A stretch of DNA of 64,000 bases from Bhargavaea sp. CC-171006 (lineage in GTDB: Bacteria > Bacillota > Bacilli > Bacillales_A > Planococcaceae): positions 1 through 64,000 of the forward strand of contig NZ_QUZH01000026.1 in NCBI RefSeq assembly GCF_009761675.1. The letters are read 5' to 3'. Under the pieces are notes generated by a model. It saw nothing but the letters and a program-made list of their open reading frames with translations. It searched no databases and was not told the origin of the DNA. The first letter of the stretch is position 1; each line of letters opens with the position of its first letter. Below are positions 1-64,000 of the stretch, piece after piece. A program made the translations under genes and the position numbers.

Positions 1-61
1 ATTTTCAGGAATAGAAAAAACTGCAGACCAAGGAGTAGTTCACTCACTTTGTCTACAGTCT

Positions 62-89
62 GACCCGACAGGCTACTGCCTGTCGGGTC
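62..89 (+). terminator. Perfect hairpin, probable terminator
   Basis: A 12-bp perfect inverted repeat (GACCCGACAGGC / GCCTGTCGGGTC, loop TACT) is followed by a short T run. It would end a gene lying upstream of the window. A nearly identical hairpin recurs at 5941-5966, followed by a decayed copy of the neighbouring sequence. Confidence 0.65.
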
Positions 90-132
90 TTTGCATGGGG
101 GCGAGTTGTTAGGCTTGAATGATCACGTGGCA

Positions 133-402
133 TTAATAGAGAGTCGGAATCGGACTGCAGGAAACCGTCTCAACTAGTCGCTCATCGAAACCATAAAACG
201 TCCAGGTCCGTCCAGTCCACCGATAACCTGCAACTTCCCCGTATTGAAGGTAGGTGGGGTAAAACCAGAAGTTCTCCCCGGTCACCAGCCAAACATACGT
301 GTAATTGTATAAACAGTCGACGAGATAGTGTGAAGGAAACGGTCTAGGTGGAGCGTATGGTGGTGGGGGAGAGGAGGGTTGCTGGTTCATGTAAAATGTC
401 AC
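133..402 (-). CDS. Small Tyr/Pro-rich hypothetical protein
   Basis: An 89-residue protein from a GTG start. An AAGGGAG ribosome binding site lies 10 nt upstream; the downstream ATG (388-390) is too far from it. The N-terminus is a Pro/Gln stretch (PSSPPPPYAPPRP). The rest is aromatic-rich with regularly placed Trp, Tyr and Phe and a conserved-looking GYRWTGRTW segment; two Cys are present (DCLY and VSCSP). No signal peptide or membrane segment is evident. From memory, short Bacillus proteins with a similar C-terminal pattern exist without a known role, some near spore-coat genes, but I cannot confirm this. A decayed copy of its 3' half lies at 5981-6090. Confidence 0.6.
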   Translation of the reverse strand: MTFYMNQQPSSPPPPYAPPRPFPSHYLVDCLYNYTYVWLVTGENFWFYPTYLQYGEVAGYRWTGRTWTFYGFDERLVETVSCSPIPTLY

Positions 403-590
403 TGGATGATCACTCCCTTATTGATGGGTCCTGACATCATATGCTAAGGCGTACTGAAGGGGGATTGCAGTCGCGCCGAACGGTCCATTGGCTGTGGTGT
501 TTCATTTGTGGGTTCTTGATAAAATGACTTTACCGGTAGCATTTAAAGAGGCTGGTTTAAACGGGGATTAAAAGCGAGGGGGCTTAGTGT

Positions 591-943
591 TTGATTAACA
601 CAAGGTACTATGATGGTTTCGAAGGCGAACCAGAACTTATAGTTAGAGATGAAAGTAGAGAAATGATTATATGGAATGGCTATTTCGTCACCATCCTTAA
701 TTCCATTCTAAAAACAGAAGTTGAAAAGGGAGGAATGCCCGAAGTGTATTCCAGACAGGAAGGCTGGTACGACGAACGTTGCCTATTGAGGATATCCCGT
801 TAACCATTAATCAACTTAGGGCATTTGATTTGGATAAAGCTGAAGGGACGGAAACTTTAATAGAAGTCTTACCTCAACTCATTGAGGACATGATCAAATT
901 CCTTGAGAATGCAGAAGGACAGGTATTCATCGAGTATGATTGA
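591..943 (+). pseudogene. First of three tandem paralogs, frameshifted
   Basis: This copy starts at TTG behind a GAGGGGG site and matches the two genes downstream (INTRYYDGFEGE, EGWYDE). Within 774-788 one nucleotide is missing relative to copies 2 and 3. The frame then runs into a stop at 803, while the homologous C-terminus (PLTINQLRAF to IEYD) continues in another frame to a stop at 943. The total length is exactly one base shorter than the 354-bp intact copies. Unless a sequencing error explains it, this is a recently inactivated copy. Its function is unknown, as for the family. Confidence 0.75.
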
Positions 944-970
944 CTTGTTTTGGGCTAAAGGGGGACTTAC

Positions 971-1324
971 ATGATCAACACAAAGTATTACGATGGCTTC
1001 GAAGGCGAGCATGAAGTCGTCTTAAGTGACGGAGAAAATAGGATGAGTATCTGGGATGGCTACTTTGATACGATCATGGATGCTCTCCTAAAAGGAAATC
1101 CTGAAAAGAAGGGGATTATACGAGAGTATTTTTATCGTGAGGGCTGGTATGACGATCCTTGGAGAATCGAAGATATTCCGCTAACCATCAAACAGTTGAA
1201 GGCATTCGATATCAACCATGCTGAAGGAACCGAAAACATGAAAAAAGTAGCTCCTGAACTGCTTCAGGGCATCATCCTGTTTCTCAAGAGTGCAGAAGGA
1301 CAAGTATACATCGAGTACGATTGA
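971..1324 (+). CDS. Unrecognised 117-residue protein, second tandem copy
   Basis: A soluble, acidic, single-domain protein of 117 residues with an ATG start and a GGGGG-type ribosome binding site. The N-terminus MINTKYYDGFEGE, a central EGWYDDPW and the segment IEDIPLTIKQLKAF are shared with both neighbours. There is no signal peptide, membrane helix or catalytic motif I recognise. The start-to-start spacing of 380 bp on both sides shows tandem duplication. Small acidic single-domain genes in tandem arrays are often immunity proteins, but no toxin gene is visible here, so that role is only a guess. Confidence 0.75.
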   Translation: MINTKYYDGFEGEHEVVLSDGENRMSIWDGYFDTIMDALLKGNPEKKGIIREYFYREGWYDDPWRIEDIPLTIKQLKAFDINHAEGTENMKKVAPELLQGIILFLKSAEGQVYIEYD

Positions 1325-1350
1325 CTTGTTGCAGGTTGAGGGGGACTGAC

Positions 1351-1704
1351 GTGATCAACACAATATATTACGATGGCTTCGAAGGCGAACAAGAGATCAA
1401 TTTAATTAACGGAGAAGACTGTATGATCATTTGGGACGGTTATTTTGATACCATCATGGATGTCCTCTTTGACAGCGGAATCGAAAAGGAAGGCATCGTT
1501 AAGGATTACTTTTATCTGGAGGGCTGGTACGATGAACCCCAACCGATTGAGGACATCCCATTAACCATTCAGCAGTTAAAGGCATTCGACGTAGAGAAAT
1601 CTGATCGGATGGAAAGTTTAAAACAAGTGGCGTTTGAATTGGTTGAGGAAATGATCAAGTTTCTGGAGCAGGCTGATGGTGAGGTAATTATTGAGCGGGT
1701 TTAA
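1351..1704 (+). CDS. Unrecognised 117-residue protein, third tandem copy
   Basis: The third paralog starts at GTG 1351. An in-frame upstream TTG exists, but GTG 1351 aligns with the starts of the other copies and sits 8 nt after a GAGGGGG site. It is 117 residues long and keeps YYDGFEGE, EGWYDEPQ and IEDIPLTIQQLKAF, while the surrounding positions have diverged, so the copies are not very recent. Short repeated linkers separate the copies (CTTGTT...GGGGGACT). It is followed by a strong hairpin at 1721. Function unknown. Confidence 0.75.
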   Translation: MINTIYYDGFEGEQEINLINGEDCMIIWDGYFDTIMDVLFDSGIEKEGIVKDYFYLEGWYDEPQPIEDIPLTIQQLKAFDVEKSDRMESLKQVAFELVEEMIKFLEQADGEVIIERV

Positions 1705-1720
1705 CTCGAATATTAAAAAG

Positions 1721-1745
1721 AAAAGCAGCCATTCCGGCTGCTTTT
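1721..1745. terminator. Bidirectional terminator between convergent genes
   Basis: A perfect 10-bp stem AAAAGCAGCC / GGCTGCTTTT with a 5-nt loop. The A/T-rich arms serve both the rightward tandem genes and the leftward transporter that ends at 1763. Confidence 0.85.
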
Positions 1746-1762
1746 CCTCATTCCTCAATCAT

Positions 1763-3094
1763 TCAACTGTTGCTCCCCGAAGGTGTCAGCTTCAGTTCAG
1801 GTTCTTCAAGATCCCCAAGTTCCGCATGCTCCTCATACTGGGTGAATGTGCGTGTATCCGGCGAGAAGATGGAAAGCACCAGGGAGATTAGGAGTCCGCC
1901 AATCATGAAGCCGCCGAACAGGTACGGAGCGGCGCCGTAATGGTCGCCCATCGTGGCCCAGAGCATCGGGCCGAAGCCGACGATGGCTGCGGCCACCTGG
2001 TAGCCGAGTGACAGACCGGTGTAGCGGACATTTGCCGGGAACAGTTCGGAGAAGAACGTTCCCTGTGTGGCGAAAATCGATGCCCAGATGACGCCGAGCA
2101 TCAGGATCTGCATCGTAAAGAACCAGCCGGTGCCTGCAGGGACTGCCAGGAAGTACGGGATGGCCAGGGCGATCATGGCGACAAGTCCTGCGATGTAGAT
2201 CGTCTTGCGGCCGATAAAGTCGGAGATGTAGCCGACAATCGGGATCGTGATGATCATCGTAGCACAGCTGAGTGTCAGTGCCATGAGTGCCTGGTCACGG
2301 GTATACCCAACGTAGGTAGTCGCGTAGACGAGGATGAATGACATGAGGAAGACGTTGAAGAATCCGTCGCCCAGCTTCAGCCCCATGATGCGGAACAGGT
2401 CTTTTTTGTTATTGCGGAACAAGTCGGCAACCGGTATTTTTGCAATCTGGCCGGATTCTTTTTTCTTCTGGAATTCCGGTGTTTCTTCAATTGTGCTCCG
2501 GATCCAGATGGCGAGAACAATCAGCACTGCACTAAAGAGGAACGGAATGCGCCAGCCCCAGGCCATGAATTGTGCTTCAGTCGTGAAGGCGCTGATGGCG
2601 GTGAAGCTGAACGTTCCGAGGACGAGTCCGATCGGCACGCCCAATTGCGGGATGGAACCGAATAGGCCGCGGAGCCCTTTGCGTGCGGATTCTGTTGCCA
2701 GAAGGACCGCTCCGCCCCATTCTCCGCCGAGTGCTATGCCCTGGATAAGGCGCAGGAGGACGAGGAGGGCAGGGGCGAGCACACCGACCTGTGCATAGGT
2801 GGGAAGCAACCCAATCAGGAAGGAGCTGCCGCCCATCCCGATCAGGGTCAGCATGAGCGAAGCTTTTCGCCCGATTCTGTCCCCGATATGTCCGAAGATG
2901 ATGCTACCGATCGGCCGTGCCGCATACCCGGCACCGAATGTCGCAAAGGCGATTAGAATGGAGATGGCTGGGTCATGGTTGGGGAAGAACAGGGTCGAGA
3001 ACACCAGGGCGGTCGCCGTCCCGTACAGATAGAAGTCGTACCATTCAATGACAGAACCCGAGAGGCTTGCCAGCAGGACTTTTCCTTTTTTCAT
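1763..3094 (-). CDS. MFS transporter, metabolite:H+ symporter (MHS) type
   Basis: A 443-residue membrane protein with about 12 predicted helices. The N-terminus (SGSVIEWYDFYLYG) and the loop 2-3 motif GHIGDRIGRK are typical of the metabolite:H+ symporter branch (ShiA, ProP, KgtP relatives). These carry organic acids, aromatic acids or betaines with protons across the cytoplasmic membrane. An AGGAAG-type site precedes the ATG. It lies 34 bp downstream of the acyl-CoA ligase gene and is probably cotranscribed with it, so its cargo is likely the acid that the ligase activates. Exact substrate unknown. Confidence 0.88.
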   Translation of the reverse strand: MKKGKVLLASLSGSVIEWYDFYLYGTATALVFSTLFFPNHDPAISILIAFATFGAGYAARPIGSIIFGHIGDRIGRKASLMLTLIGMGGSSFLIGLLPTYAQVGVLAPALLVLLRLIQGIALGGEWGGAVLLATESARKGLRGLFGSIPQLGVPIGLVLGTFSFTAISAFTTEAQFMAWGWRIPFLFSAVLIVLAIWIRSTIEETPEFQKKKESGQIAKIPVADLFRNNKKDLFRIMGLKLGDGFFNVFLMSFILVYATTYVGYTRDQALMALTLSCATMIITIPIVGYISDFIGRKTIYIAGLVAMIALAIPYFLAVPAGTGWFFTMQILMLGVIWASIFATQGTFFSELFPANVRYTGLSLGYQVAAAIVGFGPMLWATMGDHYGAAPYLFGGFMIGGLLISLVLSIFSPDTRTFTQYEEHAELGDLEEPELKLTPSGSNS

Positions 3095-3128
3095 ATGGAT
3101 GCCTTCTTCCTATTTATAGTGTGTATCC

Positions 3129-4685
3129 TCACGCAAGGACGGATTGGCGGATCAGGTGCTTCTGAATCTTTCCGACGGCGGTTCTCGGGAAGTCTTCTAC
3201 AACATCAATGGTGTCCGGCACCTTGAAGTTGGCGAGACGTTCACGGCAGTAGGCCAGCAGTTCTTCCGAAGAAGCCTGAGCTCCGTCGTGCATGATGACA
3301 AATGCCTTGATCGCCTCGTCTTTGATCGGATCCGGTACGCCGATGACTGCGGCTTCATATACCGCTTCATGATCGGTCAGCACGCTTTCCACTTCGCCGG
3401 CTGCGACGTTCTCGCCGGAGCGCTTGATCATGTCTTTCAGGCGGTCCACAAAGAAGAATCGGCCGTCTTCGCCGAGCCTTGCGTTGTCGCCCGTCATCAG
3501 CCAGCCGTCCTGGACGGTGGCAGCAGTGGCCTCGGGATTCTTGAAATAGCCTTTCATGATCGTCCTGCCCGGAACGCCCTTTACGACGATTTGCCCGGTC
3601 TGTCCTGCCGGAACCGCGTTGCCTTCCTCGTCAATCAGCTTCACTTTATACCCGAGGGTCGGCCGTCCGATGCTCAGGTTATTGGGCGTTCCGTACGGCT
3701 GGTTCATGAGCGGAATCCCGACGGTTTCAGTCATGCCGTATAGCTGATAGAGGCGGGTATCGAACTGATCTTCGAACTGGTCGAGTTCCTGCTGCCCGAC
3801 CGATTGGGCGAACAGGATGAGCCGGAGCGGGTTGTCCCGGTCTGCCGGGTCGTACTCCTTTGAAAGAATCATGCGTATCGGAGCAGCGAACAGCGAACCG
3901 ACCGTCCCGCCGAGCGCCTTGGCCTGCTTGAAGTAGCGGGTAGCACTGAACCGTTCGGTAAGAGCGATGCTTCCGCCCGCTATCAGTGCCGGCATGCAGG
4001 TGTAGTACTGCCCGTTGCCGTGGAAGAGGGGAAGTACCGTGAATGTCCGGTCTTCTGGCGTAAGTCCGATTGTCTTGGACATCAGCTCACCGGTAAAAAT
4101 ATAATTTGCATTCGTCACCTGAACGCCTTTCGGCTTGGAGGTCGTGCCGGAAGTGTAGAGCATTCCGACGACATCTTCCGGGTGGACTTCAGGAAGTTCG
4201 ATATCGAGTTGTTTTCCTTCTTCGACAAGCTGGTCGAAAGAATGGGCTCCCTCATGAGCTTCGGAGCGTGTCAGTATGGTATGCCGGATGTTTGGAATCT
4301 CGTCTTTGATGCTGGCGAACTTATCCAGGTAGTCTTCCTCGGTGATCAGCAAAACCGAATCCGAGTGGTTGATCAGATAGTTCATCTCATCTGCGGTTGA
4401 CAGGACGTTGGTCGGCACCATGACCGCACCGATCTCCGCTGCCGCAAACCAAATGGTCAGGAACTCCGTGTTGTTCGGCAGATGGACGGTGAAGTGGTCG
4501 CCTTTTTTGATGCCAAGGTGGAGAAGCGAACGGCTGAATGCCAGCACTTCCTCGTGAAACTCTCTGTACGTCTTTCGAGTCTGGTTGCCATTCGCGTCTT
4601 CGAATGCAATCAATTCCTTGTCCCCGTACTGTTCCGCCTTTTCTTTTAGTACCGTGCGCAGTGTCCGGTTTCCGATGATGTCCAT
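3129..4685 (-). CDS. AMP-forming acyl-CoA ligase
   Basis: A 518-residue member of the acyl-adenylate superfamily, which activates a carboxylic acid with ATP and CoA. Visible motifs are the P-loop-like YTSGTTSKPKGV near residue 180, YGMTET near 320, the GDNARLGEDGRF / DRLKDMIKRSGE region near 400-420, and the C-terminal catalytic lysine in PRTAVGKIQK. The layout resembles the carnitine/crotonobetaine- and fatty-acyl-CoA ligase group, but the substrate pocket cannot be read. It is the first gene of a leftward operon with the MHS transporter, with a GGGAGGG site before the ATG. Its promoter carries two TetR-type operators and a cre-like box. Confidence 0.88.
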   Translation of the reverse strand: MDIIGNRTLRTVLKEKAEQYGDKELIAFEDANGNQTRKTYREFHEEVLAFSRSLLHLGIKKGDHFTVHLPNNTEFLTIWFAAAEIGAVMVPTNVLSTADEMNYLINHSDSVLLITEEDYLDKFASIKDEIPNIRHTILTRSEAHEGAHSFDQLVEEGKQLDIELPEVHPEDVVGMLYTSGTTSKPKGVQVTNANYIFTGELMSKTIGLTPEDRTFTVLPLFHGNGQYYTCMPALIAGGSIALTERFSATRYFKQAKALGGTVGSLFAAPIRMILSKEYDPADRDNPLRLILFAQSVGQQELDQFEDQFDTRLYQLYGMTETVGIPLMNQPYGTPNNLSIGRPTLGYKVKLIDEEGNAVPAGQTGQIVVKGVPGRTIMKGYFKNPEATAATVQDGWLMTGDNARLGEDGRFFFVDRLKDMIKRSGENVAAGEVESVLTDHEAVYEAAVIGVPDPIKDEAIKAFVIMHDGAQASSEELLAYCRERLANFKVPDTIDVVEDFPRTAVGKIQKHLIRQSVLA

Positions 4686-4701
4686 GATGTACCCTCCCTT
4701 T

Positions 4702-4715
4702 TTAAAGCGCTTACA
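4702..4715. promoter_or_regulatory. Cre-like box
   Basis: TTAAAGCGCTTACA has the AAGCGCTT core of CcpA catabolite-responsive elements. It lies between the acyl-CoA ligase start and its promoter, a position that would block elongation under carbon repression. Confidence 0.5.
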
Positions 4716-4723
4716 ACTTTCAT

Positions 4724-4748
4724 AGACCGCAGTCTTAGACTATAGTCT
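4724..4748. promoter_or_regulatory. Tandem TetR-type operators, AGAC-N4-GTCT twice
   Basis: Two 12-bp palindromes, AGACCGCAGTCT (4724-4735) and AGACTATAGTCT (4737-4748), lie 13 bp apart between the divergent ligase and TetR genes. They overlap the start region of the leftward promoter. The same half-sites occur twice upstream of the second TetR module at 32084-32124. Confidence 0.75.
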
Positions 4749-4750
4749 AT

Positions 4751-4780
4751 AATATAAGCAATAGAGGATTGTTATGTCAA
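4751..4780 (-). promoter_or_regulatory. Promoter of the ligase-transporter operon
   Basis: On the minus strand a perfect TTGACA (4780-4775) is followed after 18 nt by TATATT (4756-4751). The TetR-type operators lie just downstream. The same stretch contains TATAAT on the plus strand (4748-4753), which could serve the tetR gene. Confidence 0.6.
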
Positions 4781-4823
4781 TAATATTTAGAATAATTAAT
4801 ATGAACATTGAAAGGGGAGAAAC

Positions 4824-5447
4824 ATGACGACAACAAACCGGCAAACCCAGGCAGAACAGACCAAGCAAAGGCTGTTCGACACCGCATTGGAACTATTTAA
4901 AAAGAAAGGCTTCGATAATGTCAGCGTCGATGAAATCGTCCAAAAGAGCAACAGCTCCAAAGGCGCCTTCTACGGCCACTTCAAATCCAAATACGGCATC
5001 TTCATCGAGAAATTTAAAGAAATTGACTCCTTCTATGAAGAATTCGTCCTTACCATTCCTGAAGAGGCTGCTTTTAAAGAAAAGATCCTCCTCCTGTTTG
5101 AAGGGCAGATGGACCACCTCGAAAACGTCCTCGGCAAAGACCTCATGCGGACCGTCTACATGAGCGGCCTCAACGACACCGACGAAAACTTCTTCGCCAA
5201 CTCCGACCGAAGCTTGTACCGGATCATCAGGGGATTGATCGGAGAAGCGATTGAGCGGGGGGAACTGCAGGGAGACATCGACATCCAGAAGCTCACCTGG
5301 CAAATTACCCGATGCATGCGCGGGACTTTGTACGACTGGCATGCGTTCGGGGAGACGTTTGATCTGCAGAAAGAGAGCAGGGAATATATTGAGGTGTTTA
5401 TGGATGGGGTGATGGGTAGGTATGGGCTGTATAAGAAAGTTGAATGA
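4824..5447 (+). CDS. TetR/AcrR family regulator of the ligase-MHS operon
   Basis: A 207-residue one-component repressor. The N-terminal helix-turn-helix (LFKKKGFDNVSVDEIVQKS, then SSKGAFYGHFKSK) is standard TetR; the C-terminal half binds an unknown ligand. The AGGGGAG site 5 nt before the ATG fixes the start. It is divergent from the acyl-CoA ligase, with paired palindromic operators between them, so it most likely represses that operon and responds to its substrate or CoA ester. It resembles the second TetR of this window (31442-32038) through the N-terminal half, including KGAFY.HF.SK and the F.EIDSFY/F.QIDQFY stretch. The stop codon lies inside the first unit of a 21-bp-period repeat. Confidence 0.88.
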   Translation: MTTTNRQTQAEQTKQRLFDTALELFKKKGFDNVSVDEIVQKSNSSKGAFYGHFKSKYGIFIEKFKEIDSFYEEFVLTIPEEAAFKEKILLLFEGQMDHLENVLGKDLMRTVYMSGLNDTDENFFANSDRSLYRIIRGLIGEAIERGELQGDIDIQKLTWQITRCMRGTLYDWHAFGETFDLQKESREYIEVFMDGVMGRYGLYKKVE

Positions 5448-5530
5448 TTACCCAACTTGCATGAATCATTACCTGTTACGCTTGAACGACTACCAATTAA
5501 GCCTGAGTCATTACGGATACTAGCTGAATT
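5442..5530 (+). repeat. Degenerate 21-bp-period repeat, about four units
   Basis: Units start at 5442, 5463, 5484 and 5505, each opening with GARTSATTAC or a close variant (GAATGATTACC, GAATCATTACC, GAACGACTACC, GAGTCATTACG). The first overlaps the tetR stop codon. Related units are found near 108, 35631, 43229-43290 and 60958-61163. Confidence 0.65.
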
Positions 5531-5559
5531 AAACAAAACCAAAAAGCCGACCCCTCCCC

Positions 5560-5915
5560 CCGCGAAGGTTTGCCGATAGTCCTGGAATACAGCAAGGATG
5601 CCTGCACTAGAGCGGTTGACGGACATCGGCAGGATCAACTCCGCGGATGAAGACAAGACCATTGAAGAAACCGCAGAACGCACCTTCCAATCGGTAAAAG
5701 TACTCTGCGATTCGCTAAAAATCCCGAACCTAAAAGAATGGGACATCGATGAGCAGGCATTATGAACGCCAGTGTAAAAATGGCGAAAGAGCCTTGGACA
5801 GCGGCAACCCGACAAACAATGCGAAGGTGCCGACAAACAATGCGAAGGTGCCGACAAGTGAGGAGAGTATTGGCTTTATCAAACAGTCTACGCTTATCAA
5901 GCGGTTAAGCGTATA
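5560..5915 (+). pseudogene. Remnant of an iron-containing alcohol dehydrogenase C-terminus
   Basis: Open segments in different frames read like the last third of group III (iron-dependent) alcohol dehydrogenases. One segment near 5635-5762 gives VKVLCDSLKIPNLKEW, similar to the conserved KLCDDLGIP-like helix. Another near 5793-5900 gives ALDSGNPTNNAKVPT, followed in a shifted frame by LYQTVYAY, which resembles the family's usual C-terminal end. At least two frameshifts separate these pieces and no N-terminal part is present. The remnant is non-functional and shows that this gap once held a metabolic gene. Confidence 0.6.
5811..5852 (+). repeat. Perfect 21-bp tandem duplication
   Basis: Two identical 21-nt units beginning GACAAACAATGCG (5811-5831 and 5832-5852) lie inside the dehydrogenase remnant and repeat the peptide TNNAKVP in frame. 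This is probably replication slippage in sequence no longer under selection. Confidence 0.85.
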
Positions 5916-5940
5916 AATTATTTAGAAAAGAGATGAAGAA

Positions 5941-5966
5941 ACCCGACAGGCAGTTGCCTGTCGGGT
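5941..5966 (+). terminator. Hairpin, second copy of the 62-89 terminator
   Basis: Perfect 11-bp stem ACCCGACAGGC / GCCTGTCGGGT with loop AGTT, followed by CTTTATA. The stem matches the hairpin at 62-89 and the flanking GGGCGAGTTGTTA is shared too. Confidence 0.65.
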
Positions 5967-5980
5967 CTTTATATGAAAGG

Positions 5981-6090
5981 GCGAGTTGTTACATAGGAAG
6001 GGAATTACAGGAAACGTGCTCACTTATTCGTTAATGGAAACCGTCAAACGTTCAGTTCCATCCATCCAACGATAACCTAACGCTAAATTA
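5981..6090 (-). pseudogene. Decayed 3' fragment of a copy of the 133-402 gene
   Basis: This stretch aligns with about 108-240: shared blocks include CAGGAAAC, GAAACC.T.AAACGT.CAG, TCC.TCCA.C and CGATAACCT. On the minus strand it corresponds to the GYRWTGRTW region, with substitutions and an indel. The segment from the hairpin at 5941 through here is therefore an old duplicate of the left edge of the window. Confidence 0.6.
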
Positions 6091-6122
6091 AACAGAATTT
6101 ATAAAAAAATTGAAATTATCGG

Positions 6123-6151
6123 TTGACTTTCTGATATAAGTACCTTATTGT
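6123..6151 (+). promoter_or_regulatory. Candidate sigma-A promoter for the IclR gene
   Basis: TTGACT (6123-6128), a 17-nt spacer and TATTGT (6146-6151) in an AT-rich stretch about 70 bp upstream of the iclR start. Confidence 0.45.
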
Positions 6152-6218
6152 TACATGTGAAAAGAGTTTTCTTATTTGAAAAGAAGGCTCTTGTAGTGAA
6201 AGGGGGAAATCAGCCAAC

Positions 6219-6995
6219 GTGGATGTTACAACACCAGAAAAGAAGACCTATTTATCACCGGCTGTTAAAAGCGCAACAGAAATTATTACTTTTTTAAGTA
6301 AGTATAAGAACAAAAAATCCACTTTGACCGAAATCAGTAAAGGAGTCGGAATTAATAGTTCTACCTGTTATAGAATCTTAAAGACTCTCGTAGATCAAAA
6401 AGTATTAAATTACAAGGAAGAAACTAAACAATTTTCGCTTGGGTCCTACCTGATTGTTTTGGGTAAAAGGGCATCGGAGTTTATAGACTACTTAGAAATA
6501 GCAAGAGAGTACCTTGCTGAAGTTTCTAAGCTAACGAACTCTACTACTGGAATTGTTCAGAGAATTGGGGATGAGTGGCTCTATATCGATAAAGCAATTC
6601 CTGACTCACCCTATAGTATTGCTATTAAAGAGGGACAACGGTTTAAGATGAATGCAGGAGCTACTGCAAAACTTTTTATGGCCTATTTATCAAGTGAGGA
6701 AAGAGAAGAAATCTTAGATCGAATTGGCATCGAAAGATACACAAATTCAACAAAATTTAATCGAGAAGAGTTTTTGAGTGAAATGCCTGCAATAAAAGAA
6801 CAGGGATTTTCAATAAGTATTGAAGAGCATATAGAAGGAATTTCGGGTATCTCTCTACCTGTATTCAGCAAATCCGGGGAAATTGAATTCGCTATAACAG
6901 TTGTAATGCTAAGTAACGGAAAAACCAGTGAAGAATTGAAAGCGATTGCAAATGAATTGAAATCAGTAACAGATGAGTTATCAAAACTCATTTAA
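6219..6995 (+). CDS. IclR family transcriptional regulator
   Basis: A 258-residue regulator from a GTG start behind AGGGGG. Residues about 15-75 form the winged helix-turn-helix (LTEISKGVGINSSTCYRILKTL). The remainder is the IclR effector domain with the usual GATAKLFMAYL-like and GISGISLPVF segments. It is first in a rightward, AT-rich block running without a visible strong terminator to 17472, so it is the probable local regulator of the TRAP transporter and CoA pathway. Family members bind small carboxylates and can repress or activate. The ligand is unknown. Confidence 0.88.
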   Translation: MDVTTPEKKTYLSPAVKSATEIITFLSKYKNKKSTLTEISKGVGINSSTCYRILKTLVDQKVLNYKEETKQFSLGSYLIVLGKRASEFIDYLEIAREYLAEVSKLTNSTTGIVQRIGDEWLYIDKAIPDSPYSIAIKEGQRFKMNAGATAKLFMAYLSSEEREEILDRIGIERYTNSTKFNREEFLSEMPAIKEQGFSISIEEHIEGISGISLPVFSKSGEIEFAITVVMLSNGKTSEELKAIANELKSVTDELSKLI

Positions 6996-7018
6996 AAAAT
7001 AATTTGGGGGTGTTCCGT

Positions 7019-8026
7019 TTGAAACGAGCTAAAAGTCGTCTAATTGCATTGGGAATTTTGGTGCTATCACTAATTTTCGTGGCGGCGTGTAACAACACGG
7101 AGGGAGCAGATTCAGAACCGAGTTCCGGGAAAAGGTTAATGGGAGCCTTTTCGACAGGAAGCTCGGGAGGCTTATATGATTTGCTAGGTGGGGGAATGGC
7201 GAATATCATCAATCAGAACACTGAAAATATCAATTTAAATACTACTGTTCCGCCATCTATTAGTGAGGTTCCAAGAATGCTCGATTCTAAGCAAGCAGTT
7301 GTCGGTATTGGAATGGCTGATATGATGGAACGTGCCGAAGAGGGAACTGGAGAATTTGATCAAGCATACGAGAACATACAACCAATTCTCGCGATGTACG
7401 ACAACGTTATGGCTATGGTAACAACTGCAGACTCTAGTATTGAAAGTATTACCGATGTAAAAGGAAAGAAAGTAGGCGTTTCTTCACAAACGACAAAAGA
7501 TATTATTACAGAATATCTCGATTTTGCAGGTATAGCTGAAAATGAAGTTGAATGGATGTTCCTATCATATGCAGAGCAGGCTGAGGCGCTAAAAGAAGGA
7601 AGTATAGATGTAGGTAACTTTACTTCTTATCCTAAAGCTGGATTACTAGAGGATTTGTCCACCTCTAGAAAGGGCTTAAAATTTATCAAAATAGACGAGG
7701 AAATCCGTGAAGCATGGGATAAAGAATATCCACTTTGGGCTAACGGCACCACTCCAAGTGGTACTTATAAAGGATTGGATGAAGATGCGCATTACTATAC
7801 TCAATTTACTGTGCTATATGCAAATTCTGACCTTACAGAGGAACAAGTTTATGAAATAACTAAAGCAATTCTTGATAACCACGAAGAGATTTCTGCAATC
7901 CATCCAGCCGGAGAGTCTATAACTCCAGAAATGACAAAAAACTATATCGATAGAAGTATTATCAACCCCGATGATCTACATCCAGGAGCTATTAGATACT
8001 TTAAAGAAGTTGGAGTTTTGGAATAG
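7019..8026 (+). CDS. TAXI-family TRAP substrate-binding lipoprotein
   Basis: A 335-residue lipoprotein that binds a small acid outside the membrane and hands it to the TRAP permease. I place the start at TTG 7019, 7 nt after GGGGGTG; upstream in-frame TTG 7004 and GTG 7010 overlap that site. The signal segment (ALGILVLSLIFVAAC) ends in a lipobox, with the Cys followed by NN. The mature part opens with GAFSTGSSGGLYDLLGG, matching the GT-rich ligand loop of TAXI proteins, and contains KGKKVGVSS. A stem-loop follows at 8037. Known TAXI ligands include glutamate and other carboxylates, but the ligand here is unknown. Confidence 0.88.
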   Translation: MKRAKSRLIALGILVLSLIFVAACNNTEGADSEPSSGKRLMGAFSTGSSGGLYDLLGGGMANIINQNTENINLNTTVPPSISEVPRMLDSKQAVVGIGMADMMERAEEGTGEFDQAYENIQPILAMYDNVMAMVTTADSSIESITDVKGKKVGVSSQTTKDIITEYLDFAGIAENEVEWMFLSYAEQAEALKEGSIDVGNFTSYPKAGLLEDLSTSRKGLKFIKIDEEIREAWDKEYPLWANGTTPSGTYKGLDEDAHYYTQFTVLYANSDLTEEQVYEITKAILDNHEEISAIHPAGESITPEMTKNYIDRSIINPDDLHPGAIRYFKEVGVLE

Positions 8027-8036
8027 GAATAAAATA

Positions 8037-8067
8037 GAGCCTTCTGACCGCATACGTTAGAAGGCTC
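8037..8067 (+). terminator. Stem-loop between binding protein and permease genes
   Basis: GAGCCTTCT / AGAAGGCTC, a 9-bp stem with a 13-nt loop and a weak T tract. It probably causes partial termination or protects the upstream message, so that binding protein is made in excess over permease. Confidence 0.6.
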
Positions 8068-8101
8068 CATTATTTAGAATAAAAATAAGGTAGGTGATTA
8101 T

Positions 8102-9997
8102 ATGGAAACAAAAAATGAGAAAGGACTATTCCCTTTTTCTATAATGTTTATTGGTATAGCCTGGTGTTTATTTCAGTTGTACACGGCTGCTTTTGGTGTC
8201 TTGCCAGCATTACAACAAAGATCTATTCACTTGCTCTTTGCGCTTGTGATGATATTTCTACTGTTCCCTTTCTCAGTTAGTAACCCAATTAATAAAGATA
8301 GATTTACTGTAGAAAAGACTTTGATGGTTGTTCTATCGTTATTTGCAACAGGATACATTGCTATAAACCATGTTGAAATCTGGTCGTTGACTGGTAATCT
8401 CTCTATAATGCAAGAAATTATCAGTTTCCTGATTATTCTTCTTGTTCTCGAAGCAACGAGGAGAGTTGTGGGGTGGTCACTTCCAATTATTGCAATGATA
8501 TTTATTGCATATTCTTATTTTGGAAGTTACCTTCCAGCCCTCTTCCAGCATCAAGGTTATACACTGTCGGAACTGTTTAGACATGAGGTAATGGGATTAG
8601 AGGGTATATTCGGTGTCGCGTTGGGTGTAGCTGCCACATTCGTATTTCTCTTTATTTTGTACGCGGCAATTCTGCAGGTTTCCGGCGGTGGACAAATCTT
8701 CATAGATCTGTCGACTGCTGTAGTCGGAAAAATTCGTGGGGGTCCTGCCAAAATATCGGTGATTGCAAGTTGTTTATTCGGCTCTATTTCCGGCAGTGCA
8801 GTAGCAAATACTGCAGGAACAGGTGCTTTCACCATTCCATTGATGAAAAAGACAGGTTATTCTAAGCGTTTTGCTGCTTCCGTGGAAGCCGTATCTTCTA
8901 CAGGGGGGCAATTTATGCCGCCGGTTATGGGATCTGCAGCGTTCTTAATTGCGGAGGTACTCTCAATCCCATTTTGGCAAGTAGCCCTTGGAGCATTGAT
9001 TCCTGGCGTTCTCTACTATGTAGCAGTATTCATTATGGTGGATATTGAAGCTGTGAAGAATGGAATAAAAGGAATGGAGCCGAAGGATATCCCAAGTCTC
9101 CGGGAAACTTTTAGAAAAGGATGGCATTTAATGCTGTCTCCTTTGACGCTAGTTTTCTTGCTCCTATATCTGCAATGGTCACCAATGAAAGCAGCCTTCT
9201 GGGCGATTGTTATTACGATTATATCTACATTTGTAAATAAAAATAATCGGATGACAATCTCTCAATTATTCTCAAGTATGAAGAAAGGCGCAGTTGGTTC
9301 GCTTGAAACTACAATTGCATGCGCATGTGTTGGAATTGTTATTGGGGTGATTAACCAGACTGGACTCGGTTTCTCTATTTCTTCCATTCTGATTACTCTT
9401 GCAGGGGAAAATCTTTTCCTTCTTCTATTGCTGACTATGGTAGTCTCACTAATTCTTGGCATGGGTCTCCCGACAGTTGCAGCCTATTTAGTTCTAAGTG
9501 TAATGGTCGCACCGGCTTTAGTTAATTTGGGTGTAAACCCGCTCGCTGCACATTTGTTTATCTTCTATTTTGGTATTATCTCCGCAATCACACCTCCAGT
9601 TGCCCTTGCATCAATAGTTGCAGCCGGGATTGCGGAAGAGAAGCCTTTGGTAACGAGCCTAACTTCTTTAAAACTTGGTATTCCTGGATTCTTGTTGCCG
9701 TTTATGTTCGTTTTAGGTCCAGAGCTGATTCTCGAAGGGACTGCTATTAATATCATCATCAGTGTGATCACTGCCCTATTTGGAATATACTCACTGGCAG
9801 TTGCAATTCAAAAGTATCACATTCGTCCGATGAGACTATGGGAGAGCTTAATTTTCGGTATTTCTGCAGTCGGTCTCCTTTACCCAGGATGGCTTACAGA
9901 CTTGGTAGGGATATCTGTAATCGTATTCATGTCATTGTATCTTTGGAAAACTAAGAACAAAGTTGTTAGTAGCATAAACAAATCATTGGCAGTTTAG
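8102..9997 (+). CDS. TRAP transporter permease, fused small and large subunits
   Basis: A 631-residue polytopic membrane protein. The first roughly 170 residues hold about four helices equivalent to the small (DctQ) subunit. The rest is the DctM-like transport domain, with the conserved stretch GSISGSAVANTAGTG near residues 225-240 and GLGFSISS further on. Such 4TM/12TM fusions partner TAXI-type binding proteins and use ion gradients for high-affinity uptake. It follows the binding-protein gene by 75 bp and precedes the CoA-ligase gene by 30 bp, which places substrate import and activation in one transcription unit. Confidence 0.92.
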   Translation: METKNEKGLFPFSIMFIGIAWCLFQLYTAAFGVLPALQQRSIHLLFALVMIFLLFPFSVSNPINKDRFTVEKTLMVVLSLFATGYIAINHVEIWSLTGNLSIMQEIISFLIILLVLEATRRVVGWSLPIIAMIFIAYSYFGSYLPALFQHQGYTLSELFRHEVMGLEGIFGVALGVAATFVFLFILYAAILQVSGGGQIFIDLSTAVVGKIRGGPAKISVIASCLFGSISGSAVANTAGTGAFTIPLMKKTGYSKRFAASVEAVSSTGGQFMPPVMGSAAFLIAEVLSIPFWQVALGALIPGVLYYVAVFIMVDIEAVKNGIKGMEPKDIPSLRETFRKGWHLMLSPLTLVFLLLYLQWSPMKAAFWAIVITIISTFVNKNNRMTISQLFSSMKKGAVGSLETTIACACVGIVIGVINQTGLGFSISSILITLAGENLFLLLLLTMVVSLILGMGLPTVAAYLVLSVMVAPALVNLGVNPLAAHLFIFYFGIISAITPPVALASIVAAGIAEEKPLVTSLTSLKLGIPGFLLPFMFVLGPELILEGTAINIIISVITALFGIYSLAVAIQKYHIRPMRLWESLIFGISAVGLLYPGWLTDLVGISVIVFMSLYLWKTKNKVVSSINKSLAV

Positions 9998-10027
9998 ATG
10001 AAAATTGAAGGGTGAGGGGAATAAATT

Positions 10028-12184
10028 ATGACTATGAAAGTTACGAGTCCAGTCGAAAAAGAGAATGATTTTAGTAGCTTTTTGAAACCCGAGAGTATTG
10101 CAATAATCGGAGCTTCAAATGACCCAGGCAAAATTAGTGGAAGACCGATTGAATATCTGTTGCGGTATGGGTATGAAGGTAAGATTTATCCTGTAAATCC
10201 TAAGTATGATTCCATCCAAGGACTGAAGTCATACCGGTCTATACAAGAGCTTCCGATGGGAGTTGATCTTGCAATTATAGCGATTGGTGCAAAGTACGTA
10301 GTACAAAATTTAAAGGCGTGCATTGAAAAACAAGTCAAGTCATGTATGATCTTCAGTTCCGGCTTTGCAGAGATGGGAGAAGAAGGACGGAAACTACAAG
10401 AAGAAATTTCGGTAATTGCAGCACAATCAGGTCTATTCATTATTGGCCCTAATTGCCAAGGATTGGCGAATTTAAAACAGCGAAGCATTACTTCTTTTTC
10501 AACTGCCTTTGTAGAGGGAGATTTGGTGAATGGTTCTTCAGCAATATTGAGTCAAAGTGGTGCGGTAGCAGCAATGGTTTATAACATGCAAAAAGAAGAA
10601 GGCACAGGCATTAAATACTGGGCATCAACAGGAAATGAATCTGACATCAATATTCCACGAATTGCAACTTATATACTAGAAGATGATGATATTAATATGA
10701 TTCAAATTTACATGGAATCGATTAAAGATGGTGAAGAATTGATTGATTTAGGAAAAAAATCAGTTGAACTTGATAAGCCAGTTCTTGTCTTAAAGCCCGG
10801 TAAAAGCGAGGAAGCTCAAAAAGCCGCAAGTTCTCATACGGGAGCGCTAGCGGCAGAAGACGCGGTAATAAATAAAGCATTCGATCAATTCGGCCTTGTT
10901 CGTGTTGATGACGTAAATGAATTAAGTTCGTTCTCGAAGGTCTTTCGACTTGATAAAAGAGTTAAGGGAAAGAACGTAGCTATCCTCAGTAATTCTGGCG
11001 GACTCGGTGTTATGATGGTAGATAAATGTAAAGAGTTCGGCCTTAATCTTGCGGAATTTGAAGAAGAAACCATTAAACGTTTAGAAGGAATTTTGCCAAT
11101 CTTCGCATCTTTTGAGAACCCTATTGATGTTACTGCACAATTACTAAACGACAAAGAGCTTCTTTCAAATGCATTACCAATTCTAATGGATGATCCAAAC
11201 GTAGATATTATTTTATTTGGGCTCGGCATCATCGGTAAAGGATATGATATCGATACCATTATGGGGGATATCATAGAAGCCCAATCAGTTGGGGAGAAAT
11301 TGATTGGTGTCGCTTGGGTAGGAAGTCAAAAAGGTAAAGTAGAAATCTTTAATAAGAATGATGTACCAGCTTTCGAGGATCCTTCGCTTTGTGTGAAGGC
11401 TTTCGCCAAGTATGCCCAGTATTGCATTGAAGCAAAAGGAAATTCTACTATAAATGATTCCATAACTTTATTTGATATGACCGAATTGCTAGTAAGTGCA
11501 GAAACACATAACGGGTTTATGTCTGAATATGACAGTAAACGAGTACTTAAAGATAACTTCCCAATTGGAAAAGGGTTCGTGTGTGGAAGTTCAAGTGAAC
11601 TATTAGAACTAAGTGAACAACTGAATTTTCCTGTAGTACTCAAGGTGAATTCCCCGAAAATCCAGCATAAATCTGATATTGGTGGAGTGAAACTCAATAT
11701 TAAAAATAAGCAAGAGTTGTTGAGTGTTTATTCTAATATGAAGTCCAATGAATTGTTAGTTGATGGAAACGGAAATTTAGAAACTATTGTAGAAGAGATG
11801 GCAGATAGCGGTTTTGAAATTAGCCTCGGTATGAAAAAAGATCCAGTCTTTGGTCCAGTCATAATGGTAGCTTCAGGAGGGGTATTCATTGAAGTTTTGA
11901 AAGACTTCCAATTACTAATTCCTCCAATTTCGAATGAGCAAGCAAAGGCTGCGATTGAAAATTTGATGATGTTTCCTGTAATGAAGGGAGCTCGCGGGAG
12001 TACACCTAAAGATATTGATTCATTAGTAGATGTGGTAGTAAAGTTCTCGCAATTTGTAGTGCAAAACGAAGCGTTTTTGGAAGAGATTGATCTTAATCCA
12101 GTTATTGTCCACGAAGAAGGAAAAGGTGTCACAATTGTCGACGCTTTAATTAAAAATGTAAGGAGTAGTGAGCATATTGACTAA
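10028..12184 (+). CDS. ADP-forming acyl-CoA synthetase, fused alpha-beta
   Basis: A 718-residue NDP-forming acid-CoA ligase. The N-terminal CoA-binding Rossmann domain (IAIIGASNDPGKISG) is followed by the ligase-CoA domain, with the phosphorylated histidine in SSHTGALA near residue 270. The C-terminal half is the ATP-grasp part (FPVVLKVNSPKIQHKSDIGG and PVIMVASGG). It makes an acyl-CoA from the free acid with ATP and releases ADP, a cheaper reaction than the AMP-forming ligases elsewhere in the window. It sits directly behind the TRAP permease, so it most likely activates the imported acid. The next gene starts inside its 3' end. Confidence 0.9.
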   Translation: MTMKVTSPVEKENDFSSFLKPESIAIIGASNDPGKISGRPIEYLLRYGYEGKIYPVNPKYDSIQGLKSYRSIQELPMGVDLAIIAIGAKYVVQNLKACIEKQVKSCMIFSSGFAEMGEEGRKLQEEISVIAAQSGLFIIGPNCQGLANLKQRSITSFSTAFVEGDLVNGSSAILSQSGAVAAMVYNMQKEEGTGIKYWASTGNESDINIPRIATYILEDDDINMIQIYMESIKDGEELIDLGKKSVELDKPVLVLKPGKSEEAQKAASSHTGALAAEDAVINKAFDQFGLVRVDDVNELSSFSKVFRLDKRVKGKNVAILSNSGGLGVMMVDKCKEFGLNLAEFEEETIKRLEGILPIFASFENPIDVTAQLLNDKELLSNALPILMDDPNVDIILFGLGIIGKGYDIDTIMGDIIEAQSVGEKLIGVAWVGSQKGKVEIFNKNDVPAFEDPSLCVKAFAKYAQYCIEAKGNSTINDSITLFDMTELLVSAETHNGFMSEYDSKRVLKDNFPIGKGFVCGSSSELLELSEQLNFPVVLKVNSPKIQHKSDIGGVKLNIKNKQELLSVYSNMKSNELLVDGNGNLETIVEEMADSGFEISLGMKKDPVFGPVIMVASGGVFIEVLKDFQLLIPPISNEQAKAAIENLMMFPVMKGARGSTPKDIDSLVDVVVKFSQFVVQNEAFLEEIDLNPVIVHEEGKGVTIVDALIKNVRSSEHID

Positions 12185-12959
12185 TAACTTTATCGATTTG
12201 GAAGATCAAAAGGGCGTAAGATTTATCACGATAAATCGTCCGGATTCTTTAAATGCTTTAAACTATGACGTAATTCAACAACTCGAGGATGTTTTGAGAG
12301 AAAGTCAATATAACGAGTCGGTTCGTACCATTGTTATAAAAGGAAATGGAAAAGCTTTTTGTGCAGGTGATGACCTGAGGGGAATGGGCACTGAACAGCA
12401 ACCTGTTCCTAAGGGAAATAGAAAACGAGCAGAATTGGGTTATGGGCGTGTTATTACCGCTATAAGAAGTATTGATAAGCCTGTAATTGCCCAAGTCCAC
12501 GGATATGCACTTGGGGCAGGGTGCGACATCGCCCTTGCTTGTGATTTGGTCTATGCAGCAGAGGATACGCGGTTTGGGCTAGTTTTTGCTAAACGTGGAC
12601 TTGTTGCCGGAACAGTTTTACTCCCTAAATTGGTTGGATACCAAAAGGCGTGTGAGTATTTATTCCTAGGTGAGCAATTTAGTGTTACAGAGGCAAAACG
12701 TATTGGCCTTGTTAATGAGATTTGCAGCAACGATGAATTGACTGGTGCAGTGAAAGACCTTGCTGAACGTCTGGCGACTGCTCCAACCGCTGCAATTGGA
12801 TTAATTAAGAGGGCAATTAACGAGAGCATTGGTGCATCTATTGAGGAATCAGTTCGACACCAAAACAATGCAATAGCTTCTTCCTATACAACTCATGATT
12901 ACGAGGAAGGGAAAAAGGCATTTCAAGAGAAACGTGAACCAGTTTACCTTGGACGATAA
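12177..12959 (+). CDS. Crotonase family, isomerase-like active site
   Basis: A 260-residue enoyl-CoA hydratase/isomerase family protein. I prefer TTG 12177, 11 nt after AGGAG; GTG 12168 lies only 2 nt from it. Oxyanion-hole segments AFCAGDDLRGMG and HGYALGAGCDIALACDL are intact. At the first catalytic glutamate, where hydratases read a PE pair, this protein has LVFAKRGLVAG, so that Glu is absent; the second (YQKACEYLF) is kept. One-glutamate crotonases include double-bond isomerases such as PaaG-like and delta3-delta2-enoyl-CoA isomerases. An isomerase role is therefore more likely than hydration. Confidence 0.85.
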   Translation: MTNNFIDLEDQKGVRFITINRPDSLNALNYDVIQQLEDVLRESQYNESVRTIVIKGNGKAFCAGDDLRGMGTEQQPVPKGNRKRAELGYGRVITAIRSIDKPVIAQVHGYALGAGCDIALACDLVYAAEDTRFGLVFAKRGLVAGTVLLPKLVGYQKACEYLFLGEQFSVTEAKRIGLVNEICSNDELTGAVKDLAERLATAPTAAIGLIKRAINESIGASIEESVRHQNNAIASSYTTHDYEEGKKAFQEKREPVYLGR

Positions 12960-12979
12960 CACATGCTTAGGAGGATACT

Positions 12980-13375
12980 ATGGCATCGTTTAATTACAGA
13001 ACAACTGTCATTGGAAAGGAATATAAAACTGAGTATGAAATTACCGATCGCTTAGCTAAGAAGTTTTTGCAGTCTCTATATATCGAAGACGAAGAGTCTT
13101 GGCAATCGGAACTACCCTATTCAATCTTTTTAACTTATCACGTTTGGAACAATACAATTGGAAATCCAGTACCAGGTACAATTCATTTAAAGCAAAAAAA
13201 TGAAAACTTTAAAAGAGCTAAAATAGGTGATCGATTTGAAGTCACGGTTAAAGTCAAAGACAAGTATCAGAGTAAAGGAAGAGACTACTTGATTCTTGAA
13301 ACCTCATTTAATAAAGAAGGAACACTATATTGCATTGAAAACACAACTTATCTGTGGGGCTTTGCTAATGGCTAA
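12980..13375 (+). CDS. MaoC-like dehydratase, N-terminal-type subunit
   Basis: A 131-residue hot-dog-fold protein resembling the FAS1-like/MaoC N-terminal dehydratase domain: FNYRTTVIGKEYKTEYEIT at the start and SILT/IFLT-type core strands around residue 50. In two-subunit MaoC hydratases this half lacks the catalytic residues and pairs with a catalytic subunit. The next gene overlaps it by 8 bp and encodes exactly such a partner, so the two probably form a heteromeric (R)-specific enoyl-CoA hydratase. AGGAGG precedes the ATG. Confidence 0.75.
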   Translation: MASFNYRTTVIGKEYKTEYEITDRLAKKFLQSLYIEDEESWQSELPYSIFLTYHVWNNTIGNPVPGTIHLKQKNENFKRAKIGDRFEVTVKVKDKYQSKGRDYLILETSFNKEGTLYCIENTTYLWGFANG

Positions 13376-13742
13376 TAAAAGTTTATCCGAAAAAGAGCGA
13401 ACCAGTAGAGTGATCAGAGTATCTCAAGAGCAAGTTAACGCATTTGCAGAAGCCACTGGCGGTACAGGAGCAATTCATACTGATCCTGTTTATGCGGCTA
13501 ACACTCCTTTTGGTAAACCTCTTGTACATGGGCTATTATTGTTGGTTTTGATTGAGCAAGAAGTTGAAGCTTTATTTGAAAGAGAAGCAGTGGTATATCA
13601 AGTGACGTTTATAAAACCTATTGTTATAAACCAAGAATTCACTATCCATATAACCAATCTAATGAATAAGGAATTAAAAGTTAGTATTGAAGCTGACGGG
13701 GAAACAATGGTAATCGGAAAAGTACAAAGAAATGTTATCTAA
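13368..13742 (+). CDS. MaoC-like hydratase, catalytic-type subunit with altered Asp
   Basis: A 124-residue MaoC domain protein starting at ATG 13368, overlapping the preceding stop by 8 bp. The hydratase-2 motif is present as ATGGTGAIHTDPVYAA...FGKPLVHG. The catalytic His is kept (H37), but the usual Asp of the TGD-x-N-P-x-H pattern is Gly (G32). Either a shifted acidic residue (D39) substitutes, the partner subunit supplies one, or the pair does not act as a normal hydratase. Expected role: adds water to a trans-2-enoyl-CoA to give the (R)-3-hydroxyacyl-CoA. Confidence 0.78.
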   Translation: MANKSLSEKERTSRVIRVSQEQVNAFAEATGGTGAIHTDPVYAANTPFGKPLVHGLLLLVLIEQEVEALFEREAVVYQVTFIKPIVINQEFTIHITNLMNKELKVSIEADGETMVIGKVQRNVI

Positions 13743-13755
13743 GTAGGTGAGAGCG

Positions 13756-14517
13756 ATGCAACGGTTTAGCAACAAGGTAGTTGTAGTGACAGGAGGGGCC
13801 CAAGGCATTGGAGAAGCAACAGTAAAGCGTTTTGTAAAAGAGGGGGCCCAAGTTGCTATTATTGACTACCAAGATGAAATGGCCCAAAACCTTGCCAATA
13901 AGCTTCGTAAAGAGGGCAAAGTTACAGAAAGTTATCAGTGTGACGTTACAAACAGTGAAGAAGTAGTTCAGTGTTTTAAGGAAATTCACTATAAATTCGG
14001 CAGAATTGATGTATTGGTGAATAATGCAGGAGTAACTCGAGATAACTTGTTATTTAAGATGAATGAAAATGAATGGGAAATTGTTATAGATACACATTTA
14101 AAAGGAAGTTTCTTATGTTCTCGGGAAGCACAAAAATATATGGTGAAACAGAAATCAGGAAAAATAGTAATGCTCTCCTCAAGGTCTGCCCTTGGCAAGA
14201 GAGGCCAAACTAATTACGCAGCTGCCAAGGCTGGAATCCAGGGGATGACCAAGACTATGGCTATTGAATTGGGGCCCTATGGCATCAATGTAAATGCCGT
14301 TGCACCTGGCTTTATTGAAACTGAAATGACGAAATCGATTGCAGAAAGAACTGGAGTTTCTTATGAAGACATAAAAGAAAACGTAATAAAGAGCAATGCA
14401 ATCAAACGCGTCGGTGAACCGCAAGACGTTGCAAGCATTATTGCATTTCTTGCATCAGAGGAGGCTTCGTATGTTACGGGGCAAGTAATTTATGTAGCAG
14501 GTAATGTTACCAATTAA
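13756..14517 (+). CDS. SDR oxidoreductase, FabG-like
   Basis: A 253-residue short-chain dehydrogenase from ATG 13756, with AGGTGA 6 nt upstream. The nucleotide-binding TGGAQGIGEA, the NNAG motif, the catalytic Ser in SSRSALG and YAAAK are all intact. The C-terminus EEASYVTGQVIYVAGN is typical of 3-oxoacyl reductases. Next to a MaoC pair it most plausibly oxidises an (R)-3-hydroxyacyl-CoA to the 3-oxoacyl-CoA, or acts on another alcohol intermediate. The cofactor preference (Asp in IIDYQD after beta-2) fits NAD rather than NADP. Confidence 0.88.
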   Translation: MQRFSNKVVVVTGGAQGIGEATVKRFVKEGAQVAIIDYQDEMAQNLANKLRKEGKVTESYQCDVTNSEEVVQCFKEIHYKFGRIDVLVNNAGVTRDNLLFKMNENEWEIVIDTHLKGSFLCSREAQKYMVKQKSGKIVMLSSRSALGKRGQTNYAAAKAGIQGMTKTMAIELGPYGINVNAVAPGFIETEMTKSIAERTGVSYEDIKENVIKSNAIKRVGEPQDVASIIAFLASEEASYVTGQVIYVAGNVTN

Positions 14518-14539
14518 AAATTGATAGGAGCGGATGTAG

Positions 14540-15346
14540 ATGGTAAACACAGGTGGTAGTGTAACTATGGATTACAAAAATATTAAAGTCGATAGGGAAG
14601 GTAACTTAGCGTTCCTAATTATCAATCGGGAAGAGTCTAGAAATGCTCTCAACCAAGAAACGTTAGATGAAATGAAAGACTATATGAATTCGGTAAAAAA
14701 CGATCCAAGCATTGGAGCTATTGCTATTACAGGTGCCGGGGAAAAATCTTTTGCTGCCGGAGCGGATATTAAGCAACTTCATGATCGCTCAATGTTAGAG
14801 ATTCTGCAATCTGGCGGAATGAAAGAGTTCTATAACTATATCGAGAGCTATGAAAAACCAACTATTGCAATGATTAATGGGTTTGCATTAGGTGGGGGAT
14901 TTGAACTGGCACTTGCATGTGATATCCGTATCGCTTCCGAGAATGCAAAGGTAGGTCTTCCTGAGCTAAACCTCGGTATCATTCCGGGGGCGGGTGGCAC
15001 ACAGCGTCTCGCTAGACTTATCGGAAAGGGGAAAGCTATTGAACTTATTTTGACAGGAAAAATCCTAACCGCAAACCAGGCTAAAGACAAGGATATTATT
15101 TCGGAAGTTGTTCCTATTGAAGATTTACGTCAAACTGCTACTGATTTAGCAGAGACGATTCTTAATAAAGGTCCATTGGCAGTCAGGTTAGCCAAGTTAG
15201 CGATTCAGTACGGAACAGAAACAGATCAAAATACCGGGTTGATGATTGAAAAGCTTGCACAGGCAGTACTGTTCGCTACCGATGACAAAAATGAAGGCAC
15301 TGCTGCATTTGTAGAGAAACGAAAACCGCAGTTCAGTGGAAACTAA
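14540..15346 (+). CDS. Enoyl-CoA hydratase, both catalytic glutamates present
   Basis: A 268-residue crotonase. ATG 14540 follows AGGAG by 9 nt; ATG 14567, behind AGGTGG, is a possible alternative that would remove nine residues. [11 protein letters not shown] and [16 protein letters not shown] form the oxyanion hole. [19 protein letters not shown] and KAIELILTG carry the two catalytic glutamates of true hydratases. It should hydrate trans-2-enoyl-CoA to the (S)-3-hydroxy product and pairs functionally with the hydroxyacyl-CoA dehydrogenase at 16573. The operon therefore holds both an (R)- and an (S)-type hydration route. Confidence 0.9.
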
Positions 15347-15363
15347 AGAGAGGGGGGATTGAA

Positions 15364-16551
15364 GTGAACGATCGATATGTAATCGTTAGTGGGGTAAGGA
15401 CGCCAATTGGTAGATTTGGCGGTTCACTCCGAAATATTGATTCTGGAAAACTGGCAAGTATCGCAATTAAGGAAGCGGTTAATAGAGCAGGCATAGAACC
15501 TTACCAAGTTGATGAAGTAGTAATGGGCGAAGTCAGACAAACATCTGAATCATCAAATGTTGCAAGAGTCGCAGCTTTGCGGTCTGGCATTCCGATAGAT
15601 AAGCCGGCATTTACCGTAAACCGCCTGTGTGCTTCAGGCATGCAGGCAATAGTGTCTGCTATTCAGCAAATCGCCTTTAATCAAGCAGATATTGTTGTGG
15701 CTGGAGGGACTGAAAACTTAAGCAGGGCTCCGTTTTACATATTTAACGCCCGCTTTGGAGAGGGACCCCCAAAAATGATTGATTCAAATCTTTTGAATGG
15801 TCAACAGCCTATGGAGATGTATGGAGAAAACCTAGGGATGGGTATTACTGCTGAGAATTTGGCTGAGAAGTATGGGGTTAGTAGGGAGGAACAAGATGAA
15901 TTCGCAGTACTCAGCCAGCAGAAAGCAGCCAGAGCGATTGAGAAGGGAGTTTTTAATGATGAAATTATTCCCGTTGAAGTAAAGAGTAAAAAAGAAACAG
16001 TGATTTTTGATACAGATGAACACCCTAGGCCCAGCACAACGATTGAGAAACTGGCCAAATTACGACCTGCATTTAAGGAAGCAGGCTCAGTTACAGCCGG
16101 GAATGCTTGCGGTAGAAATGACGGGGCGGCAGCTTTAGTCATTATGAAGGAAGAAAAAGCGAACGAACTCGGACTAAGGCCTTTAGTTCGGATAGTAGAC
16201 TGGGCAACCTCAGGAGTAGGCCCAGAAATTATGGGTATTGGTCCAGTCCCGGCAGTTCAAGCCTTATTTGAGCGGACAGGACTCACTAAAGAAGATATTG
16301 ATTTGTTTGAACTTAATGAAGCTTTCGCTGCTCAAGCACTATCTGTTATTAAGGAACTTGAACTTGATATCAATAAAGTGAATGTTAATGGTGGTGCAAT
16401 TTCTTTAGGCCATCCGCTAGGAGCAACAGGGGCGAGAATAACAATTACGTTAATGCATGAGCTCATAAGACGTCAAGAGAGATATGGAGTTGCTACACTT
16501 TGTATCGGTGGTGGACAAGGCATGGCATTGCTAATTGAAAGAATTGCATAA
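15364..16551 (+). CDS. Thiolase, acetyl-CoA acetyltransferase family
   Basis: A 395-residue thiolase from a GTG start behind GAGAGGGGGG. The acyl-accepting Cys lies in [11 protein letters not shown] near residue 90, the His in [17 protein letters not shown] near 350, and the second Cys in CIGGGQGMA near 380. It cleaves 3-oxoacyl-CoA with CoA and should release acetyl-CoA as the last step of this pathway. It stands between the hydratase and the hydroxyacyl-CoA dehydrogenase. A second thiolase at 54830 serves the other beta-oxidation operon. Confidence 0.92.
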
Positions 16552-16572
16552 TTCACAAGAGGGGGATTTAAT

Positions 16573-17472
16573 ATGACGGTAAACACAATAATGGTTGTAG
16601 GATCAGGAACAATGGGCAGTGGCATCGCATATGTTGCTGCTGTTGGTGGGTATAATGTCATAGTTAACGATATTAATAAGGAAGCTCTGGACAGGGCTGA
16701 AGATAAAATAAACTCATCCTTCGAAACTGGAATTAAAAGGGGGAAAATTTCGACAGAGGATGCGGAGAAAGCTAAGTCATCTATTCAATACATTACGGAT
16801 CTAAAATCGGGAGCAGCAAGGGCAGATTTCGTTATAGAGGCAGTTCCCGAAATTATTAGTATAAAGAAAGAGACGTTTGAAAAGCTCGATCAATACACTA
16901 ACCCTGAGGCGATTTTAGCAACAAACACTTCTACAATGAGTCCGACGGAAATTGGATCATTTACAAAACGACCTGATAAAGTAATAGCCATGCACTTCTT
17001 TAATCCCGTTCCTAAAATGAAGTTAATAGAAGTAATAAAGGGACTCGAAACATCTAAGGAGACAACGACAATTGTCAAAGAAGTGGCTGAGAAGATGGGG
17101 AAAGAAACTGTATTTGTAAATGAATACCCAGGCTTTGTAACAAGCAGAATTAGTGCACTAGTTGGAAACGAAGCATTTAATATGCTTATGGAAGGAGTCG
17201 GTACTGCGGAAGAAATAGATAAGGCGATTGAATTGGGGTTGAATTATCCTATGGGGCCGTTTAAACTAGGTGATTTGGTCGGTCTTGATGTAAGGCTTAG
17301 AAATCTACAATATTTGCATGAAACTTTGGGAGAGACATATCGGCCAAGCCCCTTGCTCGTAAAGTATGTTAAAGCGGGGAGATTAGGGGTTAAAACTGGA
17401 AAAGGTGTTTATGATTATGAGGATACAGAAATTGAGAAAAAAGTGGACAGGACTCATCAATTAACTACTTGA
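16573..17472 (+). CDS. 3-hydroxyacyl-CoA dehydrogenase
   Basis: A 299-residue, single-function NAD-dependent dehydrogenase. The N-terminal Rossmann motif is VVGSGTMGSGIA. The conserved FFNPVPKMKLIEVIKG carries the catalytic-region His (AMHFFNP), and the C-terminal domain has YPGFVTSRI and NYPMGPFKLGDLVG. It oxidises (S)-3-hydroxyacyl-CoA, feeding the thiolase. It is the last gene of the IclR block; the bidirectional terminator at 17518 separates it from the convergent aromatic-degradation genes. Confidence 0.93.
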   Translation: MTVNTIMVVGSGTMGSGIAYVAAVGGYNVIVNDINKEALDRAEDKINSSFETGIKRGKISTEDAEKAKSSIQYITDLKSGAARADFVIEAVPEIISIKKETFEKLDQYTNPEAILATNTSTMSPTEIGSFTKRPDKVIAMHFFNPVPKMKLIEVIKGLETSKETTTIVKEVAEKMGKETVFVNEYPGFVTSRISALVGNEAFNMLMEGVGTAEEIDKAIELGLNYPMGPFKLGDLVGLDVRLRNLQYLHETLGETYRPSPLLVKYVKAGRLGVKTGKGVYDYEDTEIEKKVDRTHQLTT

Positions 17473-17517
17473 ACAAGGGTGTTCTTAAATGCCAATTAAA
17501 CATATACCAAAAATAAA

Positions 17518-17547
17518 GCCGGCAACCCTCCGCAAAGGGTTGCCGGC
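17518..17547. terminator. Bidirectional terminator
   Basis: A 12-bp perfect stem GCCGGCAACCCT / AGGGTTGCCGGC with a 6-nt loop, flanked by A-rich and T-rich tracts. It ends both the rightward IclR block and the leftward dioxygenase operon. Confidence 0.9.
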
Positions 17548-17552
17548 TTCTT

Positions 17553-18443
17553 TCATACATTCGCCAGATCGACTTCGAATTCGGTTCCCCAGGCGCTGAG
17601 TCCGTCCCATACTCGTGGCTTAAGCGGGAGGAATTCGTGCCATGGGCGGGGTTCGTAGATTCCGAGTTCCGGGACGTAGACATCCATATCCGTAAACAGT
17701 TCGACGACGTTGCCGTCCGGGTCATAGTGATAGGTGGCGATGTTATGGCCGGAGGTGTGACGGGACGGTCCCCAGATGACCGGGTGGCCGTGCTTGGCCA
17801 GTAGGTCGCTGCTGATGGTGTGATGGCTGGCGTCTTTCAGCTGGAAGGCGATGTGATGCAGTGTCTGGCTTTTGGTTTCGGATGCGACGATGTTGATGAC
17901 GTGGTGGTCGGTGTTGCAGGTGAGGAAGTTGGCGAAGTCTTCGCCAATCTGGTCGCTGAACATGAATCCGAGTGCTTCCTCGTAGAACTTGATGACGTTC
18001 TTGAAATCTTTGGCGTAGAAGGCGAGGTGGCCGAGTTTCTGCGGGACGATGCCGGATTGGCCGAAGCCTGGCGCAGGATGCTCGATCTCATTGAAGATGT
18101 GGACGGTGTTGCCGTCCGGGTCATGGAGTTCGACCAGTTCGGAAACCCCGGGAATGGCATCCGTCTTCAGGACGGAGGAGATTCCGATGTCTTTGAGTTG
18201 TGCCTGGACTTCTTGATGCGACAGCTTTCCGTCCAGCTGGTAGCCGTAGCTCAGCACTTTTTTCTCCAGGGCGGGGGTGATGACGATGTTGTGATGGTCG
18301 AAGCCGTTGCTCAGATAAATGACGCCGCTTTCTTCCTTTGTCAGGACGTATCCCATCGTGCGGATATAGTAATCCTTCAGCTTTTCAGCGTTGGGGGAAG
18401 CAAAATTCACGTACACCAACCGGAATGCTTTTACGTTTGTCAT
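17553..18443 (-). CDS. Type I extradiol ring-cleavage dioxygenase
   Basis: A 296-residue protein of the vicinal oxygen chelate fold with two repeated domains. ATG 18443 lies 9 nt after AGGAGG; ATG 18449 is too close to it. Metal-ligand candidates are the His in KLGHLAFYA near residue 147, a His in QTLHHIAFQL near 213, and the Glu in DGNVVELFTD near 260, matching the 2-His-1-Glu Fe(II) site of catechol 2,3-dioxygenase relatives. It should cleave the catechol made by the upstream flavin hydroxylase. The exact ring substrate is not readable. Confidence 0.82.
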   Translation of the reverse strand: MTNVKAFRLVYVNFASPNAEKLKDYYIRTMGYVLTKEESGVIYLSNGFDHHNIVITPALEKKVLSYGYQLDGKLSHQEVQAQLKDIGISSVLKTDAIPGVSELVELHDPDGNTVHIFNEIEHPAPGFGQSGIVPQKLGHLAFYAKDFKNVIKFYEEALGFMFSDQIGEDFANFLTCNTDHHVINIVASETKSQTLHHIAFQLKDASHHTISSDLLAKHGHPVIWGPSRHTSGHNIATYHYDPDGNVVELFTDMDVYVPELGIYEPRPWHEFLPLKPRVWDGLSAWGTEFEVDLANV

Positions 18444-18461
18444 TGTCATCTACCTCCTGAT

Positions 18462-20045
18462 TTATCGGGCATTCGCCAAGTTTGTCTGTTGGGTAAGCTG
18501 TTCGGAAAGGCCTTGGATCAATGTTGGCAGTTCTTCTTTCTGTCCTCGGACACCGTAAATGTAGAAATCCGGACGGAATAGGGCGACTTCGATGCCGTTT
18601 GTGCGGAAGAACGCTTCATACGTACCATCTGTATCGATGACGGCAGCCGGTTCAGGCTGAGCTTTTGGGACAACTTTGGCAAAAACGGCTCCGATGTCCT
18701 CAAGCATCTGAATCTGCTGTTCAGTCAGTCCCTCTTTCGGGTCATGGTTCCATCCCATGAGCACCCATCCCTGGCCGACGACGTTATCGAACAATCCGCT
18801 TTGGCCGTTATGTTCGACTATTCCTTGAGGGGAAAGATGCCCGGTCAATCCGGCTTCTTTTTCGCTTCCGCTCCTGTCGAACACGCCTTCAGTAAGGGTT
18901 GGGAAAGCGGGGAAAGGAGGGAAGTTTCCGCTCAGGAACTGTTCATCCCGCTGTTTTGCGCGTTCCACGTCCGTGGTGCAAATGATTTTTCCGAGGTAAA
19001 TGGCAGCTTCGATCAGCTTTTCCATATGGGGCTTACGCTCTTCCGTGTAGGTATCCAGGATTGAGTCATCAGTGACGCCTTTCAGCAGAAGATCCATCTT
19101 CCAGGCCAGATTGGCGGCGTCCCGGATGCCGGATGACATGCCCTGTCCCATGAAAGGCGGGGTGAGGTGAGCGGCGTCCCCGGCCAAAAACAACCGGTTT
19201 TTTCGCCATTGGTCGACCCACTTGGCCTTGAATGTATAGACCGCATGGCGTTCCATCTTTGCATTTCCGGGATGGATGCCCCATGACTTCAGGAGATCCC
19301 ATGCGACCTCCTCGCTTTTAAACTCTTCCTTGGTTTCGCCGGGAAGAAGCATGAACTCCCAGCGCCTCCTGCCGGGCCCGCCGGACACACAGGTGGTCGG
19401 CCGCTTCGGATCGCAGACCTGCAGGTTCATCGGCTTGAATTCCATATCTTCAGTCGGGATGATGTCCACAATGAGGAAATCATTGTAGAAGCCGAGGTCA
19501 GTTATGGTGTGCTCCATGTTGTCCCGGACAAAGCTGTTCGCGCCATCACAGCCGATGACATATTTGGCTGCCGTGTTGATCACTTCACCGTTGATGGACT
19601 TGAACAAGACGTTGACCTGATCTTCGTGCTCATTGAGATGGATCGCGTTGTAGCCGAGATTGATGTCAACTGAAGGGAGGCTTTCACAGGCTTCATTCAT
19701 GATCGTTTCCAGTTCGGCTTGGTTAAACAGCATGTCAGCCGGCCAGCCGGATATGCCGTCCTGCGACCAATCGATTTCAAGGAGGGGGACCCGGTCAGCA
19801 TTGCACCAGACGTAGTTGTCGGGCACCTTTACTGAGATTCTTTGAATGTCCTCGACAGGGCAGATTTTCTGAAGCAATCGAGTAATTTCGTGGTCATATT
19901 TCACCGCGCGGGGTAGCCCATACGGACGGTCATACCGTTCGAAGACGCCCACGTTCCAACCTTTCTGTCCGAGCAGGGCGGAAACCATTTTGCCGACTGG
20001 ACCATAGCCGATCACGATCACGTCATAAGCGTGTGTATTCGTCAT
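18462..20045 (-). CDS. FAD-dependent aromatic hydroxylase, MhpA-like
   Basis: A 527-residue class A flavoprotein monooxygenase. The FAD-binding motif is VIGYGPVGKMVSALL, the DG-type motif is GCDGANSFVRD, and the second FAD motif is LAGDAAHLTPPFMGQG, followed by RDAANLAWKMD. It resembles 3-(3-hydroxyphenyl)propionate hydroxylase: NAD(P)H-dependent ortho-hydroxylation of a phenolic ring to a catechol. The C-terminal thioredoxin-like tail (residues about 430-520) is present. A GGAGG site precedes the ATG, and a cre-like box lies 24 bp upstream. It is followed by the ring-cleavage dioxygenase after 18 bp. Confidence 0.88.
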   Translation of the reverse strand: MTNTHAYDVIVIGYGPVGKMVSALLGQKGWNVGVFERYDRPYGLPRAVKYDHEITRLLQKICPVEDIQRISVKVPDNYVWCNADRVPLLEIDWSQDGISGWPADMLFNQAELETIMNEACESLPSVDINLGYNAIHLNEHEDQVNVLFKSINGEVINTAAKYVIGCDGANSFVRDNMEHTITDLGFYNDFLIVDIIPTEDMEFKPMNLQVCDPKRPTTCVSGGPGRRRWEFMLLPGETKEEFKSEEVAWDLLKSWGIHPGNAKMERHAVYTFKAKWVDQWRKNRLFLAGDAAHLTPPFMGQGMSSGIRDAANLAWKMDLLLKGVTDDSILDTYTEERKPHMEKLIEAAIYLGKIICTTDVERAKQRDEQFLSGNFPPFPAFPTLTEGVFDRSGSEKEAGLTGHLSPQGIVEHNGQSGLFDNVVGQGWVLMGWNHDPKEGLTEQQIQMLEDIGAVFAKVVPKAQPEPAAVIDTDGTYEAFFRTNGIEVALFRPDFYIYGVRGQKEELPTLIQGLSEQLTQQTNLANAR

Positions 20046-20068
20046 GTCTGACCTCCAGTTTTTATGAG

Positions 20069-20082
20069 TGTAAGCGCATACA
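20069..20082. promoter_or_regulatory. Cre-like box upstream of the aromatic hydroxylase
   Basis: TGTAAGCGCATACA closely fits the CcpA consensus TGNAANCGNWWNCA. It lies in the 69-bp gap between the hydrolase stop and the hydroxylase start, so carbon repression could act within the operon. Confidence 0.65.
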
Positions 20083-20114
20083 ATTTAGCCTTGGGTGCAG
20101 GGCACCCGATTGGT

Positions 20115-21098
20115 TTATGCCTTGGAAGAGACGAGAGCAGGTGCCTGTACCTTGTTTTTCTGTTCGCCGAGATCGATTTTCCCGTCGGGGCTCTTGATGC
20201 TTGCGCGGATAACGTCGCCGTCTTTCAGGTAGCGGCCGCTTTTGCTTTGGGCTTCAACGAGCACTTCCAATCGGTGGTTGGCATCGATGGTCGGATTGGA
20301 GACGGTTGCCAGCAGCTCAGGAGTCAGGTTAAGCGCCACGCCGCCTGTTGTACCGGAAAGGATCATGTCGCCTGTATCAAAATCCATGACGCCGGACAGT
20401 TCAGCGATCGTTTCGGCCGGTTTGAACAGAAGCTGTTCCGTGTTGGCTTCCTGGCGGATCTCGTCATTCACCCAAAGTTTGAGCTCCAGGTTGTGGATGT
20501 TCGGAATGTCTTCTTTGTCCAACAGGTACAGGTACGGGCCGGTAGGGCAGAAGGTGCGGTAGCTTTTGCCTTTTAGCCACTGGCCCTGGACTAGTTGGAC
20601 GTCCCGCGCGGAAACATCATTGGCAATCACGATTCCTGCCAGATATTCATGCAGGTTGTCGTCGGTGACAGCTGTTTCTTCAGTGATATCCTTGCCGATC
20701 ACGAGACCGAGCTCGATTTCATAATCGAGGAGTTTGACGTGCTCAGGGCTCACGACTGTGTCATAGGCACCGGCGAGGGAGCTGTTCGCCTTGTCGAAGA
20801 TCATATTGAACGGTGGCCGTTTCGCTTCCATGCCCGCTTCCTCACGGTGCGTGGAATAGTTGGCGCCCTGGCAGATGATTTTCGCCGGCTTCGTTACCGG
20901 GCTTAGAAGGGTGATTTCCGAAAATGCCACTGTTTGGAGGGTATCGTTACCGACGGCCTCTCTAGCTTCTGCTTGTCCATTCTCAAGGAATTCGGCCAGC
21001 GTTTTTGAGCTGTTGTTCAGGACCTTTACGTTCTCCCCGTCAACGACGCCCCATTTGTTTGTCCCCTGATCTTCAAAACGTACCAGTTTGATCCCCAT
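20115..21098 (-). CDS. Fumarylacetoacetate hydrolase family enzyme
   Basis: A 327-residue protein from ATG 21098, 8 nt after AAGGGAG; an in-frame TTG at 21104 is less likely. The C-terminal domain carries the FAH metal-site pattern: DYEIELGLVIG provides the E-x-E pair and VIANDVSARDVQ the Asp. GDMILSGTTGGVAL closes the active site. FAH-family enzymes hydrolyse C-C bonds or decarboxylate 2-oxo acids from ring cleavage, for example 2-hydroxymuconate-type products. Here it should process the product of the dioxygenase two genes downstream. Confidence 0.87.
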   Translation of the reverse strand: MGIKLVRFEDQGTNKWGVVDGENVKVLNNSSKTLAEFLENGQAEAREAVGNDTLQTVAFSEITLLSPVTKPAKIICQGANYSTHREEAGMEAKRPPFNMIFDKANSSLAGAYDTVVSPEHVKLLDYEIELGLVIGKDITEETAVTDDNLHEYLAGIVIANDVSARDVQLVQGQWLKGKSYRTFCPTGPYLYLLDKEDIPNIHNLELKLWVNDEIRQEANTEQLLFKPAETIAELSGVMDFDTGDMILSGTTGGVALNLTPELLATVSNPTIDANHRLEVLVEAQSKSGRYLKDGDVIRASIKSPDGKIDLGEQKNKVQAPALVSSKA

Positions 21099-21112
21099 CT
21101 TCAAAACTCCCT

Positions 21113-21844
21113 TCAGAATTGTTGTTGTTGTGATGCTTCAATCAGCTGCCGCACCCTCAGAATCATGTCGGTCATGACGGCTTTTGCCCGGTCGGCATCG
21201 CCTGAGATCACCGCTTCATAAAGGTTTCGGTGCCTGTTCAGGATCTCGGTTGTCGGATTTTCCTGCTGCAGTTCGGTGTGCTCGTTCAAGGAGGTGACCG
21301 TTTTTTCACGGCTCAGGATCAGGCCTTTGTGCAACAGTTTCAGCAAGCCCGCCATCAGCTGATTGTGGGTCGCCTCGATGATGCTCAAGTGAAAGTCGAA
21401 GTCCGCCGCTGCCCATGCCTTAGGATCGTCCAGTGTCTGTTCAAGACGTTCAAAGCAGGCCGTGATGCGGGCCTTTTCTTCTTCTGTCGCATGTTTGGCT
21501 GCCAGTGCTGCGGCATCGGGTTCCAGCCCGAGTCGAACTTCCGTCAGGTCGAGGAGAAACTTGTCTTTCCGCTGTTCGGACTCGCTGATCCACGACATGA
21601 CACTCAGATCCCATAGCTGCCACTCGTCGCGCGGAAGCACGACCGTGCCGGAGCGCTGATTGGCGCGGATGATCTTCCGGGCCGCCAAACCTTGCAGCGC
21701 CTCCCGCATCACCGTCCGGCTCACGCCGTAATCCTCACTGAGTTCCTCTACCTTGGGAAGGCGCTCCCCCGGGGAGATGACGCCGTTCACGATATCTTTT
21801 CCGATCGCATTGACGACTTCCTCGCTGCGACTCTTAACCCGCAT
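21113..21844 (-). CDS. GntR/FadR-family regulator of the aromatic operon
   Basis: A 243-residue regulator. ATG 21844 is chosen because AGG lies 8 nt upstream; ATG 21850 and GTG 21853 are too near. The winged helix-turn-helix covers about residues 8-70 (IVNGVISPGERLPKVEELSEDYGVSRTVMREALQGL). The C-terminal FCD domain has the histidine and aspartate metal-site pattern (DFDFHLSIIEATHN, later NRHRNLYEAV). FCD proteins sense carboxylates. It is the first gene of the leftward operon with the FAH-family hydrolase 14 bp behind, so it is most likely the autoregulated controller of this cluster. Confidence 0.88.
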   Translation of the reverse strand: MRVKSRSEEVVNAIGKDIVNGVISPGERLPKVEELSEDYGVSRTVMREALQGLAARKIIRANQRSGTVVLPRDEWQLWDLSVMSWISESEQRKDKFLLDLTEVRLGLEPDAAALAAKHATEEEKARITACFERLEQTLDDPKAWAAADFDFHLSIIEATHNQLMAGLLKLLHKGLILSREKTVTSLNEHTELQQENPTTEILNRHRNLYEAVISGDADRAKAVMTDMILRVRQLIEASQQQQF

Positions 21845-21909
21845 ATCCATCACCTACAGTCTGAATTAATCGGTACCAGTATATCGCCTCCAAGAAGCAA
21901 TCATGAATA

Positions 21910-21946
21910 AAATAATATTTACTATGTTTTCAGATAAATATTATTT
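21910..21946. promoter_or_regulatory. AT-rich inverted repeat in divergent promoter region
   Basis: Perfect 12-bp arms AAATAATATTTA / TAAATATTATTT separated by 13 nt lie between the gntR gene and the divergent sigma-54 activator gene. They could be an operator for the GntR protein or simply part of an AT-rich promoter. Confidence 0.45.
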
Positions 21947-22050
21947 AATCGAATAATAAACGAACGGGAGTGGGGGGATCAAGAGGGGAAATGAATTTTT
22001 CGGTTCTGGTCACTAATGAATCCATTTTACTAGTAACAGAAAGTGATTTG

Positions 22051-22078
22051 TTTGATTTATTATTATTTTCTGTATAAT
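22051..22078 (+). promoter_or_regulatory. Candidate sigma-A promoter of the hyu activator
   Basis: TATAAT at 22073-22078, preceded by TTTGAT at 16 nt spacing, about 37 bp upstream of the activator's ATG. Confidence 0.5.
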
Positions 22079-22114
22079 AAAAGATAAAGCAAACATGGAA
22101 TTAGGAGAGATTCT

Positions 22115-23653
22115 ATGGAACATGCATTAAATGATTGGTCACTTGAAGTTAGTCAGATGGAACTAGAGGATAATGGAACACTCACAGTCACTTTTGAGGA
22201 TAATTCACTCGATAGTCAGCAAAAATATACTAATCCACTGTCCCTTCACTTTGACTCCGATAGACTACAAGAGTTTATTACTACAACCAATGTCTATCGG
22301 TCACTGGAGAGTGAATTCAAATCGGTGATGGAGTTGAGCGGCGAACTTGTAACCATTGTGAATAAAGAAGGCACTGTTGAACGGGTAAGCTCAAATTGCA
22401 AAAAAATAATGGGGTTGGCTGTAGACGAGTTCGTTGGTCGTTCTATCTATGATATGGAGCGGCTCGGAGTGATTACATTATCCTCCTCAAAAAAAGTACT
22501 TGAGACCTTAAAAGAAGTTCAGATGACTCAGCGCACTAGGGGGGACAGGCGGCTTTTCGTCCGTGGCATTCCACTTTTTAATGAATCTGGGTCGCTGGAG
22601 AAGGTAATCAACTTTTCACGTGATATTACGGAGGAATCAAATCTCCAGGAACGCTTAAGAGAACGTGAATTTGAAATCAACGTGTTGCTGCAGGAAGTCC
22701 AACGAAGTCATTCAGGGAAGAACTTGCTGGTGTCAAAGGCGGCGGAGATTGAAAAGGTGACTCATCTATTAAACAAGGTGGCACAGACAGATGCGACGGT
22801 CCTTTTCCTTGGGGAGACAGGTGTAGGGAAAAGCGCATTTGCAAAACACCTCCATGAGTTGAGTCCCAGGAGAGCGGCACCATTCATTCAATTGAATTGC
22901 GCTGTTTTACCCGATCAACTTGTTGAATCTGAATTGTTCGGATATGCGAAAGGCTCCTTTACCGGTGCAAACCAACAGGGCAAGAAAGGGCTAATCGAGG
23001 CAGCTGCTGGTGGAACTTTGTTTCTGGACGAAATTGGAGAGTTGAATTTACAGACACAGACAAAGCTGCTCCAGGTCTTGCAGGAGAAGACCTTCACCCC
23101 GATTGGGAAAACAGAACCCGTCAAAGTTGATGTTCGGTTTGTTGCGGCGACGAACCGTGACTTGGAGGAAATGGTCGAGACCGGTGCGTTCAGACGAGAT
23201 CTTTATTATCGAATCAATGTTGTCCCTGTTCTTATTCCGTCGCTAAGGGAGAGAACTGAAGATATTCCGATGTTGATTCATCATTTTACAGACAAGTTTA
23301 ACGGGGAGTACAAGCGGACATGCAGCTTCTCAAGGGATGCTATCGATCGGCTGATCAACTATAGGTGGCCTGGTAATGTGCGGGAGTTAGAAAACATGAT
23401 TGAGCAACTTGTTATCACAGCCCCTGCTGAGGTGATTAAGGTAAGCGACTTGCCACAAAAGGTACAGCGATGCAAGGAACAAATCAATTTGTTCAAAGGC
23501 TCATTCAAGGAACAAATGCAGACACATGAACGGGAAATTCTCCAAGATGCGTTGAAAGAAGCGAAAAATTTAAATGAAATCGCAGAAAAGTTGAAAATCG
23601 ATGTTTCCACAATCAGCAGAAAGCTTAAGAAACATGGTTTGAAATTGCAATAA
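22115..23653 (+). CDS. Sigma-54-dependent activator of hydantoin genes
   Basis: A 512-residue enhancer-binding protein. Residues about 65-180 form a PAS sensor (SGELVTIVNKEGTVERVS, then FSRDITEE). The AAA+ domain follows: Walker A LGETGVGKSAFAKH near 235, GSFTGA (usual form GAFTGA) near 280, Walker B FLDEIGEL near 305, and NPGNVRELE-like WPGNVRELE near 425. The C-terminal helix-turn-helix is LNEIAEKLKIDVSTISRKLKK. It binds upstream sites and remodels sigma-54 RNA polymerase in response to a ligand of the PAS domain. A textbook -24/-12 promoter before hyuA names its target. Confidence 0.93.
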   Translation: MEHALNDWSLEVSQMELEDNGTLTVTFEDNSLDSQQKYTNPLSLHFDSDRLQEFITTTNVYRSLESEFKSVMELSGELVTIVNKEGTVERVSSNCKKIMGLAVDEFVGRSIYDMERLGVITLSSSKKVLETLKEVQMTQRTRGDRRLFVRGIPLFNESGSLEKVINFSRDITEESNLQERLREREFEINVLLQEVQRSHSGKNLLVSKAAEIEKVTHLLNKVAQTDATVLFLGETGVGKSAFAKHLHELSPRRAAPFIQLNCAVLPDQLVESELFGYAKGSFTGANQQGKKGLIEAAAGGTLFLDEIGELNLQTQTKLLQVLQEKTFTPIGKTEPVKVDVRFVAATNRDLEEMVETGAFRRDLYYRINVVPVLIPSLRERTEDIPMLIHHFTDKFNGEYKRTCSFSRDAIDRLINYRWPGNVRELENMIEQLVITAPAEVIKVSDLPQKVQRCKEQINLFKGSFKEQMQTHEREILQDALKEAKNLNEIAEKLKIDVSTISRKLKKHGLKLQ

Positions 23654-23677
23654 TGCAATTTCATTGCGATTATGCAA
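23645..23677. promoter_or_regulatory. Two upstream activator sites, TTGC-N6-GCAA
   Basis: TTGCAATAATGCAA (23645-23658) and TTGCGATTATGCAA (23664-23677) are 19 bp apart and overlap the activator's stop codon. They lie about 120-150 bp upstream of the -24 element, the usual place for sigma-54 enhancers. A half-like GCAATTATTG follows at 23693. Confidence 0.65.
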
Positions 23678-23765
23678 AACTACTGAAACCATGCAATTAT
23701 TGTATTCAGAAGATTTTATATATAAAGTTAACTTTCTGTTGTGCAAATAAACTCTCCAAAAATTC

Positions 23766-23795
23766 CTGATAACCGTGCCGTTATCAGTTTTTTTA
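23766..23795 (+). terminator. Terminator of the sigma-54 activator gene
   Basis: Stem CTGATAAC / GTTATCAG with 6-nt loop, followed by TTTTTTTATTT. It insulates the activator gene from the sigma-54 promoter immediately downstream. Confidence 0.8.
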
Positions 23796-23796
23796 T

Positions 23797-23814
23797 TTGG
23801 CATGAATCTTGCTA
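23797..23814 (+). promoter_or_regulatory. Sigma-54 (-24/-12) promoter of the hyu operon
   Basis: TTGGCATGAATCTTGCTA fits the consensus TGGCAY-N5-TTGCW exactly: GG at -24, GC at -12, correct spacing. It lies 39 bp upstream of hyuA. Confidence 0.9.
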
Positions 23815-23852
23815 CTAGTTAAGGCAGAAACATAAAAAGGAGGAAATTATTA

Positions 23853-25931
23853 ATGAAGCTGTTTGGCGTTGATGTTGGAGGAACATTTACAGACGTCTTC
23901 TTCAATGACACAGAAAAAAAGCATACCCATATTCATAAGTTGCCCACCACACTGGAGGATCCATCCATCGGGGTAATCAATGGCATTTTGGAGTTGGCTG
24001 ACCAGTTCAATATTGATGTCAGTGAAGTTGACCATGTTTTTCATGGCACAACAATAGGAACAAATGCAATTTTAGAATTTGATGGTGCAAAGACTGGCAT
24101 GCTGACAACCAAAAATTATAAAGATATCCTGCACATTGGTCGTCACCAACGCCCAGAGAACTATTCGATCATGCAGGATATTCCGTGGCAGGACAGGGCA
24201 CTAGTGAAGCGTCGCCACCGAAAAACAGTCACCGAACGGATGGGTCCGGAGAAAGGTCAGGTTATTGAAGAACTGAATGAAACTGAAGTCCGGACAGCAG
24301 TCAAGGAATTGAAGGATGAGGGTGTAGATTCCATTATCATTGGTTTTCTGTTCTCTTACATTAATCCTGAGCATGAACAGCGTGTAGTTGAGATTGTAAA
24401 GGAAGAATATCCGGAAGCCTTCATTACAAGTTCATCAGATGTCTCGCCTCAATTCAGGGAGTTTGAACGATTTACAACTGCTTCGTTAAATGGTTTCATC
24501 GGCCCTAAAGTGAAAAACTATATCAATAATCTTTCCAATGGATTGGAAAATGCCAATATAACTGCTGATCTTCATATCATGTGCTCAAACGGTGGGGTTG
24601 CGACTCCAGAGACAATCTCTCAAAAGCCGGTCAATACTCTCTTGTCGGGACCTGCTGCGGGTGTACTTGGCGGTGCTTATGCGGGAGGACTGTCCAATCT
24701 GAACAAATTGATTACATTCGATATCGGTGGGACGAGTGCAGATATCGGCATCATCACCGAGCAGGGTTTTGCCGAGGCGTCGGCGAGGGATACGTGGATT
24801 GCAGGTTTCCCTGTAACGGTACCGATGATTGACATCCAGACAATTGGCGCCGGCGGCGGAAGTATCGCATATGTGGATGAAGGCGGCCTCTTTAAGGTCG
24901 GCCCGAAAAGTGCAGGTTCGGTCCCGGGACCTGCGTGCTATGGGCATGGAGGGAACTTGCCTACTGTAAGTGATGCCAATGTCGTTTTGGGCCGACTGGA
25001 TGAAGAGAACTTCCTTGCAGGCGAGATGGTACTCCATGTATCCGAAGCCCACCGAGTCATCGGCGAACTTGCGGAGCAACTTGGGATGTCGAAAGAAGAG
25101 GCGGCAGAAGGTATTCTTCGAATCCTCAACAACAATATGGCGAATGCAATCCGTGAAAAGACAATTCAAAGAGGGGCAGACCCGCGCGAGTTCTCCCTTG
25201 TCGCTTTCGGCGGTGCCGGTCCGCTCCATGCCGTTGATGTTGCCCGGGAGCTGAAGATTCCGGAGATTATTATTCCGCTATATCCGGGCATCAACTCGGC
25301 AAGCGGTCTGCTGACGACGGACTTGAAATATGACGTAATCAAAACCGAATTCATGCTGAGTACGTTCCTGAATATTCCGGAGCTGAACCAAGATCTGCGG
25401 GCCCTTGAAGAAGACCTCACCCGTCAACTCAAGGAAGATCAGATTTCTGAAGAAAAAATCTCCATGCAACGATTTGCGGAATGCCGCTACATCGGCCAAG
25501 GTTATGAACTCAGGGTTCCAATGCCGTCTGAAGATCTTGATGCGAAGAGCATCGCGAAAACATTCGACCTGTTCCACGAAATGCACGAAAGTGAGTATGG
25601 TCATTCCTTTAAAGAGACGCCGATTGAGATTGTCAACATCCGCGTAACAGGCTCTGGAGAAATGCCAAAGCTGGAGAAGGAAATGATTGATCAGGATTCA
25701 ACCGTTGAAAAGGCGATTGTGAAAACTGAGAATGTTATCTTCCGTCACGAAGGTGAGCTTAAGCCAATACCGACTCATCACTATCAGCGGGAACTGCTGC
25801 CGATAGATGTGAAGATCGAAGGTCCGGCAATTATATTCCAGAAGGACACGACTACTGTCATCCCGCCTGGAAATACATTCTACCTCGAGGAATACGGAAA
25901 TCTGATTGTAAAGGTTGGTGAACAGGAATGA
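23853..25931 (+). CDS. hyuA: ATP-dependent hydantoinase A subunit
   Basis: A 692-residue hydantoinase/oxoprolinase family A protein. The N-terminal ATP-site motif [13 protein letters not shown] and the second phosphate motif [12 protein letters not shown] near residue 290 mark the actin-like ATPase fold. [17 protein letters not shown] lies between them. With HyuB it opens hydantoin rings using ATP to give N-carbamoyl amino acids, as known for the Pseudomonas NS671 hyu genes. The ATG follows AGGAGG. It is the first gene of the sigma-54 operon and overlaps hyuB by 4 bp. N-methylhydantoin, acetone or oxoproline enzymes share the fold; the neighbours favour hydantoins. Confidence 0.88.
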
Positions 25932-27742
25932 CCATGCAAATTAAAAGTGTCATTGATCCAGTTACCATGCAGGTTGTACTGGGCGCATTGGAGAATGCAG
26001 CAATTGAAATGGGTCATAAACTTGCCCGGATGTCGTACTCCAGCATCATCAGGGAATCCGAAGACTTCGGTTGTGCTCTTGTCGATCTGGAGGGTCAGCA
26101 GCTTTGTGAGTCTTCGCATAGCACGCCACTTCAGTCAGGGCCGATTCCGGGCTATGTCGAAGGGATCCGTCAGATCATGGAGGAACGGGGAGATCGTTTT
26201 GAGCCAGGGGATGTCATTCTCCACAATTCAACCTACCACGGCGCTTCCCACGGACCGGACTTCGGAATCTGTGTGCCGGTATTCCTTGACAAGAAACTGA
26301 TTGGTTTTTCCGTTACGACTGCTCACCATCTCGATGTCGGCGCATCTACACCGGGCAGCTGCGGCATTGTCGACGCGGTGGATGCCTATGCGGAGGGTCT
26401 TCAGTTCAAAGCGATCAAAGTCTATGAGAAGGGGAAGAAAAACGAGTTTATCTGGAATGTTCTGCGGGACAATATTAGAAGCTCTGACATCGTCGTAGGG
26501 GATATTGAAGCTCAAATTGCCGCAGCACGGATTGGTGCAGAACGCTACCTTGAAATTGTTAATAAATACGGACTGGAAACTGTACAGGCAACAGCCGAAG
26601 GTCTCACGAATTACTCGGAAAATATGATGAGAAGCTCTATCAGCAAATTGCCGGACGGGGAGTATTATGCTGAAGGATTTATGGACGGCTATCTGGATAG
26701 TGAGTTGGCTAGCGAAAAAGACTTGAAAGTAGCGGTTACACTCAAAGTAAAAGGTGATGAGCTGACTGTCGACTTGACGGGCACAGCTCCTCAAGCGGAT
26801 AACAAACCTATCAACATGCCGCTTAAGGGAACCGTTGATATCGCCATATATCTGACATTGCGTTCCATCTTGCTGGATTCTACAGAGTTCGGTAACTTCC
26901 CGCAGAATACCGGACTGACTCGACCAGTCCAGATTATCGCACCGGAAGGGACGATCTGTAATCCAGTGTTCCCGGCGCCTACCATTGCGCGCTTCTGTTC
27001 GGGCAATATGATTGCAGATACCTTGATGAGAGCTTTGGCGCAAGTCGTGCCAAAGCAAGTAAGTGCCGGAGTCGGCAACCTGCATGTACTGGCCATGAGC
27101 GGAAAACGGGGCAAGGACTACTGGGTGTATATGGATATCTTTGAAGGCAGTTATGGCGGACGCTATGGGAAAGATGCGATGGATGCAGTTGACACGTTAT
27201 ATGCCAATACACGGAACAATCCGATCGAGGATATTGAATCCCACTATCCACTTCGCGTTTCCAAGTATGAACTAAGAAACCATGCATGTGCGCCCGGAAA
27301 ATGGCGGGGCGGCATTGGCTCTATCCGTGAAATCACTTTCCTTGAAGAAGGTAGCTTCTCCGTTGAAGGAGATGGCCATAAATACGAGCCTTGGGGATTT
27401 GCAGGTGGTAGGGATGGTAAAGTTGGTGAACTAACCATTCGTTATCCGGACGGATCAGAGAGAGAACTCCCATCAAAAATTCCGAATACGAGGGTCACGA
27501 AGGACAGTGCGCTCAGAATGACCGGACCATGCGGAGGAGGCTATGGTAACCCGATTGAACGCTCCCCAGAACAAGTGCTGAACGATGTGCTCGATGACTA
27601 TATCACGAGGGAACAGGCGAAAACCGAGTACGGAGTAATTATCAATGAACAATTCTGCATAGACGAAGAAGCGACCTTGCAACTTAGAAAATCGCTTGTT
27701 GTAAATCGGGGGACGGGGCATGAAACTATCACAGGGAATTAA
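25928..27742 (+). CDS. hyuB: ATP-dependent hydantoinase B subunit
   Basis: A 604-residue hydantoinase B/oxoprolinase family protein and the partner of HyuA. Conserved segments are [19 protein letters not shown] at the N-terminus, [47 protein letters not shown] near residue 200 and [12 protein letters not shown] near 460. The start overlaps hyuA by 4 bp (ATGA), so translation is coupled. The pair is expected in the cytoplasm and acts on 5-substituted hydantoins, though the exact ring is not readable. Confidence 0.88.
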
Positions 27743-28994
27743 TGTAGAGCGTCTGCAAAAGCGCATCATGGACTTAGGGGAAATCGGAAAAACCCCGTCC
27801 GGCGGGGTCACCCGCCGGGCACTGAGTCCAGAAGATAAGCAAGGACATCAGCTCGTCATTGGGTGGATGAAGGAACTCGGTATGAACGTCCGATACGATC
27901 ATTTCGGTAACCTGATAGGACGGCTTGAAGGGAACCATCCTGAAATCCCCCCAGTCGTCATCGGTTCGCATATTGATACCGTTAAAAACGGAGGGAAATT
28001 CGATGGAGTAATTGGGGTGCTGGGCGGCATAGAAGTCGCCCAAACCCTTCGGGAGGAAGGGTTTTCACATGCACGCCCATTGGAAATTATCGCATTTTGT
28101 GAAGAAGAGGGTTCCAGATTTAATGACGGGCTATTTGGAAGTCGTGGAGTGGCCGGTAAGCTAAATGAATCGGACTTGATAAAACTAGATGAAAAAGGCA
28201 TCACCCGTCTTGAGGCTCTCAAAAACTTCTCTGATCAGATCCAGCCGGAAAACATGGCTCACTCAGTACTGAAGCAGGGTGAAGTTCATGCTTATCTGGA
28301 AATGCATATCGAGCAGGGCCCTTATCTTGAAGCGGAGGAACTTCCGATTGCAGTCGTCACCGATATCGCAGGACCTCATTGGATGACTATCACTTTGGAA
28401 GGAGAAGCAGGTCATGCAGGTACCGTTCCCATGCATCTGAGGAGAGACCCGGTCCCTGCGGCTTCTGAAATCATTCTGTATATAGAAAAACTGTGCAACA
28501 TGCCGGAGGCAAAAGAAACTGTGGGAACAGTGGGGATACTGGAATCCATTCCGGGAGGGAGTAATATTATTCCCGCCAAGGTGAGATTTACGCTGGACTT
28601 GCGTGACATTGACCTGGATCGGAGAGAAGGCCTGTTTAAAAGTATCGTCAACAAAATACAGGAAGTGTGCAAAGAAAGAGCAATCGACTGGAACATCGAA
28701 GAAGGAATGCGTGTTCCCCCGGTTTCATGCAGTCCAAGACTCACTTCTTATTTATTGGAAGCTATGAAAGATATGGGGCTCCCTCCTAAAAAGATGGTAA
28801 GCGGTGCAGGACATGATGCCATGCTGATGACCGAACTGACTGATGTTGGAATGATTTTTGTCCGTTGCAAAAAAGGCGTCAGCCATCAACCGGAGGAATG
28901 GGCGGATGCTGAGGATATAGCCAAAGGTACAGAAACCCTTCTGGCCGTTGCCAAAGTTTTGTTGAATGAAAGAGAAGACGCTGGTATAGCTTGA
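27720..28994 (+). CDS. hyuC: N-carbamoyl-L-amino-acid hydrolase (M20 family)
   Basis: A 424-residue zinc-dependent amidohydrolase. Metal-site residues are visible in order: GSHIDTVKNGGKFDG (His, Asp), CEEEGSRF (Glu pair), EMHIEQGPYLE (His) and SGAGHDAM (His). The central lid domain has GEAGHAGTVPM and NIIPAKV. It removes the carbamoyl group from N-carbamoyl amino acids, giving the free L-amino acid, ammonia and CO2. The start overlaps hyuB by 23 bp. Allantoate amidohydrolase and beta-ureidopropionase are close relatives, but gene order hyuA-hyuB-hyuC favours this assignment. Confidence 0.88.
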   Translation: MKLSQGINVERLQKRIMDLGEIGKTPSGGVTRRALSPEDKQGHQLVIGWMKELGMNVRYDHFGNLIGRLEGNHPEIPPVVIGSHIDTVKNGGKFDGVIGVLGGIEVAQTLREEGFSHARPLEIIAFCEEEGSRFNDGLFGSRGVAGKLNESDLIKLDEKGITRLEALKNFSDQIQPENMAHSVLKQGEVHAYLEMHIEQGPYLEAEELPIAVVTDIAGPHWMTITLEGEAGHAGTVPMHLRRDPVPAASEIILYIEKLCNMPEAKETVGTVGILESIPGGSNIIPAKVRFTLDLRDIDLDRREGLFKSIVNKIQEVCKERAIDWNIEEGMRVPPVSCSPRLTSYLLEAMKDMGLPPKKMVSGAGHDAMLMTELTDVGMIFVRCKKGVSHQPEEWADAEDIAKGTETLLAVAKVLLNEREDAGIA

Positions 28995-29068
28995 ATATGG
29001 TGGATGGGAGCTGATTTAAAATCTAAAACCTTGATATTGATATGTTTGGCTGGATGTAGAGGGTTACC

Positions 29069-30568
29069 GTGAACCTTACTAAGTCATGGTTTCAGGAGCA
29101 GGAGTATGATTTGCTTTCATTGTCGTCTCAAGACAGAAAGATCGGGGGGTCTGTATTGGATAAGAAAGGAAAAGGAATCAGTTTAACAGGTAAGGATATA
29201 ATGCCTTCAAAACCCAGCGAAAGAAATATCACTTCTCTTGGTTTCTTAATGTTATGGATTGGTATCGCTGTTCAACTAGTTACATTCGTTTCAGCAGCCC
29301 AACTCTACCCAGCACTGTCACCAACTAGTATTATACTTGCTTGTCTTTTGGGTAACTTGATTGTTGCTGGTCTGCTAACCCTAATGGGAGACATTGGAAC
29401 AAAGTATGGAATCTCATATGCAGTTTATATAAGAGCGTGCTTTGGATACTTGGGAACCCATATCCCTGCGGTTATCAGAGCACTTCCAGCTATCTTCTGG
29501 TTTGGTTTTCAAACTTGGATGGGAGCATACGCTCTAAACGTAATCATGGAGATGCTAACGGGATATTCTAATTTGATGCTATTAATAATACTGTTTGGGG
29601 CCCTTCAAATAATAAATACTGCAATGGGGATCGAGGCAATTACAAAATTTGAATGGTTGGCATCTCCGAGTATTTTAATAATAGGAATTGTTATGCAGGT
29701 AACCATAATGAAACAGCATGATATGACTCTCACAAGTCTGTTTTCACTAACGGGAGAAGGCGGAGTATCGTTTGGATTTGCGACTGTCGTCATGATGGGA
29801 ATGTACATCACTATGACATTGAATGCTCCTGATTTTACGAGGTTTTTGAAAACCAATACTTCTCCAAATGAAACAAACTGGTGGAAGTTAAACAAATCAA
29901 GCTTTTTCGGGCATACATTCGGGTTGGTTGGTTCCATGCTTTTGTTCACGCTTATCGGCATGACAAGCGGAGTTGCAACTGGTAACTGGAACCCGATTGA
30001 CGTCATGGTTGAGACCGTAGGGAAAGAAAGTCCGTTCTTACTCATTGTTTGTCTGGCTTTCATTGTTTTGGCCCAATGGTCTACTAATATAAGCGCAAAT
30101 CTATTGCCACCAGGGTATATTATTGTAAATTTCTTTCCAAAGAAAATTTCTTTTGCTGGAGGAGCCATTACAACTGGTGTGATTGGGTTGCTAATTCAAC
30201 CATGGAACTATGGGGATTATGTACCGCAAATTCTTATGGTTATCACTGCAACTCTTTCCCCTATTGTTGGAATCATGGTTGCCGACTATTATCTTTTAAG
30301 GAAAAGGAAACTAAATTTAGAAGAATTATATACAGTGAACGGACAATACAAGTATTGGAAAAACATAAACCCTGCAGCCGTTATAGCATATATACCGGCC
30401 GGCCTATCAGTCATGTTTTTTCCGGATTATGGGTTTGTCTCAGCTTTAGTAATATCCATAGCTCTATATTACCCGCTCATGAAGTATTGGATCTGTAGGA
30501 TTTACATTCAGCCAGAGATAACTGGAAAAGAACTAGTTCCAAAACCAGCGGTTCAAGATGTTAATTAA
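29069..30568 (+). CDS. hyuP: NCS1 family permease, hydantoin/allantoin type
   Basis: A 499-residue membrane protein with about 12 helices. The N-terminal [19 protein letters not shown]-type lead, the [24 protein letters not shown] helix and [12 protein letters not shown] match the nucleobase-cation symporter 1 family, which includes the Na+-hydantoin carrier Mhp1 and allantoin permeases. GTG start after AGAGGG. It lies 74 bp downstream of hyuC with no clear terminator between, and should import the ring substrate. Its codons are more AT-rich than hyuABC, so it may have joined the cluster separately. Confidence 0.85.
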
Positions 30569-30593
30569 AAATATCAAGGAGGGTGTGAGTTTT

Positions 30594-31334
30594 ATGAAAA
30601 TTAAAGTGATAAACCCAAACACCACATTAGCTATGACGAAAGGTATTGAACACGCTGCTAAGTCAAAAGCGCGGCCTGATACTGAAATACTAGCGGTAAG
30701 TCCTAAAATGGGGCCTATCTCTATTGAGTCGTACTACGATGAATATTTAAGCATTGTAGGTGTTTTGGATGAAGTCAAAAATGATGACGGTGCTGACGCG
30801 TTCGTAATAGCGTGCTATGGTGATCCAGGTTTACAAGCAGCAAGAGAAGTAACGGATAAACCTGTAATAGGAATTGCAGAAGCGTCACTTTATTTGGCAG
30901 CTACTTTGTCAGCCAGATTCTCAGTCGTGACTGTTTTGCCACGCATCAAGACTATGATCGAGGAACTGGTCGATTCATATGGAATGGCTAAGCGGGTTGT
31001 TAACGTAAGAACAACTCCCATGTGTGTAATTGACTTTGAACGAGATCCCGAGCAAGGAATGAAACTCCTACGAGAAGAAGGAAAAAGAGCAGTGGAAGAG
31101 GACGATGCAGAAGCTATCCTGTTGGGGTGCGCCGGAATGGCTGAATTTGCAGATAGCCTTGAAAAGGAACTAGGGGTTCCAGTAATTGATGGTGTAGTTG
31201 CAGCTGTAAAGATGGCAGAATCTATTGTAGATATGGGCAAAAAAACAAGTAAGACCAAGACTTACAAGTATCCTGAGAAGAAAGAGTATGTGGGCGAATT
31301 GAAAAAGTTTGGGAGCACTACTGTTCCAAACTAA
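30594..31334 (+). CDS. hyuE: Hydantoin racemase
   Basis: A 246-residue member of the Asp/Glu/hydantoin racemase superfamily. ATG 30594 is chosen because AAGGAGGG lies 10 nt upstream. The N-terminus IKVINPNTTLAMTKGI is typical of hydantoin racemases. The two catalytic cysteines are present in VIACYGDPGLQAARE near residue 76 and LLGCAGMAEFA near 180. It interconverts D- and L-5-substituted hydantoins, so both enantiomers can feed the L-specific hyuC step. Like hyuP it is AT-rich. A terminator follows. Confidence 0.9.
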   Translation: MKIKVINPNTTLAMTKGIEHAAKSKARPDTEILAVSPKMGPISIESYYDEYLSIVGVLDEVKNDDGADAFVIACYGDPGLQAAREVTDKPVIGIAEASLYLAATLSARFSVVTVLPRIKTMIEELVDSYGMAKRVVNVRTTPMCVIDFERDPEQGMKLLREEGKRAVEEDDAEAILLGCAGMAEFADSLEKELGVPVIDGVVAAVKMAESIVDMGKKTSKTKTYKYPEKKEYVGELKKFGSTTVPN

Positions 31335-31390
31335 AAGCACTGTAGTTTAGTTGTATAAACTTTTTCATTTCAATAAACCAGCCTAAACAC

Positions 31391-31427
31391 CAACCGTCTT
31401 TCCTGTATGGGAAGGCGGTTGTTTTTT
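31391..31427 (+). terminator. Terminator of the hyu cluster
   Basis: Stem AACCGTCTTTCC / GGGAAGGCGGTT (G-U pairs included), 5-nt loop, followed by GTTTTTTG. On the other strand it can also serve the convergent tetR gene. Confidence 0.8.
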
Positions 31428-31441
31428 GTGATAAAGGATGG

Positions 31442-32038
31442 TTACTCTGCACTCAACCCATCCAATAAAGCCCCGAACATCATCCGCTGCTCATCCGCCA
31501 GCGAAATCCTCCCGCGGTTCAGGCTCCAGTTGTACAGCACTCCGCGCATTCCATGAATCAGTACGGTCACGATATCATGCGCACTATAACCCTCCTTGAA
31601 TTCTCCTTTATCAATGCCTTCCTGGCACAAAGTGAACAAAATATCGTAGAGCGGCCGGTCCGGGTCGAGGAAGTATGAGGATCGCTCTGTACTGAGCTCC
31701 TGCTCGTAAATCGTGCGTGTGACGTCCCACCCAAGTTCATCCTGAAGATAATTCATCTGCAGCTCGAGGAAGCGGGTGAGCCGTTCGATGACCGATTGGT
31801 CGGCATCGAGCTGGGGGACCAGGTGCTCGACGTAGAACTGGTCGATCTGCTTGAACTGTTCGGCGAAGACTTCATGTTTGCTGGTGAAATGATTGTAGAA
31901 GGCGCCTTTTGAGGTGTTGGTGACGGCGACGATCTCATCGACCGTGACATTATTGAAGCCACGCTCATGGAAGAGGGCGATGGCTGCTTCTATGATTTTC
32001 TTTTTTGTTTTTTGCCCCTGTCTTTGTCTGACATTCAT
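31442..32038 (-). CDS. TetR/AcrR family regulator, second of two siblings
   Basis: A 198-residue repressor with the N-terminal helix-turn-helix LFHERGFNNVTVDEIVAVTNTSKGAFYNHF. It resembles the TetR at 4824 in the DNA-recognition part and through the first ligand-domain helices (FKQIDQFYVEHLV). It is divergent from the MFS transporter and acetoacetate-CoA ligase genes. Two AGAC-N4-GTCT palindromes lie between them, the same motif as at the other TetR module. It probably represses the 32240-35562 operon and itself. The effector is unknown; a CoA ester or keto acid common to both modules is an inference. Confidence 0.87.
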   Translation of the reverse strand: MNVRQRQGQKTKKKIIEAAIALFHERGFNNVTVDEIVAVTNTSKGAFYNHFTSKHEVFAEQFKQIDQFYVEHLVPQLDADQSVIERLTRFLELQMNYLQDELGWDVTRTIYEQELSTERSSYFLDPDRPLYDILFTLCQEGIDKGEFKEGYSAHDIVTVLIHGMRGVLYNWSLNRGRISLADEQRMMFGALLDGLSAE

Positions 32039-32074
32039 TTAATCAAACCTTTCGGAATATTTATTAAAATGTTA

Positions 32075-32080
32075 TTGACA
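32075..32080 (+). promoter_or_regulatory. -35 box candidate upstream of the MFS-ligase operon
   Basis: A perfect TTGACA lies directly before the first TetR-type operator. The -10 box is ambiguous (AATTTA at 18 nt, or TTTAAT at 20 nt). An operator filling the spacer is a common repressor layout. Confidence 0.4.
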
Positions 32081-32083
32081 TGC

Positions 32084-32124
32084 AGACCGTAGTCTGTCAA
32101 TTTAATAGATACAGACCGTAGTCT
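32084..32124. promoter_or_regulatory. Two TetR-type operators, AGACCGTAGTCT
   Basis: Identical 12-mers AGACCGTAGTCT at 32084-32095 and 32113-32124, 29 bp apart. Both fit AGAC-N4-GTCT, the motif found twice at 4724-4748. The first follows TTGACA at once. Confidence 0.75.
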
Positions 32125-32163
32125 CTTCATTATTTCGGAACGGAGGATGATTGTAAAGGTTTG

Positions 32164-32177
32164 TGAAAGCGCATTCA
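32164..32177. promoter_or_regulatory. Cre-like box upstream of the MFS transporter
   Basis: TGAAAGCGCATTCA fits the CcpA cre consensus very closely. It lies 63 bp upstream of the transporter ATG and downstream of the operators. Confidence 0.7.
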
Positions 32178-32239
32178 AAGTGAGACGGCATGCAAGCTGT
32201 CGTTAGCCATTCAGATTTTATCCAAGGAGGGGAACCTGC

Positions 32240-33577
32240 ATGAACCAGGCGGAAATCAAGGAAATTGAGAAAAGCACCATTGCCAAAACGATGAAACGAA
32301 TCTTGCCATTTATTCTGATCCTCTATGTCATCGCTTATCTGGACCGGGTCAACCTGGGCTATGCGGCGCTGGAGATGAACGCCGACCTTGCCCTGACGGC
32401 TGAAGTGTTCGGGCTTCTGTCGGGTATCTTCTTTATCGGTTATTTCTTCTTTGAAGTCCCAAGCAACATGATCATGAGCAAGGTAGGCGCGAAGCTGTGG
32501 ATTGCGCGGATCATGCTCACATGGGGGATTGTGGTCGTCCTGACCGGTTTCGCCCAGTCCGCAACACACCTGTACATTCTCCGCTTCCTGCTCGGGGTGG
32601 CGGAAGCCGGATTCTTCCCGGGGGTCATCCTTTACCTGACATACTGGTTCCGCGCATCGGAGCGGGGAAGGGCGACGGCTGTGCTGCTCTTGGCGCTGCC
32701 GATCGGCGGCATCATCGGTGCGCCGGTGTCCACGTGGATCATTGACAATATCTCTTGGGCCGGAATGCAGGGCTGGCGCTGGATGTTCATCCTTGAAGGG
32801 ATTCCGGCTCTGATTTTGGGTGTGGCCGTCCTCTTCTGGATGACCAACCGGCCGAAGGATGCCAAGTGGCTCACTGACGCTGAAAAAACGTGGCTGGAAA
32901 GCGAGTTGGAAGAAGAGCGGAACATCTCGTCCTCCATCAATAAAGTATCGAAGCTCGACATGATCAAGGACTCGCGGGTCTGGAAACTGTCCCTGCTTTA
33001 CTTCACGGGATACAGCGCGATCTACGGCCTGTCGTTCTGGCTGCCGACAATCATCAAATCGCTTTCTGTGAGCACGACGACGAATATGGAGATTGGCTGG
33101 CTCGCGATGATTCCGTCTTTGGTCGGTATCCCGGCAATCTTGCTGATGGGATGGAGCGCGGACCGCACCGGAGCGCATAAGACCCACCTATTGGTCTGCT
33201 TCCTCGTAGCCATTGTCGGATTCATCGGCTGCGGACTTTCCACTTCGGTCATCCCGGTCGTCCTGATGCTGACGATCACATCGTTCGGCCTTTACGGATT
33301 CACCGGCTGCTTCTTTGCCTACATGACGTTCTTCTTCACGGAAAACACAGCGCCTGTCGGCATTGCGCTCGTCAACTCGTTTGCAGCACTGGGCGGCTTT
33401 GTCGGACCGATGATTCTCGGCCTGGTCACGCTGCAGCAGGGCATGTTCATCCTTTCCGGCATGCTCACGGTCGGAATCATCACGCTGATGAGGCTCAAGC
33501 TCCAGAAGAACATCGCGAAAAAAGATGCACTCGAAGAAGTTGAGACAGAACTTGCAATTGAGGGGGAAATGAAATGA
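32240..33577 (+). CDS. MFS transporter, anion:cation symporter (ACS) type
   Basis: A 445-residue, 12-helix major facilitator. The N-terminus (IAYLDRVNLGYAALEMNAD) and GYFFFEVPSNMIMSKVGAK are typical of the ACS branch, whose members import phthalate, 4-hydroxyphenylacetate, hexuronates, tartrate and similar carboxylates. AAGGAGGGG precedes the ATG. It overlaps the acetoacetate-CoA ligase by 4 bp, so the imported acid is probably that ligase's substrate or is converted to it. Codon use is GC-rich, unlike the hyu cluster. Confidence 0.88.
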   Translation: MNQAEIKEIEKSTIAKTMKRILPFILILYVIAYLDRVNLGYAALEMNADLALTAEVFGLLSGIFFIGYFFFEVPSNMIMSKVGAKLWIARIMLTWGIVVVLTGFAQSATHLYILRFLLGVAEAGFFPGVILYLTYWFRASERGRATAVLLLALPIGGIIGAPVSTWIIDNISWAGMQGWRWMFILEGIPALILGVAVLFWMTNRPKDAKWLTDAEKTWLESELEEERNISSSINKVSKLDMIKDSRVWKLSLLYFTGYSAIYGLSFWLPTIIKSLSVSTTTNMEIGWLAMIPSLVGIPAILLMGWSADRTGAHKTHLLVCFLVAIVGFIGCGLSTSVIPVVLMLTITSFGLYGFTGCFFAYMTFFFTENTAPVGIALVNSFAALGGFVGPMILGLVTLQQGMFILSGMLTVGIITLMRLKLQKNIAKKDALEEVETELAIEGEMK

Positions 33578-35562
33578 CAGCTGCCACACAGGGAGAGGTG
33601 ATTTGGACACCTTCCACACAGAGGGTTGAACAGTCGGTCATGTGGGATTACATGGCCTGGCTCAAGAAAGAAAAGGGTGTGGAAGTCAGGGATTATCCGG
33701 AACTTTGGAAGTGGTCGGTGGAACAGGTGGAGGCGTTCTGGGAGAGCGTCTGGGAATACTCCGGCGTGGTCGGGGACCCATCGTATACGACCGTACTGGA
33801 AGGCGACTCCATGATGGAGGCCAAATGGTTCCAGGGAGCATCGCTGAATTTCACGGAGAATGTATTCTCGAACCGGGAAGCAAATCGTCCCGCGCTGTAT
33901 GCACGATCCGAGTTTCTTCCGACCCGGTCGATCAGCTGGGTGGAGCTGGAGAAGCAGGTGGCATCCGTCGCCAAAAACCTCCGGGATCTGGGCGTGAAGC
34001 CGGGGGACCGGGTGGCCGCGTACCTCCCGAACATCCCGGAAGCGGCCATCGCCTTTTTGGCGACGGCAAGCATCGGTGCCGTCTGGTCGATCTGCGCGCC
34101 TGACTTCGGCTCCGACAGCGTCGTCACCCGTTTCGGCCAGATTGAACCGGTCGTTCTGATCGCGGTGGACGGCTACTCCTACAATGGAAAGAAATTCGAC
34201 AAGCGCGGTGACGTGGAGGACATCAGGAAGCAGCTGCCGACAGTGCAGCACACAATCTTCGTTCCGTATATCCAGGAAGACGTGCCGGAGGACTGCACGC
34301 CCTGGGACAGTCTGCTGGGGGAAGACGTCCCGCTTGCCGCAGAGCGGCTCCCGTTCAGCCATCCGCTCTGGATTGTCTACTCGTCCGGGACAACGGGCCT
34401 GCCGAAGCCGATCGTCCACAGCCACGGCGGAATCGTCTTGGAAACCAAGAAAATGATGACCATCCAGCACGACTTGGGACCGGATGATGTCGTCTTCTGG
34501 TTTTCCTCGACCGGCTGGATCATGTGGAACCTGCTCGTCGGAAGCTGGCAGGCCGGCTCGACCATCGTCCTTTATGACGGCAGCCCTTCGTATCCGGACA
34601 TGAATATCCTCTGGGATTTGGCGGAAGAAACCGGCATCACGTTCTTCGGCACGAGTGCGCCGTTTATCGCCAGCTCCCTGAAGATGGGAGTCAGCCCGAA
34701 AGAAAAGCATGATCTCAGCAAGCTGAAATCTGTATTTTCTACGGGTGCGCCCCTCACGGCGGAAAGCTACCGTTGGGTATACGACCATGTGAAATCCGAT
34801 GTCTGGCTCGTATCGGTCAGCGGCGGCACCGATATCGCCGGAGGCTTTGTCGGCGGCGTCCCGATCGACCCGGTGCGCATCGGGGAAATCCAGGGACGGT
34901 GCCTGGCCGTAGCGGCCGAGGCCTTCGACGAACAAGGCAACGCCCTGACCGACGAAGTGGGCGAACTCGTCATCACCAAATCGATGCCCAGCATGCCGAT
35001 CTACTTCTGGGGGGACCAGAACAACGAGCGCTACCATGAAAGCTACTTTGACACATACCCGGGCATCTGGAAGCACGGGGACTGGATCAAGATCGACTGT
35101 GAAGGCCGGTGCATCATCTACGGCCGCTCCGACTCCACGATCAACCGCTCCGGCGTCCGGATGGGCACGAGCGACCTGTACCGGGTCATCGCGGGCGTAG
35201 ATGACGTATTCGACAGCCTCGTGATCGACCTCGAGATGATCGGGAAAACGGCGTCATTGCTGCTGTTTGTCGTGCTGAAAGAAGGCGCCGATCTTGACGA
35301 GAACCTGGCAGGCCAGATCAAGAAACAGATCCGCGACCAACTGTCTCCGCGCTTCGTACCGGACCGGATCTATGAAGTATCCGACATCCCGAAAACCCTG
35401 AACGGCAAGAAGCTCGAAGTTCCGATCCGGAAGCTCCTACTCGGGTTTGAAGCTGAGCGTGTCATCAACCCTGACTCCATGAGCAACCCGGAATCGCTGC
35501 CGTTCTTTATGGAGCTGGCGGGGGAGTTGAAGGAGAAGAGCACGGAGAAGCTGTTTGGGTAA
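33574..35562 (+). CDS. aacS: Acetoacetate-CoA ligase
   Basis: A 662-residue acyl-adenylate enzyme of the acetoacetyl-CoA synthetase branch. The long N-terminal cap (MWDYMAWLKKEKGVEV, then WFQGASLNFTENVF) is characteristic of this branch. The ATP motif is VYSSGTTGLPKPIVHSHGG near residue 265. WFSSTGWIMWN and GVRMGTSDLYR follow, and the catalytic lysine lies in PKTLNGKKLEVPI. It converts acetoacetate, ATP and CoA to acetoacetyl-CoA, a thiolase substrate. Coupled to the MFS transporter by a 4-bp overlap. Related 3-oxo or short hydroxy acids cannot be excluded. A strong hairpin follows at 35581. Confidence 0.9.
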   Translation: MTAATQGEVIWTPSTQRVEQSVMWDYMAWLKKEKGVEVRDYPELWKWSVEQVEAFWESVWEYSGVVGDPSYTTVLEGDSMMEAKWFQGASLNFTENVFSNREANRPALYARSEFLPTRSISWVELEKQVASVAKNLRDLGVKPGDRVAAYLPNIPEAAIAFLATASIGAVWSICAPDFGSDSVVTRFGQIEPVVLIAVDGYSYNGKKFDKRGDVEDIRKQLPTVQHTIFVPYIQEDVPEDCTPWDSLLGEDVPLAAERLPFSHPLWIVYSSGTTGLPKPIVHSHGGIVLETKKMMTIQHDLGPDDVVFWFSSTGWIMWNLLVGSWQAGSTIVLYDGSPSYPDMNILWDLAEETGITFFGTSAPFIASSLKMGVSPKEKHDLSKLKSVFSTGAPLTAESYRWVYDHVKSDVWLVSVSGGTDIAGGFVGGVPIDPVRIGEIQGRCLAVAAEAFDEQGNALTDEVGELVITKSMPSMPIYFWGDQNNERYHESYFDTYPGIWKHGDWIKIDCEGRCIIYGRSDSTINRSGVRMGTSDLYRVIAGVDDVFDSLVIDLEMIGKTASLLLFVVLKEGADLDENLAGQIKKQIRDQLSPRFVPDRIYEVSDIPKTLNGKKLEVPIRKLLLGFEAERVINPDSMSNPESLPFFMELAGELKEKSTEKLFG

Positions 35563-35580
35563 CCCAAAAAAGATAGCTGA

Positions 35581-35614
35581 AGACCGCCTGGAGAAGCATA
35601 CACTCCGGGCGGTC
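35581..35614 (+). terminator. Terminator of the acetoacetate-CoA ligase operon
   Basis: Stem AGACCGCC...GGAG / CTCC...GGCGGTCT followed by TTTGTGTTT. A similar hairpin lies at 43179-43213, the start of a longer duplicated segment. Confidence 0.8.
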
Positions 35615-35630
35615 TTTGTGTTTGAAGTAT

Positions 35631-35675
35631 AAGTGGTTACCTGAATTGGATGATTACAATCTTTGGGAATGATAT
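35631..35675 (+). repeat. Single 21-bp-family repeat unit with duplicated flank
   Basis: AAGTGGTTACCTGAATTGGA plus T, then GATTACAATCTTTGGGAATGA. It matches the units at 43229-43290. The whole stretch 35579-35855 is duplicated there. Confidence 0.55.
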
Positions 35676-35717
35676 AGTTAAATGACTACTATACTTGTTT
35701 GCTCGGGAGGTATCTGC

Positions 35718-36692
35718 ATGTACAAAATCACCAATGGCACAGCAGTTAAATTCCATTCAACGACTTTCTCGGATATTGCTTATAAAGAAAGTGATGTCGA
35801 AGAGTTGCTGCGCAAGAATATCGACATGATATGCGATGAAGAGGAGTCCATGCTGATTGTCGGCAAGCAAGTCCGGAACGCTCAGCGCGGCATCAGTGAC
35901 CTCACGGCTATTGATAACAAAGGAAACATTGTACTCGTTGAGATTAAGCGAGACCGCAAGGATATTGAAGGAAGAAGAGAAGCCTTCGAGTTTCAGGCGA
36001 TCCGTTATGCGGCAAGCTACGCCACCATTGGGGATCCCGAAGATCTGGTGAACAAGATCTATGCGCCATATATTGAAAAACATCGGCATGAATTTAAAGA
36101 CAGCACTTTAACGAGTGCAGAGCTTGGTGCACGAAAACTAACGGAGTTCTTGATGGAGAACGGTGCGGAAAGTGATTTCAACGAGAAGCAGAGAATCGTA
36201 TTGGTGGCCTCCGATTTCGACGAACAGACTTTATCTGCCGTCGCGTGGCTGAACAGTAATAATGTAGACATCAGTTGTTATAAAATGATTCCTTATATAT
36301 TAAATGGTGAGATGTATATCGACATCGATAAAATTCTGCCGGTCAACTCCAATAAGGATTACTATGTGAACTTCCTGGAGAGTACGGTCAAAAGCAGCAC
36401 ACAGAAAAAAAGTATTACCAGAAGAAACCTGCCTAAAATCGACGAGATGCTTGGATGGGGCGTTGTAAAAGAAGGCGATATCATTGTTGCAAAAGGCCGT
36501 GAGGAAGAGGCTATCTTGCTGGAAAGCGGAAATGTTGAAGTGAATGGAGAAGAAACCTCGCTTCAAAAGTGGCTGAAAGAGATTTTCGGTTGGTCCAGCG
36601 TTAATACCTATGACTTTTCTATTCATAAAGAAACGGGTAAAACCCTCTCTCAAATGCGTGAAGAGTATATGGAGAGAGAGCAACAATTATAA
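35718..36692 (+). CDS. PDDEXK nuclease-like protein, NucS/DUF91-like
   Basis: A 324-residue protein from ATG 35718, 7 nt after GGGAGG; upstream in-frame codons have no such site. The N-terminal half carries a PDDEXK-type pattern: GISDLTAID (Asp) and IVLVEIKRD (E-x-K) near residues 65-80, with a preceding Glu in YKESDVEELL. Archaeal/actinobacterial NucS nucleases share this arrangement, and related DUF91-type domains occur in phage and defence contexts. The C-terminal region (residues about 200-324) is not recognised. AT-rich. The next gene, 37 bp on, also carries a PDDEXK-type fold. Its 5' end is duplicated at 43336. Confidence 0.65.
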   Translation: MYKITNGTAVKFHSTTFSDIAYKESDVEELLRKNIDMICDEEESMLIVGKQVRNAQRGISDLTAIDNKGNIVLVEIKRDRKDIEGRREAFEFQAIRYAASYATIGDPEDLVNKIYAPYIEKHRHEFKDSTLTSAELGARKLTEFLMENGAESDFNEKQRIVLVASDFDEQTLSAVAWLNSNNVDISCYKMIPYILNGEMYIDIDKILPVNSNKDYYVNFLESTVKSSTQKKSITRRNLPKIDEMLGWGVVKEGDIIVAKGREEEAILLESGNVEVNGEETSLQKWLKEIFGWSSVNTYDFSIHKETGKTLSQMREEYMEREQQL

Positions 36693-36728
36693 ATGCGGTG
36701 AGACTAATAACACGTAGGTGGTACTGTA

Positions 36729-37211
36729 ATGCCAAACACAGATTGGTCAAGGCTAAATCGTCTTCAATTGGGAAGATACGCTGAGTACTTCGCGAAGATG
36801 GAGTTTGCTTCGTATGGTCTGGAAGTATTCACGACTGAAGTGGATGACCGGGGCATTGATTTCGTCATCAAAGATCAGAATGGGCGATTTTGTGAGGTTC
36901 AGGTCAAGTCGCTCAGGAGTCTGGGCTATACTTTTATGCGGAAGGTATATTTTGATATCAGGAACGAAAATCTTTATCTAGCCTTACTACTATTCGAAAG
37001 TGGGCGATTGCCTGACATCTATTTGATACCTGCACGGGTCTGGAAAGAGCCCAATCCAATTTTTGTGGACAGGAATTATGATGGACCAGGACAGAAAAGC
37101 GCCCCGGAATATGGCATCAATTTATCGCAAAAAAATTATCCTTTGCTTGAACCATTTAAGTTTGAACATGTTATTGGTGCGTTTTTGAAATCAATCAGTC
37201 ACGAAAGATAA
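36729..37211 (+). CDS. DUF4365-like PDDEXK protein
   Basis: A 160-residue soluble protein. LGRYAEYFAKMEFASYGLEV, then TEVDDRGIDFVIKD and CEVQVKSLRS give the pattern G-x2-AE ... D-D-x-G-I-D ... Q-V-K seen in DUF4365 and related restriction-endonuclease-like domains. Catalytic candidates are the Asp of GIDFVI and the E-x-Q-x-K of CEVQVK. It follows the nuclease-like gene by 36 bp and is probably cotranscribed. Such domains occur in restriction, mobile-element and DNA-repair proteins. No methylase or helicase partner is present here, so the role is unknown. Confidence 0.65.
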   Translation: MPNTDWSRLNRLQLGRYAEYFAKMEFASYGLEVFTTEVDDRGIDFVIKDQNGRFCEVQVKSLRSLGYTFMRKVYFDIRNENLYLALLLFESGRLPDIYLIPARVWKEPNPIFVDRNYDGPGQKSAPEYGINLSQKNYPLLEPFKFEHVIGAFLKSISHER

Positions 37212-37527
37212 ATCTTCCTCTTAGTTTCGTATCGAAGCATTGATAAAAAAAACAAAGGGTACTGAGCGAACAACTGAATACCTTCTGAAAGGTAGCATAT
37301 CACCGGCATTCGTGCCGGTTTTTTGTTTATTCGAGACAGGACTTCTTCGGGCCCTGACCTCTGTTGATAAATAAGGAATAGAGAGGTAATCACAGAAAAT
37401 TGGAGAAGCAACTATGTCTTCCGGGGCAATTTTTCTGGGTAGGTGATTTGGTAGGAGTTCAAGTTTCGAGTAGCGAAATATAGTAGAAGCGTTGGAAAAT
37501 ATTTCGTTTGAAAAGGGGCAATATCAA
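37212..37527. other. Intergenic gap before the PucR regulator
   Basis: Holds the terminator at 37302-37325. I see no further gene, clear sigma-A promoter or repeat in the remaining sequence. Confidence 0.6.
37302..37325 (+). terminator. Intrinsic terminator
   Basis: Stem ACCGGCA / TGCCGGT with a stable TTCG loop, followed by TTTTTG. Ends the nuclease-like gene pair. Confidence 0.9.
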
Positions 37528-39096
37528 ATGATCACGGTAGACCAAATTGCTCATGAGCTTGAAAAAGCAGACGTTTCTCTTATAGCAGGCCATGAAGGAC
37601 ATGACCGAGAGATTCGATATGTAACCGCGATCGAGCTTAAGGAGAGGACTTCACGGATTCAGGAGAATGGATTGCTGCTCTCCACCTTCCATGCGTTTGA
37701 AAACGCTGAAGAAATTACAGATCATCTCCATTGGTTGGTTGAGGTCGGAGTGTCTGCAATTGGCTTTCATACATCAGTTTATCCGGACATTCCAGAACAG
37801 GTAAAGCGATTTGCCGATGATTACGGTCTGCCTGTTTTCCTGATACCAGCCGAAGTACCGTATAACCTGATATTTGAACTGTATAACCGAATGCGACAGG
37901 AAATCAGGGACGAGGCCAGGGAACGGGTCGGCCGGTTAAATAACCTGCTGATCGAATCAATTCTGTCCAGACGAAGCCTGAGAGTAATTATTGAAATGAT
38001 TGGAGAGTATTCGGGAGGGGATGTAGTCTTCTGGATGGATTCGGACCTTGAAATGTTGGAACAGTGGTCGGGCCGGCAGGTTAAGCGAGAAGCAGTTCAC
38101 TCACTTGCAGGGACCATCCAATCCGCAAACATACAGCTTCGGGAATCGCGGATCAGAAATGAGACTTACCGTCTGCCTGGTGATTCCGGTTCAGGCTGCC
38201 TGGTCATTTACCCGATTTCCTCTGATACCGGATTTGGCGGTTATATGGCTTTCCATTTCAACCAGGAACAGGACGCACCCGAACAAGGACTCATGGATGA
38301 AATGATTCGGACAGCATCCAAGATTCTCATGTCAGATGTGTATAATCCGGACAAACAGGAACGCAGGGAAATCATCAGCATCCTGGATAAGCTATTGTCA
38401 GGCGAGACGGCATCCCATTTGGTTCAGGAGCTTCCGCTTGTGGGAGAACAGATGTATCAAGTGGTCCTCATCGAATCTGCCAAGCAGGATGATACCGGAT
38501 TGTTGGAGAGGAACAGCCGGTGGGCGGATATGCAGGCTGAACAGTCAGCGGATCGATTCATCCTATTTCCGCCTTTGATTCGTGATGATCGTCTGGTGCT
38601 GCTGATCAGGGCGGATACTCCACTTCATTTATGGAAAGTGAACCTGCCTGAAAACGAGCATCTGCTGGTGGGGATCAGTGACAGAGCGAAACTGTCGGAC
38701 GCCTCATCCTATCGCCGCTTATATGGGCAGTCGGAAATTATTCTCAGGCTGTGTAGGAAAAACGGGCTTGGATACGCGGAATGGGGACAAATGGGTATTG
38801 AGAAGGTGGCTGTGTTTCTGGAAGGGGAGAGTCTGTTCCAAGGTTTTGCAGACCAGCTTTTACAGCCGCTGATCGAGTACGACCGCGAGAGGAATACAGA
38901 TCTTGTTGGGACGCTCCGAGTCTACCTGGACAATTTCTTTAATTTGAAGAAAACCGGTGAAGAACTATTCATCCATCCGAACACAGTGAAGTACAGACTC
39001 GAAACCATTCGTGGATTGCTTCCTGTTAATCTTGAAGATTCATCCATCTACGCATTATTGGTATTGGCCTACCGGTCTTATGGGGATCACCCGTAA
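37528..39096 (+). CDS. PucR family transcriptional regulator
   Basis: A 522-residue regulator from ATG 37528, 9 nt after AAGGGG. The N-terminal PucR domain (ITVDQIAHELEKADVSLIAG, then GLPVFLIPAEVPYNLIFEL) is followed by a middle GGDEF-like module and a C-terminal helix-turn-helix (LYLDNFFNLKKTGEELFIHPNTVKYRLETI is spread over residues about 460-495). The founding member activates purine catabolism genes in Bacillus subtilis; others control amino acid and amine use. It is placed just upstream of the symporter, amidohydrolase and creatinase-like genes and probably activates them. Confidence 0.88.
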   Translation: MITVDQIAHELEKADVSLIAGHEGHDREIRYVTAIELKERTSRIQENGLLLSTFHAFENAEEITDHLHWLVEVGVSAIGFHTSVYPDIPEQVKRFADDYGLPVFLIPAEVPYNLIFELYNRMRQEIRDEARERVGRLNNLLIESILSRRSLRVIIEMIGEYSGGDVVFWMDSDLEMLEQWSGRQVKREAVHSLAGTIQSANIQLRESRIRNETYRLPGDSGSGCLVIYPISSDTGFGGYMAFHFNQEQDAPEQGLMDEMIRTASKILMSDVYNPDKQERREIISILDKLLSGETASHLVQELPLVGEQMYQVVLIESAKQDDTGLLERNSRWADMQAEQSADRFILFPPLIRDDRLVLLIRADTPLHLWKVNLPENEHLLVGISDRAKLSDASSYRRLYGQSEIILRLCRKNGLGYAEWGQMGIEKVAVFLEGESLFQGFADQLLQPLIEYDRERNTDLVGTLRVYLDNFFNLKKTGEELFIHPNTVKYRLETIRGLLPVNLEDSSIYALLVLAYRSYGDHP

Positions 39097-39218
39097 GGCT
39101 GGTTTTGTTGATGACAGACAAATTCATTAGATATGTTTGTGGATGGCTCACATGGTGATTTGGTTGTTTACATTATAAGATTTAATTATTCAATATTATC
39201 AGTAATTTGCGAGGGGGA

Positions 39219-39235
39219 TGGAAAGCGCTTTCTAA
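39219..39235. promoter_or_regulatory. Cre-like box upstream of the symporter operon
   Basis: GGAAAGCGCTTTCT is a near-palindromic cre-type site 46 bp upstream of the symporter ATG. Confidence 0.65.
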
Positions 39236-39280
39236 CTGGGGTAATGAAGGGACCATAATTAAGATAAGGGGTGAACGAGA

Positions 39281-40693
39281 ATGAGCATCTATCTGGTTGC
39301 AGTCGTTATTTATCTGATTCTGATGGCACTGATCGGCGTCTACTTCGCCAAAAGTTCAATCAAGAACAGTGATGACTTCATGGTGGCGGGAAGAAGCCTG
39401 CCGCTGTGGATTGTCATCGGGACGCTTCTCGCGACTTTCGTCGGTTCCGGCACCGTTGTCGGCGGGGCCAGTTTTATCTATCAATACGGTCCATTTGCGG
39501 CCATCTTTAACTTATCCGGCGGGTTTGTCGGTGCGTTCATCTTATACCTGATTGCCAGCAAGGTCCGGCAAAGTGAGATGTATACGGTTCCGCAACTGCT
39601 TGAAAAAAGATTTGGCACAGCTACGCGAGTTATTGCTTCAGTTTTTATTCTGCTGGCTTACGTCGGAATCACTGCTTACCAGTTTACCGGAGGCGCGTAT
39701 GTCCTGCAGCTGACTACAGGGATGCCGCTTGAAGTAGGAGCGATTGTCATGTGTGCGCTGGTCATTTTCCTGACGATGAGCGGCGGGCTTTTCTCGGTTG
39801 CTTATTCGGATGCGCTGGGTGCGGTGCTGATTCTGATCGGGTTTATCATCGGGATTCCGTTTGCCCTGAATGCAGCGGGAGGGTTCAGCGGACTTGCGGA
39901 GGCTCTGCCGGCAGTGACGAAGACATGGAACGGCGGCCTGTCCATTCCGCAGCTGCTAGGCTTCTTCCTTCCTCTGTTCCTGCTGGTGCTGGGGGACCAA
40001 AATATGTACCAGCGGTTTGCTGCAGCAAAAGATGAGCTCACGGCCAAGCGTTCAGTGCTTGGGTTTATTGCAGGTAACGCGCTTGTCGTCAGCCTCGTCA
40101 TCATGATGGCGACAACAGCCATTGTGCTGTTTCCGACCATTTCACCGGATGCCGCAATCCTGACTGTCGCAATCGAAGGAGTTCCGGTTGCAATCGGCGT
40201 ACTGATCCTTTGCGCTTCGGTCGCTTTTCTGATCACGACGGCCACTTCTTATCTGCTTTCCGCATCCGGCAATATAGTGTACGACCTCGTGCAACGTTTC
40301 AGCAAAAAAGAGCTTCCGGAACAAAAGCTGCTCTGGCTGAACCGGGGTACCGTGCTCGGACTTGGTGTATTTGCATACGTGCTTGGCCAATTCTTCCCAA
40401 GTGTCCTGGCGATCCAGATGTACTCGTATACGATGTATGGCGCGGCCATTACACCGGCGATCATCGCGACGCTGTTGTGGAAGAAGGCGACCACGGCGGG
40501 CATCATGAGCTCCATTATTGTCGGAGGATCGGCCACGATGTTCTGGGAGCTGGTGCTCAACCGGCCGTTTGACTGGAACAGTGTGCTGTTCGCGCTTCCG
40601 CTTTCTGTGATCACACTGGTTGTCGTAAGCCTGGCAACACAAAAGAAAGGGGCAAGCCTGACGCTCGGCAACAAGAATCTGAATATGGAGTAA
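39281..40693 (+). CDS. Sodium:solute symporter (SSS family)
   Basis: A 470-residue membrane protein with about 13 helices. SIKNSDDFMVAGRSLPLWIV near the N-terminus, GTVVGGASFIYQYG and the helix GLFSVAYSDALGAVLILIG match the SSS family (relatives of PutP and PanF), which couples Na+ entry to uptake of amino acids, carboxylates or sugars. It opens an operon with the amidohydrolase (12 bp gap) and the M24 protein. Its cargo is probably an amide or dipeptide-like substrate of those hydrolases. Confidence 0.88.
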   Translation: MSIYLVAVVIYLILMALIGVYFAKSSIKNSDDFMVAGRSLPLWIVIGTLLATFVGSGTVVGGASFIYQYGPFAAIFNLSGGFVGAFILYLIASKVRQSEMYTVPQLLEKRFGTATRVIASVFILLAYVGITAYQFTGGAYVLQLTTGMPLEVGAIVMCALVIFLTMSGGLFSVAYSDALGAVLILIGFIIGIPFALNAAGGFSGLAEALPAVTKTWNGGLSIPQLLGFFLPLFLLVLGDQNMYQRFAAAKDELTAKRSVLGFIAGNALVVSLVIMMATTAIVLFPTISPDAAILTVAIEGVPVAIGVLILCASVAFLITTATSYLLSASGNIVYDLVQRFSKKELPEQKLLWLNRGTVLGLGVFAYVLGQFFPSVLAIQMYSYTMYGAAITPAIIATLLWKKATTAGIMSSIIVGGSATMFWELVLNRPFDWNSVLFALPLSVITLVVVSLATQKKGASLTLGNKNLNME

Positions 40694-40705
40694 GGAGAAG
40701 GGGTT

Positions 40706-41920
40706 TTGACGGTGGAATATATCATTTCTAACGTACGTCTGCTGTTTGGGGAAGAGCTGGAGCTGGTTGAAAACCGGGCAGTATGGGTGAAGGATGGAAT
40801 CATCCAGGATGTGATCGAGGATTCGGAAATACCTGAAGGGCTTCTTGTCTATGACGGACGCGGCCATCTGCTCATGCCGGGACTGATCGACCTCCATATC
40901 CACATGATGTGGGACGGCACCGCCGATCCCGTGGCAACCCTTGAATCGGAAGGGTACGAGCAGATGCTGATTCGGGCGGTGTCTAACTGCAGGCATTACC
41001 TGGAACATGGAATCACCACTGTGCGTGACATCGGTTCCGTTGATGATATCGCGCTGCATGTGGCCAAAAGCATCCGGCGAGGGCTGGTTCCGGGACCGGA
41101 TGTGATTGCGAGCGGGAAGACGCTGACGATGACCGGCGGGCATGACCCGTTCTGGGCACGGTTTGTGGACGGGAAAGATGAAGCGCTGAAAGGTGTCCGT
41201 GAGCAGATTTACAAGGGTGCCCAGGTCATCAAGGTAAGTGCGACCGGTGGGGCATACGGACGTGATGAAGGGGAACAGGTCGGCCATTCCGAGCTGAACC
41301 TCGAGGAACTGCAGATCATCGCTAATGAGGCGCACCGCTTCGGGCTTAAGGTGGCTTCCCATGCGATAGGAAGAGATGGCATTCGGAACTCACTGCTGGC
41401 CGGCATCGATACGATCGAGCATGGGCACTACCTTGATGACGAGCTGGTGGAACTGATGAAAGAACGCGGAGCGGCATGGATCCCAACCCTGCATGTATAC
41501 CAACAGCTTGCATCCATGAAAGAAATACCCGCATATGCTAAGGAAAAGGCGAGGGAAATCACAGAAGTCCATGCAGCGGCATTCAGAAAATACTTTGAGA
41601 GCGGCGTCCTGGTCGGGGCGGGCTCCGACGCGGGTTCGCCGGGCACTTCCCATCACGCATTAAAAGACGAACTGTATGCGATGCATGAGCTGGTGCCTGA
41701 TACGAAAGCTGTGCTGAAAACCGCCACGGTAAATGCCGGCGAGATTTTGGGGTTAAATGTCGGAAAGATTGAAAAGGGATGCAAGGCCGATCTTCTGATG
41801 GTGGCGGGCAATCCGCTGGAAAGCCTCTCCCATCTTGAAAAGGTCAAGCAGGTCATTGTGGACGGAGAGATTGTGGTCAATCACGGCCTTTCTGGAACAC
41901 CGGAACTGGAAACGGTATAA
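40706..41920 (+). CDS. Metal-dependent amidohydrolase, prolidase/imidazolonepropionase-like
   Basis: A 404-residue amidohydrolase superfamily enzyme; TTG 40706 or GTG 40712 both have AAGGRG-like sites. Metal ligands are visible: HIH in DLHIHMMWDG near residue 66, the carboxylated lysine in GAQVIKVSATGG near 176, His in ASHAIG near 217 and in IEHGHYL near 240, and Asp in GAGSDAGSP near 310. This COG1228-type group includes Xaa-Pro and other Xaa-amino-acid dipeptidases and N-acyl amino acid hydrolases. It is paralogous to the protein at 58209-59444. Confidence 0.87.
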   Translation: MTVEYIISNVRLLFGEELELVENRAVWVKDGIIQDVIEDSEIPEGLLVYDGRGHLLMPGLIDLHIHMMWDGTADPVATLESEGYEQMLIRAVSNCRHYLEHGITTVRDIGSVDDIALHVAKSIRRGLVPGPDVIASGKTLTMTGGHDPFWARFVDGKDEALKGVREQIYKGAQVIKVSATGGAYGRDEGEQVGHSELNLEELQIIANEAHRFGLKVASHAIGRDGIRNSLLAGIDTIEHGHYLDDELVELMKERGAAWIPTLHVYQQLASMKEIPAYAKEKAREITEVHAAAFRKYFESGVLVGAGSDAGSPGTSHHALKDELYAMHELVPDTKAVLKTATVNAGEILGLNVGKIEKGCKADLLMVAGNPLESLSHLEKVKQVIVDGEIVVNHGLSGTPELETV

Positions 41921-41944
41921 AACATTAAAAAAGGCGGGATCTGA

Positions 41945-43099
41945 ATGAATACAGAAAAACGGGTACAAAAATTGCGCGAAGTGATGGACGCTAAGGGAAT
42001 CGATGTATCGGTCATCTTCAATTTTGAAAATCAGTATTATTTCAGCGGATTAAAGGCAATTACCTATTCCAGGCCGATTGTGCTGCTGGTGGACAAGAAG
42101 AAAACGACAATGATCATTCCATCTCTTGAGGAGGAGCATGCCAAGGCGAAAACGAATGTCGATGAACTGTATGTCTATCATGAAGTAAAGTCGAAAACTG
42201 GGCAGGGAGAGTCCTACACGGAGCATTTCAACACGATCCTATCGAGCTACCCGAAAGGTACGGTAATCGGGGCAGAGTTCGCTTCCTTCTCTGTGAAGTT
42301 GGAGCAGATCGCACATAAGCACGGAGCGGAACTGGTCAGCATCGACCAGGAAATCGTAGACATGCGGGCGGTCAAGGATGAGGAGGAAATGGCCATGATC
42401 GCGGAATCCGGCCGCCTCGTCAGCCTCGCGCTCAAGCATTCTCTTGAGAATGCAGCTGCCGGAATGTCCGAAATTGAAATGGATCAGTTCGGGACACATG
42501 CCTTGTTCAATGAAGTGGCGGAATGTCATCCAAACGCGACGCTCGACTACTTCGTCATGTCTCCGTCCGGTGTTGAACGCACCAACATGCCGCATGTTTT
42601 CTCCAACACCCGCCAGCTGGAAGAGCAGGACATCATCATCCACAGCCGTCAGGTCGGTCTTAATGGCTACCGTGCAGAGTGCGAGCGGACCTTCTTTATC
42701 GGCCGCCCGACGGACAAGCAGAAAGACGCCTTCAAAGTTGCGGTGGAGGCCCAGGCAGCTGCTCTCGATTTCATTAAGGTCGGCGTCACGGCAAAAGAGG
42801 TCAATGAAGTCGCACGCAAAGTGATAGAAAAAGCGGGTCTCGAACCGTATGTCAACCACCGTACTGGCCACGGCATCGGTATTGGTCTCCACGAAGAACC
42901 GTCACTCCGATACGACAATGATCTGGTCCTGAAGCCTGGCATGGCTTTCTGCGTGGAACCGGGCATCTATATCCCTGAAGTCGGCGGCTTCCGCCATTCG
43001 GACACGGTCATTCTGAAGGAAAACGGAACAGAACTGATTACGGAATATCCAAGTGATTTGGAGTCGTTGGTGTTTGATGGGGTGAAGACAGGCGTTTAA
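41945..43099 (+). CDS. Creatinase-like M24 family hydrolase lacking the metal site
   Basis: A 384-residue pita-bread-fold protein. Prolidase-type M24 enzymes need D-D-H-E-E to hold two metals. Here the first Asp is Ser234, the second Glu245 and the last Glu is Ser352; only His309 and Glu338 remain. The residues used by metal-free creatinase are kept instead: His217 (NMPH), Glu247 (ECERTFF) and Glu338 (CVEPG). It may therefore hydrolyse a C-N bond in a creatine-, guanidino- or ectoine-like compound. Last gene of the symporter-amidohydrolase operon. An ordinary aminopeptidase assignment is less likely. Confidence 0.8.
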   Translation: MNTEKRVQKLREVMDAKGIDVSVIFNFENQYYFSGLKAITYSRPIVLLVDKKKTTMIIPSLEEEHAKAKTNVDELYVYHEVKSKTGQGESYTEHFNTILSSYPKGTVIGAEFASFSVKLEQIAHKHGAELVSIDQEIVDMRAVKDEEEMAMIAESGRLVSLALKHSLENAAAGMSEIEMDQFGTHALFNEVAECHPNATLDYFVMSPSGVERTNMPHVFSNTRQLEEQDIIIHSRQVGLNGYRAECERTFFIGRPTDKQKDAFKVAVEAQAAALDFIKVGVTAKEVNEVARKVIEKAGLEPYVNHRTGHGIGIGLHEEPSLRYDNDLVLKPGMAFCVEPGIYIPEVGGFRHSDTVILKENGTELITEYPSDLESLVFDGVKTGV

Positions 43100-43178
43100 G
43101 AACGATTGTTAAAGAGTTTTTCAGAAAGAGCGCGCAACAAAGCTGTTTTGGATGCTATGAAAAAGTATAAATAATGGA

Positions 43179-43213
43179 AGACCGCCTGGAGAGTAAGACT
43201 TTCTGGGCGGTCT
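43179..43213 (+). terminator. Terminator, copy of the 35581 hairpin
   Basis: AGACCGCC / GGCGGTCT with a 19-nt inner part, followed by TTTGTATTTG. It ends the symporter-M24 operon and begins the duplicated segment. Confidence 0.75.
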
Positions 43214-43228
43214 TTGTATTTGAAGTAT

Positions 43229-43290
43229 GAGTAGTTACCCTGGAGGGATGAGTTGTTACCTAGATTGAATGATTACATTCTTTGGGAATG
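43229..43290 (+). repeat. 21-bp-period repeat, two to three units
   Basis: Units at 43229 (GAGTAGTTACCC...) and 43250 (GAGTTGTTACCT...), then GATTACATTCTTTGGGAATGA. The same motif family occurs at 5442, 35631 and 60958-61163. Confidence 0.6.
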
Positions 43291-43335
43291 ATATAGTTAA
43301 ATGACTATTTCTCTTTCTGCTCGGGAGGTATCCAT

Positions 43336-43481
43336 ATGTACAAAACAGCAACGGCACAGCAATTAAGTTCCATTCAACGACTTTTTCGGATATTGCTTAT
43401 AAAGAAAGTGATATCGAAGAATTGTTGCGCAAAAATATCGATATGATATCAGATGAAGAGGAGTCCATGCTGATTAATTGA
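43336..43481 (+). pseudogene. Truncated copy of the NucS/DUF91-like gene
   Basis: Near-identical to 35718-35855, including the GCTCGGGAGGTAT ribosome binding site. A one-base deletion soon after TACAAAA shifts the frame. Homology ends at GAGTCCATGCTGATT, where the intact gene continues with GTCGG and this copy runs into a stop. Only the first roughly 45 codons are present, so it is non-functional. Confidence 0.85.
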
Positions 43482-43527
43482 AAAATAAAAACAGCGAATT
43501 CATGTTAGTCCGACAGGAGGTTCAACT

Positions 43528-44523
43528 ATGGGGATCAATAAAAGGTTTCTGGCCGGACTGGTTGGTGCCTCCTTGGTTATTGGCGGGTGCAGCCACTTTG
43601 CATCTGGAAAAGACGAAGTTGTTGAAGATGCAGATTCAAGATCCGGCCTAGAAGCAGGCGGAGGAGAACAAGACGTGACATCTTCAAATACAAACAGCGA
43701 TAAGCAGAATGCCTATGAAAAAGAAAACTTCGTTAGAGTACAAGATTATACCGGCGAGGGCTACGAATTACGGGATGCCAATCAAGAGATTGAAAAGGCG
43801 GCAAGGGCTGCATCCGAACAAATTGAAAACGCAGTTTCCGCTTTCTTTATGAAAAAATACAAAACGGAAATAACCGTTACGAACATTGTCGGTGCACGGG
43901 ATGCTGCAACTGTTTATGTAGAGTCGGTGGCGGACCCGCATTTCTATACATATGCCATCGTTCCTTATGACTTTTCAACCGGGACAATGAGAACGGATGA
44001 TGTATGGACCCAGGAAGGTCAAGTGGAAATTGCACTATATGGTTGGCTTTATGCAAAAGCATACCCGGAACAATTCACCAAGCTGAATCAATTTCTTGAA
44101 GGGTTTGTTAACTCTAATCCTGTGACCGGTTTGACTGCTGAAGCCGTTTCAAAGGTAAAGGGGAGCGGTTTCTCGAATGTTTATTATCTCGTCAGCCCCT
44201 TCGGGCTGGCTTTTGAAGATGCTTTGAAACTCTATTTGAAAAATCCGCAAGTGTCTGTAGAGCAAATCCGGCAAGTATTAGAAGAAACAGGTTATGATGC
44301 GAAGCACGTATCATTTGGGATTACCTTGTATATGGAAGAAGAAGCGGCACCGGATCCAGATATAATCGATTCGCTTTCATCAGGGATCAATGAATTAACC
44401 GGAATTCCTATTGGTGCATACTCGCTGAATCTTAACGATAATTATATCGACAAGCGGAGAGCCAGCGGAAACAAAGAAAATAGTATAGATCTCACTTGGC
44501 CTAATGAAATTATTAAAGAATGA
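43528..44523 (+). CDS. DUF1672-type putative lipoprotein
   Basis: A 331-residue protein with a lipoprotein signal: positive MGINKRF start, hydrophobic stretch, and lipobox VIGGC (Cys21). A Ser/Asn/Gly-rich linker follows. The mature region (FVRVQDYTGEGYELRDANQEI, later YAIVPYDFSTG and EIALYGWLYAKAYPEQF) matches the DUF1672 lipoproteins of Bacillus and Staphylococcus. These sit on the outer face of the membrane; their function is unknown. Monocistronic, with ACAGGAGG before the ATG and a strong terminator downstream at 44621. Confidence 0.8.
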   Translation: MGINKRFLAGLVGASLVIGGCSHFASGKDEVVEDADSRSGLEAGGGEQDVTSSNTNSDKQNAYEKENFVRVQDYTGEGYELRDANQEIEKAARAASEQIENAVSAFFMKKYKTEITVTNIVGARDAATVYVESVADPHFYTYAIVPYDFSTGTMRTDDVWTQEGQVEIALYGWLYAKAYPEQFTKLNQFLEGFVNSNPVTGLTAEAVSKVKGSGFSNVYYLVSPFGLAFEDALKLYLKNPQVSVEQIRQVLEETGYDAKHVSFGITLYMEEEAAPDPDIIDSLSSGINELTGIPIGAYSLNLNDNYIDKRRASGNKENSIDLTWPNEIIKE

Positions 44524-44620
44524 AGGGAACAATGCGATAAGAAAAAGGGGGCAAAGGAGATTGAGGAACGAGTACGGAGAGGAAATAATTGAATATATTT
44601 TTGAGGCCATTCTTCAGCAA

Positions 44621-44656
44621 AGAGACCTTGCGGACATTGCAGTCCGCAAGGTCTCT
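44621..44656. terminator. Strong intrinsic terminator
   Basis: A 15-bp perfect stem AGAGACCTTGCGGAC / GTCCGCAAGGTCTCT, 6-nt loop, then TTTTTG. Confidence 0.88.
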
Positions 44657-44685
44657 TTTTGAAGGTGATGATCTGAAAGGGTGTA

Positions 44686-44870
44686 TCAACCCCCAATCTC
44701 ATTCCTCCCACTCGAACTCGGGATATTCAGCTCTTCCCTATACTTCGCAATGGTCCGCCTTGAGACGGTAATGCTGTGTTCATCCTTTATCAGATTGACC
44801 AGCTTTTGGTCCGACAGGGGCTTCGGTTTGTTCTCTTATAGCACATAATCCTTGAGCAACGACTTATTAA
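44686..44870 (-). pseudogene. C-terminal fragment of sigma-54 (rpoN)
   Basis: The minus strand reads SLLKDYVL, a stop, then ENKPKPLSDQKLVNLIKDE...SRRTIAKYREELNIPSS and a natural stop. PLSDQ and the RpoN box (here SRRTIAKYRE, usually ARRTVAKYRE) are signatures of the last 60 residues of sigma-54, which recognise the -24 element. The in-frame stop and the lack of any upstream part make it a decayed fragment. The two sigma-54 promoters in this window therefore need an intact rpoN elsewhere. Confidence 0.85.
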
Positions 44871-44890
44871 TTAAAGGTGATGGCTATCCG

Positions 44891-44920
44891 TTAACTAATT
44901 ATCTGAAAATTTGGTATGAT
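44891..44920 (+). promoter_or_regulatory. Candidate promoter of the second sigma-54 activator
   Basis: TTAACT, 18 nt, then TATGAT with an upstream TGG, an extended -10 arrangement, about 48 bp before the activator ATG. Confidence 0.45.
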
Positions 44921-44967
44921 AGATAAGGATAAATGTCTGGGCTTGGCTTGTGACAGGGGGAGAAACT

Positions 44968-46332
44968 ATGAGTCACCAAACCACAATATTGGATATCGAT
45001 CAGGTTTTTCTGGAGGCCATCGATCAGAGTTTCGATGGCTTCGTGCTGTCGGATTTGAAGGGGAGGATCTTCTACGCAAACAAAGCGGTTGAGGAAATTT
45101 CCGGTGTACCCACAACTGAAATCGTTGGGAAGACTACAAAAGACATGGAGGAAGACGGAATCATCATCAGCCAATCGATGAAAATCCTAAAGAAGGACCC
45201 GCTGACAATTTCCCAGAAGCTCCGAACGGGAATTGAGGTCTTTATTACGAGTAAGCCGGTTTATGATGAGGACGGTCAGTTTATCTGCTATGTGGCCAAT
45301 TATCACCGTTTCTCAAGAATTGATGACTTGTACCGTGAGCACCACAACCAGGTAGACATTAATTATACCGAGCTGCAGCAGCTCAGGCTCCAGATGCTGA
45401 AAACCGATGAGTGGATTGGTGCATCATTTGAGACAAAGAAATTAAAAGAGAAAGTGGCCAAAGTCGCGAAGACCGAAGCCAATATCCTGATCATTGGTGA
45501 GTCCGGGGTCGGAAAGGAAGTCGTCTCCAAAACCATTCACAAAGTCAGTGACCGGCGCGAGTTCCCGTATATTCAGATCAACTGTGGGGCGATTCCCGAG
45601 ACGCTGATGGAAGCCGAATTATTCGGGCATGAAAAAGGAGCATTCACCGGCGCTCTGAGTGCGAAGCCGGGTTTGCTGGAAGCAGCCGATAAAGGAACGG
45701 TGCTTCTGGATGAAATCGGGGAGATTCCATTGCACCTCCAGGTCAAGCTGCTGAGGGTGATCCAGACCCGGGAAGTCACCAGAGTTGGCGGAACGAAACC
45801 GCGAAAGCTGGATATCCGATTTCTTGCCGCCACCAACAGGGATCTGAAACAAATGGTTCAGGAGGGGAAGTTTAGGGAGGACCTGTATTACCGTCTGAAT
45901 GTCATCCCGATTAAAATCCCGCCGCTCCGTGACCGTAAGAAAGATATTTCGGTTCTCTGCAGGCACTTCCTGGAGAAGTACAATAAAAAGTATGCTGTGA
46001 ATAAAGAACTTACTAAAGCTGCTTACCGCCTTCTCACTGCATATGCCTGGCCGGGCAACGTCAGGCAACTGGAGAATACGATGGAACAGCTGGTGATTCT
46101 GACGGAAGGACCTGAAATAGATGATCGGGATCTGCCCCGAGAACTTCTCAAGAATCAGGTCGAGGAGTATTTCCCTGATGAAATCATTCCGCTTCCTGAG
46201 CTGCGGGAACAGACTGAAATACGGATGATCCGTTTGGCGCTGGACCGATACAAGACGATCAGGGAAGCAGCCAGGCATCTCGAAGTGGACCATTCAACTC
46301 TAGTGAAGAAAATCAAAAAGTATGGAATGTAG
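44968..46332 (+). CDS. Sigma-54-dependent activator of the beta-oxidation operon
   Basis: A 454-residue enhancer-binding protein from ATG 44968, behind AGGGGGAG; GTG 44950 is upstream of that site. Residues about 10-125 form a PAS sensor (FDGFVLSDLKGRIFYANKAVEEISG). The AAA+ core has Walker A GESGVGKEVVSKTIH near 180, an intact GAFTGA near 225, Walker B LLDEIGEI near 250 and WPGNVRQLENT near 375. The C-terminal helix-turn-helix is IREAARHLEVDHSTLVKKIKK. Three palindromes and a -24/-12 promoter lie just downstream, so the acyl-CoA genes are its target. Related to fatty-acid and branched-acid activators such as BkdR. Confidence 0.93.
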   Translation: MSHQTTILDIDQVFLEAIDQSFDGFVLSDLKGRIFYANKAVEEISGVPTTEIVGKTTKDMEEDGIIISQSMKILKKDPLTISQKLRTGIEVFITSKPVYDEDGQFICYVANYHRFSRIDDLYREHHNQVDINYTELQQLRLQMLKTDEWIGASFETKKLKEKVAKVAKTEANILIIGESGVGKEVVSKTIHKVSDRREFPYIQINCGAIPETLMEAELFGHEKGAFTGALSAKPGLLEAADKGTVLLDEIGEIPLHLQVKLLRVIQTREVTRVGGTKPRKLDIRFLAATNRDLKQMVQEGKFREDLYYRLNVIPIKIPPLRDRKKDISVLCRHFLEKYNKKYAVNKELTKAAYRLLTAYAWPGNVRQLENTMEQLVILTEGPEIDDRDLPRELLKNQVEEYFPDEIIPLPELREQTEIRMIRLALDRYKTIREAARHLEVDHSTLVKKIKKYGM

Positions 46333-46335
46333 GCC

Positions 46336-46413
46336 GGTGAAGAAATTCACCGGCCTTAATTTGTTTTGGTGCATTGGTGAAAAGATTCACCGGCCAATGT
46401 GAAATATTTCACC
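46336..46413. promoter_or_regulatory. Three upstream activator sites, GGTGAA-N4-TTCACC
   Basis: GGTGAAGAAATTCACC (46336-46351), GGTGAAAAGATTCACC (46376-46391) and TGTGAAATATTTCACC (46398-46413). The first is embedded in an AGGCC-extended hairpin that can also terminate the activator gene. They lie about 50-130 bp upstream of the sigma-54 promoter. Confidence 0.85.
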
Positions 46414-46463
46414 GTTATCACTTTAAATAATTTCAGAATGCAGTGATGGCGCGCTTTAAAAAG

Positions 46464-46480
46464 TTGGCACGGAACCTGCA
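46464..46480 (+). promoter_or_regulatory. Sigma-54 (-24/-12) promoter of the beta-oxidation operon
   Basis: TTGGCACGGAACCTGCA: TGGCAC at -24, then 5 nt and CTGCA at -12 (consensus TTGCW, one mismatch). Spacing is canonical; the enoyl-CoA hydratase starts 55 bp downstream. Confidence 0.85.
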
Positions 46481-46534
46481 AGAGTAATAGGCAGCAGGAA
46501 AATCTGCGGTGAGCGGGATGAGGAGGTGGGGACT

Positions 46535-47323
46535 ATGGAGGCATTTGAAAAACTGGTCATTGAGCGTGACCGGCATGTAGGGACCGTGTCGATCAGAAAG
46601 TCGGCAGATACAAATGTGCTGGATTCAAGCCTGACTGAAGAGCTATCATCCGCTTTTCTCATACTCAATCAGGATCCTGCAGTAAGGGCTGTGATTTTGA
46701 CGGCGGAAGGGGATTCATTTCTGGCCGGAGCGGATCTGAAAGAAATTACCGGTCTATCCGTTTCTCAGGCTTACGGATTTGCCGAAAAGGCAAAGGCCCT
46801 GCAGGACCTGATTATCCATTCAGGCAAGCCCTATATAGCGGTTGTAAACGGACACTGTCTTGGAAGCGGCCTGGAACTGATCCTGACATGCGACTTTCGG
46901 ATTTCAGGGCCGGACGCTCTTTATGGAATGCCTGAAATCAATCTTGGCCTGATTCCTGGAGGAGGGGCCATCACCCGGCTTCAGACCATGGTCGGGAGAA
47001 CCCATGCGGCCGATCTGATTTTCACGGGCAAACTCGTTCGGCCGGAGGAGGCCCGCTTCATCGGTCTTATCGGAAAAGTGAGTGATCGCCCACTTGAGGA
47101 TGCTCGGTTCCTCGCTGAAACATTGGCCGGCAAAAGCACCTTGGCGCTTGCGGTGGCCAAACAGCTGTTCAATCGGAAAGACACGGAGGACAGCTCTTTA
47201 ATCAACCAAGAAATGAGAGCGCTTTCAATGATGTTTGATTATCCGGATTCTATGGAGGGAATGGGCGCATTCCTGGAACAGCGTCCGCCGGTATTCAAAG
47301 CGAGACGAGAGATAAGCACATAA
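46535..47323 (+). CDS. Enoyl-CoA hydratase/isomerase family protein
   Basis: A 262-residue crotonase from ATG 46535, 8 nt after AGGAGG. SFLAGADLKEITG and NGHCLGSGLELILTCD form the oxyanion hole. The first catalytic Glu is kept (GMPEINLGLIPGGG), but at the second position hydratases have Glu where this protein reads RTHAADLIFTG, an Asp. Activity may be altered or specialised. First gene of the sigma-54 operon; a second crotonase with both Glu residues lies at 49357. Confidence 0.87.
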   Translation: MEAFEKLVIERDRHVGTVSIRKSADTNVLDSSLTEELSSAFLILNQDPAVRAVILTAEGDSFLAGADLKEITGLSVSQAYGFAEKAKALQDLIIHSGKPYIAVVNGHCLGSGLELILTCDFRISGPDALYGMPEINLGLIPGGGAITRLQTMVGRTHAADLIFTGKLVRPEEARFIGLIGKVSDRPLEDARFLAETLAGKSTLALAVAKQLFNRKDTEDSSLINQEMRALSMMFDYPDSMEGMGAFLEQRPPVFKARREIST

Positions 47324-47338
47324 AAGGAGGAAATTAAA

Positions 47339-48472
47339 ATGCTGATGACCGAACAATCCCAGATGATCAAGGACCTGGCCCGGAAAATCGCCCGGGAGAA
47401 GATCGCCCCAAAAGCACAGGAAGTCGATGAAAAGGGTGAAACGCCTTGGGAGAATATCAGGCTGCTCGCCGAGAACGGATTTTTCGGCATCGATGTGCCG
47501 GAGGAGTATGGAGGCGTAGGTTCTGATACGGCTGCCCATGTGTCTGTAGTGGAAGAGATTGCAGCCGCATGTGCCTCCACATCAGTCGCGCTTTCCACAC
47601 AGGCACTGACCATCACACCGTTTCTTCTGGCAGGAACGGAAGAACAAAAGAAGAAATACGTCGTTCCGCTGGCGACCGGCACCGTATTGGGATCGTTCGG
47701 GATTACAGAACCGGGAGCGGGGTCGGACGTGTCGAGTATCCAGACCAGAGCAGTGAAAGATGGTGCCGGCTACCGGTTGAACGGACACAAGATTTTCATT
47801 ACGAATGCCGGTGATTCCGAGGTCTATGTCATCGTTGCCAGGACTTCCGAGGAGCGGACTAAGGGAATTTCACTGTTCATTGTAGAGAAGGGCACACCTG
47901 GATTTTCCTTTGGAAAGAAAGAGAACAAGATGGGCATCCGGGGTTCGGTCACCCGGGAGCTGTTCCTGGAGGATGTCTATGTCCCTGAAGAGAATCTGCT
48001 TGGCGGTGAAGGCGAAGGATTCAAGATCCTGATGAATGTCTTTAATATTACCCGTCCGGTCGTCGGGGCACAGGCGACCGGCATTGCAAAAGGGGCTTAT
48101 GAGTATTGCCTTGAGTACGTCAAGGAACGTAAACAGTTCGGAAAGCCGATCCAGCATTTCCAGATGGTTCAGTCCACTTTGGCAGACATGGCGATGAAGA
48201 TCGAAGCCTCCCGCCTGCTTGTCCAGAAGGCGGCTATGATGCTCGACCAAAATGATGAGGACGTCATTGCCTATGCGTCCATGGCCAAGTGCTTCGCATC
48301 GGATACCGCGATGCAAGTCACGACGGATGCCGTCCAGCTTCTGGGAGGCAACGGCTTCATCAAGGATTATCCGGTGGAACGGATGATGCGGGATGCGAAA
48401 ATCACACAAATCTATGAAGGCACCAACCAGATTCAACGCATCATTATCGCAAAACAGATTCTGGCTGATTAA
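47339..48472 (+). CDS. Acyl-CoA dehydrogenase
   Basis: A 377-residue flavoprotein. The FAD/substrate motif FGITEPGAGSDVSSIQTRAV lies near residue 120, the acyl-CoA signature QLLGGNGFIKDYPVERMMRDAKITQIYEGT is spread near 335-365, and the catalytic Glu is the one in YEGTNQIQR. It introduces the trans-2 double bond and passes electrons to electron-transfer flavoprotein, whose genes are not in the window. It follows the hydratase by 15 bp with AGGAGG. The length and C-terminus match short/medium-chain dehydrogenases. Confidence 0.92.
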   Translation: MLMTEQSQMIKDLARKIAREKIAPKAQEVDEKGETPWENIRLLAENGFFGIDVPEEYGGVGSDTAAHVSVVEEIAAACASTSVALSTQALTITPFLLAGTEEQKKKYVVPLATGTVLGSFGITEPGAGSDVSSIQTRAVKDGAGYRLNGHKIFITNAGDSEVYVIVARTSEERTKGISLFIVEKGTPGFSFGKKENKMGIRGSVTRELFLEDVYVPEENLLGGEGEGFKILMNVFNITRPVVGAQATGIAKGAYEYCLEYVKERKQFGKPIQHFQMVQSTLADMAMKIEASRLLVQKAAMMLDQNDEDVIAYASMAKCFASDTAMQVTTDAVQLLGGNGFIKDYPVERMMRDAKITQIYEGTNQIQRIIIAKQILAD

Positions 48473-48503
48473 ACGACATTCAGGATAGATGGGGGAGAAA
48501 CAA

Positions 48504-49379
48504 ATGAAAATCACGGTAATCGGCGGAGGCATCATGGGGTCGGGAATCGGGCAGGTGGCGGCACAGGCGGGGTTTGACGTCACCATCGTGGATGTTTCGG
48601 AAGAAGGACTCGACAGAGCGAAAACGAGTATTGCTGCTTCATTGGAAAAATTTGAATCGAAGAAGAAAATACAGAGTGCCGCAGAAGTTTTAAGCCGAAT
48701 CCAGTTTTCCTCGGAATGGGATTCAGTGGAACAGGCGGATGCGGTAATAGAGGCCGTACCGGAAAAGCTCGAGCTGAAAAAACAGGTGTTTGAAAAGCTT
48801 GACCGGCTTGCGGGAGAAGATTGCCTCCTTGCCTCCAATACATCAACCCTTTCCATCACGGCCATTGCCGGCGCCACTTCGCGGCCGGAGAAAGTGATCG
48901 GGATGCACTTTTTCAGCCCCGTACCGATGATGGCCCTGCTGGAGCTGGTCAAGGGCTATCAGACGTCGGAAGAGACGTATGAAAAAGCAAAGCAGTTGGG
49001 TGAACAGCTCGGCAAACGGCTGATCACTGCCGAAAAGGATTATCCGGGCTTTTTGATGAACCGGATCTGGCTTCCGATGGTCAATGAAGCCTGCTTTGCC
49101 CTGATGGAAGGTGTCGGGACGGCGGAAGAGATCGACCAGGGCTTTATCGACGGATACGGCCATAAGATGGGGCCGCTACGGACGATCGACATGGCAGGGA
49201 TCGATACGACCTTGTGGGCGATGGAATCCCTCTATGAAGGATTCGGTGATCCGAAATACCGCCCGTGCCCGATTCTGAAGAAGATGGTCGAAGCCGGTGA
49301 TCTCGGTAAGAAAACCGGAAAAGGCTTCTATACGTACGAAGGGGGAGTGAAAGAGGATGCAAAACGTGTTGTTGTTTGA
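48504..49379 (+). CDS. 3-hydroxyacyl-CoA dehydrogenase
   Basis: A 291-residue NAD-dependent dehydrogenase from ATG 48504, preceded by GGGGGAG; the in-frame ATG 48489 lies upstream of this site. Rossmann motif VIGGGIMGSGIGQVAAQ, then MHFFSPVPMMALLELVKG with the catalytic-region His, and DYPGFLMNRIWLPMVNEA in the C-terminal domain. It oxidises (S)-3-hydroxyacyl-CoA. The stop lies 23 bp inside the next gene. Homologous to, but clearly diverged from, the enzyme at 16573. Confidence 0.92.
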   Translation: MKITVIGGGIMGSGIGQVAAQAGFDVTIVDVSEEGLDRAKTSIAASLEKFESKKKIQSAAEVLSRIQFSSEWDSVEQADAVIEAVPEKLELKKQVFEKLDRLAGEDCLLASNTSTLSITAIAGATSRPEKVIGMHFFSPVPMMALLELVKGYQTSEETYEKAKQLGEQLGKRLITAEKDYPGFLMNRIWLPMVNEACFALMEGVGTAEEIDQGFIDGYGHKMGPLRTIDMAGIDTTLWAMESLYEGFGDPKYRPCPILKKMVEAGDLGKKTGKGFYTYEGGVKEDAKRVVV

Positions 49380-50133
49380 AGTGCATCAGAATATCGCCGT
49401 GATGGAGATCAACCGGCCGCCGTACAACCCTCTGAATCCGGAAGTGATCGAGGCCATGTCCGGCTGCCTGGTCGAAATCTACGGTAATGACGACATCCGT
49501 GCGCTGGTGATCAAGGGATCAGGAGAGAAGGCATTTTCTGCAGGAGCGGACATCCAGCAGTTCGTGCCGAAACTCGGTTCGAGGGACTTGTCGATGACTG
49601 CCGCGTTCCATCAGGCATTCGAGAAGCTGAGCCAGCTTCCGATTCCTGTGATTGCCGCGCTGAAAGGACATGTGTTGGGAGGGGGCCTGGAGCTGGCGCT
49701 TTCCTGTGACTTTAGAATCTGTGATGAGAACACCAAGCTCGGGCTGCCGGAAGTCAACCTTGGCATCTTCCCGGGGGCGGGCGGCACACAGCGCCTGCCA
49801 AGACTGGTCGGGAGTTCGAAGGCGATGGAAATGATGATGTTCGGAGATTCCATTGGTGCGGACGAAGCCCTGCAGGCCGGATTGGTCAATCGGGTGGTGC
49901 CAGCCGGCGAGTCGGACGAAGAAGCGATCCGCTGGGCCGAGACTCTGGCCGGAAAGCCGAAGGCGGCAATCGCAAAGATTAAAAAGGCCGTCGTGCATGG
50001 TCAGAACCTGCCATTGGCGGAAGGACTCCGATATGAGATTGAGCTGTTCTCGGATGTATTCAGGAACGATGATGCAAAAGAAGGCGTCCGGGCCTTTATC
50101 GAGAAACGAAAACCGAGCTTTGCCGGCCGGTAA
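49357..50133 (+). CDS. Enoyl-CoA hydratase, both catalytic glutamates present
   Basis: A 258-residue crotonase overlapping the dehydrogenase gene by 23 bp. AFSAGADIQQF and GHVLGGGLELALSCD form the oxyanion hole. [19 protein letters not shown] and SKAMEMMMFG supply both glutamates of a true hydratase. It should catalyse the standard hydration step of this beta-oxidation operon, leaving the first crotonase (46535) for a different or auxiliary reaction. Confidence 0.92.
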   Translation: MQNVLLFEVHQNIAVMEINRPPYNPLNPEVIEAMSGCLVEIYGNDDIRALVIKGSGEKAFSAGADIQQFVPKLGSRDLSMTAAFHQAFEKLSQLPIPVIAALKGHVLGGGLELALSCDFRICDENTKLGLPEVNLGIFPGAGGTQRLPRLVGSSKAMEMMMFGDSIGADEALQAGLVNRVVPAGESDEEAIRWAETLAGKPKAAIAKIKKAVVHGQNLPLAEGLRYEIELFSDVFRNDDAKEGVRAFIEKRKPSFAGR

Positions 50134-50162
50134 GAGGGGGCAGCGGATAAGGAGTGAAGAGA

Positions 50163-51653
50163 ATGAATCTGGATCTGAAACTGCAGGAACTTGCTGAAAG
50201 CCATCCGGAAAACCCTGCAATCGGATGGGATTCCGGAGAGCTCACCTATCGGCAATTAAATGAACAAGTACAGAAGCTGGCCAACCGGTTTACTGAGCGG
50301 GGAATCCGTTCCGGAGACAAGATTGCGATTATCCTGGAGAACAGCCCTGAGCTGGTAATCAGTTATTTTGCGAGCATGCGGGCCGGCGCCATTAATGTAA
50401 CGGTCAATCCGGCGCTCACATCAAGGGAATTTGGCATCATCTTAAACGACTGCAGGCCGGAGATCATCATTACGGAAAGCAAAATTACCGAACGTGTAAA
50501 AAACAGCGGCCTGGATTGGCCGGTGGAACTGATTGTGACCGGGCCTGATTTCGACAGCTATATCGATCAGGGGGCAGCTGAAGCTGATGGGGACAGCCGT
50601 TATCAGGAAGCGTGCACCATCCTTTATACATCGGGAACGACGGGCGTTCCCAAGGGGGCCGTGCTGACGCATGACAATCTGTACGTCAATGCGGAAGTGT
50701 TCGGCCGCAACCTAGGACTCACTGCCCGGGACCGGTCGCTCATCGTCGCACCGCTTACACATATCGCTGCCCAGACCAATCAGCTGAACTCGACCCTCAT
50801 CAGCGGCGGCTTTTGTTACCTGTTGAAACGCTGGAAGTCGACTGCCGAAACCCTCGGAAAAATGGAAGAACAGCGCATCACTTACTTTTTTGGACCTCCC
50901 ACGATGATCACATATATTTTGAACGAACCCAACCTGACAGATTATAACTTGCAGTTGAGGCTGACCTATACCGGGGCGGCACCATTGCCCGAAGAAATCT
51001 TTCATCGGTGGGCGAAGCTGTTCGGGTTTGAAATCATTGAAGGCTACGGACTCACGGAAACTTCGCCAGTCGTCTGCATGAACCCGGCGGAGGGAGAAAA
51101 GAAGCTGAGGAGTGTCGGACTTCCGATTGAGGACGTGGAAGTCAAAATCATGAGCGATGCGTTCGAAGAAGTTCCTCCGGGAACACCAGGTGAACTGGTC
51201 GTCAAAGGGCCGAACGTGATGAAGGGCTACTATGAGCGTGAAGAAGAAAACCGGAAAGCGTTCCGGGACGGCTGGTTTAAGACAGGCGATATCGCCATGA
51301 AGGATGACCAGGGTTATATCTATATCGTCGACCGGAAAAAAGACATGATCATCCGCTCGGGTTTCAACGTTTATCCACGCGAAGTGGAAGAAGTGCTGTA
51401 TATGCATCCGGCGATTCTGGAAGCTGCGGTGATCGGCTCCCCGCATCCTGAAAAGGGAGAAATGGTGGTCGCCATGCTGACCCTTCGTGATGGCCATGAT
51501 GAATCGGTGATTGAGGAATTGGAGCCGTTTTGCAAGGAACGCCTGGCTACCTACAAGGTGCCTTCGGAGTTCCGGGTCATAGAAGAATTTCCGAAAACGA
51601 ACTCCGGAAAAATCATGAAAACCAAATTAAAAGAAGGAACGGTCCGACAATAA
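50163..51653 (+). CDS. AMP-forming acyl-CoA synthetase
   Basis: A 496-residue adenylate-forming ligase from ATG 50163, 8 nt after AAGGAG. ATP motif LYTSGTTGVPKGAVLTH near residue 155, GYGLTETSPVV near 300, the hinge region DRKKDMIIRSGFNVYPREVE near 400 and the catalytic lysine in PKTNSGKIMKTKL. It activates the substrate of the operon for beta-oxidation. Being just upstream of the DctP-type binding protein, it probably acts on the acid imported by that TRAP system. Confidence 0.92.
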   Translation: MNLDLKLQELAESHPENPAIGWDSGELTYRQLNEQVQKLANRFTERGIRSGDKIAIILENSPELVISYFASMRAGAINVTVNPALTSREFGIILNDCRPEIIITESKITERVKNSGLDWPVELIVTGPDFDSYIDQGAAEADGDSRYQEACTILYTSGTTGVPKGAVLTHDNLYVNAEVFGRNLGLTARDRSLIVAPLTHIAAQTNQLNSTLISGGFCYLLKRWKSTAETLGKMEEQRITYFFGPPTMITYILNEPNLTDYNLQLRLTYTGAAPLPEEIFHRWAKLFGFEIIEGYGLTETSPVVCMNPAEGEKKLRSVGLPIEDVEVKIMSDAFEEVPPGTPGELVVKGPNVMKGYYEREEENRKAFRDGWFKTGDIAMKDDQGYIYIVDRKKDMIIRSGFNVYPREVEEVLYMHPAILEAAVIGSPHPEKGEMVVAMLTLRDGHDESVIEELEPFCKERLATYKVPSEFRVIEEFPKTNSGKIMKTKLKEGTVRQ

Positions 51654-51667
51654 TATAAGCGCTTAAC
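51654..51667. promoter_or_regulatory. Cre-like box before the TRAP binding-protein gene
   Basis: TATAAGCGCTTAAC overlaps the end of the ligase gene region and precedes the binding-protein gene, so CcpA could cut down transporter expression within the operon. Confidence 0.5.
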
Positions 51668-51689
51668 TATGAAAAGGGGAGTGGAAGAT

Positions 51690-52823
51690 TTGAAAAAGTG
51701 GTCTCTCGGGAGCGTTCTCCTCATGTTTTCTTTGATTGCTGCAGGTTGTGTGGAACAGTCAGGCGGAGCGGACTCGGAGGATTCTGTTTCAGCAGAAAGC
51801 GATGAAAAAATCGTCCTGACCTTGTCGTCTGGACTCAGCACGGCCAATGGCTGGTGGGAAGGATACTTCAAGCCATGGATGGAGGAAGTTGAGGAACGGA
51901 CGGATGGCCGTGTGGAATTCGAATATTATGCAAACCAGGAACTGATTCCGATCAACGAAGAACTGCAGGCACTGGAGAACGGGGCCATCGATATCGCGGC
52001 GCCTCTTTGGACGCAATATGACCCTCAGCGTTTCCCGCTCAGCGAGGTGACCATGCTGCCGTTGCTGGAATCTGACACGATGATCGCGACCAAGGCATAC
52101 GGCGAACTCGTCAAGAGTGACCATGAACTGGCCGACGGCAAAACCTTCGTGGAAATGGAGTTCGGCGATCGTGGGCTGAAGGTGTTCGCGACACCGACAA
52201 CTGCTGAATATGTCATCTCCACTAAAGATGTCACGCTGGATACCGCAGATGACTTAAAGAAACTTTCCCTGCGCTCTCCGACACGCGTACATGAAATCTT
52301 TGCAAACAATGTCGGCATCAGCTCCATCTCGATGCCGTCCACTGAAATGTTCGATGCGATCAACCGGGGAGCGTTCCACGGCAGCTTCTTCAGTGTTGCG
52401 GACTGGACAGGATACGGGATGCAGGAAGTCTTCAATTACACGTTCGAAGGCGTGAACCTGGGGCATTTTGCAGGAATGTGGGCGATGACGGAAGAGACTT
52501 GGAACAGCATTCCTGAAGATATTCAGGAAATCATGGAAGAAGCTTCTTACGAGCAGATCCCGAAGGGCGCCCAGGTCTGGATGGACCGCGCTGAGGTTAT
52601 CCGCAAGGAAGCGGAAGCCAACGGAGCTGTGTTTGAAAAAATGGATGATGTCGATGAAGAGACACAGCAATTGCTCGTTCAGGGAATTGAAGATACCTGG
52701 ACTGAGTGGATTGAAGAACTGGAGGGGAATGGACAGCCGGGCAAGGAAATGGCGATGCTCTGGAGGGACCTGGTGGTTGAGCAGGGCGGTACCGTTCCGG
52801 AAGCCATCATGGACCTGGAATAA
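51690..52823 (+). CDS. DctP-type TRAP substrate-binding lipoprotein
   Basis: A 377-residue lipoprotein. I choose TTG 51690, 9 nt after AAAGGGGAG; ATG 51669 is upstream of that site and would give a poorer signal peptide. Signal KKWSLGSVLLMFSLIAAGC ends in a lipobox, and the mature start is acidic. The region around residues 135-175 and the AGMWAMTEETWNSIPEDIQ helix are typical of DctP proteins. It captures an organic acid outside the cell for the DctM/DctQ permease encoded behind it. A strong hairpin with a T run follows. Confidence 0.88.
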   Translation: MKKWSLGSVLLMFSLIAAGCVEQSGGADSEDSVSAESDEKIVLTLSSGLSTANGWWEGYFKPWMEEVEERTDGRVEFEYYANQELIPINEELQALENGAIDIAAPLWTQYDPQRFPLSEVTMLPLLESDTMIATKAYGELVKSDHELADGKTFVEMEFGDRGLKVFATPTTAEYVISTKDVTLDTADDLKKLSLRSPTRVHEIFANNVGISSISMPSTEMFDAINRGAFHGSFFSVADWTGYGMQEVFNYTFEGVNLGHFAGMWAMTEETWNSIPEDIQEIMEEASYEQIPKGAQVWMDRAEVIRKEAEANGAVFEKMDDVDEETQQLLVQGIEDTWTEWIEELEGNGQPGKEMAMLWRDLVVEQGGTVPEAIMDLE

Positions 52824-52846
52824 GCAATGGTCCGGGGGAAGTTTGG

Positions 52847-52868
52847 GGGAGCCGGGGCTCCCTTTTTT
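52847..52868 (+). terminator. Attenuating terminator between binding protein and permease
   Basis: GGGAGCC / GGCTCCC hairpin followed by TTTTTT. Within an operon it would let only part of transcription continue into dctM, giving excess binding protein. Confidence 0.75.
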
Positions 52869-52897
52869 CTGAATAAGAATGGAAAAGAGGTGTTCAG

Positions 52898-54217
52898 ATG
52901 AGTCTTGGAGTTTTTTATATCATCATGCTGGTTCTCTTCCTGGTGTTTCTGTTCGCAGGTATGCATATCCATGCCGTGCTGCTGAGTATGGGAGTCTTGG
53001 GAATCATCATGCTGGAAGGTCCGGGTTATATCACTTCGTTTATGCAGAGCAACCCGTACAAAGTGGTTGCAAGCTACACCCTGACAACGATTCCCTTGTT
53101 TGTACTGATGGCTCAGTTCATTGTGCAATCGGGGATTGTCCGGGATATGTATGCACTGGTCTATAAGTTCTCAAAAGGGAAATCCGGCTTTCTCGGGACG
53201 TTGACCGTCATCATCGGCGCGTTTCTCGGGGCCGTGTCCGGTTCGACGACCGGTTCATCGGCAGCGCTCGGCCAAGTTGCGGTACCGGAGCTTCGGCGGC
53301 ACGGTTTCAGGGATGTGACTGCCGGATCAACGATTGCAGCTGCCGGATCGCTTTCGGGAATCATCCCGCCAAGCATTATTCTGATCTTGTATGGCGTCGT
53401 GACGGAGACTCCGATCGGATCCCTCTTTATCGCAGCAATCGTTCCGGGAATCATGATGACGATCGTGATTATCGGGGTGATGCTCTATATGCATAAAGCG
53501 GATCAGAGAAAGGCGTTGCCTGACATCGAGGAAGAGGTCGAGGCCGGGGAAATAGCCCCGTTAACACCACTTCGTGCGTTGTTTGTGGTCTTGGTCGGTA
53601 CGGTTATTGTAACGGTCATCTTCGGAGGGATTTACTCGGGAGTCTTTACGCCAACAGAGGCAGGGGCAGTCGGTGCGTTCCTTGGTTTCCTTACCGCACT
53701 TTTGCTGGGCAAGGTCAACAAGAAGTTCTACGTCGAGTCCATTACGGAAACTGTCAAGATTACAACGATGGTCTTGCTGATCATGGTGACTGCACAGATT
53801 TTCGGCAGATTTATTACAGTCTCCAAGCTGCCGAGAGAACTGATCAATGCGCTGGGGCCGCTGATTGAATACCCGGTTCTTATCCTGGCACTGCTGTCCC
53901 TGATTTACTTCATCCTCTTTATGTTCATCGAGGGCGGAGCGGTCATTATTATGGCGACACCTGTGCTGCTGCCGATTGTCCAGGAGATCAATGTGGATAT
54001 TCTCTGGTTCGGCATTCTGGTGTCGGTCATTTGTACAATCGGACTGCTCACACCTCCAGTCGGGCTGAGTGTATTCGCAGTCTCGGGAGTAACGGGGATT
54101 TCGATTGAACGCCTTTTTGCCAGGTCGATGGTATTCGCAGTTGTTCTGGCATTGGTGGTGTGCAGTCTGATGATTGCTTTCCCGGCCTTGGTGACCTGGC
54201 TGCCCAATCTGATGTGA
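52898..54217 (+). CDS. TRAP transporter large permease, DctM-type
   Basis: A 439-residue integral membrane protein with about 12 helices. GAVSGSTTGSSAALGQVAVPEL and LSGIIPPSIILILYGVVTETPIG are family hallmarks, as is TEAGAVGAFLGFL. It forms the Na+-coupled transport core with the small subunit encoded next. The gene order binding protein, large subunit, small subunit is not the commonest one (P-Q-M). Confidence 0.92.
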   Translation: MSLGVFYIIMLVLFLVFLFAGMHIHAVLLSMGVLGIIMLEGPGYITSFMQSNPYKVVASYTLTTIPLFVLMAQFIVQSGIVRDMYALVYKFSKGKSGFLGTLTVIIGAFLGAVSGSTTGSSAALGQVAVPELRRHGFRDVTAGSTIAAAGSLSGIIPPSIILILYGVVTETPIGSLFIAAIVPGIMMTIVIIGVMLYMHKADQRKALPDIEEEVEAGEIAPLTPLRALFVVLVGTVIVTVIFGGIYSGVFTPTEAGAVGAFLGFLTALLLGKVNKKFYVESITETVKITTMVLLIMVTAQIFGRFITVSKLPRELINALGPLIEYPVLILALLSLIYFILFMFIEGGAVIIMATPVLLPIVQEINVDILWFGILVSVICTIGLLTPPVGLSVFAVSGVTGISIERLFARSMVFAVVLALVVCSLMIAFPALVTWLPNLM

Positions 54218-54237
54218 CGATGAATAGGGGGGAGAAA

Positions 54238-54783
54238 ATGATGCGCACTGTCGATCAGGCATATCGTGCCTTTCATTATGTGAAATATGCAGGGCTATTG
54301 CTGAGCGGAACGACGATATTCGTCATGATGGCCTTTATCGTCATTGATGTGGCGACCAGAAACCTGATGGGCTCCAGTGTATTCGGAAGCTATGAAATCA
54401 CCCAGTATTTTCTGATGCCGCTGGCGTTCTTTCCGGCACTTGCCTATGCGTACGGTTCAGGAATCATGCCGAAGCTCGAGATGCTTACGAACCGCCTCAA
54501 ACCGGTATTGCGGCGGAATATCGCCATTCTCATGATGGGCATTGAGCTTGTTCTTTTCAGCTTGCTGACTTTTTACGGTTGGCAATATGCTCTTTCCGGT
54601 ACACGGGAGCAACTGGGCTTCAGCATGAAGGGCGGGATTGTGCCCTATTATCCGATCCTGTACTTCATCCCGCTCGGATTCCTGCTGCTGTCCGTTGAGA
54701 TTTTGTTTTTGATCATCAAGAGCTTCGGCCAAAAAGAGCCGGCCTTGGAGACGAAATTGGAGACAGCAGAGGTTGATGCCTGA
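54238..54783 (+). CDS. TRAP transporter small permease, DctQ-type
   Basis: A 181-residue, four-helix membrane protein from ATG 54238 (or 54241) behind AGGGGGGAG; the longer frame upstream lies within dctM. Features are VIDVATRNLMGSSVFGSYEITQY (split over helices 1-2) and LAYAYGSGIMPKLEMLT, in the usual place of the conserved charged loop. It stabilises the large subunit and docks the binding protein. It is followed by the thiolase gene after 46 bp. Confidence 0.85.
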   Translation: MMRTVDQAYRAFHYVKYAGLLLSGTTIFVMMAFIVIDVATRNLMGSSVFGSYEITQYFLMPLAFFPALAYAYGSGIMPKLEMLTNRLKPVLRRNIAILMMGIELVLFSLLTFYGWQYALSGTREQLGFSMKGGIVPYYPILYFIPLGFLLLSVEILFLIIKSFGQKEPALETKLETAEVDA

Positions 54784-54829
54784 GACCGGGAATACAATTG
54801 AATTGCAATCAGGAAGCGAGGAGTCTTTA

Positions 54830-56011
54830 ATGAAGAACGTTTATATCCTGGATGGTGCACGAACACCCTTCGGCTCATTCGGAGGCAGTCTGAAAGACAT
54901 GGAAGTATCAGACCTGGGAGCGGTTGCGGCAACTGCCGCGATAGAACGAACGGGAATCCCGGCGGCTGAACTCGAACAGGCTTTCTTCGGGAACGTCATC
55001 CACTCGAGTGAGAATGCCCCGTATCTGGCGCGACATGTGGCTTTGAAATCAGGCGTTCCTGAAGAGTCACCGGCACTGACGGTGAACCGGCTTTGCGGTT
55101 CGGGGCTTCAGGCGGCCATCAGTGCCTCCCAGGCCATCCTGCTGGATGAAGCGAGCGGCGTGATTGCCGGTGGCGCGGAGAACATGTCGATGACGCCCCA
55201 TGTTGTTAGGGACCTCCGGTTTAAAATGATCAAGATGGGTGTTCCGCACTTTGAGGACGTGTTGAGTAGTACGCTGTCTGACCCATACATCGGTCTTGGC
55301 ATGGGCATTACAGCCGAAAACCTGGCGGATAAATACGAGATCAGCCGCGGGGAACAGGAAGAGTTTGCGCTGATGAGCCAGCAGCGGGCAGCTGAAGCCC
55401 GGAGTAAAGGACGCTTCAAAAAAGAAATCATTGCGGTTTCGGGCAAGAATGGCGAAGTATCGCTGTCTGAAGATGAATATATCAAACAAGACGCCAATCT
55501 GGAGAAGATGAAAAAACTCCGGCCTGCATTTAAAAAGGATGGCAGTGTAACAGCAGCCACATCCAGCGGCATCAATGATGGAGCGGCAGCGCTCGTCATG
55601 GGCGATGATGTCCTTGTAGAACGGCATGGAAAGAAACCACTTGCAAAAGTCGTCTCTTGGGGAATCAGCGGAGTGGATCCCAAGATCATGGGGATCGGAC
55701 CCGTTCCCGCAACCAGGCAGGCACTGAAGCGCGCGGGGCTGGAGATGTCGGATATCGATCTCATTGAAGTGAATGAAGCCTTCGCCGTTCAGGTGCTGGC
55801 CGTTCAAAGGGAACTCGGATTCCAAATGGATCGGCTGAATGTCAATGGCGGGGCCATTGCGCTCGGGCATCCGGTAGGTGCAAGTGGTGCCAGGCTGTTG
55901 CTCACTCTTGCATACGAACTGAGAGAACAAGGAAAGCGCTACGGGGTGGCCAGCCTTTGCTGTGGCGGCGGTCAAGGGGTCTCCATGATCATTGAGAACC
56001 TTGAGGTTTGA
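54830..56011 (+). CDS. Thiolase, acetyl-CoA acetyltransferase family
   Basis: A 393-residue thiolase from ATG 54830, 7 nt after GAGGAG; the frame extends upstream but without a site. The catalytic Cys is in VNRLCGSGLQAAI near residue 90, GGAIALGHPVGASGARL near 350 carries the His, and CCGGGQGVSMI the second Cys. It ends the beta-oxidation cycle by releasing acetyl-CoA. Last gene of the sigma-54 operon, with a terminator at 56069. Confidence 0.93.
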   Translation: MKNVYILDGARTPFGSFGGSLKDMEVSDLGAVAATAAIERTGIPAAELEQAFFGNVIHSSENAPYLARHVALKSGVPEESPALTVNRLCGSGLQAAISASQAILLDEASGVIAGGAENMSMTPHVVRDLRFKMIKMGVPHFEDVLSSTLSDPYIGLGMGITAENLADKYEISRGEQEEFALMSQQRAAEARSKGRFKKEIIAVSGKNGEVSLSEDEYIKQDANLEKMKKLRPAFKKDGSVTAATSSGINDGAAALVMGDDVLVERHGKKPLAKVVSWGISGVDPKIMGIGPVPATRQALKRAGLEMSDIDLIEVNEAFAVQVLAVQRELGFQMDRLNVNGGAIALGHPVGASGARLLLTLAYELREQGKRYGVASLCCGGGQGVSMIIENLEV

Positions 56012-56068
56012 TAGGGAGTCCGGTGATTTAGGGGGGCTCCTATACTTAGAGTAGACATGTAGTAAACC

Positions 56069-56106
56069 AAGAGACTCGGCAAATTTTGCGCCCGAGTCTC
56101 TTTTAT
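56069..56106 (+). terminator. Terminator of the beta-oxidation operon
   Basis: Stem AAGAGACTCGG / CCGAGTCTCTT with a 12-nt loop, followed by TTATT. Confidence 0.85.
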
Positions 56107-56166
56107 TATGAGAACAAATAGCGGAAAATTAATACAACATCGATTTAGTTGAAAAGGGGGAGCGAC

Positions 56167-57060
56167 GTGAGACTCCAAAAGAAAATCGAGAAACTGCTTA
56201 ACGAAACCGACGCCACCTTCGGCATCTCCATCAAGCACCTCCAGTCCGGGGAAGAAGTCCGCATCCATGCGGATGAACCGTTTCAGATGGCGAGTGTATT
56301 CAAGGTGCCGATCCTGCTTGCGCTGTTCGAGCAGGTGCATGAAGGCCGGATTGACCTGACTACTAGGATTGCACTCACAGAGGAGGAACGTGTACCGGGC
56401 TCGGGCATTTTGCAAGAGCTCGACCCGGGGCTGCCGCTGACGATCAAGGACCTGGCCACCCTCATGACGATCGTCAGCGACAATATGGCGACCGACGTCC
56501 TTCTTGGAATGCTTGGGAAGAATGCAGTTCAGGATACGGTGAGGAAGCTTGGTGCGGAGAACATGATGATTGTTCATTCCTGCTGGGAGCTCTTGAGCCT
56601 GGCGGTGGGAATGGAGCCGGTTCCGTACAGCGAGGAATCTTGGAAGCAGCTGACGGAGCGGCTGGAGATGGATGTGGACGAAGAGCCGGGCGATGAGAAT
56701 CCGGTAATGAGGACAGACAGGGCGAACAATCTGTGCACTCCAGATGACATGACGGCGATCCTGTCGAAGTTGGCGGAGGGGGCGTTTATCAGCCCGGCGG
56801 TTTCCGATACTGTCCTCGACATTCTCTACCGTCAGCAGCTGAACGACCGCCTTCCTGCCAGGCTCCCTGCCGGAACGAAGGTCGCCCACAAAACCGGTAC
56901 GATCGCTTCCGCCGTGAATGATTCTGGCATCATCGACCTGCCTGGGGGTAAAGCCAGGCTCATCATTAGCATCTTCTCCTCCGGCAACCCGACGACCGAA
57001 AGCGGGGAAACGGTGATCGCCCGTATTGCCGAAACTGCCTATCAATATTTCACAGAGTAA
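56167..57060 (+). CDS. Serine hydrolase of class A beta-lactamase fold, cytoplasmic
   Basis: A 297-residue protein from GTG 56167, 7 nt after AAAGGGGG. The three active-site motifs are present: SxxK in MASVFKVP near residue 44, SDN in TIVSDNMATD near 105, and KTG in VAHKTGTI near 245. The omega-loop ExxLN motif that deacylates beta-lactams in class A enzymes is not found, and there is no signal peptide or lipobox. It is more likely an intracellular amidase or peptidase-like hydrolase than an antibiotic-resistance enzyme. It stands alone, between two terminators. Confidence 0.82.
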   Translation: MRLQKKIEKLLNETDATFGISIKHLQSGEEVRIHADEPFQMASVFKVPILLALFEQVHEGRIDLTTRIALTEEERVPGSGILQELDPGLPLTIKDLATLMTIVSDNMATDVLLGMLGKNAVQDTVRKLGAENMMIVHSCWELLSLAVGMEPVPYSEESWKQLTERLEMDVDEEPGDENPVMRTDRANNLCTPDDMTAILSKLAEGAFISPAVSDTVLDILYRQQLNDRLPARLPAGTKVAHKTGTIASAVNDSGIIDLPGGKARLIISIFSSGNPTTESGETVIARIAETAYQYFTE

Positions 57061-57105
57061 AAGGAGATTCGTTTTCATTAGATTTGAGTTTCTATCATAA
57101 CTTAG

Positions 57106-57135
57106 AGAAGCAGCTGTTTAGCTGGTTCTTTTTTT
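57106..57135 (+). terminator. Terminator after the serine hydrolase
   Basis: AGAAGCAGCT / AGCTGGTTCT, one mismatch, followed by a run of seven T. Confidence 0.75.
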
Positions 57136-57174
57136 AATGGTAGAAGAAAGTAATAGAGCGAAGGGGGCAGGGGG

Positions 57175-57711
57175 ATGGTCGTCTGGAAAGAAGAGAATGT
57201 CCGGATCGAGTCTGGGCTTTGGTCGAATGATAAGCACGTGTTGGTGATGTTTGACCATACGGACACACACCGCTACCGGTTAAGCGTAACTTGGGAGACA
57301 GGTAAGCCCGAGTGCCTGTTCGTGATGCTGAATCCGAGTACGGCGGATGCGGGAAAGCCTGATGCGACGCTGAATCAGTGCATGAACATCGCCAGGCATC
57401 AGGGGAATGGGTCACTTGAGGTTGTGAACCTTTATTCGCTCAGGACGAAAAGCCCTAAAGTTCTCTTTGAATCAGATGAACGCCATCATTCCCCGAATGA
57501 CAGCCACCTGGCGGATGCGATCAGAAACGCCCGGCAAGTCATCGTGGCATGGGGGCAGCATGGCGGAAATGAAGGCCGTGATCGGGTGGTCTTGGACATA
57601 ATCCTTGAAGCCGGAAAAATACCATACTGCCTGGGGAAAACGATAGGCGGAATGCCTCTGCATCCGCTCTTCCTGCGATCCGATACGCCGCTCGTTGAAT
57701 ATACAAGCTGA
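57175..57711 (+). CDS. DUF1643 family protein
   Basis: A 178-residue soluble protein. LFVMLNPSTADAGKPDATLNQC, broken here for length as MLNPSTAD and DATLNQC, is the DUF1643 signature. EVVNLYSLRTKSP, VIVAWGQHGG and a C-terminal GMPLHPLFLRSDTPL also fit. These conserved proteins occur in many bacteria and phages; no biochemical role is established. AGGGGG lies 1-6 nt before the ATG with a further GGGGG upstream. The next short gene follows after 6 bp. Confidence 0.8.
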   Translation: MVVWKEENVRIESGLWSNDKHVLVMFDHTDTHRYRLSVTWETGKPECLFVMLNPSTADAGKPDATLNQCMNIARHQGNGSLEVVNLYSLRTKSPKVLFESDERHHSPNDSHLADAIRNARQVIVAWGQHGGNEGRDRVVLDIILEAGKIPYCLGKTIGGMPLHPLFLRSDTPLVEYTS

Positions 57712-57717
57712 CCGGCC

Positions 57718-58113
57718 ATGAGACGAAATCCGATTCTCCGTATCCTGATGAAAATCGGACGGATCACCGAGCAGGTTTCCCGGAAGAAGAATGATCAACC
57801 ATACAACCGCGGGGAAATGGGCGAGTGGGTGAACCAGGGAGATGACTGGGAAGAGGACTGGGTCTGGATCGACAGCGATAAGGCCAAGTCGCTTTACCGA
57901 ATCTGTTACCTCAACATTTATAAACGGGGTGGCGGCCATGACTGTATCGTTGCATGGGAGTTAGATCCGGATGCCGATCACGTCCAGGAAACGGCCTATC
58001 GGCACATCGATCAGGCTGTCTTCATCTGGTCCAGGTATTACAGGCACAAAGGGAAAATCACCCTCACCCGGGAAGTGGAGGATGAGGAGTGGGAGGGAGA
58101 TGCGTGGTTGTGA
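57718..58113 (+). CDS. Unrecognised 131-residue protein
   Basis: A soluble protein with a basic N-terminus (MRRNPILRILMKIGRI) and an acidic, Trp-rich remainder (GEWVNQGDDWEEDWVWIDSD and a C-terminal EVEDEEWEGDAWL). The middle, KSLYRICYLNIYKRGGGHDC, looks like beta strands. No domain is recognised and it has no strong ribosome binding site of its own, so it is probably translationally coupled to the DUF1643 gene 6 bp upstream. Confidence 0.6.
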   Translation: MRRNPILRILMKIGRITEQVSRKKNDQPYNRGEMGEWVNQGDDWEEDWVWIDSDKAKSLYRICYLNIYKRGGGHDCIVAWELDPDADHVQETAYRHIDQAVFIWSRYYRHKGKITLTREVEDEEWEGDAWL

Positions 58114-58133
58114 GAGGGACATCCAAACAAAAA

Positions 58134-58208
58134 GCGCAGACAAAGCGAATGCCTTCGCCTTGTCTGCAGCCTGGTGCGCATCTCTCATGAGGTGCGCTTA
58201 TTTTTTAT
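58134..58208. terminator. Two adjacent hairpins between convergent genes
   Basis: GCAGACAAAGCGAA...TTCGCCTTGTCTGC, then GCGCATCTC...GAGGTGCGC followed by TTATTTTTTATTT. The pair serves the rightward DUF1643 pair and, on the other strand, the leftward amidohydrolase. Confidence 0.75.
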
Positions 58209-59444
58209 TTATTGACCCTTTACCAATTCTCCGTCTTTCAGGACAGTCAGAATGTTGGTAGGGTCTGAGAGGGAGTAGATGTCTTCCAGCGGATTGCCTT
58301 TCACGATGACCACATCCGCCAGCTTGCCTTGTTCCAGCGTTCCCACCTTGTCTGCCCAGCCCATGCATTCCGCAGCAGACTTGGTGGAGGCGACGATGGA
58401 GTCCATCGGCGTCATGCCGCAGTCGACCATCAGGCCAAGCTCGCGGAGGTTGGTGCCATGAGTGAATACGCCGGCATCAGTGCCCATCGCGATGTTCACG
58501 CCGGCCTGGTAGGCCTTTGCAAAGCTTGCTTTATGGTGTTCGATGACTTCGGCGGATTGCTCCACGGCCGATTGGGGCATGCCGACTTCTTCCGCGGTTT
58601 CCAGCACGGCGACCGGGGCAAGCAAGGTCGGCACGAGATAGGTCCCGTTTTCTTTCATCAGTTCGATGGCTTCGTCGTCCAGATAGATGCCGTGTTCAAT
58701 GGAGTGGACGCCCGCTCGGACCGCGTTCTTGATGCCTTCCGCGCCCTGGGCGTGGGCCATCACCTTGATGCCTTTGCGGAACCGGGCTTCTTCCACGATC
58801 GCCGAAAGTTCCTCGAATGAGTATTGGGTGAACTCAGGGTGGTCGGTCGGGCTGAGGACGCCGCCGGTGGCGTGAACTTTGATGACTTCCGCTCCGGCAC
58901 GCAGCATCTCACGTGTTTTCTTCCGCACTTCATCAACGCCGTCCGCAATCCCGTTCGGCATGCCGCGGTAGCCGGAAGGGGAGATGTCAAACACATCTCC
59001 GTTCACTTGCATGCCGTCGCCATGTCCCCCGGTGATGGTGAGGGCATTGATGCTAAGCTGGATGCGCGGTCCCTGGATCAGCCCGTCTTCAATGGCGCGT
59101 TTGACGCCGAGGTCGGTTCCGAGTGCGTCCCGCACAGAAGTCACGCCCGCGTCGAGTGTCGCCTTCATGTACGCCATCGCCTGATAATACATATAGCTGA
59201 AAGGCGTCGACAGCCGCTGCTGGAGCGGCGTGTATTCAAACATCATATGGACATGCGTGTCGATGAATCCCGGAAGGACGGTGTTGCCTCCCGCATCGAT
59301 CACTGTCTCTTCACCGGTTTTCGTGTAGCCCGAAGCGTCTCCGATGTAGTCGATCTTGTTGTTTTTCACGACGACGATGCCCTGGAGCGGATCGCTTCCG
59401 GTGCCGTCGATGATTTGCCCGTTTTCGATGATGGTCGTAGTCAT
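58209..59444 (-). CDS. Metal-dependent amidohydrolase, paralog of 40706
   Basis: A 411-residue amidohydrolase from ATG 59444, 6 nt after GGAGGAA. Metal ligands: HVH in DTHVHMMFEY near residue 68, the lysine in GAEVIKVHATGG near 190, His in MAHAQG near 230 and SIEHGIYL near 250, and Asp in GTDAGVFTHG near 325. It shares gene-family motifs (TITGGHGDG, IEHGIYLDDEAIELM) with the other amidohydrolase of the window. It probably cleaves a dipeptide-like or N-acyl amino acid bond. Cotranscribed with an upstream permease gene, 15 bp away. Confidence 0.87.
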   Translation of the reverse strand: MTTTIIENGQIIDGTGSDPLQGIVVVKNNKIDYIGDASGYTKTGEETVIDAGGNTVLPGFIDTHVHMMFEYTPLQQRLSTPFSYMYYQAMAYMKATLDAGVTSVRDALGTDLGVKRAIEDGLIQGPRIQLSINALTITGGHGDGMQVNGDVFDISPSGYRGMPNGIADGVDEVRKKTREMLRAGAEVIKVHATGGVLSPTDHPEFTQYSFEELSAIVEEARFRKGIKVMAHAQGAEGIKNAVRAGVHSIEHGIYLDDEAIELMKENGTYLVPTLLAPVAVLETAEEVGMPQSAVEQSAEVIEHHKASFAKAYQAGVNIAMGTDAGVFTHGTNLRELGLMVDCGMTPMDSIVASTKSAAECMGWADKVGTLEQGKLADVVIVKGNPLEDIYSLSDPTNILTVLKDGELVKGQ

Positions 59445-59459
59445 TAAGGATTCCTCCAA

Positions 59460-60632
59460 TTATAAGAATGAAACGAGTATACCTGCGATGAAGACCGAGG
59501 CGACGGTGACCGTCGTAAATCCGCCGATCAGCATCGGGGTCAGCAATTCGTTGAAAATGAGTTTTTCCTCATCTTTTGTCCGGGCCGTGCTCCGTGCGAC
59601 TTCTTCACACAGCAGGTAATCGCCCGGGAAGCCGAAAAGTGCCGTAAGTGCAACCGGCATCCCTTTTAGTGGATCCCATTTGACGAGTTTCGCGCCTACA
59701 TATCCGCCGAGCGCGATTCCGGCCGTTCCGAGGATGATGATCGCGGCAACTGCCGGAAGCTGCGTCATGACATCCTGAGGGGAGACACCTGCCATGGAAC
59801 CAATGACGACGAACATGATGCCGACCAATGTCAGTGTGAACGAGTTCGCCTTCACGAGGGACTCCTGCTCGAGGAAGCCGATCTTTGCGCCGATGATACC
59901 GAACACGAGGCACCAGATGCTGTAGTTGATTGGTGTAACAGAGCCGAGGACGACGCCGAGTGCACCGGCAACAAAGACGAGGAACAGCCGGATCGTCATG
60001 CTGGAGCGCACAGGACCGAGTTTCTTGGTTTCCGCCAGTTCTTCGGCAAGTTCGGAATTCATCGGTGTGAAGGTGCCCGCGTCGATCTTGCCGATCAGCC
60101 GCTTGGCATAGGCACGCATAAAGTTAAGGGCGAGCGGCATGCCGAGAAGTCCCTGGAACGCGACGATCAGTGCCGGGATCAGGGCAACCGTTCCGAGATC
60201 CAGTTCCTGCAGTTTTTCAGTCGTGATGATCATTGCGACCACGCCGCCGCTGATCGGACCCATGCCCGCGACAGCCGTCTCGAAATTAAAGACAAACGGA
60301 ATGATCGCGAAAATCAGGATGGCCGCCACGACAACGCCGGACAGCGCGATGATGACTGCACGGTACTGCTCACGTAGGACCTTCATCGGGATCAGTGTTC
60401 CCATATGGACGATGGCCGGCCCGATCAGGATGGCGCCGAGCGCTGCGAACTGGGAGCTTTCCAGGATATTATCCGGGAAGATGCCCGTCCAGGTCAGGAG
60501 CATGAAGCCGACCATGGCGGTCAGCAACATCGGCACACGGGCGCGTGACACGATTGAGAGCCATTCGCCGAACGCGATCAGTGCAAAAACGAGCACAGTG
60601 GCAACAAGTGGAGAATGTATGATATCTGACAT
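59460..60632 (-). CDS. Uncharacterised multi-spanning permease
   Basis: A 390-residue membrane protein with about ten to eleven hydrophobic segments, from ATG 60632, 6 nt after GGAAGG. Two similar halves may exist: glycine-rich GAILIGPAIVHMGTLIPMKVL in the first and AAIIILGTAGIALGGYVGAKLV in the second, each followed by a loop with conserved-looking Gly/Pro/Ser (MGPISGGVVAMI and FGFPGDYLLCEE). The pattern recalls ion-coupled carboxylate carriers of inverted-repeat fold, but I do not recognise the family. Being first in an operon with the amidohydrolase, it probably imports that enzyme's substrate. Confidence 0.7.
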   Translation of the reverse strand: MSDIIHSPLVATVLVFALIAFGEWLSIVSRARVPMLLTAMVGFMLLTWTGIFPDNILESSQFAALGAILIGPAIVHMGTLIPMKVLREQYRAVIIALSGVVVAAILIFAIIPFVFNFETAVAGMGPISGGVVAMIITTEKLQELDLGTVALIPALIVAFQGLLGMPLALNFMRAYAKRLIGKIDAGTFTPMNSELAEELAETKKLGPVRSSMTIRLFLVFVAGALGVVLGSVTPINYSIWCLVFGIIGAKIGFLEQESLVKANSFTLTLVGIMFVVIGSMAGVSPQDVMTQLPAVAAIIILGTAGIALGGYVGAKLVKWDPLKGMPVALTALFGFPGDYLLCEEVARSTARTKDEEKLIFNELLTPMLIGGFTTVTVASVFIAGILVSFL

Positions 60633-60693
60633 AAAAAGCCTTCCTTCCAAGCTGATTCATTGCGCCAACCGAGTTAGCTAAAGCAATGAACTG

Positions 60694-60723
60694 ATTCTAC
60701 AGAAAATAAGGAAGAATAGTCAA
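60694..60723 (-). promoter_or_regulatory. Promoter of the permease-amidohydrolase operon
   Basis: Minus strand TTGACT (60723-60718), 18-nt spacer, TAGAAT (60699-60694), about 60 bp before the permease ATG. Confidence 0.55.
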
Positions 60724-60856
60724 TGGAATTTTTAGAAATATATCGGATTTTGTATATTAATTTTTAATGAGTGAAGTGAAAAGTCTTGCTGTTCAAGGGG
60801 TTAGAGGGTAAGCAAGAGTTTGAAAGTAAAACAATATTTATTCTCAAGGGGATTAA

Positions 60857-60870
60857 TGGAGGCGCTTTCA
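60857..60870. promoter_or_regulatory. Cre-like box
   Basis: TGGAGGCGCTTTCA fits the cre consensus in most positions. It lies upstream of the leftward permease promoter, so its target is unclear. Confidence 0.4.
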
Positions 60871-60915
60871 ATGATTTTTTGTGACAATAGCTTCCAATTA
60901 TAGAGACAGAAGAAA

Positions 60916-60941
60916 CGGCACCGGAAATCCATCCGGTGCCG
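60916..60941 (-). terminator. Terminator of patA
   Basis: Perfect 10-bp stem CGGCACCGGA / TCCGGTGCCG, 6-nt loop. On the minus strand it is followed by TTTCTTCTG. Confidence 0.75.
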
Positions 60942-60957
60942 CTTACTGATTTAAATA

Positions 60958-61020
60958 GAGAGATTGATTTCGTCACTCGTCCATTCAATCTCGTCATTCA
61001 ACAGAAAAGTTTCGTCATTC
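60958..61020 (-). repeat. Three inverted 21-bp repeat units
   Basis: On the minus strand units start at 61020, 60999 and 60978: GAATGACGAAACT..., GAATGACGAGATT... and GAGTGACGAAATC..., each exactly 21 bp. They face the direct array beginning at 61038. Confidence 0.8.
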
Positions 61021-61037
61021 GTTTCCTGGGAGAGGGT

Positions 61038-61163
61038 GAATGACGAAACTACGGTCACGAATGACGAAACTACGGTCACGAATGACGAAACTACGGTCAC
61101 GAATGACGAAACTACGGTCACGAATGACGAAATTACATCCCGGAATGATGTAATCGGGACAAC
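61038..61163 (+). repeat. Direct 21-bp tandem array, six units
   Basis: Four identical units (GAATGACGAAACTACGGTCA plus C) at 61038, 61059, 61080 and 61101, then two diverged ones at 61122 and 61143. There are no spacers. The last units overlap the 3' end of patA, which begins at 61133. Confidence 0.92.
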
Positions 61164-62326
61164 GAATGTTCCTGGACAAAAGCTTCCATCCGGTCCATGG
61201 CTTTCACAAGGTTCTCCATGGAATTGGCATAGGAGATCCGGATATGGCCTTCCCCGTAGGCGGTAAAGGAGCTGCCCGGTACGACCGCGACGTGTTGACG
61301 GTCCAGCAGCTGTTCAGCGAATTCATATGAAGTCAGGCCGGTTGCTTTAACTGATGGGAACAGATAGAAAGCCCCGTCGGGTTGTTCCACTGCGAGCCCC
61401 ATTTGGCGAAGGCGGTTCATGACATAGTTGCGGCGCTCGATATACTGTTTGTTCATCTCTCCCGGAGCATTCCTGCAGTGATCAAGCGCTTCAATCGCGG
61501 CATACTGGCCCGGCAGGGAAGCGCAGATGGTGCTGGAGAGATGGACCTTCAGGATCTGCTCCATAATGTCCCGGGAACCCAGCGCGAATCCGATCCGCCA
61601 TCCGGTCATCGCATGTGATTTGGACAGGCCGTGGATCAGAATGAGCCGGTCCCTAATTTCCGGGTAGGAGGCAAAAGAAATATGGCCGTCCCCGTAGGTG
61701 TTTTCACTGTAGATCTCGTCGGAGACGACCCACAATTTGTGTTTGCTGAGGACACCGATCAACCCATCCATCGCTTTGCGTGTGAGGGTGACGCCTGTCG
61801 GGTTGGAAGGGTAGTTGAAGATCACCGCTTTTGTGCGCTCTGTGACCAGTGCCTCCAAAGCCGCAGCATCTGGCTGGAAGCCGGTTTCAGTTGTATCCAG
61901 GTAAACAGGTGTTGCCCCGGCCAAACGAATAACCGGCTCATATCCGGAATAAATCGGGGCGGGAAGGATCACTTCATCGCCTTCATTTAATAATGTGCGG
62001 AGTGTAGAGTCGATTCCTTCGCTCGCCCCGTTGGTGATGACGATTTCATTATCAGGATCGTAGTGGAATCCGTACTTCTCAGTGAAAAATGCCGATACGC
62101 TTTCGCGCAGTGCTTGAAGTCCGGCATTGTGTGAGTAACCGGTCAAATTGTCGTTGATGGCGCTGATTGCAGCTTGCTTGACCCGTTCGGGTGTCGCAAA
62201 GTCCGGTTCGCCGATCGTCAGGTTGATCCCGTCAGGAATACGGGCGACCCTGTTTGCAAATACCCGTACACCGGGAGTGCTGATTTCTAGCGCTTTCTTG
62301 TTTATTCCGTGCAACTTATCCGTCAT
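61133..62326 (-). CDS. patA: Aminotransferase A (class I/II, PLP-dependent)
   Basis: A 397-residue aminotransferase resembling Bacillus PatA over the whole length. Features are ITNGASEGIDSTLRTLL, the PLP-binding YPSNPTGV with Asn, the aspartate-tyrosine pair VVSDEIYSE, the Schiff-base lysine in GLSKSHAMTGWRIGFA near residue 235 and the substrate-binding arginine in GHIRISYANS. PatA acts on amino donors such as lysine or aromatic amino acids with 2-oxo acids. Its last residues (SRLHHSGM) are encoded by the repeat array, so the C-terminal tail may have been replaced by repeat expansion. Confidence 0.9.
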   Translation of the reverse strand: MTDKLHGINKKALEISTPGVRVFANRVARIPDGINLTIGEPDFATPERVKQAAISAINDNLTGYSHNAGLQALRESVSAFFTEKYGFHYDPDNEIVITNGASEGIDSTLRTLLNEGDEVILPAPIYSGYEPVIRLAGATPVYLDTTETGFQPDAAALEALVTERTKAVIFNYPSNPTGVTLTRKAMDGLIGVLSKHKLWVVSDEIYSENTYGDGHISFASYPEIRDRLILIHGLSKSHAMTGWRIGFALGSRDIMEQILKVHLSSTICASLPGQYAAIEALDHCRNAPGEMNKQYIERRNYVMNRLRQMGLAVEQPDGAFYLFPSVKATGLTSYEFAEQLLDRQHVAVVPGSSFTAYGEGHIRISYANSMENLVKAMDRMEAFVQEHSLSRLHHSGM

Positions 62327-62391
62327 TTGAAATCCGACCTTCCGCAGCGTTCATGTCCTCATGAAAGCTGTGATTTTTTATGTGAAACGAA

Positions 62392-62420
62392 TTGACAAAC
62401 AATTTGGGGTGCAGTAATCT
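62392..62420 (+). promoter_or_regulatory. Promoter of the third TRAP operon
   Basis: Perfect TTGACA (62392-62397), 17-nt spacer, TAATCT (62415-62420), about 88 bp upstream of the binding-protein ATG. Confidence 0.65.
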
Positions 62421-62438
62421 TTATAACTATACATAAAT

Positions 62439-62454
62439 ACTAATATATATTAGT
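62439..62454. promoter_or_regulatory. 16-bp palindrome, candidate operator
   Basis: ACTAATATATATTAGT is a perfect palindrome just after the expected transcription start of the third TRAP operon. No regulator gene adjoins it inside the window. Confidence 0.5.
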
Positions 62455-62507
62455 TTCGGAATAAAGGGAAAATCAGATTTTTAATCTATAAAAGCGATGA
62501 GGGAGTC

Positions 62508-63530
62508 ATGATGAAAATAAAACAGCTTAGATTTGCTTGGATAACAGCCGTTCTTTCATTGACTGTTCTTGCGGCAGGATGCAGCCAGTCCGACCAGGCG
62601 GAAGCCGACAGCGAACAAGTCCGCCTGCAGTTCGGTCATGCCATCTCTTTGGATACACCTGCCGCGGAGCTGATCGAGGAAATGGCGGCGAATGTCGAGG
62701 AGCAGACAGGGGGGCGCGTGGCATTTGACCTTTATCCGAACAGCCAGTTGGGCTCCGAGACCGAGATGATTGAACAGGTGCAGATCGGCTCGATGGATTC
62801 AGCCGCGATCATGGTCGGTACGATGCAGTCGATGGATATCCGGATGGCAATCGAGGATTTGCCTTATATGTGGAAGGACACCGAGCATGCGCGTGCCGCC
62901 TATGACGGGGAATTCGGTGACTACCTGGGCGATATCGTTTCCGGGTATGGCCTGAAGAAGATCGGCTACCTGGAATGGGGGCAGCGGCATCTGACCAACA
63001 ATGATGGGCCTGTCGTGAATCCGGAAGACCTGAAGGGTATGAAGATCCGGGTGGCTCAGTCGAGTCTCAGGATCGACGCATTCGAGCAGGTCGGCGCGTT
63101 GCCGACGGCGATGGCATTCAGCGAAGTGTACGGAGCGCTCCAGCAGGGGGTTCTGGATGCACAGGAAAACCCGCTGGCGAATATCGTCGCTCCGAAGTTT
63201 GATGAGGTGCAGGATTACCTGTCTTTGACCGGCCATTTTTATAACACGGTCATGCTATTCGTGAATGATGAGACATGGGCATCGATTTCCCCTGAAGACC
63301 AGAAGATCATTTTGGCTGAAACAGACAGGATCTCGAATGAAATCCGCGAGCGGAATGACGGGATGGAACAGGAATACCTCGATACGCTCGAGGAACGGGG
63401 CATGGAAATCAACGACAATGTCGATACGGAAGCGTTCCGTGAAGCCATGCTGCCGGTCTATGACAAATGGGAAAAAGAACATTTCGGAAGCGAACTCATG
63501 GACGTGTACCGTGCCGCTTCCGGATGGTGA
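62508..63530 (+). CDS. DctP-type TRAP substrate-binding lipoprotein
   Basis: A 340-residue lipoprotein, ATG 62508 or 62511 after GAGGGAG. The signal AWITAVLSLTVLAAGC ends in a lipobox. The mature part contains FGHAISLDTPAAELIEEMA, the NSQLGSETEMIEQVQIGSMD segment split by helices, and the motif arginine in KIRVAQSSLRIDAF near residue 180 that contacts the ligand carboxylate in DctP proteins. YGALQQGVLDAQENPLANI is typical too. Partner permease genes follow. The ligand is an unknown organic acid. Confidence 0.92.
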   Translation: MMKIKQLRFAWITAVLSLTVLAAGCSQSDQAEADSEQVRLQFGHAISLDTPAAELIEEMAANVEEQTGGRVAFDLYPNSQLGSETEMIEQVQIGSMDSAAIMVGTMQSMDIRMAIEDLPYMWKDTEHARAAYDGEFGDYLGDIVSGYGLKKIGYLEWGQRHLTNNDGPVVNPEDLKGMKIRVAQSSLRIDAFEQVGALPTAMAFSEVYGALQQGVLDAQENPLANIVAPKFDEVQDYLSLTGHFYNTVMLFVNDETWASISPEDQKIILAETDRISNEIRERNDGMEQEYLDTLEERGMEINDNVDTEAFREAMLPVYDKWEKEHFGSELMDVYRAASGW

Positions 63531-63557
63531 ATAAATAACACGAAAAAACACAGGCCA

Positions 63558-63572
63558 CCGCCTGACCGGCGG
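63558..63572 (+). other. Small GC hairpin between binding protein and permease
   Basis: CCGCC / GGCGG with a 5-nt loop in the 91-bp gap after the binding-protein gene. There is no T run. It may protect the upstream message, as suggested for the similar positions in the other TRAP operons. Confidence 0.35.
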
Positions 63573-63621
63573 AATCCCGCACCGATGGCTGTTTGCATCA
63601 GGAACAATAGGAGGAACACTC

Positions 63622-64000
63622 TTGGAAAAGCTGGCTACGATTTTGGCAAAGATCTTATCATACTTATGTATCATCGCATTGGCTTTACTGTCGGCCATCG
63701 TGTTGGTCCAGGTCGTCTCGAGATTTTTTGATGTCTCGCTTCCTGCCACTGAAGAACTGGCAAGGCTGCTGATTGTGTGGCTGACGTTTCTGGGGTCCGC
63801 TTTGGCCATCCATGAAAAAATGCATTTGGGTGTCCGGTATTTTGTGAATCTGGCAAGTGAGCGGTACCAGCGCATCATCGATATTTTCATTTATATTCTG
63901 GTCGCCGTGCTGCTGGCCATCCTGGTCTTCTATGGCTTCAGTCTGTCGATGACTGCAATGACGACAGCATCCGCGACGATGCGATTGCCGATGGCGGTTT
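63622..64000 (+). CDS. TRAP small permease, DctQ-type, cut by window end
   Basis: Starts at TTG 63622, 7 nt after AGGAGG, and stays open to the window edge (126 codons visible). Hydrophobic helices alternate with the conserved VVSRFFDVSLPATEELARLL and GSALAIHEKMHLGVRYF loop of small TRAP subunits. The gene order here is binding protein then small subunit, so a large subunit is expected beyond the end. Confidence 0.88.
   Translation, partial: MEKLATILAKILSYLCIIALALLSAIVLVQVVSRFFDVSLPATEELARLLIVWLTFLGSALAIHEKMHLGVRYFVNLASERYQRIIDIFIYILVAVLLAILVFYGFSLSMTAMTTASATMRLPMAV

What the first reader, a model, noticed from the sequence alone, without database searches (positions are those of the whole stretch)
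37528..43099. Creatinase-like, metal-free M24 enzyme coupled to an amidohydrolase and Na+ symporter
The M24 protein has lost three of five metal ligands (Ser234, Glu245, Ser352) but keeps the creatinase-type His217, Glu247 and Glu338. With a PucR regulator, cre box, symporter and a dipeptidase-like amidohydrolase, this is a candidate two-step pathway for a guanidino, ectoine-like or cyclic amide compound.
Basis: partly seen in the sequence, partly recalled or inferred. Interest (0 to 1): 0.62.

Follow-up and report, generated by a model that had tools for sequence, protein, structure and literature searches.

The report
Altered-site hydrolase beside proline-breakdown genes
A four-gene bacterial cassette (regulator, sodium-driven importer and two hydrolases) carries an unstudied enzyme family whose usual metal site has been rebuilt to look like creatinase; some relatives sit beside proline and hydroxyproline breakdown genes, so it probably releases those amino acids from an imported derivative rather than acting on ectoine.

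Summary
Window 37528-43099 encodes a PucR regulator, an SSS symporter, an amidohydrolase (AH) and an M24 protein. At the five dinuclear ligand positions the M24 protein has S234, E245, H309, E338, S352. H217, E247 and R43-P44 match creatinase. It is not a private loss: the pattern recurs in nearly all relatives examined.

"Metal-free" is not shown: E245, H309 and E338 could still hold one metal.

Ectoine is unlikely. The same genome has a separate EutD-like gene (486 bits to the EutD model; the window protein about 73) in its own cluster.

New finding: the family is linked to proline and hydroxyproline catabolism. In 37 genomes, 5 M24-proline dehydrogenase pairs lie within 5 kb (0.18 expected). 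One SSS-M24-AH set (53-58% identical) lies inside a 4-hydroxyproline operon, another in one operon with proline dehydrogenase. The window itself has no such gene nearby.

Best reading: the cassette imports an N-acyl or peptide-like (possibly N-amidino) derivative of proline or hydroxyproline, and M24 cleaves the bond to the imino nitrogen using a creatinase-type site. The exact substrate is unknown. Creatine remains a minor rival. Verdict: new variant of a known kind.

The parts
37528..39096 (+). PucR-family transcriptional regulator, likely regulator of the cassette
   Evidence: PF07905 66.7 bits, PF13556 60.6 bits; a PucR relative is present in 25 of 100 distinct loci
39220..39233 (.). cre-like palindrome GGAAAGCGCTTTCT in the 184-bp gap before the symporter gene
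   Evidence: 2 mismatches to TGWAANCGNTNWCA, a quality met by chance in the window; palindrome kept with paired changes in L041 and L042
39281..40693 (+). SSS-family sodium:solute symporter, likely importer of the substrate
   Evidence: PF00474 132 bits; SSS relative in 59 of 100 distinct loci
40706..41920 (+). Amidohydrolase (AH), Xaa-Pro dipeptidase / arginine carboxypeptidase-like, with H64-x-H66, K176, H219, H239, D308
   Evidence: PF01979 142 bits; NF051886 250 bits, cut-off 500; 3mtw 180.5 bits, 2qs8 168.6 bits; residues in 37 of 37 aligned
41945..43099 (+). M24 / pita-bread hydrolase with creatinase-type, non-dinuclear active site (R43, H217, S234, E245, E247, H309, E338, H351, S352)
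   Evidence: PF00557 159 bits, PF01321 73 bits; alignments; model pLDDT 91.5, best matches creatinases
43180..43212 (+). G+C-rich inverted repeat followed by a T-rich stretch, possible terminator of the cassette
   Evidence: read by eye; not listed by the pattern scan; its near copy lies at 35579 (repeat D3)

Best explanation
The cassette is a nutrient-scavenging unit. PucR senses the compound or a product of it; the SSS symporter imports an N-substituted proline or hydroxyproline (a peptide-like or N-acyl, possibly N-amidino, derivative). The M24 enzyme hydrolyses the bond to the imino nitrogen: R43 (creatinase R64 equivalent) would hold the carboxylate, H217 would act as base/acid, and E247, E338 and E245 would hold the polarised group and water, with no dinuclear metal centre. 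The AH, an Xaa-Pro-dipeptidase-like hydrolase, acts on a related or preceding bond. The freed proline or hydroxyproline goes to proline dehydrogenase or the hydroxyproline pathway, both present elsewhere in this genome. Shown: gene order, residues, fold, conservation, linkage in relatives. Inferred: substrate class, roles of single residues, order of steps.
For: (1) Linkage: 5 M24-ProDH pairs within 5 kb (4 genera) against 0.18 expected in 37 genomes, 7 within 12 kb against 0.40; a control family (ELFV dehydrogenases, 103 matches) comes no nearer than 27.9 kb. (2) L072 (Siminovitchia): D-amino-acid-oxidase type (DAO) - Pro racemase family x2 - Na/H antiporter - DHDPS - SSS - M24 - AH - ALDH, same strand and close together; SSS, M24 and AH are 58, 53 and 55% identical to the window's. 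The gene families are those of the 4-hydroxyproline pathway in PMC4113996 (passages). (3) L090: PucR-AH-SSS-M24-AH-ProDH in one operon, SSS 73%, AH 68%, M24 50%. (4) Plasmid NZ_CP062791.1: OCD, ProDH, pruA, a short 'aconitase X' entry, BCCT, then M24. (5) Other neighbours are peptide-related: S15 peptidase family in 20 of 100 loci; DPP4-type and SBP5 genes in L073. (6) Creatinase itself releases an N-alkyl amino acid (sarcosine; recalled), as prolidase releases proline. (7) This genome has a 4-hydroxyproline operon of the L072 kind on C9 and 2 ProDH genes.
Against: Most loci have no proline gene nearby: ProDH in 8 of 100, none in the window, and none in the loci of the 17-row clade that holds the window protein. 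Pro racemase family members are no nearer than 9.9 kb in the 37 genomes. Canonical M24 paralogues of this genome lie near its hydroxyproline genes too, and I did not run the linkage test for canonical M24s. L066 places M24 beside a sarcosine-oxidase-type complex, which fits sarcosine as well. Some neighbours point elsewhere (class-III aminotransferase and AlaDH in L065; PanB/PanE in L077; PanE in L113). No substrate was measured.
Confidence: 0.45

Rival explanations
1. Ordinary imidodipeptidase: M24 is still a metal enzyme with one metal held by E245, H309 and E338 and cleaves Xaa-Pro/Xaa-Hyp dipeptides; only the metal count has changed.
For: Best sequence matches are prolidases; three of the ligands around the His-side metal remain in kind. 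PMC4213023 (passages) lists the five ligands of E. coli PepQ and reports greater density for the metal chelated by His339. Same proline neighbourhood as above.
Against: S/T234 and S352 replace two ligands in practically all members, and E247, R43 and H351 are invariant or nearly so; the fold comparison puts creatinases first, by a small margin.
Confidence: 0.22
2. Creatinase-like guanidino hydrolase: the SSS imports creatine or another guanidino acid, M24 releases urea and sarcosine (or a similar N-alkyl amino acid), and the AH feeds it from a cyclic precursor.
For: R43-P44, H217, E247-R-T, H309 and E338 match 1chm; top Z scores are creatinases; in L066 SSS-M24 is followed by a sarcosine-oxidase-type complex (soxB model 204 bits, below its cut-off of 529) and an aldehyde ferredoxin oxidoreductase.
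Against: Only 24-26% identity; creatinase H376 is S352 and A260 is E245; no Arg aligns with the R335 region. Proline genes recur near the family more than sarcosine-type genes do. Urease is found in 13 of 37 M24 genomes and none is near M24.
Confidence: 0.13
3. The cassette opens and cleaves a cyclic amide, such as a proline-containing diketopiperazine or a hydantoin.
For: HyuA/HyuB relatives lie within a few kb of the family in L071, L072, L092 and L108, and a hydantoin-type operon (22115-31334) lies upstream in the window.
Against: HyuA in 5 of 100 loci only, the window included; the window's HyuAB operon has its own regulator, permease and racemase-family gene; I know of no M24 that opens such rings (recall).
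Confidence: 0.1
4. Ectoine/hydroxyectoine hydrolase (EutD/DoeA) with the AH as deacetylase.
For: Same superfamily; PucR, BCCT and EutD occur together in putative Bacillota ectoine clusters (PMC13188858, section 8 read).
Against: Window M24 scores 72-74 bits against TIGR02993 (cut-off 613); a separate gene at G000:C4 scores 486 (also below the cut-off) and 397 bits to solved EutD, and sits with PucR-, ALDH-, BCCT- and aminotransferase-like genes. Its residues at columns 234, 245, 247, 309 and 338 differ from those of the window protein.
Confidence: 0.03

Closest known systems
Creatinase (creatine amidinohydrolase; 1chm, 1kp0, 7yto)
   Same: Pita-bread fold, best structural match (Z 42.6-42.8, 369 residues, 24-26% identity); R-P, active-site His, E-R-T motif, H309, E338 columns; no dinuclear ligand set
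   Different: S352 for creatinase H376, E245 for A260, no aligned R335; activity untested
M24B prolidases / Xaa-Pro dipeptidases (1wy2, 1pv9, PepQ)
   Same: Best sequence matches; proline-related neighbourhood in some relatives; H217, H309, E338 columns
   Different: 3 of 5 metal ligands replaced; E247, R43, H351 gained
Ectoine hydrolase EutD/DoeA (6twk, 6yo9)
   Same: M24 fold without the dinuclear ligand set; PucR in putative Bacillota clusters
   Different: Scores 72-74 bits versus a cut-off of 613; the genome has its own better EutD; residues differ
Dipeptidase-like amidohydrolases (3mtw arginine carboxypeptidase, 2qs8 Xaa-Pro dipeptidase)
   Same: AH has six expected active-site residues (set recalled); 180.5 and 168.6 bits
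   Different: Below the NF051886 cut-off (250 of 500 bits); substrate unknown
4-hydroxyproline catabolic operon (4HypE, D-amino acid oxidase, DHDPS, KGSA dehydrogenase; PMC4113996, passages)
   Same: In Siminovitchia (L072) the SSS-M24-AH trio is built into such an operon
   Different: In the window genome that operon is on another contig (C9) without the trio

Membership tests
Creatinase (EC 3.5.3.3) | Catalytic His and Glu set and carboxylate Arg64 (H232, E262, E358, H324, R64; roles recalled) | tested here: met
   H217, E247, E338, H309, R43 align
Creatinase (EC 3.5.3.3) | H376 and R335 (roles recalled) | tested here: not met
   S352 at the H376 column; no Arg aligned with R335
Creatinase (EC 3.5.3.3) | Hydrolyses creatine to urea and sarcosine | not testable with these tools
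   needs an assay
M24B dinuclear prolidase | Five ligands D, D, H, E, E | tested here: not met
   S234, E245, H309, E338, S352
M24B dinuclear prolidase | Cleaves Xaa-Pro | not testable with these tools
   needs an assay
Ectoine hydrolase EutD/DoeA | TIGR02993 curated cut-off 613 bits | tested here: not met
   73.8 bits, 71.9 bits
Pita-bread (M24) fold | Fold and Pfam domains | tested here: met
   PF00557 159 bits, PF01321 73 bits; Z about 43
Amidohydrolase superfamily | HxH, Lys, His, His, Asp set (recalled) | tested here: met
   H64, H66, K176, H219, H239, D308 in 37 of 37
NF051886 Xaa-Pro dipeptidase (AH) | Curated cut-off 500 bits | tested here: not met
   250.1 bits
SSS symporter | PF00474 gathering score | tested here: met
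   132 bits, cut-off 22.8; TIGR00813 144.4, below its cut-off of 184
PucR regulator | PF07905 plus HTH_30 | tested here: met
   66.7 and 60.6 bits

The most novel reading that the evidence does not exclude
A patchily spread family (a member on plasmid NZ_CP062791.1 is annotated 'Xaa-Pro peptidase family') is really a creatinase-type, metal-independent hydrolase that frees proline or hydroxyproline from an N-substituted form. That would be a second, metal-free chemistry for the bond to an imino nitrogen in the prolidase fold, serving an undescribed uptake pathway, mainly in Bacillota.
Probability: 0.25. Interest if true: 0.65.

Novelty: new variant of a known kind. Interest (0 to 1): 0.42.

Why it matters
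The family has a fixed, non-canonical active site and recurs with changing transporters (SSS, BCCT, MFS, amino-acid permease), yet the member on an annotated record seen here is called 'Xaa-Pro peptidase family'. If it is a metal-independent imino-bond hydrolase, it would explain a scavenging route for collagen-type or osmolyte-type proline derivatives, correct annotation, and give a natural test of how the prolidase fold swaps metal catalysis for Glu/His catalysis.

Tried and rejected
Ectoine: rejected as main reading because of the separate EutD-type gene and cluster. Pantothenate (PanF-model score of the SSS 109 bits, cut-off 328; PanB/PanE beside L077; PanE downstream in L113): only two loci, L113 with a gap of about 430 bp; set aside. 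Beta-alanine type (aminotransferase III, AlaDH, ALDH; L065, L082): a further case, L130, fell with a canonical paralogue on the tree and was dropped. Private decay of one gene: rejected, the pattern is family-wide.

Phylogeny: the tree separates the family from the prolidase and the paralogues by a long branch, but creatinase (branch about 8) and the paralogues are long rows and deep forks are open, so kinship to creatinase is unresolved. In one search the rows own_L004 and own_L008 were wrong ORFs; they were replaced and are not used. Row L087 was left out of the tree. Literature: the listings showed no paper on this cassette; the held library lacks most subscription papers. Promoter and terminator scans were at shuffle level. 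VIA-align used only Foldseek's top chains; the Z gap of about 1.4 between creatinase and prolidase is small.

Biases: the genome scan kept the best 80 of 361 confirmed relatives; near-identical strains count apart in the 100 loci; the window was counted with all its 64 kb, the others with about 8-21 kb. The Poisson test treats genomes as independent; G127 and G633 are one genus, so at least 4 independent events. Canonical M24s were not run as a linkage control, all genome searches being used.
Full report
What is there. Window 37528-43099 holds four same-strand genes: PucR regulator, SSS symporter, amidohydrolase (AH), M24 protein; the last three are 12 and 24 bp apart. The genome is close to Bhargavaea: the M24 is 96% identical to that of B. 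cecembensis (L041). The 184-bp gap before the symporter holds the palindrome GGAAAGCGCTTTCT (39220-39233). A match of that quality to the cre consensus is expected by chance in this window, but it stays palindromic in two relatives in otherwise changed sequence.

The M24 active site. Against P. furiosus prolidase (1pv9) and creatinase 1chm the ligand columns D, D, H, E, E read S234, E245, H309, E338, S352. R43-P44, H217, E247 (E-R-T), H309 and E338 agree with creatinase; R43 and E247 are absent from that prolidase. Seventeen sequences found by similarity (window included; 17 of 200 genomes of the family) all have the pattern, T replacing S at 234 in 6 of 17. In 80 aligned sequences (window plus 79 scan loci, some from the same genomes as the 17): R43 80, E245 80, E247 80, H217 79, S/T234 78/2, and H309, E338, H351, S352 79 each, the missing row being L087, broken by a stop. 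One scan pattern spells E245 and E247, so those two are partly circular there. Thirteen further members found by profile or tblastn have R43, H217, E245, E247, H309, E338, H351 and S352 in 13 of 13, with S/T 11/2 at 234 (one search covers 20, of which 7 were among the 17). 'Metal-free' is an inference: E245, H309 and E338 might hold one metal, and PMC4213023 (passages) notes for E. coli PepQ greater density for the metal on the His side.

Spread. At strict cut-offs the family was found in 17 of 200 genomes (family), 27 of 261 (order), 10 of 398 (class) and 3 of 398 (phylum), each count including this genome. The contig scan reached Thermodesulfobacteriota, Chloroflexota and Synergistota as well.

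Fold. AlphaFold2 from 17 sequences gave pLDDT 91.5, pTM 0.88. The best VIA-align matches are three creatinases (Z 42.8, 42.7, 42.6; 369 residues; rmsd 2.0), then prolidases (41.2 and below) and EutD (39.0). By sequence the order is the reverse: prolidases first, 1chm further down. The deep tree is unresolved because creatinase is a very long branch.

Not ectoine. The window protein scores 73.8 bits against TIGR02993 (cut-off 613). Another gene of the same genome, G000:C4:6210-7376, scores 486, also below the cut-off, and 397 bits to solved EutD/DoeA. On its 9.8-kb contig lie relatives of PucR, ALDH, BCCT and class-III aminotransferase (24-35% identity to my references) and a 400-aa gene that I read by eye as M20-type. 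This resembles the putative Bacillota ectoine clusters of PMC13188858 (section 8 read).

Neighbourhoods. In 100 distinct loci: SSS in 59, AH 26, PucR 25, BCCT 24, S15 peptidase family 20, ProDH 8. The transporter is the common partner; the AH is optional (8 of 37 M24 genomes have a relative at E<=1e-60). Two loci carry close relatives of all three window genes inside a catabolic operon. L072 has DAO, two proline-racemase-family genes, an antiporter, DHDPS, SSS, M24, AH, ALDH, the gene families of 4-hydroxyproline breakdown in PMC4113996 (passages). L090 has PucR, AH, SSS, M24, AH, ProDH. Identities to the window's SSS, AH and M24 are 58/55/53% and 73/68/50%. A Cytobacillus plasmid has OCD, ProDH, pruA and a 213-bp gene annotated aconitase X upstream of BCCT, a fragment of the S15 gene and M24; aconitase X is a cis-3-hydroxyproline dehydratase according to the listed abstract of PMC5144071.

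A test of linkage. The 37 genomes found with the family (39 M24 places) hold 58 ProDH matches. Five pairs lie within 5 kb (G112, G127, G633, G931, G599) against 0.184 expected (Poisson 1.5e-6), and 7 within 12 kb against 0.40. G127 and G633 are one genus, so at least four events are independent. Control: 103 ELFV dehydrogenase matches (recount), nearest 27.9 kb, measured for the 33 on an M24 contig as I read them off. Pro racemase family: 36 matches, nearest 9.9 kb, so that family alone gives no strong support. Urease: 13 of 37 genomes, none near. L066 and L087 have a sarcosine-oxidase-type complex nearby, which fits an N-alkyl amino acid product of either kind.

The host. This genome has its own 4-hydroxyproline operon on contig C9, homologous to that of L072 (DAO 69%, racemase family 73%, DHDPS 61%, ALDH 69%), and two ProDH genes, so freed proline or hydroxyproline could be used. 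There is no ProDH in the window, nor in the loci of the 17-row clade that holds the window protein.

Mechanism, inferred. Creatinase frees sarcosine and prolidase frees proline (recalled); both are N-alkyl amino acids, and features of both sites are found here. I propose that R43 holds the carboxylate of proline or hydroxyproline, H217 acts as acid/base, and E247/E338/E245 hold the water and the polarised group. The AH has a complete set of expected active-site residues (37 of 37) and resembles Xaa-Pro and Xaa-Arg dipeptidases. Which bond each enzyme cuts, and whether the group on the nitrogen is acyl, aminoacyl or amidino, is unknown.

Verdict. A real and conserved variant of a known fold with an uncommon active site, better linked to proline/hydroxyproline than to ectoine. 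Interest is moderate.

Noticed in passing
window 22115-31334: Hydantoin-type operon: sigma-54 regulator, HyuA, HyuB, M20 hydrolase, cytosine/purine/allantoin-type permease, Asp/Glu/hydantoin racemase family.
   Followed up: partly
window 35579-35858 and 43177-43475: Direct repeats of 84-90% identity (134, 65 and 63 nt) flank the cassette and the two ORFs before it; the second copy holds a truncated start of the ORF at 35682. In L041 the cassette has other neighbours, so it may have moved.
   Followed up: partly
L127 (G000:C4, 9780 bases): Separate cluster with EutD-like, PucR-, ALDH-, BCCT- and aminotransferase-like genes and an M20-type gene (by eye): probable ectoine catabolism.
   Followed up: partly
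L151 (G000:C9:15000-34999): 4-hydroxyproline operon with two canonical M24 genes and a family-5 solute-binding-protein gene nearby.
   Followed up: partly
L087 9962-11155: M24 family member interrupted by a stop codon in Dethiosulfatibacter aminovorans.
   Followed up: no
L069 4768-5901 and 9657-10790: Two copies of the M24 family around AH and SSS genes in Oceanobacillus jeddahense.
   Followed up: no
window 43528-44523 and 44950-46332: DUF1672 protein, then a sigma-54 regulator followed by a gene set with an acyl-CoA dehydrogenase and an AMP-binding enzyme, downstream of the cassette.
   Followed up: no
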